Of a stretch of 64,000 nucleotides of DNA, positions 1 through 64,000 are shown in pieces. Location of the stretch: the NCBI GenBank assembly GCA_016169945.1, contig JADLSH010000257.1, positions 62,001 to 126,000 of the forward strand. Direction: 5' to 3'. The position numbers and the translations under genes are program-made. This DNA comes from Trachythela sp. YZ-2020 (lineage: Eukaryota; Cnidaria; Anthozoa; Malacalcyonacea; Clavulariidae). A model generated the notes under the pieces. The model had not been told where the DNA came from. It worked only from the letters and a program-made list of their open reading frames with translations, and searched no databases. Within the stretch, counting starts at the first letter, position 1, and each line of letters opens with the position of its first letter.

Positions 1-558
1 TGTGCGTTCTATTTTCACGTCATGCAGTATTCTCGAGTAAAATTAAGTCAACTCTGTTGTAAAAATGCAGTTTCTAATTGGGTCTTTATGATGTTGAAGG
101 TTACGTTTTGGTGGGCGTTTTAGGTAGAGAAGACTCTGAAAATGCCATTTCCGATGATCTACAGACTCAAGTTACATTAACTCGTAATACATGTTTTGAT
201 GTGGTCAAACAAATATTAAAAGTCGGTCCCTGAACAATGGACACCCCCCAAACTTTTTTGGAATGTGCGCCCCTGACTTCTCTATAATACTATAGCAATT
301 AAGAAGAATGTTGAATGATATTTATAAGACTTATAATGTTTCTATATACAACCGAGTCGTTCGTTTTCTAATGTGTCTGTCAATTTTCAATGGTAAACCT
401 CTACGATGCTAAACAGTTATTCTGTACAACTTGAGATGGCATATATATAAATAGTTAATTTTAAAGCTTCATTTTAAGATGGTGTCTCAATGTTACGTAG
501 TCGTAGTTGAAACAGTTTGCGCAGAATGTACAGTATTTTTCGTACGTGTAAAAATGTT
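1..558. other. Intergenic, 3' side of the GPCR gene
   Basis: No reading frame of note is seen. The DNA is A+T-rich and probably includes the 3' untranslated region of the minus-strand receptor gene that ends at 559. I cannot place a poly(A) signal with confidence. Confidence 0.5.
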
Positions 559-1842
559 TTAAAATGTACCCTTTACTCGATACCAGACTTTCCAATAAGC
601 CTTTCTATAGTCTGTGTTATATCCACCATAAACAAACACGTTCACAGCTGAATTTGCAGCAACCGTACTCAAAGCCAAAGTGATTACAGCTGGTGGAATC
701 TGGACACACGACTTACACCAGAGTTCTATTGCATCAATAATAGTTATAGGCAAACATAGCACTATAAAGAAGCCTATTATCGCCAACACTGTTCTAGTAG
801 CTTTTCTTGTCCGTGTTGTGCTTAACGGTACGTTTCTACTTTTAGAAGTTTGAGAAGTCACCATTTTCTTAACACCATTAGTTCGGCTGTCAGTATCATT
901 GTTATTAATAGAGGTGGCGCTTCTTTCTTCTGGATGTATTGCATGAACGTGATCAGTCCGTATAGTACTTAGCGAAACATGTCTATTGTTAGATTCTTGA
1001 GGACTAACTGATTTCTTTGCCTCGATTTGATCATCACTATTATTGTTATTATTGGTGTTTTCTCCCACGCTGCTTTCATCTGGTTGGATCGCGTTAACAT
1101 GAACAACCGAGGGATCACGAGGGACAGCCTCGCCGTGGGCTTCTGTGCCACTTTGTGGTTGCTCCCAAGCGTTAGTTTCGCTTGGCCTACGACAGTCGCA
1201 AGCCTGGTTGATAGCTGCGTGTCTAACAGCAATCTCTTGAGCGCGTATATGGCTGATCTGCCTGCGTGTCGAACGGAATACATATGTATGAGTAATCAAC
1301 ATTATCACCAAGGGTGTAAAATCCACTATGAACACATACATTATAAAATACTTTTCTGTAAGTGTAGTATTGTATCTACAAACAGTACCCACGTTTTCGG
1401 GGATTTCTCTTCGCCAACCAACCACAGGACAACCTGCCAGTACGAGACAACACAACCATGACAGAGCTATGACAATCTTACAACTAGAATTCTTCACGAC
1501 GTTTGCATATGCGAACGGTTTGGAGATCGCAAAGAAGCGATCCAACGCGATCAGCGCCAGATTCAAATTCGAAGCGCCGTGAAATAGAATGGCTAGCGCG
1601 ATGACCACATCACATCGGACTAAACTATGTTCACTAGTGTTCAGCACCTCAACTAAACGAAGTGGAAAATTTACAGCGCCTTGAAAGAAATCACTGACAG
1701 CTAGGTTGACGATTAGAAAATTTGCAGGAGTTTGAAGTCGACGGTTCGAGTAGACGGCCAAAATTACCAACATATTTCCAACAACGGTTACAACTGCTGT
1801 GAGTAGTCGCGTTACGACGAACAGTGTGTCTCCCAAGTCCAT
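559..1842 (-). CDS. Class A rhodopsin-like GPCR, intronless, 427 aa
   Basis: This is a seven-helix plasma-membrane receptor that would couple an unknown ligand to G proteins. The start is an ATG (CAT at 1840-1842) and the extracellular N-terminus is very short. TM1 has the GN pair (22-23) and TM2 has NLAVSD (46-51). TM3 ends in DRF (101-103) instead of DRY. C77 and C155 can form the usual TM3-ECL2 disulfide, and NTT at 158-160 is a glycosylation site. TM5 has the family proline. The third intracellular loop is unusually long, about 155 residues, and rich in Asn, Ser and Thr. TM6 has F359 and CLP (363-365). TM7 reads NVFVY (401-405) in place of NPxxY. Shape and motifs recall melatonin- and adenosine-type orphan receptors of cnidarians, but the ligand cannot be told. 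The frame is fully open, so it is probably functional. Confidence 0.88.
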   Translation of the reverse strand: MDLGDTLFVVTRLLTAVVTVVGNMLVILAVYSNRRLQTPANFLIVNLAVSDFFQGAVNFPLRLVEVLNTSEHSLVRCDVVIALAILFHGASNLNLALIALDRFFAISKPFAYANVVKNSSCKIVIALSWLCCLVLAGCPVVGWRREIPENVGTVCRYNTTLTEKYFIMYVFIVDFTPLVIMLITHTYVFRSTRRQISHIRAQEIAVRHAAINQACDCRRPSETNAWEQPQSGTEAHGEAVPRDPSVVHVNAIQPDESSVGENTNNNNNSDDQIEAKKSVSPQESNNRHVSLSTIRTDHVHAIHPEERSATSINNNDTDSRTNGVKKMVTSQTSKSRNVPLSTTRTRKATRTVLAIIGFFIVLCLPITIIDAIELWCKSCVQIPPAVITLALSTVAANSAVNVFVYGGYNTDYRKAYWKVWYRVKGTF

Positions 1843-1929
1843 TTTAATGCTTGAATCGGGTAATTTCCAATGCTATAACCACTGTATAGTTCAGGAATCG
1901 TCAAGATTATATAGACTAGCCAGCTGCTT

Positions 1930-2280
1930 TGGTATAAGATCACTTTCAGAATGCTAATGAGCACTTCAGAAAGTTGTGCTGTTGTGTCCACAAATATTCC
2001 TCTTACGAATTTTTTATCAAGAACTTATTTTAAGGATTGGATCCGCCAATATCACGTAAACACTGTAGCTACTTTGGTAACTTCACTCTCAGAATGCAAA
2101 TGAGCACTTCAGGTACAGTAAGTTGTGCCCACAGGGACAATTGTTCCTCTTACGAACTTCTAGATCTACAAAAAATCTGGGTTGAGCGATCACCAGTATA
2201 GCTTATAACCACTGTAGCTATACGTTGGTATAAGGTCACTTTCAGAATGCTAATGAGCACTTTGAGTGAGTTGTTTTGCA
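1930..2280. repeat. Three diverged direct repeats upstream of the GPCR
   Basis: The core TTCAGAATGCTAATGAGCAC recurs with changes starting near 1945, 2088 and 2241, a spacing of about 143 and 153 bp. The surrounding 'TGTAGCTA...GGTA' and 'CCTCTTACGAA' blocks also repeat. The array sits directly 5' of the minus-strand GPCR, so it could overlap its promoter. That role is inference only. Confidence 0.7.
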
Positions 2281-3725
2281 GCCTCTTTAACGGAAGGTAT
2301 TATATATTCTCAGAGAAGGTGTCAGAGAATTGCTTTAAGAAACACAGAAAATGCTCAAAGATGACATTCACATAAAGTTAATCCTTCCTATACCGAGTGT
2401 ATTTTCCACCCGCGATATTTCCGAAATTCTTTCAATTTGTGGATTCTTTTAACAACTTCGAAACAAATTTAACGTCTTAAACGAAGGTATTGTATATCTA
2501 TTCTTCTTCGGTCGCTTCGAATAGCACAGCAAATCAGCAAAATCAAAGATTCGCCGTCAATAGCATTTCTTCTTCTCCTGCACCTCAACTTGTGCCGACG
2601 AAATTCCTTCAAGTTGTCGATTCCTTTTTAAGACGGCCAAGCAGTTAGTCACGCGTGGTAGTTTGTCAAGTGCAAGGGCCAACACTAACGGAAAAGACAT
2701 AAAATTAGAAGTTTACTGATATAGGCATGTGTGCATGTGTTGCACAATATTAGACTTATACCAAATGTCTAATTAAGTCGAAGTACGTATTTAATATGCA
2801 GACAGAAATTAGCAAGATGGCGCAAGCTTAAACCACGGTTATTGCATCATTCATTCATTGATTCATTCGTTCGTTCAATATTCATTCCTTTATTCATTCA
2901 TTCACATAAAATAATATCATTCGCGAACCAAATTATCGTTCAAATTTAAAAGTAAACCCACCGTTAGAAAGCCAAATGGCTAAGCTTTAAAATTAATATA
3001 ATAATAAACGTTTTACCCTTTAATACTAGTATTCGTTTCGAGATTGTCATTCAACATCAAGGACTCACTTTTTTATACACTTATCGAAGTTTCTCTAGTC
3101 AAAGTATGATTTGATAAAAGTGTGTGACAATGTCACAATTTTACCTCAAAATTCTTCACTTCGAATTTTGACGACGCCATTGGCATTGTGATCATTGAAA
3201 CTTATATAGTGTAAATCAATCTTCAATAATGATTAATGGCATAATGATTTCAAATAGATCTAATCCTAAACATGCATCAAATATTATAATTATATAGGCA
3301 TGTTCCAGAAAATGATTTTTACAATTTTTGCTCAATATGCTTCGACATAAATCCATGCATTGCACAATATATAGATTGAAATATAATGAGATAATAACTT
3401 CTAGTAATGTACAATAGAATATAGATACAAAAATATACACACAATCTTGAATTATTTTGACATTCATTGGTTTGGAACAATGGTTGCATTTCACATCAAA
3501 TTCAATCCTTTGCTTGCTACATGCTGTCTATTTTATTACTCCATAACTTACTAATTTTCTGACTTCTCCAAAAATTGAAAAATAAAATTTCTGATAGAAA
3601 AGTCATAAAATAGCATTTTAATTTCATTTGGGAAAATATCAGATGGCTAAAATTTCTCATAATGACATCTCATGCAAACGTCGTAAAAATTCAAATTACC
3701 TCTTATCCAATATATCAAATATAAT
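2281..3725. other. Intergenic, A+T-rich
   Basis: No supported gene. An imperfect ATTC microsatellite lies at about 2847-2912. The short open frames here lack codon bias and family resemblance. Confidence 0.5.
2847..2912. repeat. Imperfect (ATTC)n microsatellite
   Basis: Runs of ATTCATTC, ATTCGTTCGTTC and ATTCATTCATTCAC are visible, interrupted by single-base changes. Confidence 0.8.
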
Positions 3726-4135
3726 GAATAGTAATATATTTTCACTGGTCGCCCCGCCACACAATGCCCTGAGCCGATTATAGCTAAGTATGGGGAGTAA
3801 AATTTTTCAGCCGAAGGCAAGACGTGGCGGAGCAACCGCCGTGTCGCAGCCGAGGGGAGGTGGGCGGTTGAAAAAATATTTTGCCAATCCCGCTGTCCAT
3901 GTGTGTCTTCGCGGCAAATGACAGAAAACTCACATTTCCCTGGGTTTTTATAACGTTGCTATTGCCACACGTGTTTCTATATCCATATTAATTAACTTCC
4001 GGCTGAAAAATCGCGCTCTTTAGGCATTGTATTGCATGACTCCCAGTAAGAATAGTAATATATTTTCACTGGTCGCCCCGCCACACAATGCCCTGAGCCG
4101 ATTATAGCTAAGTATGGGGAGTAAAATTTTTCAGC
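3726..4135. repeat. Direct repeat pair of about 85 bp
   Basis: The segment beginning GAATAGTAATATATTTTCAC and ending at TTTTTCAG occurs at about 3726-3811 and again at about 4050-4135, apparently identical. The second copy follows directly on the 175-bp repeat at 3881-4055, so the arrangement looks like a local tandem duplication. Confidence 0.85.
3881..4055. repeat. 175-bp direct repeat, copy 1 (copy 2 at 6011-6185)
   Basis: It starts TTGCCAATCCCGCTGTCCAT and ends near AAGAATAG. The copy at 6011-6185 differs at only about two positions (CGCGGC/CGTGGC and CCAGTAAG/CCAATAAG). The two lie about 2.1 kb apart in the same orientation and bracket the tandem-repeat block and a broken reading frame. 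They lack TG...CA ends, so I do not call them LTRs. Confidence 0.85.
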
Positions 4136-4299
4136 TCAGTCCCCCGTGACTACCGGCATGCTAAGGTCTCGCGTCCATATGAAGTACTTTAAAGGTTATA
4201 CAGATAAATAAGGACCATCTCTCCAATTCTCAGAAAACTAAGTTAAGGAAAAGCTAAGGAAAAGCCCTTATAATCAAGTTCGCTGCGCCTACAGTGAGT

Positions 4300-4950
4300 C
4301 CGTTAATACCCTCAAGCATGCCGCCTCATGTCCCAATGGAATATTATTATAAAGAATAAAAGCCACTGCTCCTAGCGAGTGCGTTTATACTTTCAAACGG
4401 CCTCATGCCCAAAGGCGTATTAAAATTTATACAGTTCACTACACCCACAGCGAGTTCTTTTATGTTCAACTGGCCTCATGCACCAAAGGCGTATTAAAGT
4501 TAATAAAGTTCACTGCGCCTCCAGCGAGTTCGTATATATTTCCAATTGGCCTCATGCACCACAGGCATATGGAGATTAATAAAGTTTTGCTGCACCAACA
4601 GCGAATTGGTTTATACTTTCAAATTCGGCAAACACCGCCTCATGCACCAAAGGCGTACTATACTTTGTAAAGTTAACTGCACGTGCAGCGAGTTCGTATA
4701 TATTTCCACATAGCCTCATGCACCAAAGGCATATTAAAATTAATATAGCTCACTGCACCTACAGTGAGTTCGTGCATATTTCCAGGTGACCTCATGCACC
4801 ATTGGCCTTGAAATCAATAAGATCCGCTGCCCCTAGAGCGAATTCGTTTATACTTAAGTTCAAGCACGCAGCCTCATGCACCAAAGGCGTATAATATCGT
4901 ATATTCATTTATACCTTCGACTCGAAACTACCTCGTGCACCAAAGTATAT
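4300..4950. repeat. Degenerate tandem array, unit about 76 bp, 9 copies
   Basis: CCTCATGCACCAAAGGCGTA-like cores occur at about 4324, 4401, 4474, 4550, 4638, 4714, 4790, 4872 and 4931. Each is linked to 'CACTGCGCCTACAGCGAGTT' and 'TATATTTCCA' blocks. Most spacings are 73-88 bp. No open frame runs through the array. Confidence 0.85.
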
Positions 4951-5285
4951 TCACTGGCTGTTTGTATAGCGTAGATGAATCGGAAAATTATGCCGGCACT
5001 AAAGCGCGAAAAATAAATATTAGTCATTAGACATACATCCCACTATTTATAAGTGACCGGCAGTATAAATATAATAAGAAAATAACTTAAGAAAAAGTAT
5101 GCTTGATGCCAGAGCGGCAAGTGGTGCCTCGTTAGGTCGCTTAAAGCTGTGCAAATTGATTAAGACAATTGGGTAGGTAAGTAACGAGAGTGAAAAAAAC
5201 CGTCGTGATGGCCTCTGTGATTGTGTGTAAAGGCCTGATGTTGACACAATATGTTGTGAATGTAAAGATATTAGAGAAGTGGTAC

Positions 5286-5555
5286 GCACACTAAACCATC
5301 CCACTACAAGTAACTGATAAACGAGAACGCCGTCGTAGACAGTGTATAAGGCGTACTAAGTTAGCCCCTCTCGAGAAACAGTACAAGCAGGCGATATATA
5401 TCGGCAAGTACGAATACTAGAGACTTGTTAAGCGCACTAAACCATCCCACTACAAGTAACTGACAAACGAGAACGCCGTCGAAGACAGTGTATAAGGCTT
5501 ACTAAGTTTGCCCCTCTCGAAAAACAGTACAAGCAGGCGATATCGGCAAGTACGA
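5286..5555. repeat. Tandem duplication, period about 146 bp
   Basis: The block from GCACACTAAACCATCCCACT to GGCGATATATATCGGCAAGTACG (5286-5411) recurs at 5432-5553 with few changes, for example a TATATA loss in copy 2. It lies inside the 4.1-6.0 kb interval bounded by the 175-bp repeats. Confidence 0.85.
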
Positions 5556-5748
5556 CAATTATAGATGAGGAAATGTGCTGCACGAAGAATCTTAAACAAT
5601 TATATGAAAACATAACGAGGTCGTCACGGAAGCAACCATGCGAAGACATATAATCAGATACGAGCAAATGTACTGCAAACCCAGCAAAAGGGCCCATGGC
5701 GTAAGCGTAGATGTATGGATGCATAAAAGGCTTTTAAGGTCGTCTCCG

Positions 5749-5955
5749 TAAGGCAAGAAAGAAACTAATCTGAGGCTGAGGCTCGACTAGTGGTTGTTGG
5801 GCGATCGCTGCATTTTGCAATCGCATCGGGCTTTGTTGTTCCACCGCAGCCGGTTGCGGTACATGTTGTTCCAGTTGCTGAGCATTATTTAGATCATCAA
5901 TCTCAAGCATTATTTAGATCATCAATCTCAATAGGTTGTGGTTGAACAGCTTCTG
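5749..5955 (-). pseudogene. Gln/Pro-rich reading frame broken by a 25-bp tandem duplication
   Basis: On the minus strand an ATG near 5955 opens a frame starting MAEAVQPQPIEIDDLNNA. It is thrown out of frame by an exact 25-bp tandem duplication (5881-5905 and 5906-5930). Ignoring one copy, the frame continues Gln/Pro-rich to a stop near 5749, about 66 codons in all. I do not recognise the product. Its position between the 175-bp repeats suggests an N-terminal or structural peptide of a mobile element, but that is inference. Confidence 0.35.
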
Positions 5956-6010
5956 CCATAACTCTTTTCGCTCGGCTGCGACACAGAAAATCTTGCTTGT
6001 AAAAAATCTG

Positions 6011-6185
6011 TTGCCAATCCCGCTGTCCATGTGTGTCTTCGTGGCAAATGACAGAAAACTCACATTTCCCTGGGTTTTTATAACGTTGCTATTGCCACAC
6101 GTGTTTCTATATCCATATTAATTAACTTCCGGCTGAAAAATCGCGCTCTTTAGGCATTGTATTGCATGACTCCCAATAAGAATAG
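6011..6185. repeat. 175-bp direct repeat, copy 2
   Basis: Near-identical partner of 3881-4055, followed by different sequence (AATAGTTTTATAAT). The stretch from 6186 to 6489 holds nothing I recognise. Confidence 0.85.
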
Positions 6186-7759
6186 TTTTATAATATGATA
6201 TCTCGGCTGTATATAGATATATGTATATTGCACAAGACGAAAATCTAAACATTATTCATTTTCAATGGCTAGGAAAACAATACTAATAATTTAAAAATCA
6301 AGAAAGATCCTTTAAGAATTTTAGGAATATTTATTTCAAAAAATTGGACTAAATGTGATTTGAAAACAACATGGGATATGTTTACACCTGCAAGTCAGCA
6401 TGTTATTGATTAGATGTCAAGCTATGAAACACAGTTGTAGTGACTATTGAGTATTGAACTAGCATATATGTTTTCGTTCAGGAAATATCGAAGACAGTAG
6501 TAATATACAGGCCGTTCGAGCCCCTTTTTTAGGGGGGCGCACTAATTAGTATGCAAGGCGGCTGCATTAACATAAACATAATTAATAATGTATTGACTCC
6601 TTCAATCTCGTATCTAGTGAAGTATTTCTTTCTGAGTCGACCAATACTAATAAGTTTTCAAGCGTTTATTTAGTAAAGCCTGTACAAGCGAGATTTACAA
6701 ACATTAAAGCGTTAGAAACATAAATATTTTGATTCTAAGTTAAACTAAAGACACAATAGCTTAACTCATTAAAAGATTAAGTCAAAAGACTTGTTTGGGC
6801 GAAACAATCATTAAACTGAACCATCACAATAGCTAGACCTTTCCTATATATTTTGCCAAGCGTTGTGTTCCAAACACAGTCCGTTTCGACAAAGAGTAAA
6901 TATATTCTCGTATCTAATATCACCTTAAACAAGACGGCTTAGACAACTAATATAGCGACGCTTAACCTAGTAAAATATTATGCGAAATAATAAGTAGAAA
7001 TATAGCGTTCTAAAACGAGAAAAGTCTTATAGTCTAAGAGAGGTCTAAGATCTTATAGAGCAATACAAATATATGTTAATTGCCAAGCGATTGTATAAAC
7101 ATAGTTCTTACAGGGATTTAAACCTTACAAAGTTTCAAGCGTTTTAGATGTAGCAGAGCGGGAAAAGCAGTAATTTTTAAGCGAGATTTACAAGCATACA
7201 CAAACATTGTATATAAACATTTAGCGTTTGTTAGGTAATTACGGGCAATTAAGATTTTCTAGCTTGAAAATTTGAATAAATTTAGAATATATTATTATAG
7301 CACGGGAAAATATTGTACAATGTACATACAATACACACAGAATTTGTTTTAAAACATATTTATTGCTTAAAATTTCTTTTACAGCGTTAGTAAGGTCTGC
7401 TCCTAAGAGCATATTGTTTAGGTGTCTTTTGTATCTTTATTTTTTTTGTCTATTTTGGGGGATAATCTTGCAATTGCTAAATCTTAAGGTCTCCAATCTG
7501 AAACGTCTACCCAATTAAATATATTTTTAACTAAGGTCTGCTCTGGGTCTGCTTCTAAGAACCTATTATTCTTAAACTCCATCACTCGCGTGGGAGTATA
7601 CATTGTCCGAATCAACCTCATAGCTTTTTCACCTTTTAACCATAAGGCATAACTTTACATTTATTTAACCCATACCGAGCAAGCATATCTCTGATATACT
7701 TGTTAACTAATCCAATTTCTATGAATTATGACTTATGACTTATGACTACGACTATGACT

Positions 7760-7925
7760 GAATCATTGAATCCTAAGATTGAATCATTGAATCCTAAGAT
7801 TGAATCATTGAATCCTAAGATTGAATCATTGAATCCTAAGAGTGAATCATTGAATCCTAAGATTGAATCATGGATCATTGAATCCTAAGATTGAATCATT
7901 GAATCAAGAGTGAATCATTGAAAGA
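7760..7925. repeat. 21-bp tandem repeat, left copy
   Basis: The unit TGAATCATTGAATCCTAAGA(T) repeats about seven times with small changes. Its inverted counterpart (AGGATTCAATGATTCAATCT units) lies at about 9228-9495 in the right half of the palindrome. The unit length is exactly three times the 7-bp satellite next to it. Confidence 0.9.
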
Positions 7926-7989
7926 TTGACATATCGATCGAGCTTATCTAATATCGAGCAGCTTAGCTCAAATCGAGCGAGCTTATGAG

Positions 7990-9160
7990 CGATGACTTAT
8001 GACTTATGACTTATAGGATTTATGACATGACTTATATGACTTATGACTTATGACTTATGATTTGCGATGACTTATGACTTATGACTTATGACTTTTGACA
8101 TGACTCATGACCGCGATTCATAAGTCGACGCGTCATGTCATAAGTCGCATGTCGCAAGTCGCGTCATGTCATGTCATGTCATAAGTCATAAGTCATAAGT
8201 CAGTCATTCAAGTCATAAGTCATAAGTCATAAGTCATAAGTCATAAGTCATAAGTCATAAGTCATAAGTCATAAGTCATAAGTCATAAGTCATAAGTCAT
8301 AAGTCATAAGTCATAAGTCATAAGTCATAAGTCATAAGTCATAAGTCATAAGTCATAAGTCATAGCGTCATAAGTCATAAGTCGTCATAAGTCATAAGTC
8401 ATAAGTCATGTCATAAGTCATAAGTCATAAGTCATGTCATAAGTCATACGTCATAGTCATAAGTCATAAGTCATAAGTCATAAGTCATAAGTCATAAGTC
8501 ATAAGTCATAAGTCATACGTCATAAGTCATAAGTCATAAGTCATAAGTCATAAGTCATAAGTCATAAGTCATAAGTCATAAGTCATAAGTCATAAGTCAT
8601 AAGTCATAAGTCATAAGTCATAAGTCATAAGTCGCGTCGCGTCGCGTCATAAGTCATGTCATAAGTCATGTCATAAGTCATAAGTCATAAGTCATAAGTC
8701 ATAAGTCATAAGTCATAAGTCATAAGTCATAAGTCATAAGTCATAAGTCATAAGTCATAAGTCATAAGTCATAAGTCATAAGTCATGTCGCAAGTCATAA
8801 GTCATAAGTCATAAGTCATAAGTCATAAGTCATAAGTCATAAGTCATAAGTCATAAGTCATAAGTCATAAGTCATAAGTCATGTCATAAGTCATAAGTCA
8901 TAAGTCATGTCATAAGTCATAAGTCATAAGTCATAAGTCATAAGTCATAAGTCATAAGTCATAAGTCATAAGTCATAAGTCATAAGTCATAAGTCATAAG
9001 TCATAAGTCATAAGTCATAAGTCATATGTCATATGTCATATGTCATATGTCATAAGTCATAAGTCATAAGTCATAAGTCATAAGTCATAAGTCATAGGTC
9101 ATAGGTCATAGGTCATAAGTCATAAGTCATAAGTCATAAGTCATAAGTCATAAGTCATTT
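7990..9160. repeat. Heptanucleotide satellite (AAGTCAT)n
   Basis: About 160 copies of a 7-bp unit fill the core of the palindrome. From 7990 to about 8105 the array reads (ATGACTT)n. Near 8110-8130 it flips to (AAGTCAT)n and stays in that orientation to 9160. Sporadic variants (CATGTC, CATACGTC, CATATGTC, CATAGGTC) occur in short runs, as expected for replication slippage. CRISPR is excluded because there are no spacers. Confidence 0.95.
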
Positions 9161-9225
9161 GGAGCTAAGCTCGCTCGATTTGGAGCTAAGCTGCTCGATA
9201 TGGAGCTAAGCTCGCTCGATATGTT
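9161..9225. repeat. GGAGCTAAGCTCGCTCGATT triplet repeat
   Basis: Three tandem copies of a 20-21 bp unit with internal dyad (GAGCTAAGCTC) stand between the 7-bp satellite and the right 21-bp array. The inverted counterpart is at about 7938-7990. Confidence 0.85.
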
Positions 9226-9227
9226 AG

Positions 9228-9495
9228 GATTCAATGATTCACTCTTTAGGATTCAATGATTCAATCTTAGGATTCAATGATTCAATCTTAGGATTCAATG
9301 ATCCATGATTCAATCTTAGGATTCAATGATTCACTCTTAGGATTCAATGATTCAATCTTAGGATTCAATGATCCATGATTCAATCTTAGGATTCAATGAT
9401 TCACTCTTAGGATTCAATGATTCAATCTTAGGATTCAATGATTCAATCTTAGGATTCAATGATTCAATCTTAGGATTCAATGATTCAATCTTAGT
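9228..9495. repeat. 21-bp tandem repeat, right copy (inverted)
   Basis: Inverted counterpart of the array at 7760-7925, with more copies (about 12). Some units carry a 7-bp 'ATCCATG' variant, which is also seen once in the left array near 7868. Confidence 0.9.
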
Positions 9496-10689
9496 CATAG
9501 TCGTAGTCATAAGTCATAAGTCATAATTCATAGAAATTGGATTGGTTAACAAGTATATCAGAGATATGCTTGCTCGGTATGGGTTAAATAAATGTAAAGT
9601 TATGCCTTATGGTTAAAAGGTGAAAAAGCTATGAGGTTGATTCGGACAATGTATACTCCCAAGCGAGTGATGGAGTTTAAGAATAATAGGTTCTTAGAAG
9701 CAGACCCAGAGCAGACCTTAGTTAAAAATATATTTAATTGGGTAGACGTTTCAGATTGGAGACCTTAAGATTTAGCAATTGCAAGATTATCCCCCAAAAT
9801 AGACAAAAAAAAATAAAGATACAAAAGACACCTAAACAATATGCTCTTAGGAGCAGACCTTACTAACGCTGTAAAAGAAATTTTAAGCAATAAATATGTT
9901 TTAAAACAAATTCTGTGTGTATTGTATGTACATTGTACAATATTTTCCCGTGCTATAATAATATATTCTAAATTTATTCAAATTTTCAAGCTGGAAAATC
10001 TTAATTGCCCGTAATTACCTAACAAACGCTAAATGTTTATATACAATGTTTGTGTATGCTTGTAAATCTCGCTTAAAAATTACTGCTTTTCCCGCTCTGC
10101 TACATCTAAAACGCTTGAAACTTTGTAAGGTTTAAATCCCTGTAAGAACTATGTTTATACAATCGCTTGGCAAACATATATTTGTATTGCTCTATAAGAT
10201 CTTAGACCTCTCTTAGACTATAAGACTTTTCTCGTTTTAGAACGCTATATTTCTACTTGTTATTATTTCGCATAATATTTTACTAGGTTAAGCGTCGCTA
10301 TATTAGTTGTCTAAGCCGTCTTGTTTAAGGTGATATTAGATACGAGAATATATTTACTCTTTGTCGAAACGGACTGTGTTTGGAACACAACGCTTGGCAA
10401 AATATATAGGAAAGGTCTAGCTATTGTGATGGTTCACTTTAATGATTGTTTCGCCCAAACAAGACTTTTGACTTAATCTTTTAATGAGTTAAGCTATTGT
10501 GTCTTTAGTTTAACTTAGCATCAAAATATTTATGTTTCTAACGCTTTAATGTTTGTAAATCTCGCTTGTACAGGCTTTACTAAATAAACGCTTGAAAACT
10601 TATTAGTATTGGTCGACTCAGAAAGAAATACTTCACTAGATACGAGATTGAAGGAGTCAATACATTATTAATTATGTTTATGTTAATGC

Positions 10690-10905
10690 TGAGTTGCGTT
10701 CGCGGCCCCCTGCGGCCCCCTATATGATAGTGTTTGCGGCCCCCTTGCATACTAATTAGTGTTGTTTGCGGCCCCCTGTATGCTAGTGTTTGCGGCCCCC
10801 TTGCATACTAATTAGTGCGCCCCCCTGCGCCCCCCTGTATGCTAGTGTTTGCAGCCGCCTTGCATACTAATTAGTGCGCCCCCCTGCGCCCCCCTAAAAA
10901 AGGGG
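10690..10905. repeat. GC-rich minisatellite at the right end of the palindrome
   Basis: About four units of GCGGCCCCCTTGCATACTAA and TTAGTG(C)GCCCCCCTGCGCC lie just inside the right terminus. The left terminus has a single unit (6531-6570). The expansion is therefore one-sided and younger than the palindrome. Confidence 0.85.
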
Positions 10906-10936
10906 CTCGAACGGCCTGTATATTACTACTGAAGAC

Positions 10937-11420
10937 TGCTCAAACCATAACTAGACAGGGCAAATATAGTATAGGTTGGCTTAACCACGTCCGTTTCACC
11001 CTTTATAGCGGGTGACCCACTGGAAATGTTTTCAAAATCATTACTATGAAAATAATATGGATCCTAGTTGGAAATAGTATAAAAATCCAATTTCCATACT
11101 ACATAACTGCAATTCCCATACTATGAATATACTCGTTTTTCTTTTGAATAATTAATGGTTTGTTCTATCACAATTTAATTGTATGAGCTGTTCTTCTTTT
11201 ACATTCATAATTATTTGATTTCTTTTTCTTTTATGAAATTCATATCTTCTTCGTGATTTTGGAAATAAATAAGTCTTTCAATACGTTGGACACATACGGC
11301 TAAAATATATAGGACCTTTTCCTAGGGCGATCATGCATGATCTCAGTATCATCCCCATGCTAGGTTTCATGAAGGAAATTCATTAGGAAATCCTATTCCT
11401 AGTATTCATCTTACACAGTC
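10937..11420. other. Intergenic
   Basis: A+T-rich unique-looking DNA between the palindromic element and a LINE fragment. No gene seen. Confidence 0.5.
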
Positions 11421-11429
11421 CCAAAGACG

Positions 11430-13360
11430 ACAATTTATCTCGTTCAAGTGGTACTTCGGAACTAATCTACTGGATTGTGTAAACGAATATACGTATTTAG
11501 GATTAACTTTTCATTATACTGGTAATTTTAAGATAGCGATAACAATGTTATACAGCAAGGCATTACGTGTTTACAATTGCCTAATGCACAAACTTTCAAA
11601 TGCAGAGAATATACCGATTAAAACTTTACTAAAACTATTTTCTTCAATGGTGGTTCCAGTTTTATTATATGGTTGTGAAATCTGGGGTGTAGGTTTATTA
11701 GGTAAAATCTCTTCGTTTGAACTCTTCAAAAGAGATTTCTCAATATGGTAAATAAACTGGAATCATTACAGTTGAAATTTTTTAAACGTATACTAGGAGT
11801 CCACTCTAAGAGTACAAACCTAGCAGTATATGATGAACTGGGTAAAGTTCCTATAATAGTACAGGTCTCTACTTTAGTGACAAAGTATTGGATACGAATT
11901 GAAACTCCGGATTATATGAACACTCTTGTAGGAGAGACAGCGAGTTTTAATATCCGATCAAATACTCAGGCTATTAAATTCACAAACTATGTTTTAAAAA
12001 TGTGTGATTTGGAATCACTAAACGGTATTTCTCTCCCACTTGAAAGTTTACATAATCTAGGTAAATATTAAAAAAATAGGTTATTTGCCTACTTCACTGA
12101 TTTCTGGAAAGATCAGATTGAACAAAGTCGTTACAGTGGTAAATTAAGAACCCTCGCACAAGTTAAGAATAAGGGGCTGATTACATGGACCGAGTTGTCC
12201 CGGCTAACCGAGTTGACCCGCTAAGGCGAGACGAGTTATAAATTGCAATTACATGAGCCGGGCTAGCTCGGCAAACCGGGCTGAAGTGAGCTCATTAAAT
12301 TGAAAATGTTCAACAATTAAATAAGTTTTGCTAGTTTTAGAAAGAAAATTGTTTACATACTGCAATTAAGGGCTTCTTCACGTATAGGCTGGAGTTAGAT
12401 GCTGTATTTACAATGAGAAATGCCCATAACATAGTTTTCTTCGGTTTTGTCTGGTAAAATGCAGTCGCTTCGCTCTTGAAAACTTTGAATCGCTTACTAA
12501 AGCACAAAAACATCATTTTGATACTAATTTGAGTTTCTTGTAACGTTATTTATCAATATTTTTAACAAAATGACCGCGCGTTGACCATATCTCAGCCCGG
12601 TTTGCCGAGTTGAAGCGATTACATGGCAATTTTCATCCCGCCTAAGCGAGTGACTCGGCAAGCCAAAGCGGGATCCCGGCTAGGCGGGACAACTCGCTAG
12701 CCATGTAATCGTAATGTCGAAATAATAGGGAATACATATACGAAGCGGGTCCACTCGGCAAAGCGAGCCAACTCGCTTAGCCGGGACAACTCGCCCATGT
12801 AATTAGGCCCTAAATTTGTATTTGAAAAATATCTCCATGAAGTATGTAATGTTAAACATCGTCAAGCAATAACAAAAATGAGAATATCCGCACACAAACT
12901 ACCGGTTGAATATGGCCGATATAATAAAACGCCATACGATGAAAGGATTTGTACTGTATGTCAATCGAATGAAATTGGAGATGAATTCCACTATTTAATG
13001 TCATGCTCCAATAAAAAAATTGCAGAAACTCGAAACACTTTTAAATAATTTGTATAGTATCAAGAGCTCTTTCCGCTTATTTGATACAAATAATTTGTTC
13101 TTATATATTTTAAATATTCACGATAAGTCCATTATGAAAATAATAGCAAAGTATTTCCATGATATTCTCCTGCTATATGATAAACAGTACATTGCGTAAA
13201 CATGCATATTAGTATGTATAATATAAAGAGTGTGATATTTTATAATCTTACAATATTTTATAGTTATTATAACGATACGTTTTGTATCTTCTTCATGTAA
13301 TTTCATATGTGCCTGTATTGGTATTTGATGAATAAAGATTATTATATTATTATTCTTACC
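11430..13360 (+). pseudogene. LINE (non-LTR retrotransposon) 3' fragment, RT C-terminus
   Basis: Only the end of a reverse-transcriptase polyprotein is present. It starts in the palm/thumb (EYTYLGLTFHYTGNFKIA), followed by LLYGCEIWG and FFKRILGVHSKSTNLAVY. It ends with a zinc-knuckle-like CTVCQSNEIGDEFHYLMSC motif (CX2CX9HX4C) near 12953. Damage: a frameshift near 11740, an in-frame TAA at 12069-12071, a 638-bp MITE at 12173-12810, and a frameshift in the A-run near 13015. The last stop is at 13197-13199. The 3' end is near 13355, with a degenerate ATT-rich tail. The C-terminal zinc motif is known from several non-LTR lineages, and I cannot fix the clade. Confidence 0.8.
12173..12810. mobile_element. 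PIF/Harbinger-type MITE, 638 bp, inside the LINE
   Basis: The ends are GGGGCTGATTACATGG and, reversed, GGGCCTAATTACATGG. The inverted similarity runs for about 50 bp (GAGTTGTCCCGGCTAA). The target duplication is TAA (12170-12172 and 12811-12813). A 3-bp TWA duplication with GGG-starting TIRs fits PIF/Harbinger. Removing the element plus one TAA rejoins the LINE frame through VKNKFVFEKYLHEV, which confirms the boundaries. Internal inverted copies of the subterminal GCTCGGCAAACCGGG motif are present. No coding capacity. Confidence 0.85.
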
Positions 13361-14095
13361 TTTTGAAATTATAATACAATAAAGAGCTTTGAAATCAGCA
13401 CACTGACTATAGTCTTCACTCAAACTGCCAAACCTCTGACTGAGGACCGTTATCTTCGCTGTCCTTATATCCCAAACGATTTACAACGGAAAACGTATTG
13501 CGAAATTTTGAGACGTTCTTGTACGTCTTGTCTCCGAGTGGCTAAATGTATAATTCAAAGTAGGCGCTCCCGCTGGGACGGAAATTGCAAGAAAAAGGCC
13601 GTCATGAGTCACTGGTTATAATTCTCTTTCATTAAAAGAGAAAAATGTTTTGTAGATTGCTCCTAGAAACTTGAAAACATCCTAATTTTGTTACCAGCTA
13701 CCAGGTGAGCATTTCGTGCTGTCAACTCGCAGCTGTTACCTCGTTTCTAAGGAGGGCTTCACAATGCGATAGGTTTTTAAGGAGTTCCATGTTGATAAGG
13801 CGTCATATCGGCTCGACAATTATCTTGATAAGTGCTCGCTCGAAACACGTCAACGTGTTGTCATGATTTCTTTCGCTTCACAATTTCCACTAACTTATTA
13901 AATAAACATATCCTACACAACGTATTTGTATTATTTCGTACTATCATCAACACCCGCGAAACGCACCTGCTTATGAAAGTGAGATAGTGCGAAAACCCGA
14001 ACTAAAACTTGGACTTACCGGCTCGGAATTATTACGAGATTGACCCAGATCTAGTCCTAGACTGACCAAGGGTCGCTTGCTCGGAGTTTTATCCT
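13361..14095. other. Intergenic
   Basis: No supported gene. Open frames on the minus strand near 13118-13423 overlap the LINE tail and look fortuitous. Confidence 0.45.
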
Positions 14096-14400
14096 CCTTC
14101 ATTTTCTGTCCCCTGCCATGTCCACCGTCAGTTCCCTGATATTTAGATTTTCATTTACACAGTCTATCCTCTCTTATTCGGTCTTCCCCGTCCTCTGTTC
14201 CCTTTTATCTTCAACATAATAATTTATCTGTAAGGCTCTCCTTCATTTCGTCTTATTACGTGTCCATACCATCTCAGCCTTCCTTCCCTCACCTTCTCTA
14301 CGATGTCTACCATCCCACCTCTTCTACTGATCTCTTCACTCCATAATGTCTCTGACTGGCTCTCCTTCATTTCTTCTTATTACGTGTCCATACCGTCGTC
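14096..14400 (-). pseudogene. LINE remnant (RTE/BovB-like C-terminal piece), minus strand
   Basis: The reverse strand encodes RLRWYGHVIRRNEGEPYR, then after one frame change GNRGRGRPNKR and a CVNENLNIRELTVDMAGDR-like stretch. This is the familiar 'RWYGHV...GRGRPxxRW' tail of RTE-like endonuclease/reverse-transcriptase elements. A second partial copy of the WYGHV...NEGEP segment at about 14338-14395 shows a small internal duplication. Heavily degraded. Confidence 0.6.
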
Positions 14401-15440
14401 CATAACTGTAGTCATGTTTATTCACTATAAGTTTAATTCACGGCCAAATTCGGATTCGACTCCAACTCCAGTTTGTGTTATCAGAGTTCAGATTTCACAG
14501 TAGGCCTCTAAAATTGTTAGTCCCAGCAGTGATGCGTCATTAGAGACCTTAAGATTGAGGTTTAAAATTTTTACTTCAAACCTCAAACTGCAGTTTGAGG
14601 TTAGACGTCTGAGGTAATAAATCTTGAGGAGATTAAGATTGAAGTACAAACTCTGAGATGTCTTTGAGTATAACTCTGCCATCTTGTCTTGAAAGCTGTG
14701 CTTTATAGTTTTTTCCAAGCTTAGTTTATTGTTATTTGTTTCAAAATAAGTGCAATATGAAGCTAAGATGATGTTTTAAACATTTATTCTAGTAAAACTA
14801 AAATATAGGTTGATATTTTCGAAAAATATCCTCAGGGATTATTCATACGCGAAAACAATTTCTACACGTTGAAAACCTGAACATTTACCGCAAATTCGAC
14901 CGCGGGAGTCTAGTCACGTGATCGCTAGCGGTTTGCGGTTTGAGGTATTCGTAAAAATACATCAATCTTAAGGTCTCGCAGCGAGCTTTGTCTTGAAAAC
15001 ATCATGCAGTAGCGGGAGTAATACTGTGTTTTTCGTTATCTCAATATAAACACAACTATAATTGTCACGAATGACCATATTTTGCCAAGGTTATTGTAAC
15101 ATCGTTCTCTGTCCGTTCGTTATATAAAATTTTCATCTTTCGGAAGCAATTCGCTAGCGTTGGCGACATTAACACGACAATATGTGAACCTGTATAAGCA
15201 ATAAATTCTGCTTAATAATACATTGGCGATCAATTTAGCGGAGACCAAGCAAGTTTGGGTTAAGATATTAAATGGAAAATACCCTAAAAATGTCAGTTTT
15301 CCCTAACCGGTTAATACAATAAGCTTCGGGTTTTGGGATCAATCTACCTGAAAAATACAACAAGAACTTCGACGTTTCGACCGAAGGGCCTTCGTCTGGA
15401 AGTTAGTAGTCTGGAAGTTAGTATTTTTGGTTAATACATC
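14401..15440. other. Intergenic
   Basis: No gene supported. A short perfect palindrome CAAACTGCAGTTTG lies near 14584, and several 'TTGAGGTTTAAA/TTTGAGGTTAGA' words recur at 14540-14640, suggesting a worn repeat. Confidence 0.4.
15365..15402 (-). ncRNA. Hammerhead-ribozyme-like core (degenerate)
   Basis: Read on the minus strand the segment is CCAGACGAAGGCCCTTCGGT followed by CGAAACGTCG. A type I hammerhead core is CUGANGA, then stem II, then GAAA. Here a GGCC...GGTC-like stem II and GAAA are present, but the first motif reads CAGACGA, with A in place of U. Closely related 'CTGACGAAGGCC...GGCCGAAACGTCG' repeats are known in Penelope-like retroelements of animals. I see a fossil of such a motif and do not claim activity. 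Confidence 0.25.
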
Positions 15441-15600
15441 AATCTGTCCAAATTCTTCAATGCGAATTTGGCGACTTTAGCTAGTTCACTGTACGATATG
15501 CTAAATGCGTTCGAGAAAGATGAATTGTATTCATTTGTTGTTTCTGAATTGAAAGGCACCTTCAAGAAATTTAAGACGAGTTTTAGCGACATGTTTGGAT
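15441..15600 (+). other. Short open coding-like segment of unknown origin
   Basis: A frame without a clear start encodes a Lys/Phe/Leu-rich stretch (SLYDMLNAFEKDELYSF ... FKTSFSDMFG). It is cut at 15600 by the hAT MITE. Beyond that element the frame runs on into the LINE fragment. I do not recognise it; it may be an exon relic or chance. Confidence 0.2.
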
Positions 15601-15889
15601 CAGTGGTGGATCCAGCCTACATTTTTTACGGGGGTGCAGCCGAGCAAGGGAGCATACCGAGCCCTGCACTGACAAGCAGTGTGCCGCCACGCCAGTAGGA
15701 AAATTTGTAAATATGGGTATTTTGAACTAGTGCTGCCTTGAATGAAAAAAATTAAGTTGGTCTAAGACCAGTAACAAATTTTGAATACTTCAAACGTTTT
15801 AAAAGTATAAAATTTTTTTGCACCCCCTTGCACCCGTAAGGTCAACAGGGGGGCACACCCCTGTGCACCCCCCTATAAATCGACCACTA
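15601..15889. mobile_element. hAT-type MITE, 289 bp
   Basis: Left end CAGTGGTGGATCCAG, right end CGACCACTA (reverse TAGTGGTCG), with an exact 8-bp duplication GTTTGGAT at 15593-15600 and 15890-15897. A CAGTGG-type TIR plus 8-bp duplication is characteristic of hAT. Non-coding, with C/G-rich runs near the right end. Confidence 0.82.
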
Positions 15890-15904
15890 GTTTGGATGTG
15901 ATCA

Positions 15905-16567
15905 ATTTCATGCTCGAAAATTGAATTTTAACATAATCTTATTACAACCGCTTAATGACCGAGTTAAAGTAACTAAATCACTTGGCGTAAAGATGGACGA
16001 AACTTTGTCATGGAATGCCCAAGTGAACCAAGTTACTAAAAAGGTCAATGCAGGCCTCAGCATCCTAAGACGGGTTCGAGAAATAGTGGATTATAGAACA
16101 CTAATTACAATATATCAATCAATTATTCAACCTCACTTTGATTACTGCTCGCAAGTATGGGGTTGTCTAGGAAAAGGTTTATCAGACAAATTACAGAAGC
16201 TCCAAAATCGAGTATTTCGAATAATAACACGTGAAAACTACGAGATTCGATCTGTTGACATTTTGGAAAACGTAGGAGTTTCTAACTTACAAACCAGAAG
16301 AGAGCATCAATTAGCGATTCTAATGTACAAAGTCAAAAAAAAATGCTACCAAATGATTTAACTGAAATTTTCACCAACACGAATTCAATACATGATCATA
16401 ATACGAGAAATAGCGAATTTAATTTCGCATTACCTAAGCCAAAAACAAATAATATGAAAAAGGCTTTTGCCTACAGGGGGGATGAGGCTTGGAATAACCT
16501 TTCCACTGCAATAAAATCATCGAAAAGCATCTCTAGCTTTAAAACCAAAATAAAGCGAATATACTAA
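15905..16567 (+). pseudogene. CR1/L2-like LINE, 3' fragment of RT
   Basis: The fragment encodes the connection and thumb after the RT palm: VTKSLGVKMDETLSWNAQV, IIQPHFDYCSQVWG, LQKLQNRVFRIIT. After a frameshift in the A-run near 16340 it continues HDHNTRNSEFNFALPKPKTN and AFAYRGDEAWNNLS. This order is the standard end of CR1/L2-type ORF2. The 3' UTR follows to a tail of AATAAAGTCAATAAAGTCAA at about 16738-16758. 5' truncated, hence dead on arrival. Confidence 0.85.
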
Positions 16568-16727
16568 TACTGGAAATTCATTTTCAGTCACCTAATCTTT
16601 TGTAGACCATTGATATTTTATATAATATATTTGTAGTGCATGCACACAGCCTATTGGAAGATCACCTTTTTCTTTTTCTTTTTTTTTTTTAATTAACATC
16701 ATTGTAAATAATTAATCAGGTGAAATA

Positions 16728-16758
16728 GTACCGTTTTTAATAAAGTCAATAAAGTCAA
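16728..16758 (+). repeat. LINE 3' tail (AATAAAGTC)n
   Basis: About two tandem copies of the AATAAAGTC word end the CR1/L2-like fragment, consistent with CR1-clade elements ending in short microsatellite tails. Confidence 0.6.
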
Positions 16759-17182
16759 TGTCAGACTGGTGACTGCGAGACAGCGGTTAGAAATCATTGT
16801 AATATAAAATACACCGAAAAATCAAGAAAGACGCAATATAGAAATCCCATGATATAATGGCTTATACAGTAATATACAAAATCAATATAAGATCTTGCAT
16901 ATTTAAATGAATTAGGTATTAATTATATAACCGTTGCTTGTTGCATTGACCCATAGGGGAAATAAATGTATCGACTCAAAGTGAACACTCGCAGTAATGA
17001 TATAGTACGGAACATCAGAGACGGTTGACCCTCTAGCCCGTTAGTGCAAATGCTATTAGTTTGATTACAAAAACTTCTTAATCTCGACAGAGCAGTGCAA
17101 ATGTCATTTGCTGAATACCACAGCAAAAGAAACTTTGTGGAACGGGTTCATGCGACAGAAGATAAATTGTTGTCCCGTCACG

Positions 17183-18509
17183 CAGGGGCGGATCTAGGGG
17201 TCGTCAAACCGGTCACGCGACTAACGTAAAAATTGCAAACTTAAGTCTTAAATATTCGAACAATAGTCCAGTTATCTTTTATCAGGCAGCTGCACCTTAT
17301 AACAGTCCAGTATCTATTATCATGCAGCGCTAGTAATTAATATTCCAAACGAAGTGTAGTCCAGTGATCAAATTTCATACAGTGGCTGAGCCGACGAGCT
17401 TAGTCAAATCAATGAGCAGCTGACATACGCAAAGTCGGTCAGTCAAAAAGTCAAAATCCAGTGTTCTGATTGGTCTAGACGCTTATTTCCATGGAAACAA
17501 GCGATTTTTTGCGATTTTGACTGATCTGTGGGGAGTTCTGACTGATTTACAAAAGTCAGGGGCGCTCCATTAGTCGGAATATCATTTTAATGATACTAAT
17601 ATTCCAAATATTTGACGCGCGCTAAAGTCTTTCTGAGCGCTCGCTCATTCGAAGTGTCACGTTGGAGCTTTGTCGAAAGATTTCAATTCAAAGACTTCTA
17701 CGGAAAATTCGGAAATGTCTGCTACTCCTTGTAGTATTTACGAAACGGTTCAATCCGCATTTGCGGTGAATGATTTAGCTGTCTTACAAGACTGTTGGGC
17801 TGATCTTGGGAGGAAAATCGACGCTATATCGGAGAGTTTGGTTGAGCAGTTGCTAGGCGCCATGAGTCGCGCGAACTACAGTTTTAGTAGAAGCTAAGTA
17901 TTGGCGCCAAGATCTTTATTCCGAAGAGTGTGCGAGATCAAAAGGACAAGTCATGTACTGCAATAAGGTAAATTTAATGTGATATGTCGATCTTATTTCG
18001 TTTTAGGCAGTATAACAATATTTATAAGCGAACAAGAATAAGATGCGCGCCAATGTAAATACACGTATCTATTCTCGATTGAGATTTAGCTATGAATTTT
18101 GATTTACACAACAAATTTGCATATTTTTGCGGTTGAAGGAGCGTCAGAACTCAGAAGGCTATTAATATCGAGGATAACCGATATAAATGCAGTATACTGT
18201 ATACATAAGATATAAAGGTCAGGTTTTATCAATGAATGGCTTTAATATTGATATAGATTTACAATATTTTTAATTTTTGTTTATGTCTATTTGAGTAATA
18301 TGACACTGTAGTGATTACTAGTCTAGGTTAATTTTTTGTTGAAGCTGCTCTCAGAGTGCTGCAAATGGCGTTTCTGAGGTTCAAAAATCAAAAATTTCCT
18401 GGGGGATCATGCCCCCAGACCCCCCTAGGTGCCTCGCGCCTTCGGCGCTCGCACGAGAGTGTATCCTATATCTTTGACTAACGTACGAAAATTCCTGGAT
18501 CCGCCCCTG
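17183..18509. mobile_element. Non-autonomous hAT element, 1327 bp
   Basis: Ends CAGGGGCGGATCTAGG and, reversed, CAGGGGCGGATCCAGG, with the exact 8-bp duplication CCGTCACG at 17175-17182 and 18510-18517. Both features define hAT. Near the right end is the motif GGATCATGCCCCCAGACCCC, which also appears in shorter form near 49475 and 47520, suggesting a family. Excising the element plus one target copy restores the host frame (LLSRHGPFSSSE). No transposase; one small open frame at 17670-17897. Confidence 0.9.
17715..17897 (+). CDS. Small hypothetical frame inside the hAT element
   Basis: About 60 codons from an ATG at 17715 (MSATPCSIYETVQSAFAV ... VEQLLGAMSRANYSF). Open upstream to 17670. Unrecognised. 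It could be a captured exon or the relic of a hAT N-terminus. No domain can be named. Confidence 0.2.
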   Translation: MSATPCSIYETVQSAFAVNDLAVLQDCWADLGRKIDAISESLVEQLLGAMSRANYSFSRS

Positions 18510-20205
18510 CCGTCACGGTCCGTTTTCTTCGAGCGAAGTGCACAAGGATTGTAGCATTCAGCCTGGGTCAAAACAGCATTTGGAAAACATGGAAAAGATG
18601 TCCGAGAATGTGATAAACTGCATGCGTCAAGGACGGTACGATGGAAAATCACTTGAAGTTTTTAGAGGTGTGAAAAACGAGTGGGTTCTTTTTGACGACG
18701 AACTACAATTGAAGGATTTTTTATCGCGTACGGAGGAAGCTAAAGGTATCTGTGATTTGAAATATACTATACAGAAAGAGTCCCCTTTACTTCCAGATTT
18801 GGTTACAGTGTGGAACGTTGACGAGAATTTCGAAGGAGAATACATAGATGATTACAAAACATTGAGCAATACGAAAAATGTGGAAAATAGGACAGCGTGG
18901 AAAGATAAGTACATAACTGCGGTATACAGAGATGACAATGAATGGAAAGGAAGGCCTTTAACCAGACAAGAGTACCAAGCGATTCCCGACTACATTCGAT
19001 GGGTACAGACGGCGAGTTGCACTACGTTTCTCTCGAGCGACTTCGACTTTTACTCGGCCATGGTAACCGGCAGGAAACGCCAGGCTTGTTTCGATCGGAT
19101 CGTCTGCTCGACTTGCTCTTTACGCTTAACCACACACCACTAAGTAACGTTTATGCTTATTTGGCTGTTATAGTTTATTTGGCTACCTCAAAAAACTGTC
19201 GAGGATTACTTCCAACAAAAAAGAGAACAGATCCGTTACGATCTTGAGCAAGACAAACTGCGGGAGAAATGGAGGAAGCACCCACTTTATGCAAAAAAGG
19301 TGGAAGAGCTGTCATCGTTATGCAAGGGAAAAGGGCTTCCTACTAAAAGGCAAAAACGTCATCTGGTGAAACAACTAGCGGAACTTCTTGGTGATACTCA
19401 GGAAGAAAATAGTCCAGATTATGATGACCTTAACTCAGTTCCAACATCCATGTCTGAACTTCGAAAACTTTTCGTTGCAAGAATTCGGTACATTTTAAAT
19501 TACCATGGCATTACTGTTTGTGGAACAAAAGAAGAACTTGTTTTTCGACTTTTTTTAGTGTGCCACGGTAATTATTATATATGTTTCCAGCAGGAAGAAA
19601 ATGAGATACTGAAAACCATACGTTTAGCAGAAGAAATCGTTCAAGAGGAAAAACTACAGTTACTTTTAAACCGTGGCGATATCTACAGGAAAAGAACATA
19701 CACAACGAAAACGAGCGAAAGCCAGTTACAAGTCCCATGCCATACAAACTTCGAAAATTTGCAAAGTGTTTTTGAGCCTGTAAAGAGTTATGTACAAATT
19801 CTCAGGCAAGTTAGGCATGAGAAGAGTAAGGAGTTATCTACTGCTATTGTAGGAAACAGTTCAGGCACACAATACCAACCAACGACAAACCATGAAGAGT
19901 ATGAAGAATTCTTCTCTATTGCTACGAAAGTTAAAATACGGTGGACCAAGAGTGAGATAGGGGATAGTGGTTGGAGATCTGGGTGGTATACTGCCCAAAT
20001 ACAAGAGGGTCATTTGGAAGATGACAGCATTCAAGTATTGTATTTTTCAGAACAAGGTTGTGTGTACTCTGTGTGTGTGTCAGAATACTTGGAACCTAGG
20101 AAAATTGAAACTAGTATAATATATATGGGGGTTTTTTCAGGATTTTTTATGGGTCGATTTTCCTCCGGAAGATCTAGTTTACCTAAGTTAACGGCTGAAG
20201 CGTAA

Positions 20206-20757
20206 TGTCTGCACGTAACAAAAATTACATACTACATATGTGCTGACATCCTTGTGATGTTTCTTCTTGTGTTCTGGGACAAATTGTATTTGGCACAACT
20301 CCATTCACACTACGCCGAAAGCTTTGATGAGATGCTTGACTTTCAAAACTCAACCTTCAGATTGACATTTTTGGCATGCTCACAAAATATCCTGAAATAT
20401 TCCCTGCAATGTGGCTGTAGGAGTTCTTGCATGCACATAATATGCTAAGTCCTCGTTAAAGTAGCACTTTCAAATTTAGAGTCAGACAGAGACAAGCGCA
20501 CCAAACTTAATTGATATTTACTTGATTGATATTTAGCAATTTTCTCAATTTCATTTCCCTGTTTTAATGGGAAAAATATACTATGTTGCAGCTGTTTTAA
20601 GTATAAAACTAATAATGGCTATATAGTATATATGCTACCAAAAATAATGTGCTAATACACTTTAGAAAACGTTTTTAGTGTTTAACTTAATACAATAAAC
20701 ACTTATTTCCCCACATCGAAGAAAGCTTGATGTTTTATCCCAACATCAACAGACCAT
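20206..20757. other. Intergenic
   Basis: A 64-codon open frame at about 20254-20448 (MMFLLVFWDKLYLAQLHSHY) is Cys- and hydrophobic-rich but shows no recognisable family. Nothing else seen. Confidence 0.4.
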
Positions 20758-20764
20758 GTGACTT

Positions 20765-20973
20765 TTTCCAGGGGGATATTTTTCTTATTTCCATGGAATT
20801 TCCAGGGAGGGTGTGCTATTCCAAGATATTTTCCATGGGGGTCTGGCAACAGAAATTTAGAAATTCCAAGGGACCCAGAAATTGATATTTTTCCAGGGGG
20901 ACATTTTTCATATTTTCCATGGAATTTTCAGGGAGGGTGTGCTTTTCCAAGATATTTTCCATGGGGGTCTGGC
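20765..20973. repeat. Tandem duplication, period 126 bp
   Basis: TTCCAGGGGGATATTTTTC ... CCAAGATATTTTCCATGGGG GTCTGGCAA occurs at 20765-20849 and, after 126 bp, at 20891-20973. 126 is a multiple of three, so an open frame passes through both copies, but its glycine/phenylalanine-rich translation looks like a by-product of the repeat. Confidence 0.8.
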
Positions 20974-20979
20974 AATACT

Positions 20980-22358
20980 GGCGAAAGTCAGTCGGTATCA
21001 AGTGAGACCGGATCTTTGAAATGGTTGGACCGCCTACCTCTGGTTGAAACGCCTAACGCGACAGGTAGTAACCCTATGCATATATCTCGAAGTGGGGCCG
21101 AACCCCTCGATAGGATAGGACGGTTGCCTCTACTTGTTAATTACTCGACTCATACGCCTCGCTCATGCCAGTCTCAAAGGAATGAAACAGGAAAGATGAA
21201 CTGGCATACGTTTTTTCGGTCGCGAATCAGCCAGCAGGCAGACTGGTTGAATTACCTGGAGTTTGTCCGTCGCACATTGCAATAAACTTGGAGACTTCTG
21301 TCGTAGCTAGTAACAAAACTATAATCACTCTGGAACGAAACACTATACCAGTTAGAATCTCAACGAGAAATCGTCAACAAAGTCCAAAGCAAAGAATGCG
21401 TAATGACTGCATACCCGTGAGGAAAACCTTGCGTAGAAGAAACTTGAATAACTTAATACCAATTAATTGCAACTCATCGATCGCGAATGCTACGTCCTAC
21501 TACAAAAAAAGTTCCTTACCCTCTTTGTTCCTTTCTAATACAAGATCACTCGTTAATAAAATTGAGGATCTGGACGTTGTCATTAACCAAAACGACGTGG
21601 ATATAGTTTGTATTACAGAAACTTGGCTGACCAATAATATTTCCAACTCAGTAGTCGACATTAGTGATTACATGCTAGTACGGAAAGATCGAAGGGCTGA
21701 TAAACGTGGTGGTGGTGTTTGCACGTACATCAAATCATCAATTGATTTCACAACAATTGACGAACTTAATGATTCCCCATTTGAATCTCTTTGGGTATAC
21801 CTCCGTCCGAAGAGACTCCCACGAGGCTTTTCTTGCCTAATTATCAGTATTATATACCACCCACCACAAGACGATGATGCTACTTTTACGGATCACCTAA
21901 TTTCATCATTGGATGCTGCTTTGAACAAATATCCTAATGCTGGAATTATGTTGGTTGGCGATTTTAATCGTTTAAATTATCGATATATTAGTAACCATTT
22001 TAACCTGCGACAAACCGTTAAAAATCCAACACGCGGTGCTGCAATCCTCGACCTAATTTTCACCAACCTGTTTCACCATTATAACACTCCTCAAATTCTA
22101 CCCGGAATCGGCTTAAGTGACCATAACTCCTTACTTATCCGTCCTTTAAGGAGAACTCTCAAAACGAAAGTAGAATCAATTTTTAGAAGGAATGTAAAGC
22201 CAAGCATGAAGTCCTGTTTTGGAAGATGGTTAGCATCTACTGATTGGTCATTCCTTGAAACACTATCAAACTGTACGGAAAAACTCGCTGCATTCCAATC
22301 TCTGTTAAATTTTGCTATTGAAACTTTTTTCCAAGGCCTTGGATTACTCCTGAACTGA
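20980..22358 (+). pseudogene. LINE-A: 5' region and APE-type endonuclease domain
   Basis: The first in-frame ATG of the endonuclease frame is at 21396, and the frame is open back to 21288. Motifs in order: NTRSLVNKIEDLDVVI, VCITETWL, GGGVCTYIKSS, YHPP, LVGDFNRLN, AILDLIFTN and LSDHNSLL. These are the nicking APE endonuclease of CR1/Jockey-group LINEs, which cuts the target DNA. A one-base loss in the T-run near 22333 shifts the frame just before PRPWITPELK. A further open frame upstream (20980-21285) may be 5' UTR or ORF1 residue. Closest relative within the window is LINE-C at 30778-33868. Confidence 0.85.
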
Positions 22359-23850
22359 AGAGTCTAATCCAGCAACGACAACAAGCAATGTCCAAAGACC
22401 CTCCTGTTTACAAAAAATTGAGAAATAAAGTTAACAGGCTAAATAACAGTCTTAGGATTTCCTTTTTTGCAAATAAGGTAAAAAACTGTGACAATGCAGC
22501 TTCCTGGTGGAAATCCATTAAACAACTTGGAGGACTTCCTAAGAAATTACCAGTATCCAGTGTTTTTGTATCGGGCAAAGAATTCCATTCAACCGAATTA
22601 GCAACAAAAATTAACGAAAGCTTCCTGTGTATCACAAACCCTTTACCACCTCTAAACAGCCAATTGGAAAACGTTGAAACTGATCCTGCAGTAGTTAACG
22701 AAATTATTTCAAAATACCACATTTCTCCTGAAGATGTTTTTACGAAGCTCTCCAACCTCAAACGCACTAAAGCCTCGGGTCCTGACAACTTACCAAGTTG
22801 GGTCTTAAATGACTTTGCCATGGAACTCTCATCACCCGTTGCTGAAATTTTTAACGCGTCAATCCAAGAGAGAGTCGTACCCGTTTCATGGAAAGAAGCT
22901 GATGTAATACCTATCCGTAAAACAGATAAGGTTAAGGAAATTGAAAATGATCTACGCCCAATATCTCTAACACCAATTCTCTCAAAAACCTTGGAACATT
23001 TTGTCGCAGAGTGGATTATGTCACAGATCAGACACCTCGTTGACAGGAAGCAATTCGGATCACTCGCCGGCTTATCTACAACTCACGCTCTTCTATCCTT
23101 TTTTCATCATCTGTATGGAACTACCGACCAATCTGACCAATGCGTGCGTGTACTGCTTCTGGATTTTAGTAAAGCCTTCGACAGGATTGATCACCATATT
23201 CTGATCAAGAAGATGGAGGAAATGGCCATCGATCCCGTTCTTATCGCATGGGTAAAACAGTTTCTTACTGGCAGGAAACAGCGAGTGAAGATAGGTAAAT
23301 ACACCTCAAGTTTCGAACCAGTGAACGGTGGGGTTCCACAAGGCACTGTTTTAGGCCCGATTCTATTTATGATTATGATAAATGATTTGTTGGTTGATTG
23401 GGACGATAGATGGAAATATGTTGACGATTCGTCTGTTTCAGAAACCCTTTCTAGAAACCAAGATTCGAACTTTCAAACTATTTTAGAAGGGATTACGCAG
23501 TGGTGTGCAAGAAATAACATGTCCTTGAACCCCCGTAAATGCAAAGAAATCCTCGTTTGTTTTTGGAAAAATAATCCAAATTTCCCTCCAATGATCGTTG
23601 ACGGACAGCCCATTGAAGTGGTGAAATCCGCTAAACTCCTTGGCTTAATTCTCAAAGACGACCTAAAGTGGAATGACCACGTGGCTTACATTGTGAAAAA
23701 ATCCGCAAAACGCCTTTACATGCTTAGACTCCTCAAGCGAGCTCGTTGTGACACTAAAACATTGATATCAGTGTATTTCTCATGTGTAAGACCCATATTG
23801 GAGTATTCGCCCAAGTTTGGCATTTTAACATACCTGAATACATACCTGAA
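22335..23850 (+). pseudogene. LINE-A: reverse transcriptase domain, truncated
   Basis: RT motifs: LLLDFSKAFDRIDH (motif A), GGVPQGTVLGPILF (motif B) and WKYVDDSSV (catalytic YVDD). Then come the thumb KLLGLILKDDLKWNDHV and VRPILEYS. A frameshift near 23810 moves the reading to AQVWHFNIPEYIPEYLEW. The element then stops abruptly at about 23850, where unrelated coding DNA begins. The short duplication ACCTGAATACATACCTGAAT marks the junction. Inactive because the frame is split and the 3' end is missing. Confidence 0.88.
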
Positions 23851-24385
23851 TACCTGGAGTGGGGAAGCATTTAAAGTACATTCCGAAGAACGAGATTGCC
23901 ACATCACTAGGACCTCAAACCTCCACCGCTTTCCTGTTTTTCCACGCATTAAGTGGCTGTGATACCACATCTTCGTTCAAAGGTAAAGGCAAGAAATCAT
24001 TCAGCGAAACTTGGAAAAGAATGCCCAGCTTGACTCCAGTGTTTGAACGAGTAGCGACATCGGAAGGCGATATATGTGAAGCAGACAGATATCTTTTGGA
24101 ACAGTTTGTTATAGCTCTTTATTGCAGCACCTTTGACGACGACAAGGTCAACGATGCAAGGCGATACCTTTTTACGAGCAAGGGAAAGACAATTGAGAAT
24201 ATACCCCCAACAGCTGCTGCATTGAACGAACACGTCAAACGATCTGCGTTCCAAGCACGAAAGTGGTACAACTGTCTCGTCACGTATCCCGAGTGACCGA
24301 AGGGCTGATTCGTTGTGGGTGCACCAAATGTGTTGTTGGTAGATGCAAATGCAAAACGAGTGTGGGTTGAAGTGTACAGAACTGT
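23851..24385 (+). pseudogene. C-terminal fragment of a multicopy cnidarian-type protein
   Basis: Encodes FLFFHALSGCDTTSSFKGKG, then ETWKRMPSLTPVFE, SKGKTIENIPPTAAALNEHV and QARKWYNCLV. A Cys-rich tail (CGCTKCVVGRCKCKTS, then NECGLKCTELC after a frame change) lies beyond the apparent stop near 24296. I recognise the 'FHAxxGCDTT...GKGK...IPPTxAAL...' series as the end of a large family repeated in cnidarian genomes; its function is not established. The N-terminal part of the same family is carried by the TIR element at 34518-38483. Fragment, wedged between two LINE pieces. Confidence 0.55.
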
Positions 24386-25183
24386 GTTATTATTATTATT
24401 ATCTTCGAACACGAAGATAAGCTTCAGCACCACCTCATTTCACAAGGCTCATTCTTCTCCAATATCATTAAATATTCGACGCTCTCGTTCAACTCCATAT
24501 GGTCCTCCGTACAAAGTAAACTTCCAAAGAATATATTTAACTTCACCATCCGGTACATAAATAACACGCTTCCGACTCGCAAAAACCTGTTAAAATGGGG
24601 AATATCATCTACATCTGAATGCTCGTTCTGTTTGGCACCCGAAACTTTACTTCACGTCGTCGCTGGATGCAAGACCTACCTAACTGAGGGACGTTTTACC
24701 TGGCGACATGATTCTGTTCTAAACTTTATTGCATCCACACTTAAATCCGTAGAACATGCTAACCTTTATGTTGACCTTCCAGGCTATATTAGTCCATCTG
24801 TTCTCACTGGAGATAGATTACGCCCTGATCTTTTGATAACTATTGAAAACAAATGTATTTACATACTCGAACTTACTGTCGGATTTGAATCTAATCTTCT
24901 AACTAATGCAACTCGGAAAAGACTAAAATATCAGGAACTGATTAAGGAACATCACAACAAATATGATAAGGTCAAATTTGTCAATTTATCTATCAGTTCA
25001 CTAGGAGTTTTCAATCAATCCGCCTCACTAGACTTTGTTGAAATGTTGAAAGATCTGAAATTTGACGAGCAATGTAGAAAATATCTTGTTAGGAAAATTA
25101 TTAACACTTGTATCAGGTCCTCATATTATATATTCTGTAAACGTAACAAAGAATGGGATAACCCACAACTAATGTCATACTAA
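24386..25183 (+). pseudogene. LINE with restriction-like endonuclease, 3' fragment
   Basis: The open frame runs from about 24405 (KLQHHLISQGSFFSNI) to the stop at 25183. It has a zinc knuckle CSFCLAPETLLHVVAGC (CX2CX7HX4C) near 24625. This is followed by a PD-(D/E)XK-like endonuclease core, LRPDLLI ... YILELTVGFE, then a basic region. This order (zinc knuckle then RLE after the RT) is that of the early-branching R2/NeSL-type LINEs, unlike the APE-type elements around it. 5' truncated at about 24386, immediately after a TTA microsatellite. Confidence 0.7.
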
Positions 25184-25429
25184 TATTTTTGTCATATAAT
25201 TATATAGAATTAATTCAAGTAGACACTGGTAAACTACCTGTAAAGAGAGGTTTATCACTGTAGTATGTAAACATTTATCGTAATTAATAAAGTTTCCATT
25301 ATTCCTTTAAATATTAATAATATATATATATAGCCTTATGTGATTTAAGTAGTCAATTGTAAGTTACCTCTAGAAGCGAGATTTACAATTGTATATATCT
25401 AAGAAAAAAAAGTTATATCAATAAAGTTT

Positions 25430-25464
<35 letters not shown>

Positions 25465-25470
25465 TAAACT
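25184..25470 (+). repeat. 3' UTR of the RLE-type LINE with duplicated end and (ATT)n
   Basis: Two related terminal segments occur in a row, each with a hydrophobic-poor 'TAAGTTACCTCTAGAAGCGAG / TAAACTACCTGTAAAGAGAG' block ending in AATAAAGTTT(T)C(C)ATTATT (about 25290 and 25425). The second runs into (ATT)n at 25433-25466. The same microsatellite is the 3' tail of the minus-strand LINE-B. Confidence 0.75.
25433..25466. repeat. (ATT)n shared by two LINE tails
   Basis: Eleven or so ATT units are the 3' end of the plus-strand RLE-type LINE and, read in reverse as (AAT)n, the 3' end of minus-strand LINE-B. The two elements meet tail to tail here. Confidence 0.9.
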
Positions 25471-25639
25471 TCTTTAAGCACACGGTGGCCTTTCAGTTGC
25501 CTGGTTTTCAAAGGGCCGTGTGATTTACATTATAAAATGTTAACTATTTACAAAAATTCTTTAATTAGGGTAATTAGGTATTTACAAATATTAAAATATA
25601 TCAGTATAGTGTTTCGTACTTAATTATGATTATAATGGT

Positions 25640-27720
25640 TATTTAAATATAAGAGTTTATGGAGAGGCTCTCGCTTTCACTAATTAGTTCATCGGGTAGC
25701 CTATTCCGGAATACGGCTCCTCGATATGAAAAACTACGTTTCATGAAGTTAGTTTGATAAGTGGAGCATGCGATCATTGTTTCTTAGCTTGTACCTATCA
25801 TTGTGGCGGAAGGTGAATAATTCGGATATGTAATTAGGCGTTGCTTTTTGTAGTGCTTTGAACGTCATTACATGTTCTCGCTTTTTAAGTGTGGTATCAA
25901 TTGGTTCCCATTTCAAGTGCTCAAAAATTTCAGATGATCTAGTTTCGTAGTTTGCCCCTGTTATTACGCGAGCGGCTCTTTTTTGAAGTTTATATAATTT
26001 GTTCATATTAGTAACGTTGCCGTCATGCCAAACAGTGGAACAGTAGGTAAAGTGTGGAAGAACAAGTGAATTGTACATTGTCAATAGTGCGTCCTCTGTT
26101 ACAAATTGTTTTGCTCTTCTTAAAAGGGCAACACATTTTGATATTTTCTTGCATTGACTGTCCACTTGTTCTTGCCATCTTAGCTGTTCGTCACAAGTTA
26201 CCCCTAGAGTCTTTTTATCTGTCACTCTATTTATCATGTGATCCTCAATGGCCACAAGTGGGTCAACTGGTATCTCTCTCAGCCTTTGTCGGGATCCAAT
26301 GACCATGTATCCTGTTTTGTTTTTGTTAAGTGTAAGTTTATTGGAAGTTAGCCAGTTTTGAATGTTGTCAAGTTCTATGTTCATTTTTGTCTCAATTTCT
26401 ACTGATGAATTTCCTTGAGATGATATGTTTGTGTCATCAGCGAACATTGATGCCGATGTCGTTTCTAAACAGTTTGGTAAATCGTTTATGTAAAATAGAA
26501 ACCGCAGTGGACCAAGATTTGATCCTTGGGGGACACCGCATGTAGTAGTTTAGATATTTGATTCAGAATGGTTGATTTTACATATTTGCTTACGTTCTGA
26601 AAGGTAAGATTTTAACCACTGTAAGGCTGTTCCACGCATTCCGTAACGCTCTAATTTGGCGATAAGTATTTCATGGTTGACTGTGTCAAAGGCTTTTTTT
26701 AGATCAAGAAATAGTATACCATTGATAAGTCCTTTATCCATATTGACAAGGCATTGATTTATAGTATGTAATAGGGAAGTTTCTGTTGAGTGCCCAGTTC
26801 GAAAGTCTGACTGTTGTGGCACTATTATATTTGTTTCCACTAAAAAGTTATTTATTTGGTCATAAACTAATTTTTCGAGTATTCCACGAGCATTCCACGC
26901 TTTATTTGGGTCGGTTTCGCAATATGGAATGGTGAACGCTTCTCTTAAATCTTGTTGAAATTGAGTTGTGTTGAAATGTTTAAATTGCCTTGTTTCGACT
27001 ATCTTTGGTTTCTGTTTTGGAATACCAATTTTTCTGCATATGTAAACTAAACTGTGGTCACTTATTCCTAAGTGTATGACTCCCGAGTCCATAGTTTTTG
27101 AGTCGTCTATTTTAGTAAGTATTACATCTAGTAATGTTTGTGTGGTACTTGATATTCTAGTTGGTATGTTAATATGTTGCCGTAGTTGGTATACATCTAT
27201 TAGATCTTTTAGTTTAATCGTGTGTGCATTGCTCTGTGTAGCAAGGAGGTTACAGTTAAGGTCTCCGGTTATTATTACTTCTTTTCTTTCATCGTCTAAT
27301 TTTTGTAAAAGGTTTTCAAACGTGTCAAGTAAGTCGATGTTAGAGTTAGGTGGTCGGTACCAGGTCGAAATTAGCAAAGGTTTGCTTTTAGGTTTGTTTA
27401 TCTCTAGACATATAGCTTCCAAGTTTCTATGCACGAGTTCGTCTCGTTCGGTGAATGAGATGGTATACGTATATAAAAAATAATGCTTCCACCGTTTCTA
27501 TTCCTGCCTTTCCTTACTAAGTCATAACCTGATATTTTAACCTCATCACTTACTGAGTTATCAAGCCTCGTTTCGTTGATACCAATTACATCAAAGGATT
27601 GTTCATGCAAGAAAATTCTTAATTCTTCAATGTGTTTGACTAAACTAGCGATGTTAAGATGGCCAATTTTGAAGCCCTTTAGTTTTGGATATGGAGTTTT
27701 ATTTGGCTGAGTATTTTGAT
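25640..27720 (-). pseudogene. LINE-B ORF2: APE endonuclease and RT, internally deleted
   Basis: Reading from the high coordinate: [41 protein letters not shown], then a frame change near 27440 and [20 protein letters not shown]. Next are TGDLNCNLL and [13 protein letters not shown]. The endonuclease part then fuses at about PNKAWN to [15 protein letters not shown] of the RT, so the linker and RT N-terminus are missing. RT continues with [14 protein letters not shown], an in-frame TAA at 26550-26552, GVPQGSNLGPLRF and MFADDTN. It ends, after a frame change near 25765, with KRSFSYRGAVFRNRLPDEL. CR1/L2-type. The internal deletion and stop make it dead. Confidence 0.88.
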
Positions 27721-27763
27721 TTATGGTAGTAGGAGCCGTTCCGGAGTTACATTGGTTATTTAG

Positions 27764-29279
27764 TCAATATTTACTTAGATACTGTTTAATATTTTTTGCA
27801 AGGGCCGATGTGCCCTGTTTATTTAGGTGTAGCCCGTAGTCATTTAAATGATTTGTTGTTATGTTGTTATGCTTTATAAGGCCCCAGTTGTGTTCTAAAT
27901 ATAGCTGGCCTAATCCCCTGTTATATTCGTTTACCTTATTTGCTAATGCTTCTTTGTCGCTTCTCATTATGATTTCCGACAGAACTAGTTCTATATCTTT
28001 GTTGTCGTGCATAACGCCTTCTCCAAGTGTTGGTACATGGGTCAACATTTCATTCGGCGTATTTCTTTGCAGACCATTTGTTCCTACGTGTATAATAAGC
28101 TTGCTTGGCGGTGTGAGTAGCGTTGGTTTAATATAGTGATTCATGTCTTCTACTCCTGCACCAGGAAATGTTTTGACTGCGACTTTTTGTTTTATTCCAT
28201 GTTGAATTTTTCTGGTGTTAACGTGCTTGAGCATGGAATAACCTAAAATAGCAACTCTTGATTGACTGGCACGCGGAGTCCTTCGAGGTTCTTGGGTTCT
28301 CTCGTTGTTATTGTCTTTTTGCTGGTTGTTATCTGTCCGCTGTTTTGCATATGCAGAATAGTCGCGTTTTTTGTCTTGGTTGGACCTCCGGGTGTAATTA
28401 GGAGATTCAGCTTGATTTCTATTCTTGGGGATTTGTCTTTGAGATAGTATTTGAATCTCATTATCACTTTCATTATCACTAAGCACAGAATACTGGTTTG
28501 TTGTTTCCACTGTTCTATTGTGGTTCTTTTCCCCAGAGTGCTGACCACGTAATGTGTTTACACTCTGATTTGACTTTCGATTGTTGACGACATTCCATGT
28601 AGTTTCTTTACCACAATTCTCCTGATCACTTTGTAAAATTTTTATTGCCGTTATTTTTCATTTTCCAGCTCTTTAATTCTCGTGTTTAGATCGGATGTTA
28701 TATACTTATAGTTATTGACTTGGTCTGATAGTGTGACGTTTTCTTCCTTTAGTTTTGTATGATCTTTTACCAGAAAATCTCGGTATTAATCAGTACTAGA
28801 CACTTCAGTCGTCTTGGGCTGTCGAATTTCTTGCAAAAGTTCGTTGGTTTTATTTGTAAAGCGTAGTTCAAGGTTCCGTATACTTCGAGTACTTTATCGT
28901 AATTCGCTGCTTCGTGTGAAGTAGGGTTGTTTTTTATCATGCCATTGCTAGCGCTGTCACCGCTCTCGCTGTCGTTTTCTTCACACAGAACGGCTGATGC
29001 TTCGGTTTCTTTATCGACAAGCTTGGCCATTACTCGTAATTGAGATTTCATTTCCTCACTTGCTTCCCCTTTAATAGTTAAAGAATAATTGTTTGAGTAC
29101 CATCGCATTTCTAAGCCTTCCGTCTCGAGTAGTTTGCAATAACCACCGGGTGACGACCATTTTACTTGCTTCTCGAGCAATTCATTCATTAGAGATTCGA
29201 GATTTTCGAATGAACCATCCCATCTGAGCTTCCCCTCCTCTGTAATTGTAAGATATTTCACAGCATTGGTGGTATTCAT
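27764..29279 (-). pseudogene. LINE-B ORF1: N-terminal domain, coiled coil, SGNH esterase
   Basis: Starts at an ATG (CAT 29277-29279) with VKYLTITEEGKLRWDGSFEN, a domain typical of cnidarian LINE ORF1. A coiled coil follows at about 28660-28770 (KLKEENVTLSDQVNN, DLNTRIKELENEK) in another frame, with stops after it. Then comes an SGNH/GDSL-esterase domain (28250-27764): VAILGYSMLKHV (block I, GYS for GDS), FPGAGVEDMNHY, LIIHVGTNGLQ (block III) and YGLHLNKQG (block V histidine). Esterase-bearing ORF1 proteins are known from CR1-like elements, where they are thought to bind or modify membrane or RNP components. Several frame changes split this copy. ORF2 begins directly after its stop. Confidence 0.8.
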
Positions 29280-29436
29280 AATGATATGATGTTATGCTTG
29301 TGCTGTAGTTGCTAAGATTTTCGTTTGTGTTGTTTTACAGTTTTTGAAACGGAGCTCTGAAATACACATCTGCTCTCGCTGAAAGACGAGACAGTCCAAA
29401 AGTCGAGACAGTCCATGTGTGGATGTCAAGCGAAAT

Positions 29437-29713
29437 GTTAGATACTGCCAAAACACTCATGTTCGGTCTCTTTGGTTAAAATTGATCATGGCAACGCTAG
29501 CAAACGTATGCTGACCTCGCTCACAGACATAAATGAATTTCAATTTCGCGACGTGCACATTTCATCTTTAAATGAGTATATAGCTCCTACCTTTGAGACA
29601 TTGAAATTCCTTTATATTTGAGGGCGAAGTCCGCATACGTTTGTGAGCGTTGCCGTGATTTATTTTTCACAAAGGAGACCGCACAATGAGTGTTTTTGGT
29701 AGCAGGAGCTACC
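29437..29713. repeat. Foldback (palindromic) element, arms about 110 bp
   Basis: ACTGCCAAAACACTCATGTT ... GGCAACGCTAGCAAACGTAT ... AATGAATTTCAATTTC on the left pairs with its reverse complement at 29600-29713, with scattered mismatches. A loop of about 45 bp remains. It would give a long hairpin if transcribed. MITE-like; target duplication not identified. Confidence 0.75.
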
Positions 29714-30777
29714 GCCACATTTCGCAAAATGTCACCACAGTTGAGGTATGTGTAAGTTGCTAAAATATTATCTATTTTGCTGCCAAAATAAATAGCACCA
29801 ACAGATAGCAAGCTTAATATGATATTTTACCCTTTATATGATATATCACGGATAAAATATATCCAGGAAAAGCAGTAAAGCATTCAAATTTCAGGATAAT
29901 GCGACTGCGCATGCGCACTACCATTTTTCTTAAATTTCCTTATTTCATGAGAATGCAACATATAATATTGTGCAAAAACTTTCTTAAACCTTCTCTCGCA
30001 TGTATTTTTACTAGAATTGTCCATTTTCCACAGATGCGATGATTAAATGCGATAATTTTCCTCAAGGTGCATACCATATGTCAGCCATTTTGAAGGGCGA
30101 AATGGGCACTTTCCCCTGATCAAATTTTGGACAACCCTTCCATTCCATATTCGCGATGAGTGTCTGTGCCAAGTTTCAGAATGTGATCACAATTTGAAGG
30201 ATTTTCTGTCTTAGCAGCTCTACTATGATAAACTATGTTCTTTACACTTGAGTTTCACAATGATGTGCATGTATAAATGAGACCTGTACTGTCATAATAT
30301 AACAACAGTTCTCAATTTTATATTAAAGTAATATACAACCTTCCCTTTTCTTTTATCTCTATGAAAGTGCATGCAAAACTAGAATTAATCTTTTTAGACA
30401 CTACAATTGTCCTATGGACATCAATTGTCCTTACTGTCCAGTAAGTAAATCAACCTGCATGGGTTGATCACTCCATCACTATTTCACAATTTAGCCCCCG
30501 AAAATTTGGCCGCCGTAAACATTTAAAAAAATATTATTTCAAATATTTGTCAGTTTGATCGGCAGCCGTTGGAAAATAATCGGATACCGAACAGTGGGTG
30601 CCATGATGCGCTGTTCTGTTTGGTGTTTAGAGCAAATACTGGGAATATAATGTCTAGAACAACCTGCCCGCCCCAATTATTTTCCAAATTAGTGATTAAA
30701 AACAGAAATACTTAGTATTTAATAGGCCTAAAACCCACCAATTCACAAGGTAAAATAAGGACAACAACATATAAAAC
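29714..30777. other. Intergenic and 5' flank of LINE-C
   Basis: No gene. A perfect NRF-1-type palindrome TGCGCATGCGCA lies at 29906-29917. An inverted pair (TTGGAAAATAATCGG near 30568; CCAATTATTTTCCAA near 30673) precedes LINE-C. Confidence 0.4.
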
Positions 30778-32028
30778 ATGGTTAGATACATTCTGAATGT
30801 TTTAAACACTTTTCTCATCTGGCTTCTTACTGTCATTGTCGTTGTTTGGCTATCTACTCGAGCTAAGCCACAACTTGTTGTTTTGGACGATGTTAAAATT
30901 TTCGATAGCGTATTCATATCTTCGGAACTAACAACTTTACCCGACAATCTTATTTTCATTTGGACATCAACGCGCGACACTTCTGTGCGGAAATTGAACT
31001 ATCCTTGCAAGCTTCGTTATGGTTTACAGTTCAATATCAAACAAAAAAGCCTGCATTTAGTGTTGTGCATCCTCCTTGCTGGTGACATAGCTACGAACCC
31101 TGGTCCCACTACTATAGCAAATGCACAGTTTGGCAACTTATCTAGGTCACATATACAAGCTCCTGTGATTGAGCGCTCTAAAAATGAGTTTGGTCCATCC
31201 ATCGCTCTCGCTAATATGATGTCTCTTGCGCCAAAGATTGACGAACTGAGACGTTTTGTTAACGATACAAAGCCTGATTTGATTTCACTAACTGAAACCT
31301 GGCTTAATGACTCTGTTAGCGAGCATCATATTAACATTCCTGGTTTTAATTTATTATTAAAGAACCGTAGCTCTGGTGTGCATGGAGGTGTTGGACTATA
31401 CGTTAAAAATTCCATCCAGTTTAAGGCACTGACTGACATCTACCACCCTGAGCTTGAGGTGCTATGGACATACGTCAAACCCGCGCGACTTCCCAGAGGT
31501 ATCCCTTGTATAGTATTTGGAACTGTGTATCACACCCACTATCCTGTAGGTGCCAGTGACAATGCGATGTTGGATTACCTCGCTTCATCGCTGATAACTA
31601 TCGGAGGACGTTACCCTGGTTGTGGCATATTGCTAACTGGTGACTTTAATCGTTTGAACTTAAGTCGTCTCTTTAAGCAATTCAAGCTAAAACAACTCGT
31701 CCATGGTCCAACGAGAGGTGAGCGGACTCTCGACCTCATTATTACGAACATGCCTCAACTGTATGAGAAGAACTCGGTTCAAAGCTTTCCACCTTTCGGG
31801 TTGTCGGACCACTCGGTGTTATTGTTACAGCCTAAATCAAGAACCGTACGAAGTTGCAGCCGTCGTTTTATGACTCGGAGGGATACTCGATTAAGCCGAA
31901 GGCTTGAACTCGGGAGGTATCTTAGCTCGATTGACTGGTCGGTTGTTAATTCCATCACTGGATGTGAAAACAAGTTACTACTCTTTGATGATCTGATTAA
32001 AATGGTGTCGATATTCTCATGCCACTAA
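30778..32028 (+). pseudogene. LINE-C: N-terminal hydrophobic leader, 2A-like motif, endonuclease
   Basis: From ATG 30778 the product opens with a membrane-spanning stretch (LNTFLIWLLTVIVVVWL). Residues 98-110 read CILLAGDIATNPGP, a 2A-like oligopeptide, and the APE endonuclease follows. Endonuclease motifs: ALANMMSLAPKIDEL, SLTETWLND, GGVGLYVKNS, LLTGDFNRLN, ERTLDLIITN and LSDHSVLL. A one-base loss near 32003 shifts the frame before the linker. 2A-like sequences at this position are documented in APE-type LINEs of sea urchin and other invertebrates. The usual Glu of D(V/I)ExNPGP is Ala here, so ribosome skipping may be weak or lost. Confidence 0.85.
31072..31107 (+). other. 2A-like ribosome-skipping motif
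   Basis: Codons 99-110 of the LINE-C frame read LLAGDIATNPGP. NPGP and the upstream Asp are intact, while the consensus Glu is Ala. In the known cases the break falls between Gly and the last Pro, freeing the downstream endonuclease/RT from the leader. Confidence 0.7.
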
Positions 32029-33868
32029 AGTCTGTAAAACTACACGTCAATGACGCTCCCTGGGTCACCCCTGATTTCAAATGTCTGATCAAACAACGCC
32101 AGAAAGCCTACGCTGAAGGTGCTCAAGTCAGGTATCGACAACTTCGTAACGTGGTTAATCGTGAACGAAAGAAGCTTCGCAGCCGGTATTACAACACTAG
32201 AGTTGCGAACCTGAAAAATACCAAACCAAGCATGTGGTGGAACGAGGTTAAAAAAATCTCGGGGATGGTCCCTGCAACGCCGAATGCTGATATTCGCTCG
32301 CAGCTTCACATTGGCGACATTGATGGAAAGTCAAATAAGTATGTTGCAGACCTTATTAACACCTCCCTCCTCGAACCCATGCAAGCATACCAACCACTTG
32401 CCTGTCTTCCTCCATTCGACGAAAAATCCGAGGTATTAAAGCTTGATGTTTATTCTGTGTATTCGAGATTACTAACGTTAAACCCCCGCAAAGCGTGTGG
32501 TCCGGACGAGGTGCCAAACTGGCTACTTAAAGAATACGCAGAATTTCTTGCAAACCCTGTTTGTAACATCTTAAACAGTTATTTTGAGGAACAAGCGCTT
32601 CCAGCATCATGGAAATATGCCAATATCACACCACTGTCTAAGACGAAACCGGTTACAATAATTGCCAAGCATATATAAGACCCATCTCGCTAACATCAGC
32701 TCTATCGAAGTTAGCTGAGGACTTTATTCTTAAGAATTATGTTGGACCTGCTGTTCTTGGAATCATCGATCCCAATCAATTTGGTGCCATCCCGAAGTCG
32801 TCTACTACTCAGGCTCTTATATCCATGATGCATGCGTGGACTTCTGCCACTGATGGAACAGGTGCAGCAGTGAGGATCATATTGCTAGACTATAAAAAAG
32901 CCTTTGATCTGATCGACCACCGCATTCTAGTTGACAAAGTCCTTTCCCTTCGAATGCCATGTGGTGTAGCTCGTTGGGTGTGTGATTTCCTATCAAACAG
33001 ATTCCAACGTGTAAAGTTGTCAAATGATTGTTTCTCTGAATGGGGTGCTGCTCCATCTGGTGTCCCTCAGGGAACTAAACTAGGACCCTGGTTGTTCCTG
33101 TTAATGGTCAATGACCTCAATCCATCTGAAGCGCATGCTTGGAAGTATGTAGATGACACCACGTTAGCAGAAGTTGTTCCACGGAATGGCGAAACATTTA
33201 TCCAGAACGCCGTTACCGATGTCGAGAGGTGGTCTAACGTCAACAAGCTCCAACTGAATGCTGACAAGTGTAAAGAAATGGTCATCGACTTTAAGAGACA
33301 GAAACAACAGTTTGACGCAATCACAATCAACTCCAAAGAACTCGAACTGGTGAGCAGTGCCAAGGTGTTAGGAGTTATCATATCCAGTTCACTCCAATGG
33401 GTTGACCATGTTAACGATGTAATCAAGAAAGCGAATAAACGTTTGTATTTCTTGATCTTGCTCAAGCGTGCTAACGTCCCTGCTTGTGATATTGTTAATT
33501 TCTACTGCACTGTTATTAGACCGGTTCTTGAGTATTGCGCTCCTGTTTTCCATCATGCTCTCCCTGTATACTTATGTGATGACCTTGAGCGCATTCAAAA
33601 GCGTGCGCTGTCCATAGTATCTCCGGGGTTATCATATACGGACAATCTTAGGAAATTGAATATCAGTTCCTTGAAAGACAGGCGGCTGAAACTATGTAAG
33701 AAACTATTTCTGTCAGTTGTATCTGATACCGAACACAAACTTCACCATCTTCTGCCACCCAAGAATATCTCAGCATATAATCTGAGAAGACAGCGACCTT
33801 TTGACTGTCCGACAACACGAACAAATCGTTTTAGGAACACTTTTGTCGTTTCTATGTCAAAGGAGTAG
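32004..33868 (+). pseudogene. LINE-C: linker and reverse transcriptase
   Basis: The frame resumes with LMPLKSVKLHVNDAPWVTP and NPRKACGPDEVPNWLL. A 2-bp TA insertion near 32674 shifts it before RPISLTSALSKLAEDF. RT proper then has ILLDYKKAFDLIDH, SGVPQGTKLGPWLF and WKYVDDTTLAE, thumb VLGVIISSSLQWVDHV, RPVLEYCAPVFH and RIQKRALSIVSPGL. It ends at a stop at 33866-33868. A 3' UTR of about 300 bp leads to a (TCTA)n tail. With only three indels in about 3.1 kb this is the youngest-looking LINE in the window; the YVDD box is intact. Confidence 0.9.
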
Positions 33869-34172
33869 TTTAAAAGGATATGGGTGGGGTTCTGATATGA
33901 TTTCCTGGTCCATTGCCGCTGCGTCGCGTTAACCTTTTGCTTTTATGCATGTTTTTGGGTTTTTAGTTGTGCTGTCAACCTTGGTTGATCTCTATTCTAG
34001 CGGTGGTGGTGATGGGGGACATATCTGAATTTGCGCTGATATCATATGATATGTAATATTATTACATTCAGTAATATGTAATTGTGCATGTGTTGTTGTT
34101 AATTTGTTTGTAATATGTAAGTTTTGTTAATTTTACGCAATTTTGCCAATTAGGCTGCCATGTAAAAATCTA

Positions 34173-34196
34173 TTAAACTATCTATCTATCTATCTA
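34173..34196 (+). repeat. (TCTA)n tail of LINE-C
   Basis: About five TCTA units end the LINE-C 3' UTR (TATTAAACTATCTATCTATC), a microsatellite tail as in CR1/L2-like elements. Confidence 0.85.
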
Positions 34197-34294
34197 ATTA
34201 GAGCTTCTAAACTAGTTCACATGTTCGGTGTAATGTCTGAGACTGGGTGTACCATAATATAATATATTGTATACTGTACTAAAGTGAATCTTAC

Positions 34295-34461
34295 TTAAGA
34301 ATATCGTCAATACAGAGAGCACAAAATTGATGTCCACAATCTCTCACTTGCGCACGATCTTTCAAAATCTCCAGACATATAGCACATTCAAAATAATTTC
34401 TTGCTGCATTCTGATCTTTAAACCATTTCAATGGGTAACCTGAATTACCGTTTGTTGCCAT
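34295..34461 (-). CDS. TRAF-like first coding exon with RING finger, copy A
   Basis: From ATG (CAT 34459-34461) the exon encodes MATNGNSGYPLKWF and then ECAICLEILKDRAQVRDCGH, QFCALCIDDIL. This is a C3HC4 RING start (CxxC...CxH...CxxC), the E3-ligase end of TRAF-type adaptors. It stops at a good splice donor, CTTAA/GTAAG, so the in-frame TAA just beyond is intronic. The rest of the gene is not found at lower coordinates, where LINE-C sits. A sister exon with a one-base deletion lies at 52542-52713. Confidence 0.75.
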
Positions 34462-35465
34462 TTTAACACAAAAAATAAATCGGGAAACATACTGCTTTAA
34501 TATTAACGAAAGCAAAGTAGGCCGTAGGATGAGGGTCGAAAATATGCTTAGAAAACAGATTCCGTAGCACCCCTCGTGTAACTACATAATTTTTACATGA
34601 ATCGATAGATTAGAACTTACTTAGTTAGGATCCACTTCCCCCCAAGAGAAATAGTTGCACACATTGAAGTACAACCTCTCCGAAGTTCGGGCTTCCTCAT
34701 GTTTCGAAATCCATGAATTTTGACCACAAAACAGTTAATGCGCAAGCGCAGATAGGAAAAACTGATCTCAATAAAACACGCATATTCAAGATGGCTACTA
34801 ATGACGATTGTCGAAAATTCGAATATCCTCATGTTTTATGCATTTTGAAGGCGTAACCGAGCAACTTTCCAAAGTTACTCGTCAAAGGCTTAAGAAATTT
34901 GTCGATTGCAGGACTAAATGGGCGAAACTTAATTGCCTGCCATACTTGGCAGAGAACACAAACGAAAGTTTTGATTTAGAATGGTACCACCACATGAAAT
35001 GCTACAAGAAATTTAGCGATGAAGAAAAGATCCGTAGACAACAGAGAAAAGAGGAAAACGGAGCTAGTACAAGCACGGAAAAGGTCGCTAATACCATAGA
35101 CTTCCATAGACCACACATGCCACATGGAACCAGCCGTGGAAGCCAGAAGAACGATTATACGCAATTCAGTTAAGGAACCAAGTAAAACCTTGCCTCAAAG
35201 AAACAAGCATGTACTACCAGAATGCTGCATTATTTGTGGAAGAGATTCGTCTTGGTTTTCAAGAGACATGGTATGATTATGTACAATTTCGTGTGTACAG
35301 TATCTTTATATTCAATGGACAACCTTTTGGTGGAAAAGTTGTCACATTGTGCCTTACTGCCTTGTGCATATACCTATATGATATTTTAGAGTACCTATTG
35401 GTGTGTTGGATCTTAATTGGTTAAATTATCCAGATTAATAAGTTTATTTAAACAGACATAATACA

Positions 35466-35528
35466 AGCTACTCTGGTTTGTAATGTTTATGAACACAATG
35501 TTCATAAACTTTACAAACCAGAGTAGCT
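35466..35528. repeat. Near-perfect 31-bp-arm hairpin
   Basis: AAGCTACTCTGGTTTGTAAT... pairs with ...TACAAACCAGAGTAGCTT with a single T/A mismatch and a loop of only a few bases. It lies in the intron between exons 1 and 2 of the gene in the TIR element. It could be a tiny MITE or a pre-miRNA-like hairpin. Confidence 0.85.
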
Positions 35529-36351
35529 TTATTTTAATACCTGGTTGCTGTGAATTTGTATCTTACTGAAGTTGGGTAATTTGTCAAATTTACTCTGCTT
35601 TAGTTGGTAAATGCCATTTTTAAACAGGCATTCTAAACTTGTATGTTTTGTGTAGAAAACACAAAAGAGAAGAAGAACACCACTAGTGTTGGCAAGTACA
35701 ATTGATGCTGGCTTATTACGTTCAGCTGCTGAGAGGAAAAATGATGACAATTCTTATACAGAAACAGCTGCGAATTCTCAAATTAACGAGTTGCCAGTGT
35801 TAGTGTTATACAATGCAGCATTAATTCTTAAACAAAAGGTTCAAGAAATCCCCTTGAGCTTGATCTACCTTGGCCTCCATTAGCATCAGATCTGACAATG
35901 ACTAATGTGAAGAAAGTGGTTCCATGTGAGTTTTTCAACACACTGACTGGCTTGGGTCTGTGAATTCTCGTCAAAACCCACAGTAAACTAATCAAAGGAA
36001 TTCCACTCAGTTATACTTATATCTTTATTAAGTGGCTTGGAACATTGCATGTCTCACTCATTGTATTGCATGAAACAGCACTCGCACAGTTGAGTATATC
36101 TAAGGACTCTACTGTTCCTCCAGGTTTATTGGTAATGTACCAACTACACTTGCATGGGATAACGATGACTTTTCTGAAGAAACTAGATCTGGAAAGGGAA
36201 CAACTCACATAAGTGGAGGAATTATCATTCAAAGGGATGCTGCTGTATCTTGTGATTCAGAGAGAAGAGAGAGTATTTCCCGAAAGAAATCAGTCCTAGC
36301 ACCATCAAAGGATATTGAACCATATTTTCTTGGAAAAATAAAAACTGTTAA

Positions 36352-37779
36352 GGTGGTCCTCTACCAAAAAATATTTTCCTACGTTTTAATAGTATGAAGC
36401 TCATCTGTTACTATCTTGTGTGGCTCGATACTCTGACCAAAACAATATTTTGGTCCAGGACACTGTTGCCATGGTTACCGAGATAAAGCACCCCCTGTGG
36501 TGAAATTCATGCAATTTTATAAACACAATAACTAAATAAGCATTAATGATAAAATTCCGGAATAACTTTTATTTACTAACAAATAACATTGTCTAGGAGT
36601 TGAACTAAAACAATCAACATTGAAACATTATCACCAGTTTTATAGGTCAAAAACTGGAAAGGCATTTGACGACTCGCATGGAAACTGTCACCACTTCAAA
36701 ACTACTCAACATAACTCAATTATTTTAGTTCAACTCCTAGAGCTTGATATGATGAGTATATGCTGAAAATTTCATCAAGATATCTTCAATGCCTCTTGAG
36801 ATATCCTGCGCGCAATAATGGAAATCGGTAGTTTTGCTAATACGAGAAAAATGCATTTAAAGTTCAATGTTCGGTTTATCAACATGATCGTCACAATAAA
36901 GTGGTCTTCTACATTGAAAACAATTTTTCCTAATTTAATACTTTTTCCTCATTTTTACTCTAATATTATAGAATGTGGGTGGCTGACACAAAATCACTCA
37001 CTGTTACAATTTGTGGATTAATGTTACAATTATTAGTGATAGATGGTTGATTATAGTTTATATATTCGGTATATAAATGTGCCCATATAGATATTTGGAA
37101 ATTATGTAAAAGTTATATTTGTATATGCCAGTTTAAATAAACAACATATTTGCAAGTGTATGCGCCTTATATTGGGAAACCTTTTATTTACTTATATTAT
37201 ACGCACAAATGAAAAATTCGACATGGAGCTCCTTATATTTTCATATGCTCACAAAATATACTAACACTAATTCGGTATTGGTTCCCAGCTGTGACCTCCG
37301 CCGTTGCCGTCTTTAAAAAGACACCAATGTTTAACCCTTCGGTTCTTTGAAAGGTTATGACAGATCGACTTTCGTCGGACTTTACATGATGTCCTCAATC
37401 AGTCATAGCCTTGAAGTGGAACCGTAATTACACAAAATATATAGCATGAAAACAATTTCCTTTCACGTCATTATAACACCTCTCCCGCCTAAATATAACC
37501 GCTTGTACTTGGTGTAATTTGAAATAAAATCGTTTAAAATCACTATATAGCTACGGAGGGGTAGGTGGGTACTCATTTGGAGAAAACAACTTTTTCGTAA
37601 ATGCTCCAATGCTCGCGATTTTCCAATAACATATCGTTGCTATGGTGGTTGCTACGGGACAAAATTTCAAACAACCTACAAAAATTAACACCAAAACACG
37701 AAAAAGGGATCATTAATGATGCATAATATGTCTAATTTCAAAATGGGATTTTCTTTTAAAATTTGGTATAGGACCACCT
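36352..37779. mobile_element. TTAA-targeting MITE, 1428 bp
   Basis: Ends GGTGGTCCTCTACCAAA and, reversed, GGTGGTCCTATACCAAA, flanked by TTAA (36348-36351 and 37780-37783). TTAA duplication is typical of piggyBac and Kolobok families. An internal inverted pair (CTAGGAGTTGAACTAAAA near 36594; TTTTAGTTCAACTCCTAG near 36724) forms an 18-bp stem. No coding frame. Removing the MITE plus one TTAA rejoins the host exon (KTVNLIDAISLL). Confidence 0.82.
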
Positions 37780-37810
37780 TAACTTGATTGATGCAATTTC
37801 TCTATTAAGC

Positions 37811-37827
37811 ACCCCCCCCCCCCCCCT
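37811..37827. repeat. Homopolymer C run
   Basis: Seventeen or so consecutive C residues just before a splice-donor-like CTGTAAGC. Length in the assembly may be unreliable. Confidence 0.8.
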
Positions 37828-38230
37828 CTCCTGTAAGCAATTAATTAATAAAATCGTGAAAGTATTGTATTTTAAAGATAATTATGATATTTTACAGATA
37901 CTTTGGTACGTAACATCACTGTACCCGATGTTGCATATTTATAAAAAATTAATAGAGAAATTACGGTATGTGTGTTCTAGAATGTTTAGGATTGTGGTAA
38001 TATTTAAAGCCTGAAAACAGATATGCTTGCAAACGTCATGCAATATTGCTGTAGTATAAAATAACATACATTGCTTAGAATGTTTGGCGAACTCCATTAA
38101 AATGCACAGAACATAAAAATATATATTTTTAAAACACTCCGATGTCATCTTGTTTTACTTCAGCCCTGCTTTCGCACATTTCATATTTTTTTTCTTGTCC
38201 AGGTCTGAGTTGAGATCAGTTTTTCCTGTC

Positions 38231-38242
38231 TGCGCGTGCGCA
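38231..38242. promoter_or_regulatory. NRF-1-type site in the right TIR
   Basis: TGCGCGTGCGCA matches YGCGCAYGCGCR on the reverse strand. The left TIR has the one-mismatch form TGCGCAAGCGCA at 34739-34750. A second half-site, GCGCATGCG, lies at 38262-38270. In animals this motif is a common core-promoter element, so the TIRs may carry the promoter of the element. Confidence 0.35.
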
Positions 38243-38483
38243 TTAAGTGTTTTGTGGTCAAGCGCATGCGTAGTTGTAACACAACAATGGCCGTTCGTGG
38301 ATTTCGAAACACGAGGGAGCCCGAACTTTGGAGAGGTTGTACTTCAATTTGTGCAACTATTTCGCTTGGGGGGAAGTGGATTCTAACTAAGTAAGTCCTA
38401 ATCTATCGATTCATGTAAAAATTATGTAGTTACACGAGGGGTGCTACGGAATTGAACATTTTCGACCCTCATCCCACGGCCTA

Positions 38484-38966
38484 AAGGTGCAATTCTATTG
38501 CAGAATATATATTTGACTATTGCGTACGTAAAATTGTTCATTTGATAATTTTATGGAATCTGCCAATCTGGTTCTTCGAATGATAATTACTTCCGTTTTA
38601 TAGGTTGACTGATCTCAAAGTTGAAGCTGGATTGAGGAGAGTATGGAGTGGGAAGACAAAGGACCCCCCGCAAAAATAGTAACAGGAGCATAATAATAGT
38701 TCCATCTAGTCACAATGTACTGTAGTGATTAGAATCGGTCCCATTGTCTTTTCATTGTTTTGAAAATCCCACTGGCACTGTACATGTTCTCCTTGCCTCC
38801 CATTCTTCCAACAAAATTTACGAAAGTCTGCCTTTAAACCATCACGAGCTTGGCATTCAAATATCGGGAGCACCAGGTTATGTTTTTACGATTACAATTA
38901 AATCCCGTCAACTCGTTAAGACCCAGTAAACGTTTGGCCTGTAAAAACTGTTGAAACTACTGAGCG
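38484..38966. other. Intergenic, flank homologous to 52790-52930
   Basis: GTGCAATTCTATTG, GAATGATAATTACTT and CTGATCTC...AAG(T/C)TGGATTG-type words match the region after the second RING exon in the same order, showing that the duplicated block extends here. No gene seen. Confidence 0.5.
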
Positions 38967-39233
38967 TTGATGTTTATATTAGTACAAACTACAAAGTATC
39001 CTCTAACCGCTGATCTTATGCTAACAAGACAAAAAGCAGTTTGGGTCATTATTCTCCTATGGTACGTTGGCTGCGCAATTCTTATAGCTTATAGCAATTC
39101 TTCGACAAACGACTATCCATTTTCAGTATTTATTGTTGTCCTTTTCTTGCTCGAAATTGCAGTAATGGCAGTGATAATTTTTACGATTTTGGTCATTTTG
39201 AACATGCGGAGAAATCGTCGAGAAATCGCGTAA
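38967..39233 (+). pseudogene. Class A GPCR fragment (TM4-TM5)
   Basis: The frame encodes KYPLTADLMLTRQKAVWVII followed by LLWYVGCAILIAYS and a long hydrophobic helix (FSVFIVVLFLLEIAVMAVII) ending NMRRNRREIA. 'LTRxKAxxxIxxxWxxG' then TM5 and a basic loop is the TM4-TM5 pattern of rhodopsin-like receptors. The other five helices are absent, so this is a relic or an isolated exon. A chance membrane-like frame is the alternative. Confidence 0.42.
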
Positions 39234-39679
39234 CTTATGCCGGAGGGTTCACAGAACGATGACGGACTGACTATGTCATTTCTGTTGCTTTTTGTTGTGT
39301 ATTTGGTTACCGTGTTTCCATATCTAGTCGCAGAGCAACAGGGTTTTTTTTAACGTGCAGTTCTACACAAAATGTACAGTTCTAAATCAATTTGTGCAAC
39401 TCTAAAAAATATTTTGTGCAGTTGAAAAAAATACGAACTTTCAGGATATGGATATTTATTGTAGAAAACTAAAGTAATCGAAGGAATAAATGGAATACAT
39501 ATAGCTTCAATAACAAAAGCAGTACCAGAATTTCTCATAACAAACTCAACAATATAATTTTTCTTGACAATTTTCAGCATCGTTTCTATTTGTAGGGATG
39601 AGAATCAGTTAATGAAAGTTTAATAAGAAAAAAAAATGGTGCCATTTGCGCGAGTTGAATTTCATGCTATGACATGTCG
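39234..39679. other. Intergenic with GTGCAGTTCTA words
   Basis: 'GTGCAGTTCTA', 'GTACAGTTCTAAATC' and 'GTGCAACTCTA' recur at 39355-39425 and again at 40086-40100, on the far side of the next MITE, so they are one interrupted short repeat. Confidence 0.5.
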
Positions 39680-40060
39680 CAGGGCCTTTTTTAATTAATA
39701 TACTGGGGGGCCAAAGCCCCCAGCTAATGTTAGCCCCAGTAAACTATCCTCCCAGTGAAGGTCCCTTTTGTCCAAAATATAAGCAAAAGTTCTTAAGTTA
39801 GATCAGAAGAAAGTTATGATATTCTCATAACAAAGCATTGCTTTTACACCAAAAGCTCAGTCTGTTTAGATGGGATATTTCAAAAAATGTCTCTGAAAAT
39901 GCAGGAAATCAAGCCACAGAAACTCAAAAATACAAAAATTTTCTGGGGAGGACCCCCAGACCCCCAACTACATCCACACACCCTCAATATACCACATTCT
40001 TGTTAGGTCCCTTTTCGTTGATGCCCCCCCCCCACTAACCATTTCTTAAAAAAGGCCCTG
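39680..40060. mobile_element. hAT-type MITE, 381 bp
   Basis: Ends CAGGGCCTTTTTTAATTAAT and, reversed, CAGGGCCTTTTTTAAGAAAT. The flanking octamers ACATGTCG and GCGTGTTG agree at 5 of 8 positions, so the duplication is eroded. Internal G/C runs. Non-coding. It interrupts the GTGCAGTTCTA repeat. Confidence 0.7.
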
Positions 40061-40140
40061 GCGTGTTGGGACAGTATGACAAAATGTGCAGTTCTAAATT
40101 TTTCTTAAAAAAAAACCTGCAGAGCAAGCAGGGGAGAAAC

Positions 40141-41067
40141 TAGACTTGCTACAAGTCGACTCGCATAATGACTGGGTTAATACGGACTGAGTTTACTGGG
40201 TTAATACGGTTAATATACAGACTAAGGGCGAGCTTGAGCTCCCGAGCGAAGCGAGGGAGCCAGAGCGAGACGACTTGTCGCGCTTGCAGGAAATCGCATC
40301 TCCTTGGCGCGAAAAATTACAGCGGGCGGAGCCAAATGGGTTTTCCCTGCAAAACTTGAGTGTTGTTTTGACAGAATGAACTGACAGGTTTGCTACACGA
40401 GATAAGACTCGTGTTACAAACTTGCTACACTTTTCATGCTATGCGACAAATATGTGAATGGCAACGCCAACTAAAATTGTCTCAAGAACGAACGTTTCTC
40501 CCAAAACCAAGGAATTTAATTAGTCGTAAACAAGCGGAGCAATGTGAAAAGTAAGGCTTTTGCCAGACCCAGTTGGCGAGAGTGCGAGACCATCAAAACA
40601 TCACGGCCGGAGAGATATGCTTCTACAACTTGCCGTTGATTTTCTCTTATTTGTTCCAATCCAACCTTCCTAAGGCTATAACTTATAGCATCTTTGATTG
40701 AATACATGATGCTACGAATAAAAAACTCACAAAATATCTAAAAGTTATAGCTTGAATGTTCACCAATGCAGTAGACTGTAGAGATAAACCTTTGGATAAA
40801 CAAACACGGGAATAGGAAAAATCATCGATACTTGAGTGTTGACAGGTACACGTACGTATAGCCAATTCTCAAATCTGATTGGCTAACACGCACCGACTAG
40901 GATTCGAGCCTAAAATTTGGTAAAATTTGGCGCGCTGCAAGAGCGACAAGTCGACTCCTCGGCCCTTATCAAGTGGCCAATGTCCGACTCGCGTTTTCGT
41001 TGAATTGGGCTTAACTGCGCGTCTGAGCTTTACCGCGCGTCAATGGAGTCGACTTGTAGCAAGTCTA
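40141..41067. mobile_element. Pack-type TIR transposon, 927 bp, with captured RecQ piece
   Basis: Ends TAGACTTGCTACAAGTCGAC and its inverted copy ending GTCGACTTGTAGCAAGTCTA. The exact 9-bp duplication GGGAGAAAC flanks it (40132-40140 and 41068-41076). A 9-bp duplication suits Mutator-like (MULE) or Merlin families. An extra AAGTCGACTC copy lies near the right end (about 40948). The element holds a minus-strand start of a RecQ helicase gene with a CCAAT-like upstream region, and no transposase. Confidence 0.8.
40512..40707 (-). pseudogene. RecQ helicase N-terminal fragment
   Basis: From ATG (CAT 40705-40707): DAISYSLRKVGLEQIRENQR, then QVVEAYLSGRDVLMVS. After a 2-bp shift it reads LSPTGSGKSLTFHIAPLVYD. 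The Q-motif-like region is followed by Walker A (PTGSGKS), the ATP-binding start of RecQ-family 3'-5' DNA helicases. Only about 65 of several hundred residues remain. It sits wholly inside the 40141-41067 transposon, so it is best read as captured host DNA. Confidence 0.75.
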
Positions 41068-41076
41068 GGGAGAAAC

Positions 41077-41873
41077 TTAAGGGAGAGTATGGAGGGGGGT
41101 GGGGGTGTGACACCCCCCAAAATAAAAATAAAAACCGATTATTGGCAGGGCAATCAAAGGTCTTGCTGGGCAACCAAGTTATGGTGCAGTTGCGGAAAGG
41201 ATTTAAAAAAAGAAAGAAAGACCAAAAGAACAGGATTAGTGGAACTAAAAATTCATTTGCCATGTGATATTTTAAGTTTTACGTAAGAACCTTTTGATTC
41301 TGTATTGACTTTGTACAGATCAATACAAAATACGATGAATACTGTTCCAAAACATATCAATTATAATAATTAGTATACGAGTTGTCAATAAGTGACCTTA
41401 GCACCTGCTCACAGCGGTATATACATTACATGCTGAATTTTTACCTATAACTGTCATACATATTGTGATTTCTAGTAGAATAGACATATTGTAATTTTTC
41501 ACAACCATAAAGAAGACATTATGAAGCTATGTCTTAGGCTAATTGTTTATTTAAATCTAGCAATAGCGGGGAATCGTCGGACTTTTGGCGCGGATTTTCA
41601 GATCGATTTTTTAAAATTCTATGACATAAAAATATCGAATTGATTTTTTTCGACAAAATGAAATATCCATATGTATAATATAACCTGGCAAAATTTCAAA
41701 TCAATCTGTTTTATACTCTGCAATATCAGGTTAAAGTTACTATCTGCAATAACAAGTTAAAGTTAGCTAAATTACCGCTAAATGTGCGAATATATTTTGC
41801 GCGGTCAAAGGACGTTTCATATAGCCTGTAACGTAGGCGTATGGATATGTCTCGCTGTTATAGATTTGCAAGT
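41077..41873. other. Intergenic
   Basis: A G-rich then C-rich palindromic piece (GGGGGTGTGACACCCCCC, about 41098) resembles one at about 49055 and probably belongs to another MITE family. Otherwise A+T-rich, no gene. Confidence 0.4.
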
Positions 41874-42181
41874 ATGGCGGAATCACAGAAAGCTCCTGTA
41901 AAGCGAGGCGGAAGATGGTATAAGTTGTAAAAATACTACGCATACACCGGGAATATTTATGCACAAATTCCCTTCTGAAAGAGCTAGACCAGACGAACGA
42001 AGATTGTGGACAAAATTTGTGAGGAGACATCGCGCAAATTTCTCACCCACACAATACTCTGTTGTGTGCTCTTCGCATTTTCACCCATCGTATTATCCGC
42101 AGTGCTATTCTCTGGATATCCGAGAATATCTAAGACCAAAGACAAGGTATTTAAAGCCGGATGCTGCTCCCACAATCGATG
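41874..42181 (+). pseudogene. THAP zinc-finger exon
   Basis: ATG at 41874 opens MAESQKAPVKRGGRW. After a one-base shift the exon continues CKNTTHTPGIFMHKFP, RPDERRLWTKFVRRHR, YSVVCSSHF, LRPKTRYLKPDAAPTI and reaches a donor GATG/GTAAAT. C...CxxH plus the (A)APTI box is the C2CH THAP DNA-binding finger found in P-element-type transposases and domesticated genes. The first Cys pair is damaged by the shift. No downstream exon is recognised. Confidence 0.65.
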
Positions 42182-42760
42182 GTAAATATATCTCATTCTC
42201 AATAAATAGCCGTGTGTTAATTATATGTTAGTCTCTTAATGCTTTCAATTGACATGTATGCTTTCAATTGACATGTAAATCGTTGTGTTTTTATTTACAT
42301 ATATAGCATAAACCCAGTTTGCAAAGTTGGGCAATACTCAACGAGATCTCGCGCGTGCAAACACGATTTAGTGGCGTGCATCGCTTGCAAGCAGACAGGT
42401 TTTCGCGTGCATACTTATTCTTGGAGTACTTGGCGATCTTTTAGGTCAAAAACTATATTTATTAAAAATATGTTTATAAAAAATCAAGTCAATCAAGCAG
42501 CCACTATATATTGTTAGATCTTTGTTCTTGTTTGAATATAAAGTCATATTACCTATAACCAGTTAAAAAACTCATTAATAATTCATGAGGAAAACACAAA
42601 GAAAAATCATGACCGTATCGTGGTTTTATGTGATAAAAAATCCTCCTGATTTACACAAACTTTAGCTTCGATTTTCTCGGCTTATACAACGTTATTTTTC
42701 AAAATTACTATGCCAACGAACTTACCAAATGGTGATCGTTTTCTAAGCTATTCAAAACAC
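42182..42760. other. Intergenic or intron
   Basis: Contains an exact 19-bp tandem duplication (TGCTTTCAATTGACATGTA at 42240-42258 and 42259-42277). No gene seen. Confidence 0.5.
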
Positions 42761-42901
42761 TCGCAACACGTGTTTTATTAGATATAAAACACTCGACTTC
42801 GCCTCGCGTTAAATCTGATAAAACACTCCTGCTCGTGTGTTAAATATTACTTACAAACTTGCCACACCCTATTCTTTTGTTTTTCGTCGGTTTTTAACTT
42901 C

Positions 42902-43030
42902 TCCGTAATAACCTCCAATTTAAAAGCACGCGGTGGTATTTGATTTCTCCCGGGGAAATGCGGCGTTGAAGGTTATTACGGAAAAATAATAACCTAGTAC
43001 CAAGTTATTACCGAAAAATAATAGCCTGGG
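42902..43030. repeat. Inverted repeat with CCGTAATAACCT arms
   Basis: CTCCGTAATAACCTCCAA near 42902 pairs with TTGAAGGTTATTACGGAAA near 42968. A second smaller inverted pair (GGTTATTACGGAAAAATAAT / TTATTACCGAAAAATAAT variants) follows. Confidence 0.65.
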
Positions 43031-43171
43031 ATAACTTTACGTTAAAAATTAGCATAATTAACAAAACGCATTTAAATTAAGTATCTCAAACAAAATCACC
43101 CGCCCAAGCATACACAAAACTTCAATCAAATACATACAACTATTCTACGCACAAAGTAAAAATCAAGTTTG

Positions 43172-43830
43172 TCACGACAGGTTAAAGTTAATAGTAATAT
43201 TATGAGGAGTTGTTTTCTTATCTGTTTTTTTGGTACTCATATCTTCATGCAACTTCGTTTCCTCCTCTTTAACAGCTTCTTCAGGTTTGGTCTCCTTTAC
43301 TTGAACTGCCATCTTTTTTGACGGTGTTGAATGCCCGTACACTACGGACGAAACGCTCTCCTCCAGTTCTTTGCTTGTTCTTTTGTATGCTCGTACAGCC
43401 AAACTTCGATGTCCTTCAATAAAAGACGACGTATAAGTCTTAAAAATTTCCAAAATATTAATCAGCATCCGAACGATTCGTCAAAACTGAATAACCTGTT
43501 TTTTCACATATTAGTTGTTCGTCAACTTTTGCGTCGTATAATCTTGTTGCCGCTGTAGCCCGTAAACTGTGGTTTGTTTTAAAACCAGTAATTCCTCCAG
43601 CGTCACAAAGTCGCTTTACCGTTCTTGATAACTTATTATGGCCCAACGGAACACCAGAATACCAACAGTCAGGCTTGGTTTTTTCAACGGGGTGAGGTAG
43701 AACGCGTCGTTATTTCTTTCTTTTGGACTATAACGAGAAAATTCATACATTACACTTTGACAAGCGGTCTTAATTACATCAAAACGATAAAATACTCTAT
43801 AGTACAATCAAACAAAACAAGCTCTTACCA
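43172..43830 (-). pseudogene. Crypton/QRICH1-type tyrosine recombinase, C-terminal part
   Basis: From the high coordinate: FYLTPLKKP, a frame change in the A-run near 43683, then KPDCWYSGVPLGHNKLSRTV. GFKTNHSLRATAATRLYDAK (box II H-x-x-R) and EQLICEKTG follow. About 85 bp with GT...AG ends separate this from GHRSLAVRAYKRTSKELEES, which carries the catalytic Tyr (AVRAY). Joined at those sites, the text reads ICEKTG then HRSLAVRAY, the canonical order, so a short intron is likely. A Lys/Glu-rich tail ends at 43172. Such recombinases drive Crypton transposition and are relatives of vertebrate QRICH1/ZMYM C-termini. The N-terminal arm is missing. Confidence 0.65.
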
Positions 43831-44214
43831 AAGCCTACAATATTTTTCGTATAAACGCACTATGCATCTCGTCGAATCAGTATTTTAATATGCCCAAGTA
43901 ACTTTCGGTTTAGTTTTTCTTTCTTTAAGCCCACCGGAGTTGGTTTTACTAACATCCTCGCTGTATTCAAGATATTTCTTGCCCTGATCATCGTACTTCA
44001 AAGCAATTTGCGAATGCAAAATGCAAAGCAATTTGTGTGAATTCATTCATGCACACAACACTTAAAAATAATTGATTTAAAAATCGTAATAACACAATTG
44101 AATTTTCAAATCCCTAATTGCTCTTTTTCAAAAACAAACTATGTATTAGCTTGAATTTCTAATGTAGAAACCTCCGAAAAACAAAAGAATAGGCTGTGGC
44201 AAGTATATAAACAA

Positions 44215-44323
44215 GTTAAAGCACTCGGGAGTCGGTTTTTATTTAACTGTAAAGACCTCGCGCTTCGCGCTCGGTCTTCACAGTTAAATAAAAACCTCTC
44301 CCTCGTGCTTTAACCTTTATGTA
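44215..44323. repeat. Perfect hairpin with GCGCTTCGCGC loop
   Basis: GTTTTTATTTAACTGTAAAG ... CTTCACAGTTAAATAAAAAC pairs over about 24 bp with one G/T difference around CTCGCGCTTCGCGCTCGG. Outer arms AAAGCACTCGGGAG / CTCCCTCGTGCTTT extend it. Confidence 0.9.
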
Positions 44324-44782
44324 AAGTACTTCGTTTAGCATGCATCAATACGGAATCCAAGCGCCCACGGTGAATTTGCTCAGTAAGTACGTCTTTATTT
44401 TAAGTTTCAAAATTTGTTTCAACTTCCAAGCAATCTTTCAAGCAATATTTTTAACTTTCAAGTGATGTAAGTACTAATATTTTTTGTACTAGGAATACCT
44501 TTTTAAGTAAATAACTATAAATGGTTGTTTTATTGATCTTTCGTGTATATACTGTATTCTATATTCAATATGCATAATTATAATGCATGCATTTTATGCG
44601 TCCTATTAAAAGTACGCATTTTATATTAGTACTTATCTATTTTGCAACTCAGACAAAACTTTTTCTTTGATGTTAAATTTTCAATTTTAACCCTAATTGA
44701 AACAAACTAACGTTTTACGGTATTGTATAATAATCAATAATAGCAATAATCATTTATTTAAAAAAGGGTTTTGGTTGAAAAA
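44324..44782. other. Intergenic
   Basis: No gene. A+T-rich flank of the next transposon-like gene. Confidence 0.4.
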
Positions 44783-47535
44783 ATGTCTTCAAGTGATGAA
44801 AATAGCAGTGACAATGAGTCCAATGTTGAGAGTGAACAGATTGGTGCAAAGTCGAGCAAGCTCTCAAATGAGCGAAAATTTTGGCAGTATATTTTCAAAC
44901 AGCTTCCAAGAAATTTTGAGAAGGTTGTAATGATCCACAGGTTCCTAAAAGTGCGACACGTATACAACCTGGAACTAACAAGAAAAGAGTGCAACAAGAC
45001 CTTCACTTTTGCTTGGTCTGTAATAAGACGATTTCCCGTGGTAATCAAGCATCAATGGAAAGACATGCTGCTTCTAACCACAAAAATGATCCTGGCTTCA
45101 ACTTTTCAAAATCAATTGTTCCAATAAATCATCAAGCAGCTGTTGCAGAAAAAAGAAAAAAGAAAATAACATATTGTGTGAAAGTGAAGACACAGAAGAA
45201 GGAATGGAAATAGAAATTCCTCAGACACCAATACTAAATCTCTATCATGCAACAACCACGCAAGATGAAAGCAAGCGCCCTATTCAATTAACTCTTAATT
45301 TCACCTCGAACGAAAATTCGGAACAGGCAAAAAGAGATTGTGATTCAACATAAACTTGACAAGCTTCTAGAAAGGATGGAAATAACTCCTTCAGAAAATA
45401 AGTGTGTGGTCAACAGTGAAACTGAAGCAGCAGTACAGATTTAATCTTCTTGTCGTTCAGACATTGCTGGCTCCGGTTTTAACTTCTATCCTGATACGTT
45501 TGGTGGGGGAATTGTGAGATGCGAAACATGTTTTGAGATGATATGTGACAACAGTCCTGCTCTTCTGGACAAATATCCATTACAAGTTCAACGAAAGATA
45601 GAGAAATCGCCTGGAAATTCATTAGGAGCTGGACTAATGATTCAAAAAGAAAAAGTGGAAAAAACGTGGATGACAGGAGGCAATCAACCATGGTACATTT
45701 TTAAAAACATGATGTTAGAACATGCAAGCTGTACAACTAGAAATGGAGGAAATGGACACTACAGAGCACTTATTACTCGAAAAAGGCGACGTGTTATCAA
45801 AGAAAGATCGATGGATGTATTGTGTAATCAATTAAAGTCAGCTCTCCTTACCGTCAAAATAAAAGCTGCATCACTACATTACGAAAATGTGATTGGCTTG
45901 GGTCATGGCAGAAATCAAGTGAAAGCCATAGTTCAAGCTTTTGAATGCTATTTACACAAGCGAACGCGTGATGTCCTCACAACGCCTTTACCATCAACAA
46001 AACTGCCACCACACTTTGGAACTATACGCGCCATCCAGTCGATGCTCCGCCCGTGTACTCATTTTCTGAAGCAGGTCTTGAAGGAGGCACAGCTGAGGAT
46101 TTAGCAGAACAGGTGATCTCTGCACTGGTTAAAACTTTAAAGCTTCCAAATAATGCTTTGTCGTCGTTGATGGCCCATAAGGCTGATGGTCAATACCAGG
46201 CAAGAATGTTTTTGCAAACATTGAAATCATCTGCACACGGCGACAATGAACACGAACTGGTGGATATCCGTGAGAATAGGGAGTTCTTGCGGCGCTTCAT
46301 CAAAAGTGCAAACCAATTTAATACGATGTTTGGCAGAGGAAAGGGGCATGCTGAATACCAGGGCTTTGCAAAACAAAGTTCCTTGAAAGCGCATGTCACT
46401 AAAGTGTACGCAACAACACGATTCGCAAGTAGCTCATTTTCCCAATTTGAGAGCGTATACGAAAGTTATGAAGCGCTGTGCAAAGCATTTTCAGAGATGA
46501 GGGAAACGGATGATGAAGACGAGGAAATGAAGTATATGGTGAAAGGTTGGGATTTCTGCTTAGATCTATGTGGAGTCATAGGCATTCTGTCAAAGCCCAT
46601 GGAGATGATGATGAAGGCTCAATCCTTGGACCAGTATCTGTGGTCTGTTACCAAATGGTGGCCAAAAGTAAAAGCCATTCTTCTGGCCATGAAGCGAGAT
46701 CTGAAACCGCAGCTGTCTGACATTCAGAAAGTAACCGTACGAAAGGAACTGTTCCCGAAACTCTGGGAACATTATAAAGATATCAATAAAGAAGATAGCG
46801 AAGCTTGTTTTTAAAGGGGTTCAGTTATTACCAGGTTGGATGGTCGTGGATATGACAGAACAGGTCGACAGCATTTCCAAAAAGAAGAGAAAGGTCATTG
46901 AATGGAACGATAGAACGGTGGAAGAGTCTAGGTATGCCACAAGTGCCTCCAAAGCAGCACACATATTAGGATGTTGCTTTCATTTACCAGACGTCTTATC
47001 CTTGGTACAAGGTTTAAACGGCAGATCCACTGCACGTCAGGTGGCTGCTCGTGATGCGAGTGAGTGAGTTCCACTCCTTCTACACCTACGTTTGTTCCTT
47101 GGCCCATATCAAAAGATTGGCAGAAGAAGAGGAGGAATTGAAGTTGCTTCCAGCTCTATCAAACCACGTGCATTGTCAGTTCAGGACGTAGTTTTTCAAG
47201 TTGTCTGGAGGGATCTTGGCGGGTGCAGAAAGTATTGGTTTCATCCTGTAAAAGGAACACACAGTCAAGCACAGTTAAAGGAATTTAAAGTAAAGAGCGA
47301 AGAGCATGAAATAGACGAAACGTTCGTTTTCACTTGTGATGATTGTGTTTGCAATGCCAGACTGGACCAGGCCAGGCAGGTACGGTCGGTAGGTGGTGGT
47401 CAGCAGCTTTTCGTTCAACCAAATATTTTGGAAAGAATTCTTGTGACATTGCTCTTAAATCTTCCCCCAAAGTGCATGAAATGGCATTTCAGAGGCTGTC
47501 GATTTCTGGAGGAGGATGCGCCCATACCCCCCTAA
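44783..47535 (+). pseudogene. BED-finger, hAT-like transposase-type gene, multiply frameshifted
   Basis: ATG 44783 gives an acidic start (MSSSDENSSDNESNVESEQ). After a shift near 44985, FCLVCNKTISRGNQASMERH followed by AASNH forms a CX2CX12HX4H BED-type finger. A second Cys-rich block (GIVRCETCFEMICDN, 45510) leads to WYIFKNMMLEHAS, LTTPLPSTKLPPHF, then (shift near 46070) LMAHKADGQYQARM, NQFNTMFGRGKG, ATTRFASSSFSQFE and KGWDFCLDLCGVIG. Further shifts near 46790 and 47090 precede a weak C-terminus. The 'DGQYQ' and 'TTRFxSS' elements recall hAT-like ZNF862/KIAA1586 relatives and a family repeated in cnidarians. Not active. Confidence 0.6.
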
Positions 47536-48394
47536 AGGTCTCGCTCCTTCAGCACTCGATACTATTGTCACTGCAGTGTCGGAGATCTTTAGCCCTCTCA
47601 ATTAGAGGCAGCAACGAGAACAGTTTACCTGTGTAAAATTTGAGGAATTATAAATATTGTTTAAAGTGCATGCCAAACAACTGTAGACTTTATTCTTATA
47701 GCTTATAAGAACTAGTTATCAAAGAATTAACATTCCATTTAATGAATTTATATAGATTATAGTAGTTTATATTTCTTTCGTGATATATATCTTTGCGGAC
47801 GGCAGAAAGAAAAATAGGGATTTGCAATTCAGTAGTATATTTAAGTAAGTCTATTACACAGGGTGTGGTACCCAATTCACCCGAGCCAGAGGCTCATGTT
47901 AGGCCTAATTGTTAGTATTGGGGAGGCAGGAAAACTGGAGTACCCGGACAAAAACCCAGGAAAGAACCAACCACAAACAACCCCAGTTATATGAGTTTTC
48001 AAGTGCAGGGAAGTTACCCAACATATTGTATAAATAAAGCATTAACCATTTTACTTTGAAAAATCTGCACTGGACCGTGGATTGTAAAGTACCCTAAACA
48101 GTAAACCTAGAATGGCTAGATACAATTTTTGCACTATTTTTGGTTGTAATAAATATTATTTAATCTAATAGAATATGGTGCTAAACAGTTAAATTTTGTA
48201 GAGTTAAACAGTTAAAGTACAGATTAAAGTGTTGAACTGTCGATATCTTACAGAAAGTACAGATTAAAGTGTTGAACTGTCGATATCTTACAGAATGTTT
48301 TTACATGTTCGCTTACGGTTCTTCAAAATGGAATTTATTCCACAACTGGTACCTGAGTTCGTATTAAGAGAACAACATGGTTTAAGATTCTACC
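47536..48394. other. Intergenic
   Basis: An exact 40-bp tandem duplication (GTACAGATTAAAGTGTTGAA unit at about 48217-48256 and 48257-48296). No gene. Confidence 0.55.
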
Positions 48395-48668
48395 ATGATT
48401 TTGATGTACATAGCGTGGTCTCTAATGTATTGACGAGTGCGTAGAGTTGAATGTTTAACAATTCAGGAAAACCACGACCCCCATGGCCATTCAGCTCCCG
48501 GTGTCCAGGTCTCCAATACAGCAATACTCCTTCTGTCCATTTGGAACTTCTGTTACTGTACCTTAATGTTCTGTCTGTGACTAAGATCATCTTGTTGGTC
48601 AACTAGAACAAACGTGCAACGCTTTGTGAAAGGCCAAGGTAGAGTTGCATCTCGATAACTTTTCAGCA
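48395..48668 (-). pseudogene. TRAF-like MATH domain, C-terminal part (copy B)
   Basis: On the minus strand: KSYRDATLPWPFTKRCTFVL, VDQQDDLSHRQNIKVQ, then a TAA, QKFQMDRRSIAVLETWTPGA, a frame swing through GRGFPEL, and VKHSTLRTRQYIRDHAMYIK. 'LPWPFxxKxTFxLxDQ' and 'FVKHSTLxTRxYIxDD' are hallmarks of the MATH (TRAF-C) receptor-binding fold. Stops and frame changes show decay. Presumed 3' end of the gene whose RING exon is at 52542-52713. Confidence 0.7.
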
Positions 48669-49721
48669 AGCGTACCAGTGGCGTGGTGGCCGGGAAGGGG
48701 GGGGGCATGGCCCCCAGCGATGGTTTCAAGAGGGGCGCCGTAATGCAGGCTGGGCGCCAAAATCACCAAAGAGGGATTAGTATTTAATTCTAAAATTTAA
48801 ATTTTTAAATTAAAATGCTCAAACAATAAAGCGCGATACTATTGCGGCACAACAACATATTTTTTATATAGTTCCTGTTGTTACGACAATCTACCTGGCG
48901 AAGAAAGTGTCTCTATAACTTAACAGTTTTAGCTGCGACTGCAAAAACTACCGTTTTAAACAATGACAGAGACGGGATGAAAACAAATTAAAACTGTTTT
49001 CGAGATGTTAGCGACAATTTTATCCAGGGGCTTACCGAGCGGTGGATTAATGTGGGGTGTGACACCCCCCACCTTTCTGAAAACGGTCGGTAGATTGATA
49101 TCAGATTGATGATGGTCGGTTTTTGAAACCAAAGCGGGAAGCGGCGGATCGGTAATTGTTCATACTCTAGCTATTTCTTGCAGAGCCAACTACAATCATC
49201 TCATCTCGAATAGTTTGTCGTTACTTTCACATTGTGTATATATGTATAAAAAGGAACAAAACCAATGTTCTTAACACTGACGCATTTAATTGTATACGGA
49301 GCAAATATTATTTCAAAACTTGGGGATGAGGTTGTAAAAAGTTAAAAAGTGAAAAAGTGCGTTGCAAACCTTGAATTCTTAGGTGTAAAAACTCCACAAT
49401 TTTTTATTTAATATCCTCTCAGGAAGCACGAAAAATGCACTTCTTTGGCTTCAAAAATGCAAAGTTTTCCTGATGGGGCATGCCCCAGACCCCCTAGGTT
49501 AAACCCGCAATAACAATTTGCTGAACCAAAATGCGAGACGGACAAGTAACGTTGTGCGCTCGCTGAGGCTTTTTTTGCACTTTAAATTCAGGGGGGGGGA
49601 GTAATTAAATTAGATCATTTATCTTCTTCGTTGTCCAAAACTTTAGATATATTAGATAAATAAAAAATTACGACATGCAACTGTGCGAATTCATTCTTCA
49701 AACAACACGTTGGCGGTTTTT
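48669..49721. other. Intergenic, worn MITE pieces
   Basis: Starts with CAGTGGCGTGGTGGCCGGGA (hAT-like end). Contains GTGTGACACCCCCCAC near 49060 and GGGGCATGCCCCAGACCCCC near 49475, matching motifs of the hAT element at 17183-18509. No complete element or gene could be bounded. Confidence 0.45.
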
Positions 49722-49730
49722 GAACAAGTA

Positions 49731-49955
49731 CAGTGGCGGAAATTTCGGTCGAGTAGGGGGGGGGGGGGGGAGGCAACTGCCCATCGCCTTTACGGAAAAT
49801 GGACAATTTGTCGGAAATTTTGACCATAAAAAGAGCTAAAAACAGCAGATTTTTAGTGCAAATGGGTTAGTTTCCGGAAATTCAGAATCTTTTTGTCGGA
49901 AATTTACGAAGTTTTAGGAGGCTTTGCCTCCCCATCAGAAAAAGCCACTGCTACT
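49731..49955. mobile_element. hAT-type MITE, 225 bp
   Basis: CAGTGGCGGAAATTTCGG left end and AAAGCCACTGCTACT right end, flanked by GAACAAGTA (49722-49730) and GAACACGTA (49956-49964), one mismatch. A long G run is near its left end. Same family as 51402-51595. Confidence 0.7.
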
Positions 49956-49964
49956 GAACACGTA

Positions 49965-50973
49965 GTCGTAGAACACAACTCGAGAAATATATATATTATT
50001 ATTGGTACATTTTATTACTATATTATTTATTATTATTACTACTAGTCTACTACTCAAGTTTATTAACTTGAGTAAAAGAGTCGAAGGGTTTCACAAACAA
50101 ATGCATTTCTAGGCAGTAGGAATGCCCTTGATGGGAACTTCTAGTTTATTGTAATGTCCATTACCTTTGCATTCAGTCAGTGACAATACATCAGTATCAA
50201 ATGCGCAATGGCCTTGGCGTTTCCTGCATGTTACCAAACATTAATCAGTCTCATAAATCTCATGAAACACAAAATACAGACGCTTGACAACTAATTACAA
50301 CTATATATTTCTTACTTGTCAAAAAGTTTAAGCTGACCTTTGACTTGAATTACTTTAACTCATTTTCATGTGGCAACATTTATAGAAATCATAAAACGTA
50401 CAAAACATGTAAACGTAGGCGTACGGTCCCAAATTTTTAGGGGGGCAGAGAACATTTCCCCCAACTAGCACTGAAAATGTCCGACTTTTAATTCAACATT
50501 ACTCCACCCTCCCCCCCCAATATAAGTTCCTAGTTGTTCAATAATACTTTTATTTCCAAATTACACAGACTAGATTGCTTTGGTTAATTTTTTTGCTTTT
50601 CCATTTAGTTCTCCCCATATTTTTTGCCCGGCTTGGGCTGAAAATGTTCCCAACTTGTCGACCTTTAAATTTTTCTGGGGGGGCAGCTGCTTCGAAATGT
50701 TGCTTTCAGAATTTTGCTATTATTTTCTACGTTGTTCATGTTGAAAATTTCATGTCATATGCTGCTACTTTGTTCTCAATATATTGTCATATCAACACAA
50801 TGTTGTTTGTCATAGAAGCCAATTGTATTTATACCAAGCAGCAATTACCTTAAATTTATGTTCTTTCATAGACTTGATATCTTGTTCATGGTATAGATTT
50901 TTACAGAAATTACTAGTCAAACAATTGTAAAACATAAAATCAATAAAACAGACTACAAATCACACATTATTAC
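49965..50973. other. Introns and intergenic
   Basis: Between decayed TRAF exons. ATT/ATA-rich microsatellite at about 49990-50045. Two copies of a CCCAAATTTTTAGGGGGGCAG-like block (about 50430; 50660) suggest an old MITE. Confidence 0.45.
50338..50370 (-). pseudogene. Decayed TRAF coiled-coil mini-exon (copy B)
   Basis: Minus-strand CATGAAAATGAGTTAAAGTA... ends AAAG/GTCAGC, matching the intact 42-bp exon at 54074-54115. It has lost 9 bp, gained an in-frame TAA, and the acceptor AG is now CA. Confidence 0.6.
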
Positions 50974-51081
50974 CTTCTTTTCCAAAGTTGAAACTTTCCA
51001 CACAAGAGTTTCAAGTTTTTGTTCAAGTCTTCCCACATCCAGTTGATGACCATTATCGCCACTACGGATCAAAAGTTGTAG
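50974..51081 (-). CDS. TRAF coiled-coil exon (copy B)
   Basis: Encodes LQLLIRSGDNGHQLDVGRLE, QKLETLVWKVSTLEKK, an amphipathic coiled coil as found before the MATH domain in TRAFs. Bounded by an acceptor (GCATAG/CTACAA) and donor (AAG/GTAAT). 108 bp, phase 0 at both ends. Confidence 0.65.
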
Positions 51082-51401
51082 CTATGCTGATGATCCTAGA
51101 TTGAAATTAGCCTGATACAAAAGCCTGCTTTTCACTATAAGAAAACAATGTGAAACAAAAGGCAAAACAGCAAAGTTAACGTACCTGTAGAAGAGAACTG
51201 AGGCATCCCTGCCAGATACAACCTTCATTACAATGATCTTCAAATATCTAGCATAGTACGAGTTAAAGTAAACCATAGTTGCAAGTAATGCACACTGACA
51301 CTAATGGGAGCAAGGAAGGGCAACTTGAATTTTTGAAAAAAACTTCATGCATTTCCAAATATAACTTTGGGTTAAGTATAGCCTTGAATAACCAATGCAA
51401 A

Positions 51402-51595
51402 CAGTGGTGGAAATTCACTTTTTTCCGGTGGGAGGGAGGGGGGACAGGCTCCTAAATTTCCAACAAAATCTTCTAAATTTCAGACAAACCCCCCACTTAC
51501 ACTCAAAATTGTCTGTTTTTAGCACTTTTTAGGTCAAAATTTCAGACAAATTGTCTATTTTTTGTTGACCCCCCACCCTGAAATTTCCCCCACTG
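51402..51595. mobile_element. hAT-type MITE, 194 bp
   Basis: Ends CAGTGGTGGAAATTCA and, reversed, CAGTGGGGGAAATTTC, with octamers AATGCAAA (51394-51401) and AATGCAAG (51596-51603). Non-coding. Confidence 0.82.
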
Positions 51596-51668
51596 AATGC
51601 AAGGGCATTATTACGCCTGCATTTGCAGGTAAAGGGCTGCTTTAATTTCCATTGTTCAGCCACCCTTA

Positions 51669-52230
51669 GGCCCCGTCCACACGTAGCTGGATAAGTTTGT
51701 ATCTGCAAACATTTTGCTGCGGATTCAACGCATTTGATCATATTTTAGCCTCAAACTAACCCTTCCATCGTAGCTGTGCTCCCCGATCAGACATGAGTCA
51801 TACGGTGGCTGCCAGTGGCGCCTTTAATAAGCCTTCGACTCGATTTAGCCAGGCTGCGTCCTTCGCAATTCAGCTCAGCTCTCAGCTGCAAGTAAGGATG
51901 ATTAGCACCTCCCCGCTTACTAATAATACACTAGAACCGCTTACAGAGCATGCGCTATATCGAACTCAGCGTAGTGATATTAGCGTGGGTGGATCTCAAA
52001 TTTCATCAATATGCGACATCCTTTTCAAAAAGTTGCGGTTACAGTGCATCCACACGTATCCGGATAAGTTGTGGTTTCAAAAGTTTCCACTCTGGAGACT
52101 GTTTTCAAAAAGTTGTGGTTACGTTTGTATTCGCAAACATTTTGTTCCGGTTACGTGTGGACGGATCGAAGGTGTAACCGCAACAAAATGTTTGCGGAAA
52201 CAAACTTATCCGGCTACGTGTGGACGATGT
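51669..52230. mobile_element. GGCCCCGTCCACACG-type MITE, about 560 bp
   Basis: Left end GGCCCCGTCCACACGTAGCT, with GGATAAGTTTGTATC and GCAAACATTTTG blocks. The right end is its inverted copy (CCGGCTACGTGTGGACGATG). TTA precedes the left end. Inner copies of the same motif (GCATCCACACGTATCCGGAT at about 52044; GGTTACGTGTGGACGGATCG at about 52150) show a nested second unit. A PIF/Harbinger-like origin is possible but the 3-bp duplication is not clear at the right. Confidence 0.65.
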
Positions 52231-52541
52231 CAACTACCAACTATGTAAAATTCTATATTATACTATATAACATACCATTGCATTCTATTCTGCATGACGG
52301 ACACCAAGGACCTATCCTGTTTAAATTAATATATGTTGCTGTCTTTTCAATAATTTCTCACCTTTCATAGGTTTCACTAAGCACTATCGTGCAGCAGATA
52401 TGGACATATGGTGGTCAACCCACAGTTATCTGCGTAAGAAAATGTAATTTCTTTTCATTACATATAGTAGTCTTGTATTTGGCGGCAAATAAATATAATT
52501 GAGACAACATTTCTGAAGTTGGCCAATGAAGTGAATCTTAC

Positions 52542-52713
52542 TTAATTTTAAGAATATCGTCAATACAGAGCGCACAAAATTTATGTCCACAATCTCTCAC
52601 TTGAACAAGATCTTTCAAAACTTCCAAACATATAGCACATTCCCAGGCATGTCTTGCTGCATTCTGATATTAAACCACTTCAATGGGTAGCCTGAGTGAC
52701 CGTTTGTTGCCAT
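52542..52713 (-). pseudogene. TRAF-like RING exon, copy B, frameshifted
   Basis: Clear sister of 34295-34461: MATNGHSGYPLKWF is in frame. A one-base deletion (TTTAATATCAG for TTTAAAGATCAG) then throws the RING out of frame, although its codons (ECAICLEVLKD, CGHKFCALCIDDIL) remain readable in the shifted frame. Donor GTAAG intact, with 4 extra bases TTAA before it. Upstream sequence TTTAATATTAACGAAAGCAAAG is shared with copy A. Confidence 0.75.
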
Positions 52714-53597
52714 TTCAACGCCCAAGATCAATCGGGAAACATACTTTAATATTAACGAAAGCAAAGACGCAATAAAAAGTACTTTGTGCAATTCTATTGT
52801 GCAGTGTGCATAAAATATAATTCATGAATCATCAGAGAATCATGATATATATAATTTTGTGGAACTATGGTTTGAATGATAATTACTTACTCTGATCTCC
52901 AAATTACAAGCTGGATGGATAGGAGAAGCGGAGAGGGAAAGCCGGGCTACCCCTCCCCCACCACACTGCGACGAAAGTGGACATTGATTTATTTTTCAAA
53001 TTGAATATATATTAGTAGCACAGTACAGAAGAAGGGGGGGGGGGGATGGTGGGCGCCAAGGAACTCCACCCCTGTAAGAGGGATCTTTTACTGTCAGTGC
53101 AACAGAACAGTTTTATACAAGTGAAAAATCAGAGGAATTATATACAGTCTATTCATATTTTAGGTAAAACGTATATTCGCAGAGAAATTGTAAGTACAAA
53201 TCTCACAGTATTTTGCCGATATTTTTCCTGCTAAACATGCCCAGAAGGCACCAAAGAAATGAACGAGAATGATAATATCGGTGGAGTGAAACGCGGGCCA
53301 TGTTCACTAGTTGTTTTTCTGTGCGTACATTTCTACATAACATGGCTCTGACCAAACATAACGTTCAAAACAGACCCAACAATGTTGCAAGCAACAATGC
53401 AGGATGATGTCGGACCAACCGACCATTGGCGACCAACACGTTGGACTAATTTGAACGGGCCTTAGTGGACAAAACTTAACTTTGACTTAACGTTCCCCGT
53501 CTGATAGCCAGAGCCAGAAGTCCGACTGATGATAAGTTTTAGATATTATTTTTATTATAAAGTAACATGATCCAGAATAACAATGCAATAACAATGT
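52714..53597. other. Intergenic, contains the near-empty site of the 34518-38483 element
   Basis: AACGAAAGCAAAG (52751-52763) and GTGCAATTCTATTG (about 52787) lie 21 bp apart here but about 4 kb apart around the TIR element. Homology continues to about 52930. No gene in the rest; a G run sits at 53036-53045. Confidence 0.6.
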
Positions 53598-53973
53598 AAT
53601 GTTTTGTCTTTGACTAAGATCATCTTGCTGATCAACAAGAATAAATGTGTAACGCTTTGTGAAAGGCCAGGTAGAGTGCCACCTCGATCACTTTTCATTA
53701 CCTTGCGTAACCAGATGACGCATCATTTAAGTAGGCACAGAGCTTTATTTTGTTCCCATGACTGGAGAACAAAGGTTCACTTCCAACATCACCGTAATCG
53801 TTGTCGTATTTTGCTTGAGCAAGCTTTCTTGTAAAGCAAACTATCTTCCAAGTGTACGCTGGTTCAGGTTCTTGGTGAGGTAAAGGTATCTGGACTATCT
53901 GTGGAGCATGCGCAAGTGGCATTGTTCGTGACATTAAGATTTCTTGTCTGAGAACTCTTACATCTTCATCATG
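53598..53973 (-). pseudogene. TRAF-like MATH exon (copy C)
   Basis: Acceptor CTCTAG/CATGATG, then HDEDVRVLRQEILMSR, a Pro-rich linker, and MATH start AYTWKIVCFTRKLAQAKYDN, EPLFSSHGNKIKLCAYLND up to GYAR with a donor-like AAG/GTAATG (53702). Directly beyond, homology to copy B resumes (KSDRGGTLP, then WPFTKRYTFILVDQQDD after loss of one T). Either the donor is unused and a segment was deleted, or the copy is rearranged. TAA and frame loss favour pseudogene. Confidence 0.65.
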
Positions 53974-54073
53974 CTAGAGCAATTAAATTGAGAATTTGTT
54001 TTCTTTAAATTTCTATAAAATTACAGCTCTTGGACTACATCTATTTCTTACTGGGCAAAAAAGTTAAACTAAC

Positions 54074-54115
54074 CTTTAACTTGAATTGCTTCAACTCGTT
54101 TACAGACTTTTCATG
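54074..54115 (-). CDS. TRAF coiled-coil mini-exon (copy C)
   Basis: 42 bp between TTACAG/CATG and AAAG/GTTAGT, encoding HEKSVNELKQFKLK. It precedes the copy-C MATH exon at a normal intron distance (about 100 bp). Short heptad-like coil. Confidence 0.55.
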
Positions 54116-54873
54116 CTGTAATGTTAGAAAGAGCAAAATAGGTCACAATTGCTGCTTAATGGTTTAAAAGTAATTTGGCTGTATTTTTTGTTGCTTTAAA
54201 TCAATGAGTTATTAAAAAAAAACGACGACAATAACAACATTTATCTATTTATCGCATTCTGCTTAGTACATACTGTATTATATAATTTATATCAGTTTAC
54301 AAGAATTAGAAGAGAAGATAGCAGATATTGGGGTTGGTAATGCAAGGGACTGGTCATAATTTAGCAGGGGGATGAGGGGTGTAATTAAAGATTTCTAGGA
54401 CAAAAACTGGGTAACCCTGTCTTGTCTAAAGCATGAAAAATGATGACCCTCCTCTTGCTCACGACAGTGAAAAATGTCTACGCCAATCTTGCGAGATTCA
54501 CAAATACATAAGATGCCGATGGGCTATGAAACCAAACGAACATTTTTGGTGGGCTTTGAATTCATACTGCAAACTTTTGCAGGGTTACGAATTTTTTTTT
54601 GGAAATTTTTATGTTTCCTTGCAGCCCCCTCCTGGGTAGAATTGATGACACCTCCCTAAAGTGCCGTTTGGTTACAAGAACGCTGCGAATCTCGATGCTT
54701 GAAATTATGGCTTATTTAGTTATTTCGTCTGCTTGTTTACACTTCTATATTATCGCGCATGCGTTGTCATGCCAGACCATACGGAAGTAGTTTCCCGCGC
54801 ATAATTAATAAGACAAAATGCTGCATTTTGATTAGTCTAACGATAATAATTTCGTTCGGGTTAAAGCGCGCAG
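54116..54873. other. Intergenic
   Basis: No gene. Contains GCAGGGGGATGAGGGG and CAGCCCCCTCCTGGG blocks that could be ends of a worn MITE. Confidence 0.4.
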
Positions 54874-55147
54874 CCACAGAGTAGACACTATACAGAGATC
54901 TCACTTCAGGCAAAATGCGTAACCGGCCGCTATTCTGTCTGATGATGACTTTAAAATAGAGTGGAAAATTTACAGTCTCTCAAACTCGTCTTGTTTTATT
55001 CATATTTTGAATTTCAAAATGACATTGAAAATGACAATTTCAAAAGGGTGAAAGCCTCTCCTTTGCGCACTGGCTAAGCATCGGTTACGCTCAAAACATT
55101 AGGATTTGATACACAGTGAGACCTCTTTATAGTGTCTACTCTGTGGC
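54874..55147. repeat. Inverted-repeat element, arms 30 bp
   Basis: CACAGAGTAGACACTATACA(GAGATCTCAC) at 54874-54903 pairs with its complement at 55118-55147 with two mismatches. About 215 bp lie between. MITE-like; superfamily unknown. Confidence 0.75.
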
Positions 55148-55901
55148 GCAGCTGTAAGTGGGGAGCGAGGTAAGGAGTGAACCCGCGAACAGGCTGCGAA
55201 GGAGACTAACGGACTTGCGGCACTCGGTGAAAATACAACATGAAAGAGGACTCGTAAACAGAACTAAAAGCAAGACGTATGTTGCAACACAATAAAACAA
55301 GACGTTTTGACGTGCTAATAGGAAGATTTAGATTCAGGACCGCAACGCGACCGCTACGTCAAACATGCCGTGGAAATGGCGTGTGGTCTGCTGACGTGTA
55401 TGTAAAGAAAATACAGGAGTGTCATCAGCAGACGCGTTATTTTCACGTCCTGTTTCACGTCGCGGTCGAAGTGAGTACGAAGCGAACGAGTCGTACTTTT
55501 GTAGTGAAGTACAATGGAAATGTTTTCATGAATATTATTAACAGGTAATACCATGTTTTTCGTGCAAATTTGAGAAACATGCACTCGTAAGTTATTCAAA
55601 TGCCTAAACTTTACGACGAGGCAGTGAGGTTTGTGAGAAAAACCAAAAGTCAGTTTCTTCCAGTCACAAAACTATCTAGTCTTTATCAAAGAAAATTAGA
55701 ACACAATTTAAAACAGATTATACCGATATACAGTCGTGATACCCGCATACATACCCACATATAAGTACTTCCATATTAGTTTGTGCACCTAAAGAAAAAC
55801 ATAAATAAACTTTGAAGACTTCGATTGAGTTACAAACAAATCAAAAGACAGGTAATGCAGGACTCTCGACAGAATGCATGCTAGATTCACTAAATTAAAG
55901 A
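55148..55901. other. Intergenic
   Basis: An 89-codon Arg/Thr-rich open frame at about 55279-55548 overlaps a dyad (CGCAACGCGACCG ... CACGTCGCGGTCG) and is not convincing as a gene. Confidence 0.4.
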
Positions 55902-56185
55902 CCCTGTCAAATGAGGATGAGAGTTGAAATTCTCGCTCACGTTTGACCGCCAACTCTAATCAACTCGCATGCACTTTCATCAACTCTCACCAACTATGAG
56001 CTGGTTCCAATTTTGAGGAGAGTCAACAAGAGATTTTGCTCATTTGACCTGCTACGCGCGGTAATATCCAGTCAACGCTCATGCAACTCTTGTTTTCGTT
56101 TGACCGGGACGAGAGAGTCGATGAAACGCTCATGCAAACTCTCGCTTACCAACTCTCATCGACTCTCATCCTCGTTTCACCAGGG
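55902..56185. mobile_element. MITE with CCCTG ends and GAGTTG repeats, 284 bp
   Basis: Ends CCCTGTCAAATGAGGATGAG and, reversed, CCCTGGTGAAACGAGGATGA. Interior made of CAACTCTCATC / GAGAGTTGA words in both directions. Target duplication not evident. Confidence 0.7.
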
Positions 56186-56237
56186 CTTGACTACATATTT
56201 CGACCAATATTTTCGGAATCACTCTGGGCGCTTAACT

Positions 56238-56286
56238 TAGTTTTGCCCCCCCCCCCCCATCTATAGTTTTGCCCCCCCCCCCATCT
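56238..56286. repeat. Tandem TAGTTTTGCCCCC(C)nATCTA pair
   Basis: Two copies of TAGTTTTG, a run of 12-14 C, then CATCTA. The complementary G runs could form quadruplexes. Run length may be uncertain. Confidence 0.8.
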
Positions 56287-56394
56287 ATGCCCTCCATTTT
56301 GAAATGTTCGTACTCCACAAACTGGTTTAGACTCTTTTGCACCTTTGTCAACACCTTTGGCTCCTGTAATCAGCGAGCTCAAATAATTATAAAA

Positions 56395-56964
56395 TTATGG
56401 CGTGTATACGGATTCGACATTATAACGCGGGAATTCCTTTATAATCTGTTTTCGTTCGTATGTAGACAAAATTTTATCAATGAATAGAACATTTACAAGA
56501 CTCGAAAGTTCTTCCGAAGCTTCCCATCGTCCAGCAGACACAGTACTATCATCGTTTTGTTCAATGAATTCGCCAGAAACATTCTTATTTCGCCTTTTGT
56601 GAAGGAGGTTCATTGTCTTCCATTATCTCTTCTACGTCGTCATCGTCCACAGATTGTTCATTTTGTTCTTTACAGCCTTGTGTTGTCCCGGCGGCTAACC
56701 GGGAAGATTGACGTTTTCGTGAGCCTTGTGTTGACCCGGCGGTTAACCGGAGATTGTCTGCTAACACAATTTTTCTCTCTCGAAAGGAGTTGACTTCGTC
56801 AATATAGGCGAAATTTGATCTTGCACAGCTTTTGAAATTAGCTCAATAGTTGAACTAGTACTAGGTAATGAAGATGAGTTAGGATTACTTTGTGATGCAT
56901 TAGGATTCGACTTACTTTTCGATACGCAAATATCGTCTCCGTGAACGTGACCACTGGTCGCCAT
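56395..56964 (-). pseudogene. DIRS-like retroelement gag-type N-terminal protein
   Basis: ATG (CAT 56962-56964) opens MATSGHVHGDDICVSKSK, a Ser/Asn-rich region and STIELISKAVQDQISPIL. The frame shifts to VLADNLRLTAGSTQGSRKRQ with an internal near-repeat (RLAAGTTQG) and an acidic DDDDVEEIMEDNEPP, then shifts again to ELSSLVNVLFIDKIL, YERKQIIKEFPRYNVESVYT. The closing 'ERKQIxKEFPRxNVxxVYTP' segment is one I associate with gag-like proteins of DIRS elements. No RT or recombinase is adjacent. Two frame changes. Confidence 0.45.
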
Positions 56965-57235
56965 TGTGAGCGAAGAAAAAAGGCAACGTTGAGAAGGGGG
57001 CGCCAGCGGTTATGTTCAGGGCAGCCTCGTTTTTAGTTAAAGTTGTATTTTAAATTAACTGTAAAACGCTGTTGACAGTAGAGTTATATCGAGTCGAGTA
57101 TTATGAGTACAATACATACTATACTAAACTCTCATCTTTACCCCCAACGGACGGGGGGGGGGGCTATGAAATGGTATAAAGTTACGATATATGTTCCTAA
57201 GTTTTTAGTAAAGATTGTACGTAATGTTAAACTTA

Positions 57236-58903
57236 CCAAAGCTTAAGCTTCTTTCCGGATTTCCTTTCCAAAGCTTTCAAAGTTACACTGAGGGGGGATA
57301 CTAAGGAGAAAATGAAATCTCTACTTAGGTCCTCAAATACCCCGACGACCTGCCCCCAAGCACGACCTTCGGAGTCAAACACTAGGGCACCAGAATCACC
57401 TTTCTTAGCAAATGGTTCTAGACGCTTTCGGATCATAAAGCAATTATGCGCCCAAAACGACGTTATTTCTCCTCCGCTTTCAAACTCTTTGCCGCATTTA
57501 GCACAGCACTTCGATCCGTTCTTATCTTTCTGATGGATATATTTTTCACTGCTATCTGATTGCTTACAGTCCTTACAGTAATTCAACGGAACGTGGGATA
57601 ATGAAGCAGCGCATGGCTTGTCCTGCGGAACAGAAATGCAGTTTATAAACAAATGTCTGCTCGTATTATTATCAACAAAACCCAAATCGGTAAATCCTGT
57701 TGTTCGTCCAATTTTCATGAATGTCAATGCCGTGTCATGCGTAGAAAGTTCTGCATCAAATTTTTCCATATCAACAACTCTACCGTCAGGGGAACAACAG
57801 CCGTTGTGTTTTTTAAAACCATAAAGAGGACAACGATTGGTCGTGGCATTGGCTTTATTGTCCATGGACTCTTTTAATTGAATAACACGAACCTGCTTTG
57901 AGTCCAGTTTGGCAATGGCTGCGTCGACGAAAATTTTAGCAGTTCCTTTGCCCAAATTTACCATTTCGTTATCTTGCAAACCATCAACGTACTCTCCAAT
58001 TTGTCTTGGTTCGTTACTCACAACGTTGTCTAATTTTTCTTTTGCTATCTTTGCATCTTTTTTGGTTTTTAAGACCAAATCACGAAAATCCGGATCCGCT
58101 TCAGTTAGCTCTTCTTGTGTAATATTAGGAACTTTCCCTCCAAATATATGTAAATTGTCCTTGTATTCCTTATATTCTAATTCGGCTTTTTCAACCATCT
58201 TGAGATAATCCGATTCAGCAGGCTGAACGATGATCTTCGATGATGTTCCATGCCCCATTTGTTTTGGACGAAGAACGTGCTGACATGAAAGAATGTAACG
58301 TTGCCCGTCTTCGTCTTCCAAAAATCCTCCCAGTGTTCCAACACCATCTTTGTCGCCTTCGACGCCAATTCCAACTCCGCCACGTAATGGATATGCATAC
58401 GACATCAGACTGCTGCATGCCGGTTGGTAATACCCTTCGGCAATGTCATATGGATAAGTATTTAGTTTTTCTATCTCGTCAAAGTTGATTTCCCCAGCAG
58501 GAATTTTACCTTTTCCTAAAACAAACACTGTAACACAGAGCTCATCTTTCTCGTTGGAGTCTGTCACTTTATATGCAGCCTGAACAGCTGTGACGTTTAG
58601 CCGGTTTTCAAACACGTGAAGATTTCCCTCGATAATCTTTGACAGATCTGAAAATTTTTTCTCTCTCTTTTTTTCACTCGACGGGAGTCGCGTAACAATC
58701 CTATTTAGAGGGCGTCGTTGAAGGTCGTCAAATTCAATTTGATAATCATCGTCGAACATTTCTTTCGCGGCATCTTCCACATCTTTTGGAATTCCTTCGC
58801 CATCAGTATGCATGTATAAATGCATAGTTAAGAATTTCTCTTGCGCTTCTTTGCCGTCATTTTCATACGGGACAGCTCTAACACAACAAGAGTAGGCAGA
58901 CAT
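57236..58903 (-). CDS. Trypsin-fold peptidase-like protein with zinc-ribbon insert
   Basis: From ATG (CAT 58901-58903), 556 codons are open. A charged N-terminal domain of about 170 residues precedes the fold. RYILSCQHVL (H209), VDAAIAKLD (D327) and KKGDSGALVFD (S504 in GDSG) supply a full His-Asp-Ser triad. GGVGIGVEGDKDGVGTLGGF starts the protease barrel. Between Asp and Ser are CKDC (443-446) and CAKC (467-470), a zinc-ribbon-like insert. No signal peptide, so an intracellular role is likely; the substrate is unknown. The last codons LKLW are followed by GTAAGT, a strong donor, so TAA at 57233 may be intronic and the gene may have another exon. Intact codons suggest it is live. Overall plan resembles Nal1-like/S1-type intracellular peptidases. 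Confidence 0.85.
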
Positions 58904-59064
58904 GAATTGTAAAGCTAATGATCTGGCGTTTACGATCTAGGAGTAAAAGAATGAGAAAACTGCTATTTATATAATGTAACATTATTCCTCAACTTTAAAT
59001 TCTTGATTAAATAAATCATTTTTGAACAACTAAGTCCAACAGAAGTTTGTTTGTCTTTCTGTTT
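58904..59064. other. 5' flank of the peptidase gene
   Basis: An acceptor-like TCATTAG stands 19 bases before the ATG on the minus strand, so the 5' UTR may be split. Confidence 0.3.
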
Positions 59065-59287
59065 TAGAGCTGCTCCCATCGGTTTCAATCCGTAATCGAT
59101 TAATCGTTGTCAATAATCGATTAATCGTATTGAATACATTACATCATGATTATCCACCGTGGTTTGTCCCTTCAAAGATAAGGGTGTGTTTTAATGGTTT
59201 TAGAATTTCGAACGTATTAATTTAGGAATGTTGAATAATCGATTGCCAAAAAATAATCGATTAATCGATCAATCGGCAGTAGCTCTA
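59065..59287. mobile_element. hAT-type MITE, 223 bp
   Basis: Ends TAGAGCTGCTCCCATCGG and, reversed, TAGAGCTACTGCCGATTG, with the exact 8-bp duplication TTCTGTTT at 59057-59064 and 59288-59295. AATCGATTAATCG blocks recur inside both ends. Non-coding. Confidence 0.88.
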
Positions 59288-59295
59288 TTCTGTTT

Positions 59296-62200
59296 TTGCA
59301 ACTGAACCTACCTTTTCTTTTTTTGAAATTTCCACAGGTTCCTTGGACATTTCCACAGACTCTTTAGTTTTCGTAATGCAATTATGGTAATATCTCGTAC
59401 TTGTACCACGAAAATTTTCAGATCACCTATATAGTTAATACAATTGACGACTTAGAAACTCGATGGAAGTACAACATAAGTAATTATATCAATGTTGGTC
59501 TAAATTTATGCAAAAATATGGTCCTTTGTAGTCTCCCTCGCAGCCGCTCTTTGTGTCGTACCTCCCCACGAGCGGCTGCTTACTTGCACACAACATTCCA
59601 TTCCCTATTGTGTTAGCTTGACCAATCACAACGCGTTTTGTGAAATTACGCGCGAAGCTATTGCAGGAGTGGCGATGCGACAATTCATAATTTACATATA
59701 GGATGGACGAAGGAACGTTAGTTTTCTTGTTTTTATGTAAAAGTTTTCTTAAAGTGAAAAAGAATTTAAAGAAAGATAAAGCTTAACTCTTAAACACAAG
59801 CATCTAGTAACGTGTGTCGTATGCGAAAGCATTTATATTTTATTTCAACCGCTACGTTTGCCGCTTTGTGGTAAAATGTACACAAACCACTACAAGATTC
59901 TAATTTTCTAATAACGATTGTGTGAATTGTGTAATTATTTTGAAATATCGTCGACGAAGATGAGCTTCTGAAACAGTTAGTTATTAGAAGATTTTAAAGG
60001 AGACAAAATACTGCAATAATTTTGCCAGTTTCAAGTCGACGATATCTATATTTTGATTGAATTGCGTTCTTTGTAGTTAGTGTAGTTTGTATTCATATGC
60101 AGTCGATCATGACCTGCATATTATGCCTTGGCTGTATTATTGCAAAATTTATAGTACAAAATATGGAAATCTTATACTATTTTTGTTTCTTACTGTAGAA
60201 AATAATAATATATATATTCATGATAAATATAAAATAGACACTTCAAATAAATCTGTCTAGATCTGTGTCTGTTTCGAGGCTACAGCCTGAATTAGGATAG
60301 CCCGCATGCAGGAAAGGATTTTGTTAAGACTTATGATAGTAATATTGTTATATAGTTTGCTAAACATTCATGATTTTCTGGACTCAAAGGACTTATAAAG
60401 CAACCGGACAGGCTCACGAAAATTGTAAGTCGTACCAGATCGGTAGTTTTATCTTTTGAAGTAATGTAATGTATTTTGTTTATAGTTGACTCTTCGTGTT
60501 TGTATTTGTATTAAAAATATATTATCAAAAGAATACAGCGAGTGTAAAACAAGTGTGGTCTACGTCCGTGGCAACGTCCAAATCCAGTAGCACTCCAAGA
60601 CGAGGGTGCGAAACAGTGCCGTTGACATATAGTCAAAACTTTATACTGTAGTTTGGTTTGGTACAAAGTATATTTAAATAATTCTCGATAAAATATTGGC
60701 CAAGCGATAATTTCAAAATAATATAATATATAGACAGTATCACACTTGTCGCTCGGCATGGTTCGTACAGCACCGAATCAAACAAATGTCACAAATATAT
60801 TTTACAATAAACGCCGTCGCTTACTTCAGGGACATCTCACACACAAACGCAAATGCAATATTCTATAATATAAACGATCAAACACAAGTTTACAACGGTA
60901 ATGATGACCAAACCATTGATTTATTAAACCAAGTAATAAGCAAATTAAAGAAGTTATAACTTATAAATCAACAACGAACTCGAAATTCCAAATTTCGATT
61001 ATTAGAGGTGCTTATTCAAAGTACCTTGAAAACCACTGATCTTATATACATGCCCCCTTTCTGACTGTCTTATTTGGAATTGTTCTGGTGACTAGCGCAT
61101 TGCTGTCTGTTTTTATTCAATCTCAACGTTAGTGACTGTTTAGTTGAGGGTCCTTCGATTAAGCATCCTATTGATGAAAAGAAATGCAACTAATACTATA
61201 ATATGCAAGAAAATGAGTGATTTTAAAAAAGGTCCCTTCACTAGGCCTCAGCCTCGGGAGGTTTGTAAAAGTCCCGAAAGCCGTACAAATACAAACTTCC
61301 TGCAATGCGCCATAATGCGCCCTATTTTCGTTATTTTCACCAGACAATTCTACTCATTGAACGTTAATGGCTCGTTTACTGCATTTGACAGCAGAGAATA
61401 TACCTGTACCGAGGGGAGAGGGTGCAGAAGCAGTAACTGACCCTTCTCTGCATTGCATAAACACACACATCAGGTGAAACTGCGAAAATTGAATATGTAT
61501 AAATTAAGCACAGTGGCCTGTTGCACAATAAAATATCTCATTTGGGGAAATACAGACTACTATATGTGTTAGGGTTGCCAGCATACCTAATGTCTATATA
61601 TGAACAGGCTTTGTGATTGGTTGATTATGACAATAAACTATACATAGATATCATCTTTTTAAAGAACGAGTCATAAACACTGGTCACTTTTTTCAGAAAC
61701 CATACAATCACAAAACATGTACATACCATCTTGGCCCAGCACTGAAACCTACTCGGCCAAAGAAAACAATAAAATCTCTGACATCCAGCCAACTCATAAT
61801 CGTATTAAACAGTGAAGAAGACTATGAATCATGATGAGTTAATTTGGAAAAACAGCATTAATGTTCTGCACCAGAATGCATTAGTGAGCAAGACTTGTTC
61901 ACAATAATAAATTTTGAAATAAAGTAGGAAACAAACTCCGAATATAATTTCCATCTTGAAAATCAATATTTGAGAACACAAACAAGAGGAGAAGGTACTG
62001 TATACAAATCCAAATTTTCGGCAAATTGTCATCAGTAATTTGAATTAGAACTTGTTTCAGAGGAATTGTATATTTGTATTTACGTTTTAGTTTACTGAGT
62101 TAGGATATCCATTCCAAGACATGAATGACTTAATATTTTTGATTTGGTTATTGAAAATTTTTTTGGTGCTGCAAATTCTGCAAAAACGTGGAAATAGAAA

Positions 62201-64000
62201 TTACTAAAATCTTATTAATTTAAAGTCAGCTTCATTCTTTGAAACAATTACTGATCTTCTAATTGTGCCTGCTTTGTTTCGTGTTATCATAAATGGCCAT
62301 GCCTTTAAACTAATGACTTCTAAGTATGTAAACGCTACAGTTATGTAAATTTTTACCTTAGCCCAGAGGAGGTTGGACAGCTGTCACGTGAATTTCTCGA
62401 CCAATGAAATCGCGCTATTTTTCCATCGTGTTTGTGAAGATTTTAGGCTGCCTAATTTGCATTGGGCGCAAAAACACTTGAAAAATACATACTAATATTT
62501 TAAAAATTCTATAAAAAACCAAGCGTGGCCTTCATATTATACAAGAACTTGTGGTATCTGTAAAAAATTCTGAGGTAAGCATTATTGTTTAAACTTATTT
62601 TGATGATTAAAGTTCGTCGTGTCATCGCAACGTGATGACTCGAGGCCGCGTCTGTTTACAACTTTCAAACTAAAATATCTGGAGTTCCCATGGTTCGATT
62701 TTCGTAATTTTTGCAAAAATATCAAGATAAATGTATATACTAAAAATCTGCTGGAGGGATCCCGGGGATCCCCCGGCAGTTTTCGAGATAATCGGTTTTG
62801 AAGTGACCATACTCATTTCAACTTTTGCCAAAATGGCACCTTATTGCGCCTGACGACATTGCGCCACCAAAGCTTGTTTTTCCCAATGAATCTTGAAACT
62901 AAAGAGCGTTATTCTTTAGAGTAAGCGTTAAAGTACTTTTGAATGAATTTTAGGAGATTTAGGAGTTATTTGCGTGTTGTTTAGAGATTTTATATCTGGG
63001 CTAGTGTCTGGCTCTGTCTGCAATTTTGTTGTCTGTTGTATGCTCGACTCGCAAATATCGAATATTTTGTCATTGTTATTCATTTTTTTCCTGGAATGCA
63101 TCCATGCTATTTCAATAACTATTGACCTACCTATGTGAGCAGTATTTTGTATGGTAAACGTTATTTTGATCTTTTATGTAGGCTGTACGTCATCATATTG
63201 TAGTAATCGGATGCCATTTCTGTCAACAATCTCGTTGAACATCTCGAATTTCCACAATTGACGCAGTGTTGCTCGTATTTTTATGAAGAAATGGACTTTA
63301 CTGTTTAAAATAAGTGCTGAGTTTTAGTAAAATTTGTTGTTATTAAGTAAAATTTGTTGTTTATTTACAGATTTGTGTTTTTGGTTTGAATTCTATCATT
63401 GTATTGTTAATTTGCCTTCTTGGTGAATATTTGCTTTCTTTAATATTTATTTATATATGTAGAGAATGAGCAGAGATATTATTATATTTTATGCATGTGC
63501 TATGTATTTTCAATAAAAATGGAACTGTATATTACTGTAAATTTGTTTTGTCTACATTTCACCAGTAATTTCTGTTGCAAAAGTATATGTTTAAGCTGTC
63601 AGGAATAGAAGTTCTTTGACAACCCCAATATGGGGGTTTTCAGTAGTTACAATGTGCTATTGGGATAAATAAATAACTAAATACATATTAAAAGTCGAAC
63701 CTTTGATGCCAGCAGAATAATCAATCTGGCCAATAAATATTTAGTTAACTGTCTGCAGTACTATACTCCTGTATACTCCTCACTAGTTGCACAATGTACA
63801 TTACAAATACAGACGATCCAGGCAGTGCCAGTGGGTCAGCTTAGTATATAAAATGCAATATACGTGCAACACTGAACAAAGTGTCCACAAATACATATAG
63901 AATTTTCAACACATGAACATTTATATTGACCACAAGACCAGTTGATCACACGCAGCCTTTGAGATTTCTGCACAAATAAATCCATTAAACGGACTCAAAG
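59296..64000. other. Intergenic, no gene recognised
   Basis: A+T-rich DNA without an open frame above about 100 codons, no TIR pair that I could bound and no RNA gene. Short frames (for example 61144-61440) have no family likeness. A palindromic GGATCCCGGGGATCC word is near 62757. It may hold the promoter side or introns of genes outside the window. Confidence 0.4.

Follow-up and report, generated by a model that had tools for sequence, protein, structure and literature searches.

A palindromic Polinton derivative in the anthozoan Trachythela that probably carries one end of its parent in inverted duplicate

Polintons are believed to replicate with a protein-primed polymerase, and how they are copied in animals has mostly been inferred from their genes; non-autonomous Polintons are catalogued in Repbase. 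The linear DNA virus AAV replicates in a rolling-hairpin mode and is not known to use protein priming. Its short snapback subgenomes, which are virion genomes, derive from one or the other side (5′ or 3′) of the viral DNA (PMC8235507). Vertebrate Mavericks commonly have the termini (AGT)2//(ACT)2, together with a 6-bp target duplication and long terminal inverted repeats (TIRs; PMC8097293). A palindrome associated with a Polinton has been described upstream of gh1 in Chinook salmon, where a 20-kb insert contains a 10-kb palindrome belonging to a Polinton-1 (PMC2584663); it is a single case, for which the available part of that report gives no family or mechanism. That insert is the one precedent we found for such an association, and among the papers listed by a literature search (Repbase and preprints being outside its scope) no title or start of abstract describes a family of Polintons that is palindromic or of foldback type. 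TIRs of great length that contain tandem repeats are also features of Galileo, a member of the P superfamily with extended TIRs (PMC3573991), and of Tetris, from which satellites have grown (PMC4079207); neither is a Polinton-type insertion.

The insertion described here occupies positions 6490–10936 of the window, the 64,000-nucleotide stretch of a Trachythela contig that was analyzed. It is a discrete 4.4-kb unit bounded by the 6-bp duplication GAAGAC (6490–6495 and 10931–10936, both + strand) and, like vertebrate Mavericks, has the termini AGTAGT...ACTACT (end sequences AGTAGTAATATACAGGCC / GGCCTGTATATTACTACT). The outermost 47 bp form a perfect inverted repeat (100% identity; 6495–6541, + strand, with its first base within the target duplication, and 10885–10931, − strand). 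The left arm of the palindrome (6496–7922, +) comprises the terminal repeat, a mirrored ATPase remnant and a 21-bp array, and the right arm spans 9322–10930 (−), with an expansion of 59-bp tandem units (10702–10895, +) confined to the right end. Compared over 6564–7922 and 9322–10689, the arms are 98.47% identical across 1371 alignment columns, rising to 99.61% in the outer kilobase (1015 ungapped columns). The long TIRs about 98–99% alike, the AG/CT termini and the exact 6-bp direct repeat of the original prediction, which had been made from the sequence alone, are thus all present. Its near-perfect palindrome describes the arms well but not the core, where a 436-bp central piece is only 70.5% identical to its own complement. 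An Rfam scan of the window returned nothing at gathering thresholds, and a tRNA search of the same sequence found none.

Short arrays, arranged in mirrored order and with units of 7, 19–21, and 21 bp, make up the core. A 21-bp minisatellite on the left side (7752–7922, +) is followed by 16.7 copies of the 7-bp satellite ATGACTT in left-hand orientation (7992–8111, +), by the palindrome axis, where the 7-bp unit changes strand (~8112–8177, without strand), by 141.7 copies of GTCATAA in right-hand orientation (8178–9158, +), and by the 21-bp minisatellites TGGAGCTAAGCTCGCTCGATA (9160–9223, +) and, on the right side, TTAGGATTCAATGATTCAATC (9224–9494, +). The right-hand 7-bp array is much the longer, which displaces this strand switch from the geometric centre. 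A 7-bp satellite had been predicted in the middle and is there, but as one of several array types rather than a single satellite. Nor is such a core special to this copy, since other copies of the family contain mirrored arrays of a similar kind, and the unit at 9160–9223 recurs in the same orientation in an array adjoining the ATPase gene of a coding relative, C150. The fold point of the window element lies within satellite and is unreadable as a junction.

The absence of a coding frame was correctly predicted insofar as no stop-to-stop frame of 110 or more residues occurs inside the element; however, both arms retain a decayed, frameshifted C-terminus of a Polinton A32-type ATPase gene, detected by tblastn. 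The left-arm remnant (7390–7561, −) has one stop in the aligned piece and an E-value of 5e-5 when the C150 ATPase is compared with that arm alone, and the right-arm remnant (9691–9863, +; ~50% identity) has E-values of 2.8e-7 among all loci and 3e-9 against the arm alone. Autonomous Polintons measure ~12–25 kb and have their own genes, whereas this element is 4.4 kb, gene-less, and has its TIRs extended into a one-end palindrome around satellites. Its kinship with them is supported by a 14.1-kb relative, C283, which has the same ends, is flanked by the duplication GTTATC, and codes for integrase, ATPase, protease-like and polymerase-like proteins. In C283, the one such element examined, the integrase matches rve (PF00665, 5.7e-15) and a chromodomain (4.5e-13), and there is an A32-type ATPase match (6e-5) and an adenain (protease-like) match of 0.0072, which is below the cut-off. 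The polymerase-like region is split into several frames, and its pieces gave no Pfam polymerase match; PF03175 is found in at least 11 of the 1461 homologues of an ORF from this region (11 among the 120 listed). The coding elements expected by the prediction are thus represented, as regards the integrase, by C283, and this rve integrase speaks against the concern, raised with the prediction, that the TIRs might belong to a family with a non-Polinton transposase. With the 6-bp duplication and the AGT ends, these data support the predicted assignment to Polintons, the element being a non-autonomous derivative. It was probably mobilized in trans, as had been proposed, because the coding relative shares its ends and carries an integrase and other Polinton-type genes.

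In the genome assembly (578 Mb, 396 contigs) the terminal motif occurs 486 times in exact form (239 + 247), against 0 for the reversed control. Among 10 independent insertions with ends located by the motif alone, all 10 have flanks that agree over exactly 6 bp, and none has a match at 4, 5, 7, 8, or 9 bp; overall, a 6-bp duplication is present at 17 of 19 independent loci, which is the outcome the prediction had called for at other insertions. The agreement of independent insertions on 6 bp and on the AGT register excludes CAGT...ACTG ends with a 4-bp duplication AAGA. Ginger transposons, which have a 4-bp duplication and TGT ends (PMC2836005), were rejected on the same two features. Viral contigs gave neither a perfect match for the terminal motif nor a confirmed relative of the integrase.

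The origin of the arms is indicated by C150, a 6-kb coding relative with TIRs of 1224 bp. Both arms of the window element cross the C150 TIR boundary (4840), reaching positions 4747 and 4788 on the right side, while their matches on the left side end at 1220; the DNA past the TIR in both arms is thus present on the right side of C150 only. The predicted "TIR-only" derivative is not borne out, as the arms run past the TIR and carry the ATPase end, and the comparison supports an inverted duplicate of one end of a coding element, the right-hand one, extending beyond the TIR. (Another region, C235, was dropped as a clean full-length parent, its mirrored DNA running to the end of the examined sequence.) We consider it probable that this right-hand end, taken from a Polinton derivative with genes, was duplicated by fold-back during replication, a step deduced from structure. 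Copying of the element's linear DNA by the protein-primed polymerase would be the starting point; the growing strand would fold back or switch template and copy itself outward again, such that both ends of the resulting molecule would be the same end of the parent. A palindrome of this kind would keep the two ends that replication and integration need in cis. Its copying could rely on enzymes supplied in trans by coding relatives, and their integrase could place it in the chromosome, generating the 6-bp duplication. Satellites situated between parental genes would come to lie at the axis, where their length would change, and the arms would then diverge as ordinary chromosomal DNA.

Snap-back of this kind was probably recurrent, with different fold points and from either end. 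Both ends of the window element match one parental end, and in a second copy, C37, it is the opposite one: C37 consists of C150 positions 218–3872 followed by the complement of ~3938 back to 219, is flanked by the duplication CAGATG, and is 97.3% identical to its own complement end to end. As read from this alignment, C37 is the mirrored left half of a C150-type element. Its fold falls within the ATPase gene and leaves a loop of ~66 nt; by eye, the junction contains a single additional base and no obvious microhomology. The C195 junction has a 4-nt GATT match, also by eye. Further fold points differ (C117 at 409.9–410.7 kb, C195, and C385), and axis sequences common to several copies (e.g., C351, C179, and C323) suggest that some copies multiply as ready-made palindromes. 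The arms of one copy are closest to each other in 7 of the 13 insertions compared (barely so in C37) and not in the other 6, so there is no visible sign that arms are made anew with every jump, and a model in which this always happens was discarded. Whether the family is a fossil series of snap-back Polinton genomes, born repeatedly from either end, integrated, and multiplied in trans, is to our minds an even question. The family differs from the single salmon case in being multi-copy and having folds from opposite ends, and from the AAV snapback genomes, which it resembles in deriving from either side of a linear DNA, in consisting of chromosomal insertions.

The palindromes might instead have formed in the chromosome, by gene conversion or break repair that copied one end of an integrated element over the other. 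Extended TIRs of Galileo recruit internal sequence (PMC3573991), and the C235 region, with mirrored arms of at least 15.8 kb that include a nested family copy, could be such a product, yet we regard this explanation as unlikely. A second contig, C262, carries the same insertion as the window, with the same duplication, in flanks whose aligned blocks are 97.8–99.7% alike, and shares the arm-specific differences in the outer 1.26 kb; no conversion is therefore visible since the two alleles separated. Of the two causes originally offered for the high arm identity, conversion between arms since insertion is not supported, given these shared differences, while the low arm divergence (~0.4%) fits a recent insertion. 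Inserted palindromes are, moreover, bounded by their own 6-bp duplications and therefore moved as palindromes, and C37 folds within a gene with a short loop, as fold-back predicts.

An ordinary deletion derivative, in which long TIRs already existed and the middle was lost, is very unlikely, even though C150 has long TIRs and such derivatives do exist in the family (C212). It does not account for right-side-only DNA, ATPase end included, in both arms, nor for the end-to-end match of C19, C351, C179, C323, and C37 to their own complements. We give still less credence to an assembly artefact: palindromes and satellites are prone to misassembly, and the window and C262 contigs disagree inside the core, but C262 repeats the insertion, duplication, flanks, and arm-specific variants, making a simple assembly-made inversion (a concern voiced with the prediction) unlikely, and comparable structures occur at other loci, each with its own duplication. 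A foldback transposon of another superfamily (e.g., P-type, like Galileo) that merely resembles a Polinton is scarcely credible, for although foldback elements too have long TIRs with tandem repeats inside them and can give rise to satellites (PMC4079207, PMC3573991), the 6-bp duplication, the (AGT)2 ends, and the Polinton-type proteins of the same-end relative C283, which has an rve integrase and not a P-superfamily transposase, speak against it.

If fold-back during replication is the correct explanation, the series would be indirect evidence for a linear, extrachromosomal replicating form of animal Polintons, and the palindromes, as counterparts of the defective snapback genomes known from DNA viruses, may parasitize the coding elements or dampen them. 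Fold points inside a gene, from both ends of one parental type, would record template switching in readable form and open the question of Polinton copying in animals to tests. The family also suggests a source for some short satellites, namely intergenic Polinton repeats that come to lie at a palindrome axis and change length there. Inverted pairs of the same gene within 10 kb number two for the ATPase (97 rows) and at least four for KDLQ (150 of 165 matches listed), and in all six, among the matches listed, the C-termini point outward; the divergent gene order is kept in 65 of the 97 ATPase rows.

The element at window positions 6490–10936 is a discrete insertion with GAAGAC on each flank, its termini being AGTAGTAATATACAGGCC and the complement of that sequence. 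Its outermost part is a perfect 47-bp inverted repeat, and its arms (6564–7922 and 9322–10689) are 98.47% identical over 1371 aligned columns. Between them, short tandem arrays follow one another in mirrored order, among them those of a 7-bp unit that reads ATGACTT at 7992–8111 and GTCATAA at 8178–9158; we take the strand switch of this unit to be the axis of the palindrome, which lies off-centre because the 7-bp array to its right is much longer. The element contains no stop-to-stop frame of 110 or more residues. The 11-mer TCGAAGACAGT at its left junction (6488–6498) recurs at 5479, within a 146-bp tandem repeat of the left flank (5268–5543), possibly by chance.

A search of the assembly (578 Mb, 396 contigs) with the first 211 bases of the element gave 57 matches on 20 contigs (best 40 of 934 candidates scored), representing 19 independent loci, with the mirrored pair on contig C235 entered once, plus a second allele on contig C262. 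Both ends could be fixed from the terminal motif alone in 10 independent insertions, and in all 10 the flanks agree at 6 bp, as against none at 4, 5, 7, 8, or 9 bp. At seven further loci (C351, C179, C323, C37, C171, C138, and C101) one or both ends were sought as an AG...CT pair of similar sequence bounded by a 6-bp repeat, and the duplications there are weaker evidence, as the repeat was itself required; 23–24 of 24 terminal bases match in six of these loci and 14 of 24 in C101, and C171 has two possible left ends for a single right end. Together, 17 of the 19 independent loci have a 6-bp duplication, and no AG...CT ends with a 6-bp repeat were found at C198 and C316. The exact motif AGTAGTAATATANNGGCC occurs 239 + 247 times in the assembly (reversed control, 0). 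Among 100 motif places listed there are 26 facing neighbours, 20 of which are spaced 2.8–9.6 kb and none 10–20 kb, so short derivatives predominate within that sample.

The element at C101:309099–315352 carries unlike termini, AGTAGTAATATA... and AGTAGTAGTAGA..., within one AACGTA duplication, and one end seems to have been replaced. At C235:203725–242999, Polinton genes (integrase-like and others) occupy a centre of ~6 kb with mirrored DNA of at least 15.8 kb on either side, in which long blocks are 96.8–99.6% alike and whose outer ends lie beyond the pieces fetched; the mirrored arms hold frames resembling reverse transcriptase by eye, and both contain a copy of the family with the same 6-bp duplication.

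A coding relative on contig C283 (~4341652–4355787, duplication GTTATC) has the ends of the window element and encodes a GRF zinc finger (3.1e-8) and an integrase (PF00665, 5.7e-15) with a chromodomain (4.5e-13). Its A32-type ATPase (6e-5) is barely above the Pfam cut-off and its adenovirus-protease match (0.0072) is weak and under it; the labels penton-like and capsid-like are tentative. The right-side open reading frames may be polymerase-like: a Pfam search of them found no polymerase, and one has 1461 homologues, with PF03175 in 11 among the 120 listed, where the named close relatives are from Actinostola and Actinia (sea anemones) and Amphiura (brittle star). The polymerase region is broken into several frames. 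The right 565 bp of this element are 86–95% identical to the window arm, compared with ~50 bp that match at its left end. In vertebrate Mavericks the commonest end motif is (AGT)2//(ACT)2, duplications are of 6 bp, and terminal inverted repeats measure 46–1447 bp (PMC8097293).

The origin of the arms emerged from comparison with a 6063-bp copy on contig C150, a Polinton derivative, represented also at ~65 ATPase places, that has retained an ATPase of packaging type along with two further frames. Between terminal inverted repeats of 1224 bp (98.5% alike) it carries two genes that we labeled from their residues, RGYG (−) and KDLQ (−), then a 21-bp minisatellite and the ATPase gene (+; PF04665, 2.4e-6). 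The window arms cross the boundary of its right repeat (4840), the right arm to 4747 and the left to 4788, while matches to its left side end at 1220. Deeper in both arms lie frameshifted pieces of the ATPase C-terminus at ~50% identity, at 9691–9863 (E 3e-9 against the arm alone, 2.8e-7 among all loci) and 7390–7561 (E 5e-5 against the arm alone), and 9160–9223 has the 21-bp unit found beside the C150 ATPase, oriented towards the gene remnant as it is there. Both arms thus represent the right end of an element like C150. A tblastn search of C150 with the integrase and polymerase pieces of C283 found neither. Many of the 97 listed ATPase rows (best 92 of 2716 candidates scored) have no internal stop, suggesting selection on a non-autonomous element.

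Other palindromes turn elsewhere. The C37 copy (7372 bp, duplication CAGATG) is 97.3% identical to its own complement when aligned over its full length, and consists of C150 218–3872 followed by the complement of ~3938 back to 219. It is a left end folded within the ATPase gene, where the junction, read by eye, shows one additional base and a loop of ~66 nt; the extreme ends of the copy belong to a different terminal type. Three loci were read at their centres alone: C117 (409 kb), C195, and C385. C117:409950–410680 comprises C150 2350–2782, 26 unmatched bases, and the complement of 2552–2268. On C385 a truncated KDLQ gene is joined to the minisatellite and the start of the same gene on the other strand. 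On C195 the minisatellite is joined to ATPase base 388, with GATT common to both by eye, and a second ATPase, oppositely oriented, lies on the other side. End-to-end alignments with their own complements gave 92–95% for C19, C351, C179, and C323. Several copies have a similar asymmetric axis sequence (by eye), so that some palindromes were probably multiplied ready-made. Among the 97 ATPase rows and 150 of 165 KDLQ matches listed (the latter the best 150 of 759 candidates scored), at least 65 ATPase rows have a KDLQ neighbor within 5 kb in divergent order and at least two neighboring pairs are in another order. At least two ATPase pairs and at least four KDLQ pairs lie inverted within 10 kb of each other, with C-termini outward in six of six; on C221, one KDLQ lies in the loop between two outward-facing ATPases.

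Palindromes have been inserted with 6-bp duplications, the arms originate from one end, and the fold points differ and come from both ends. From this structure we infer that the linear element folds back or switches template while being copied, with coding relatives supplying integrase and polymerase. Comparable published cases are the fold-back model for human inverted duplications, in which a single-copy spacer lies between short inverted sequences (PMC3907307), and the 5′ and 3′ snapback genomes of AAV (PMC8235507). Against the fold-back proposal, among the 13 insertions with a second arm of sufficient length, the two arms of one copy resembled each other more closely than either resembled any arm of a different insertion in seven (C37 by a margin of only 0.001 points) and not in six. 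The closest report found of a palindromic Polinton is a single sentence, with a figure legend, about a Chinook salmon insert of 20 kb that holds a 10-kb palindrome, part of a Polinton-1 (PMC2584663); among the entries listed in literature searches, which covered a minority of subscription journals and no preprints, none was seen to describe a family of palindromic Polintons.

The same insertion and duplication are present on C262, where three of four fetched pieces match window 1–16759 with some gaps and flank blocks are 97.8–99.7% alike. The fourth piece, further right, has no match to the window; among these pieces matching ends at 16759, which may mark a large insertion or the limit of a duplicated block. 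In the outer 1.26 kb the left-versus-right arm differences are an identical set in both alleles, and three single-column differences are found in only one arm of one allele. This implies that the arms were nearly identical at insertion and have drifted since, with no conversion between them visible in these sequences. Further in, at the 21-bp arrays, the window left arm alone deviates from the other three. The outer arms differ at ~0.4% of 1015 ungapped columns, about as much as the two contigs differ in two flanking blocks (identities of 99.59% and 99.66%), which suggests a young insertion. In C262 the main array of the 7-bp unit is 293.6 copies long, versus 141.7 in the window, and the axis (window 8112–8177; 3690–3790 of the C262 piece L009) is unlike between alleles in sequence and array length, that of C262 having perfect 104-bp arms and a 25-nt spacer.

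Elsewhere in the window, a reverse-transcriptase frame (RVT_1, 7.8e-30; 22322–23962) and a zf-RVT frame (2.2e-8; 24371–25183) are probably LINE remnants, and an open frame at 559–1872 on the minus strand matches rhodopsin-type GPCRs (7tm_1, 2e-41).
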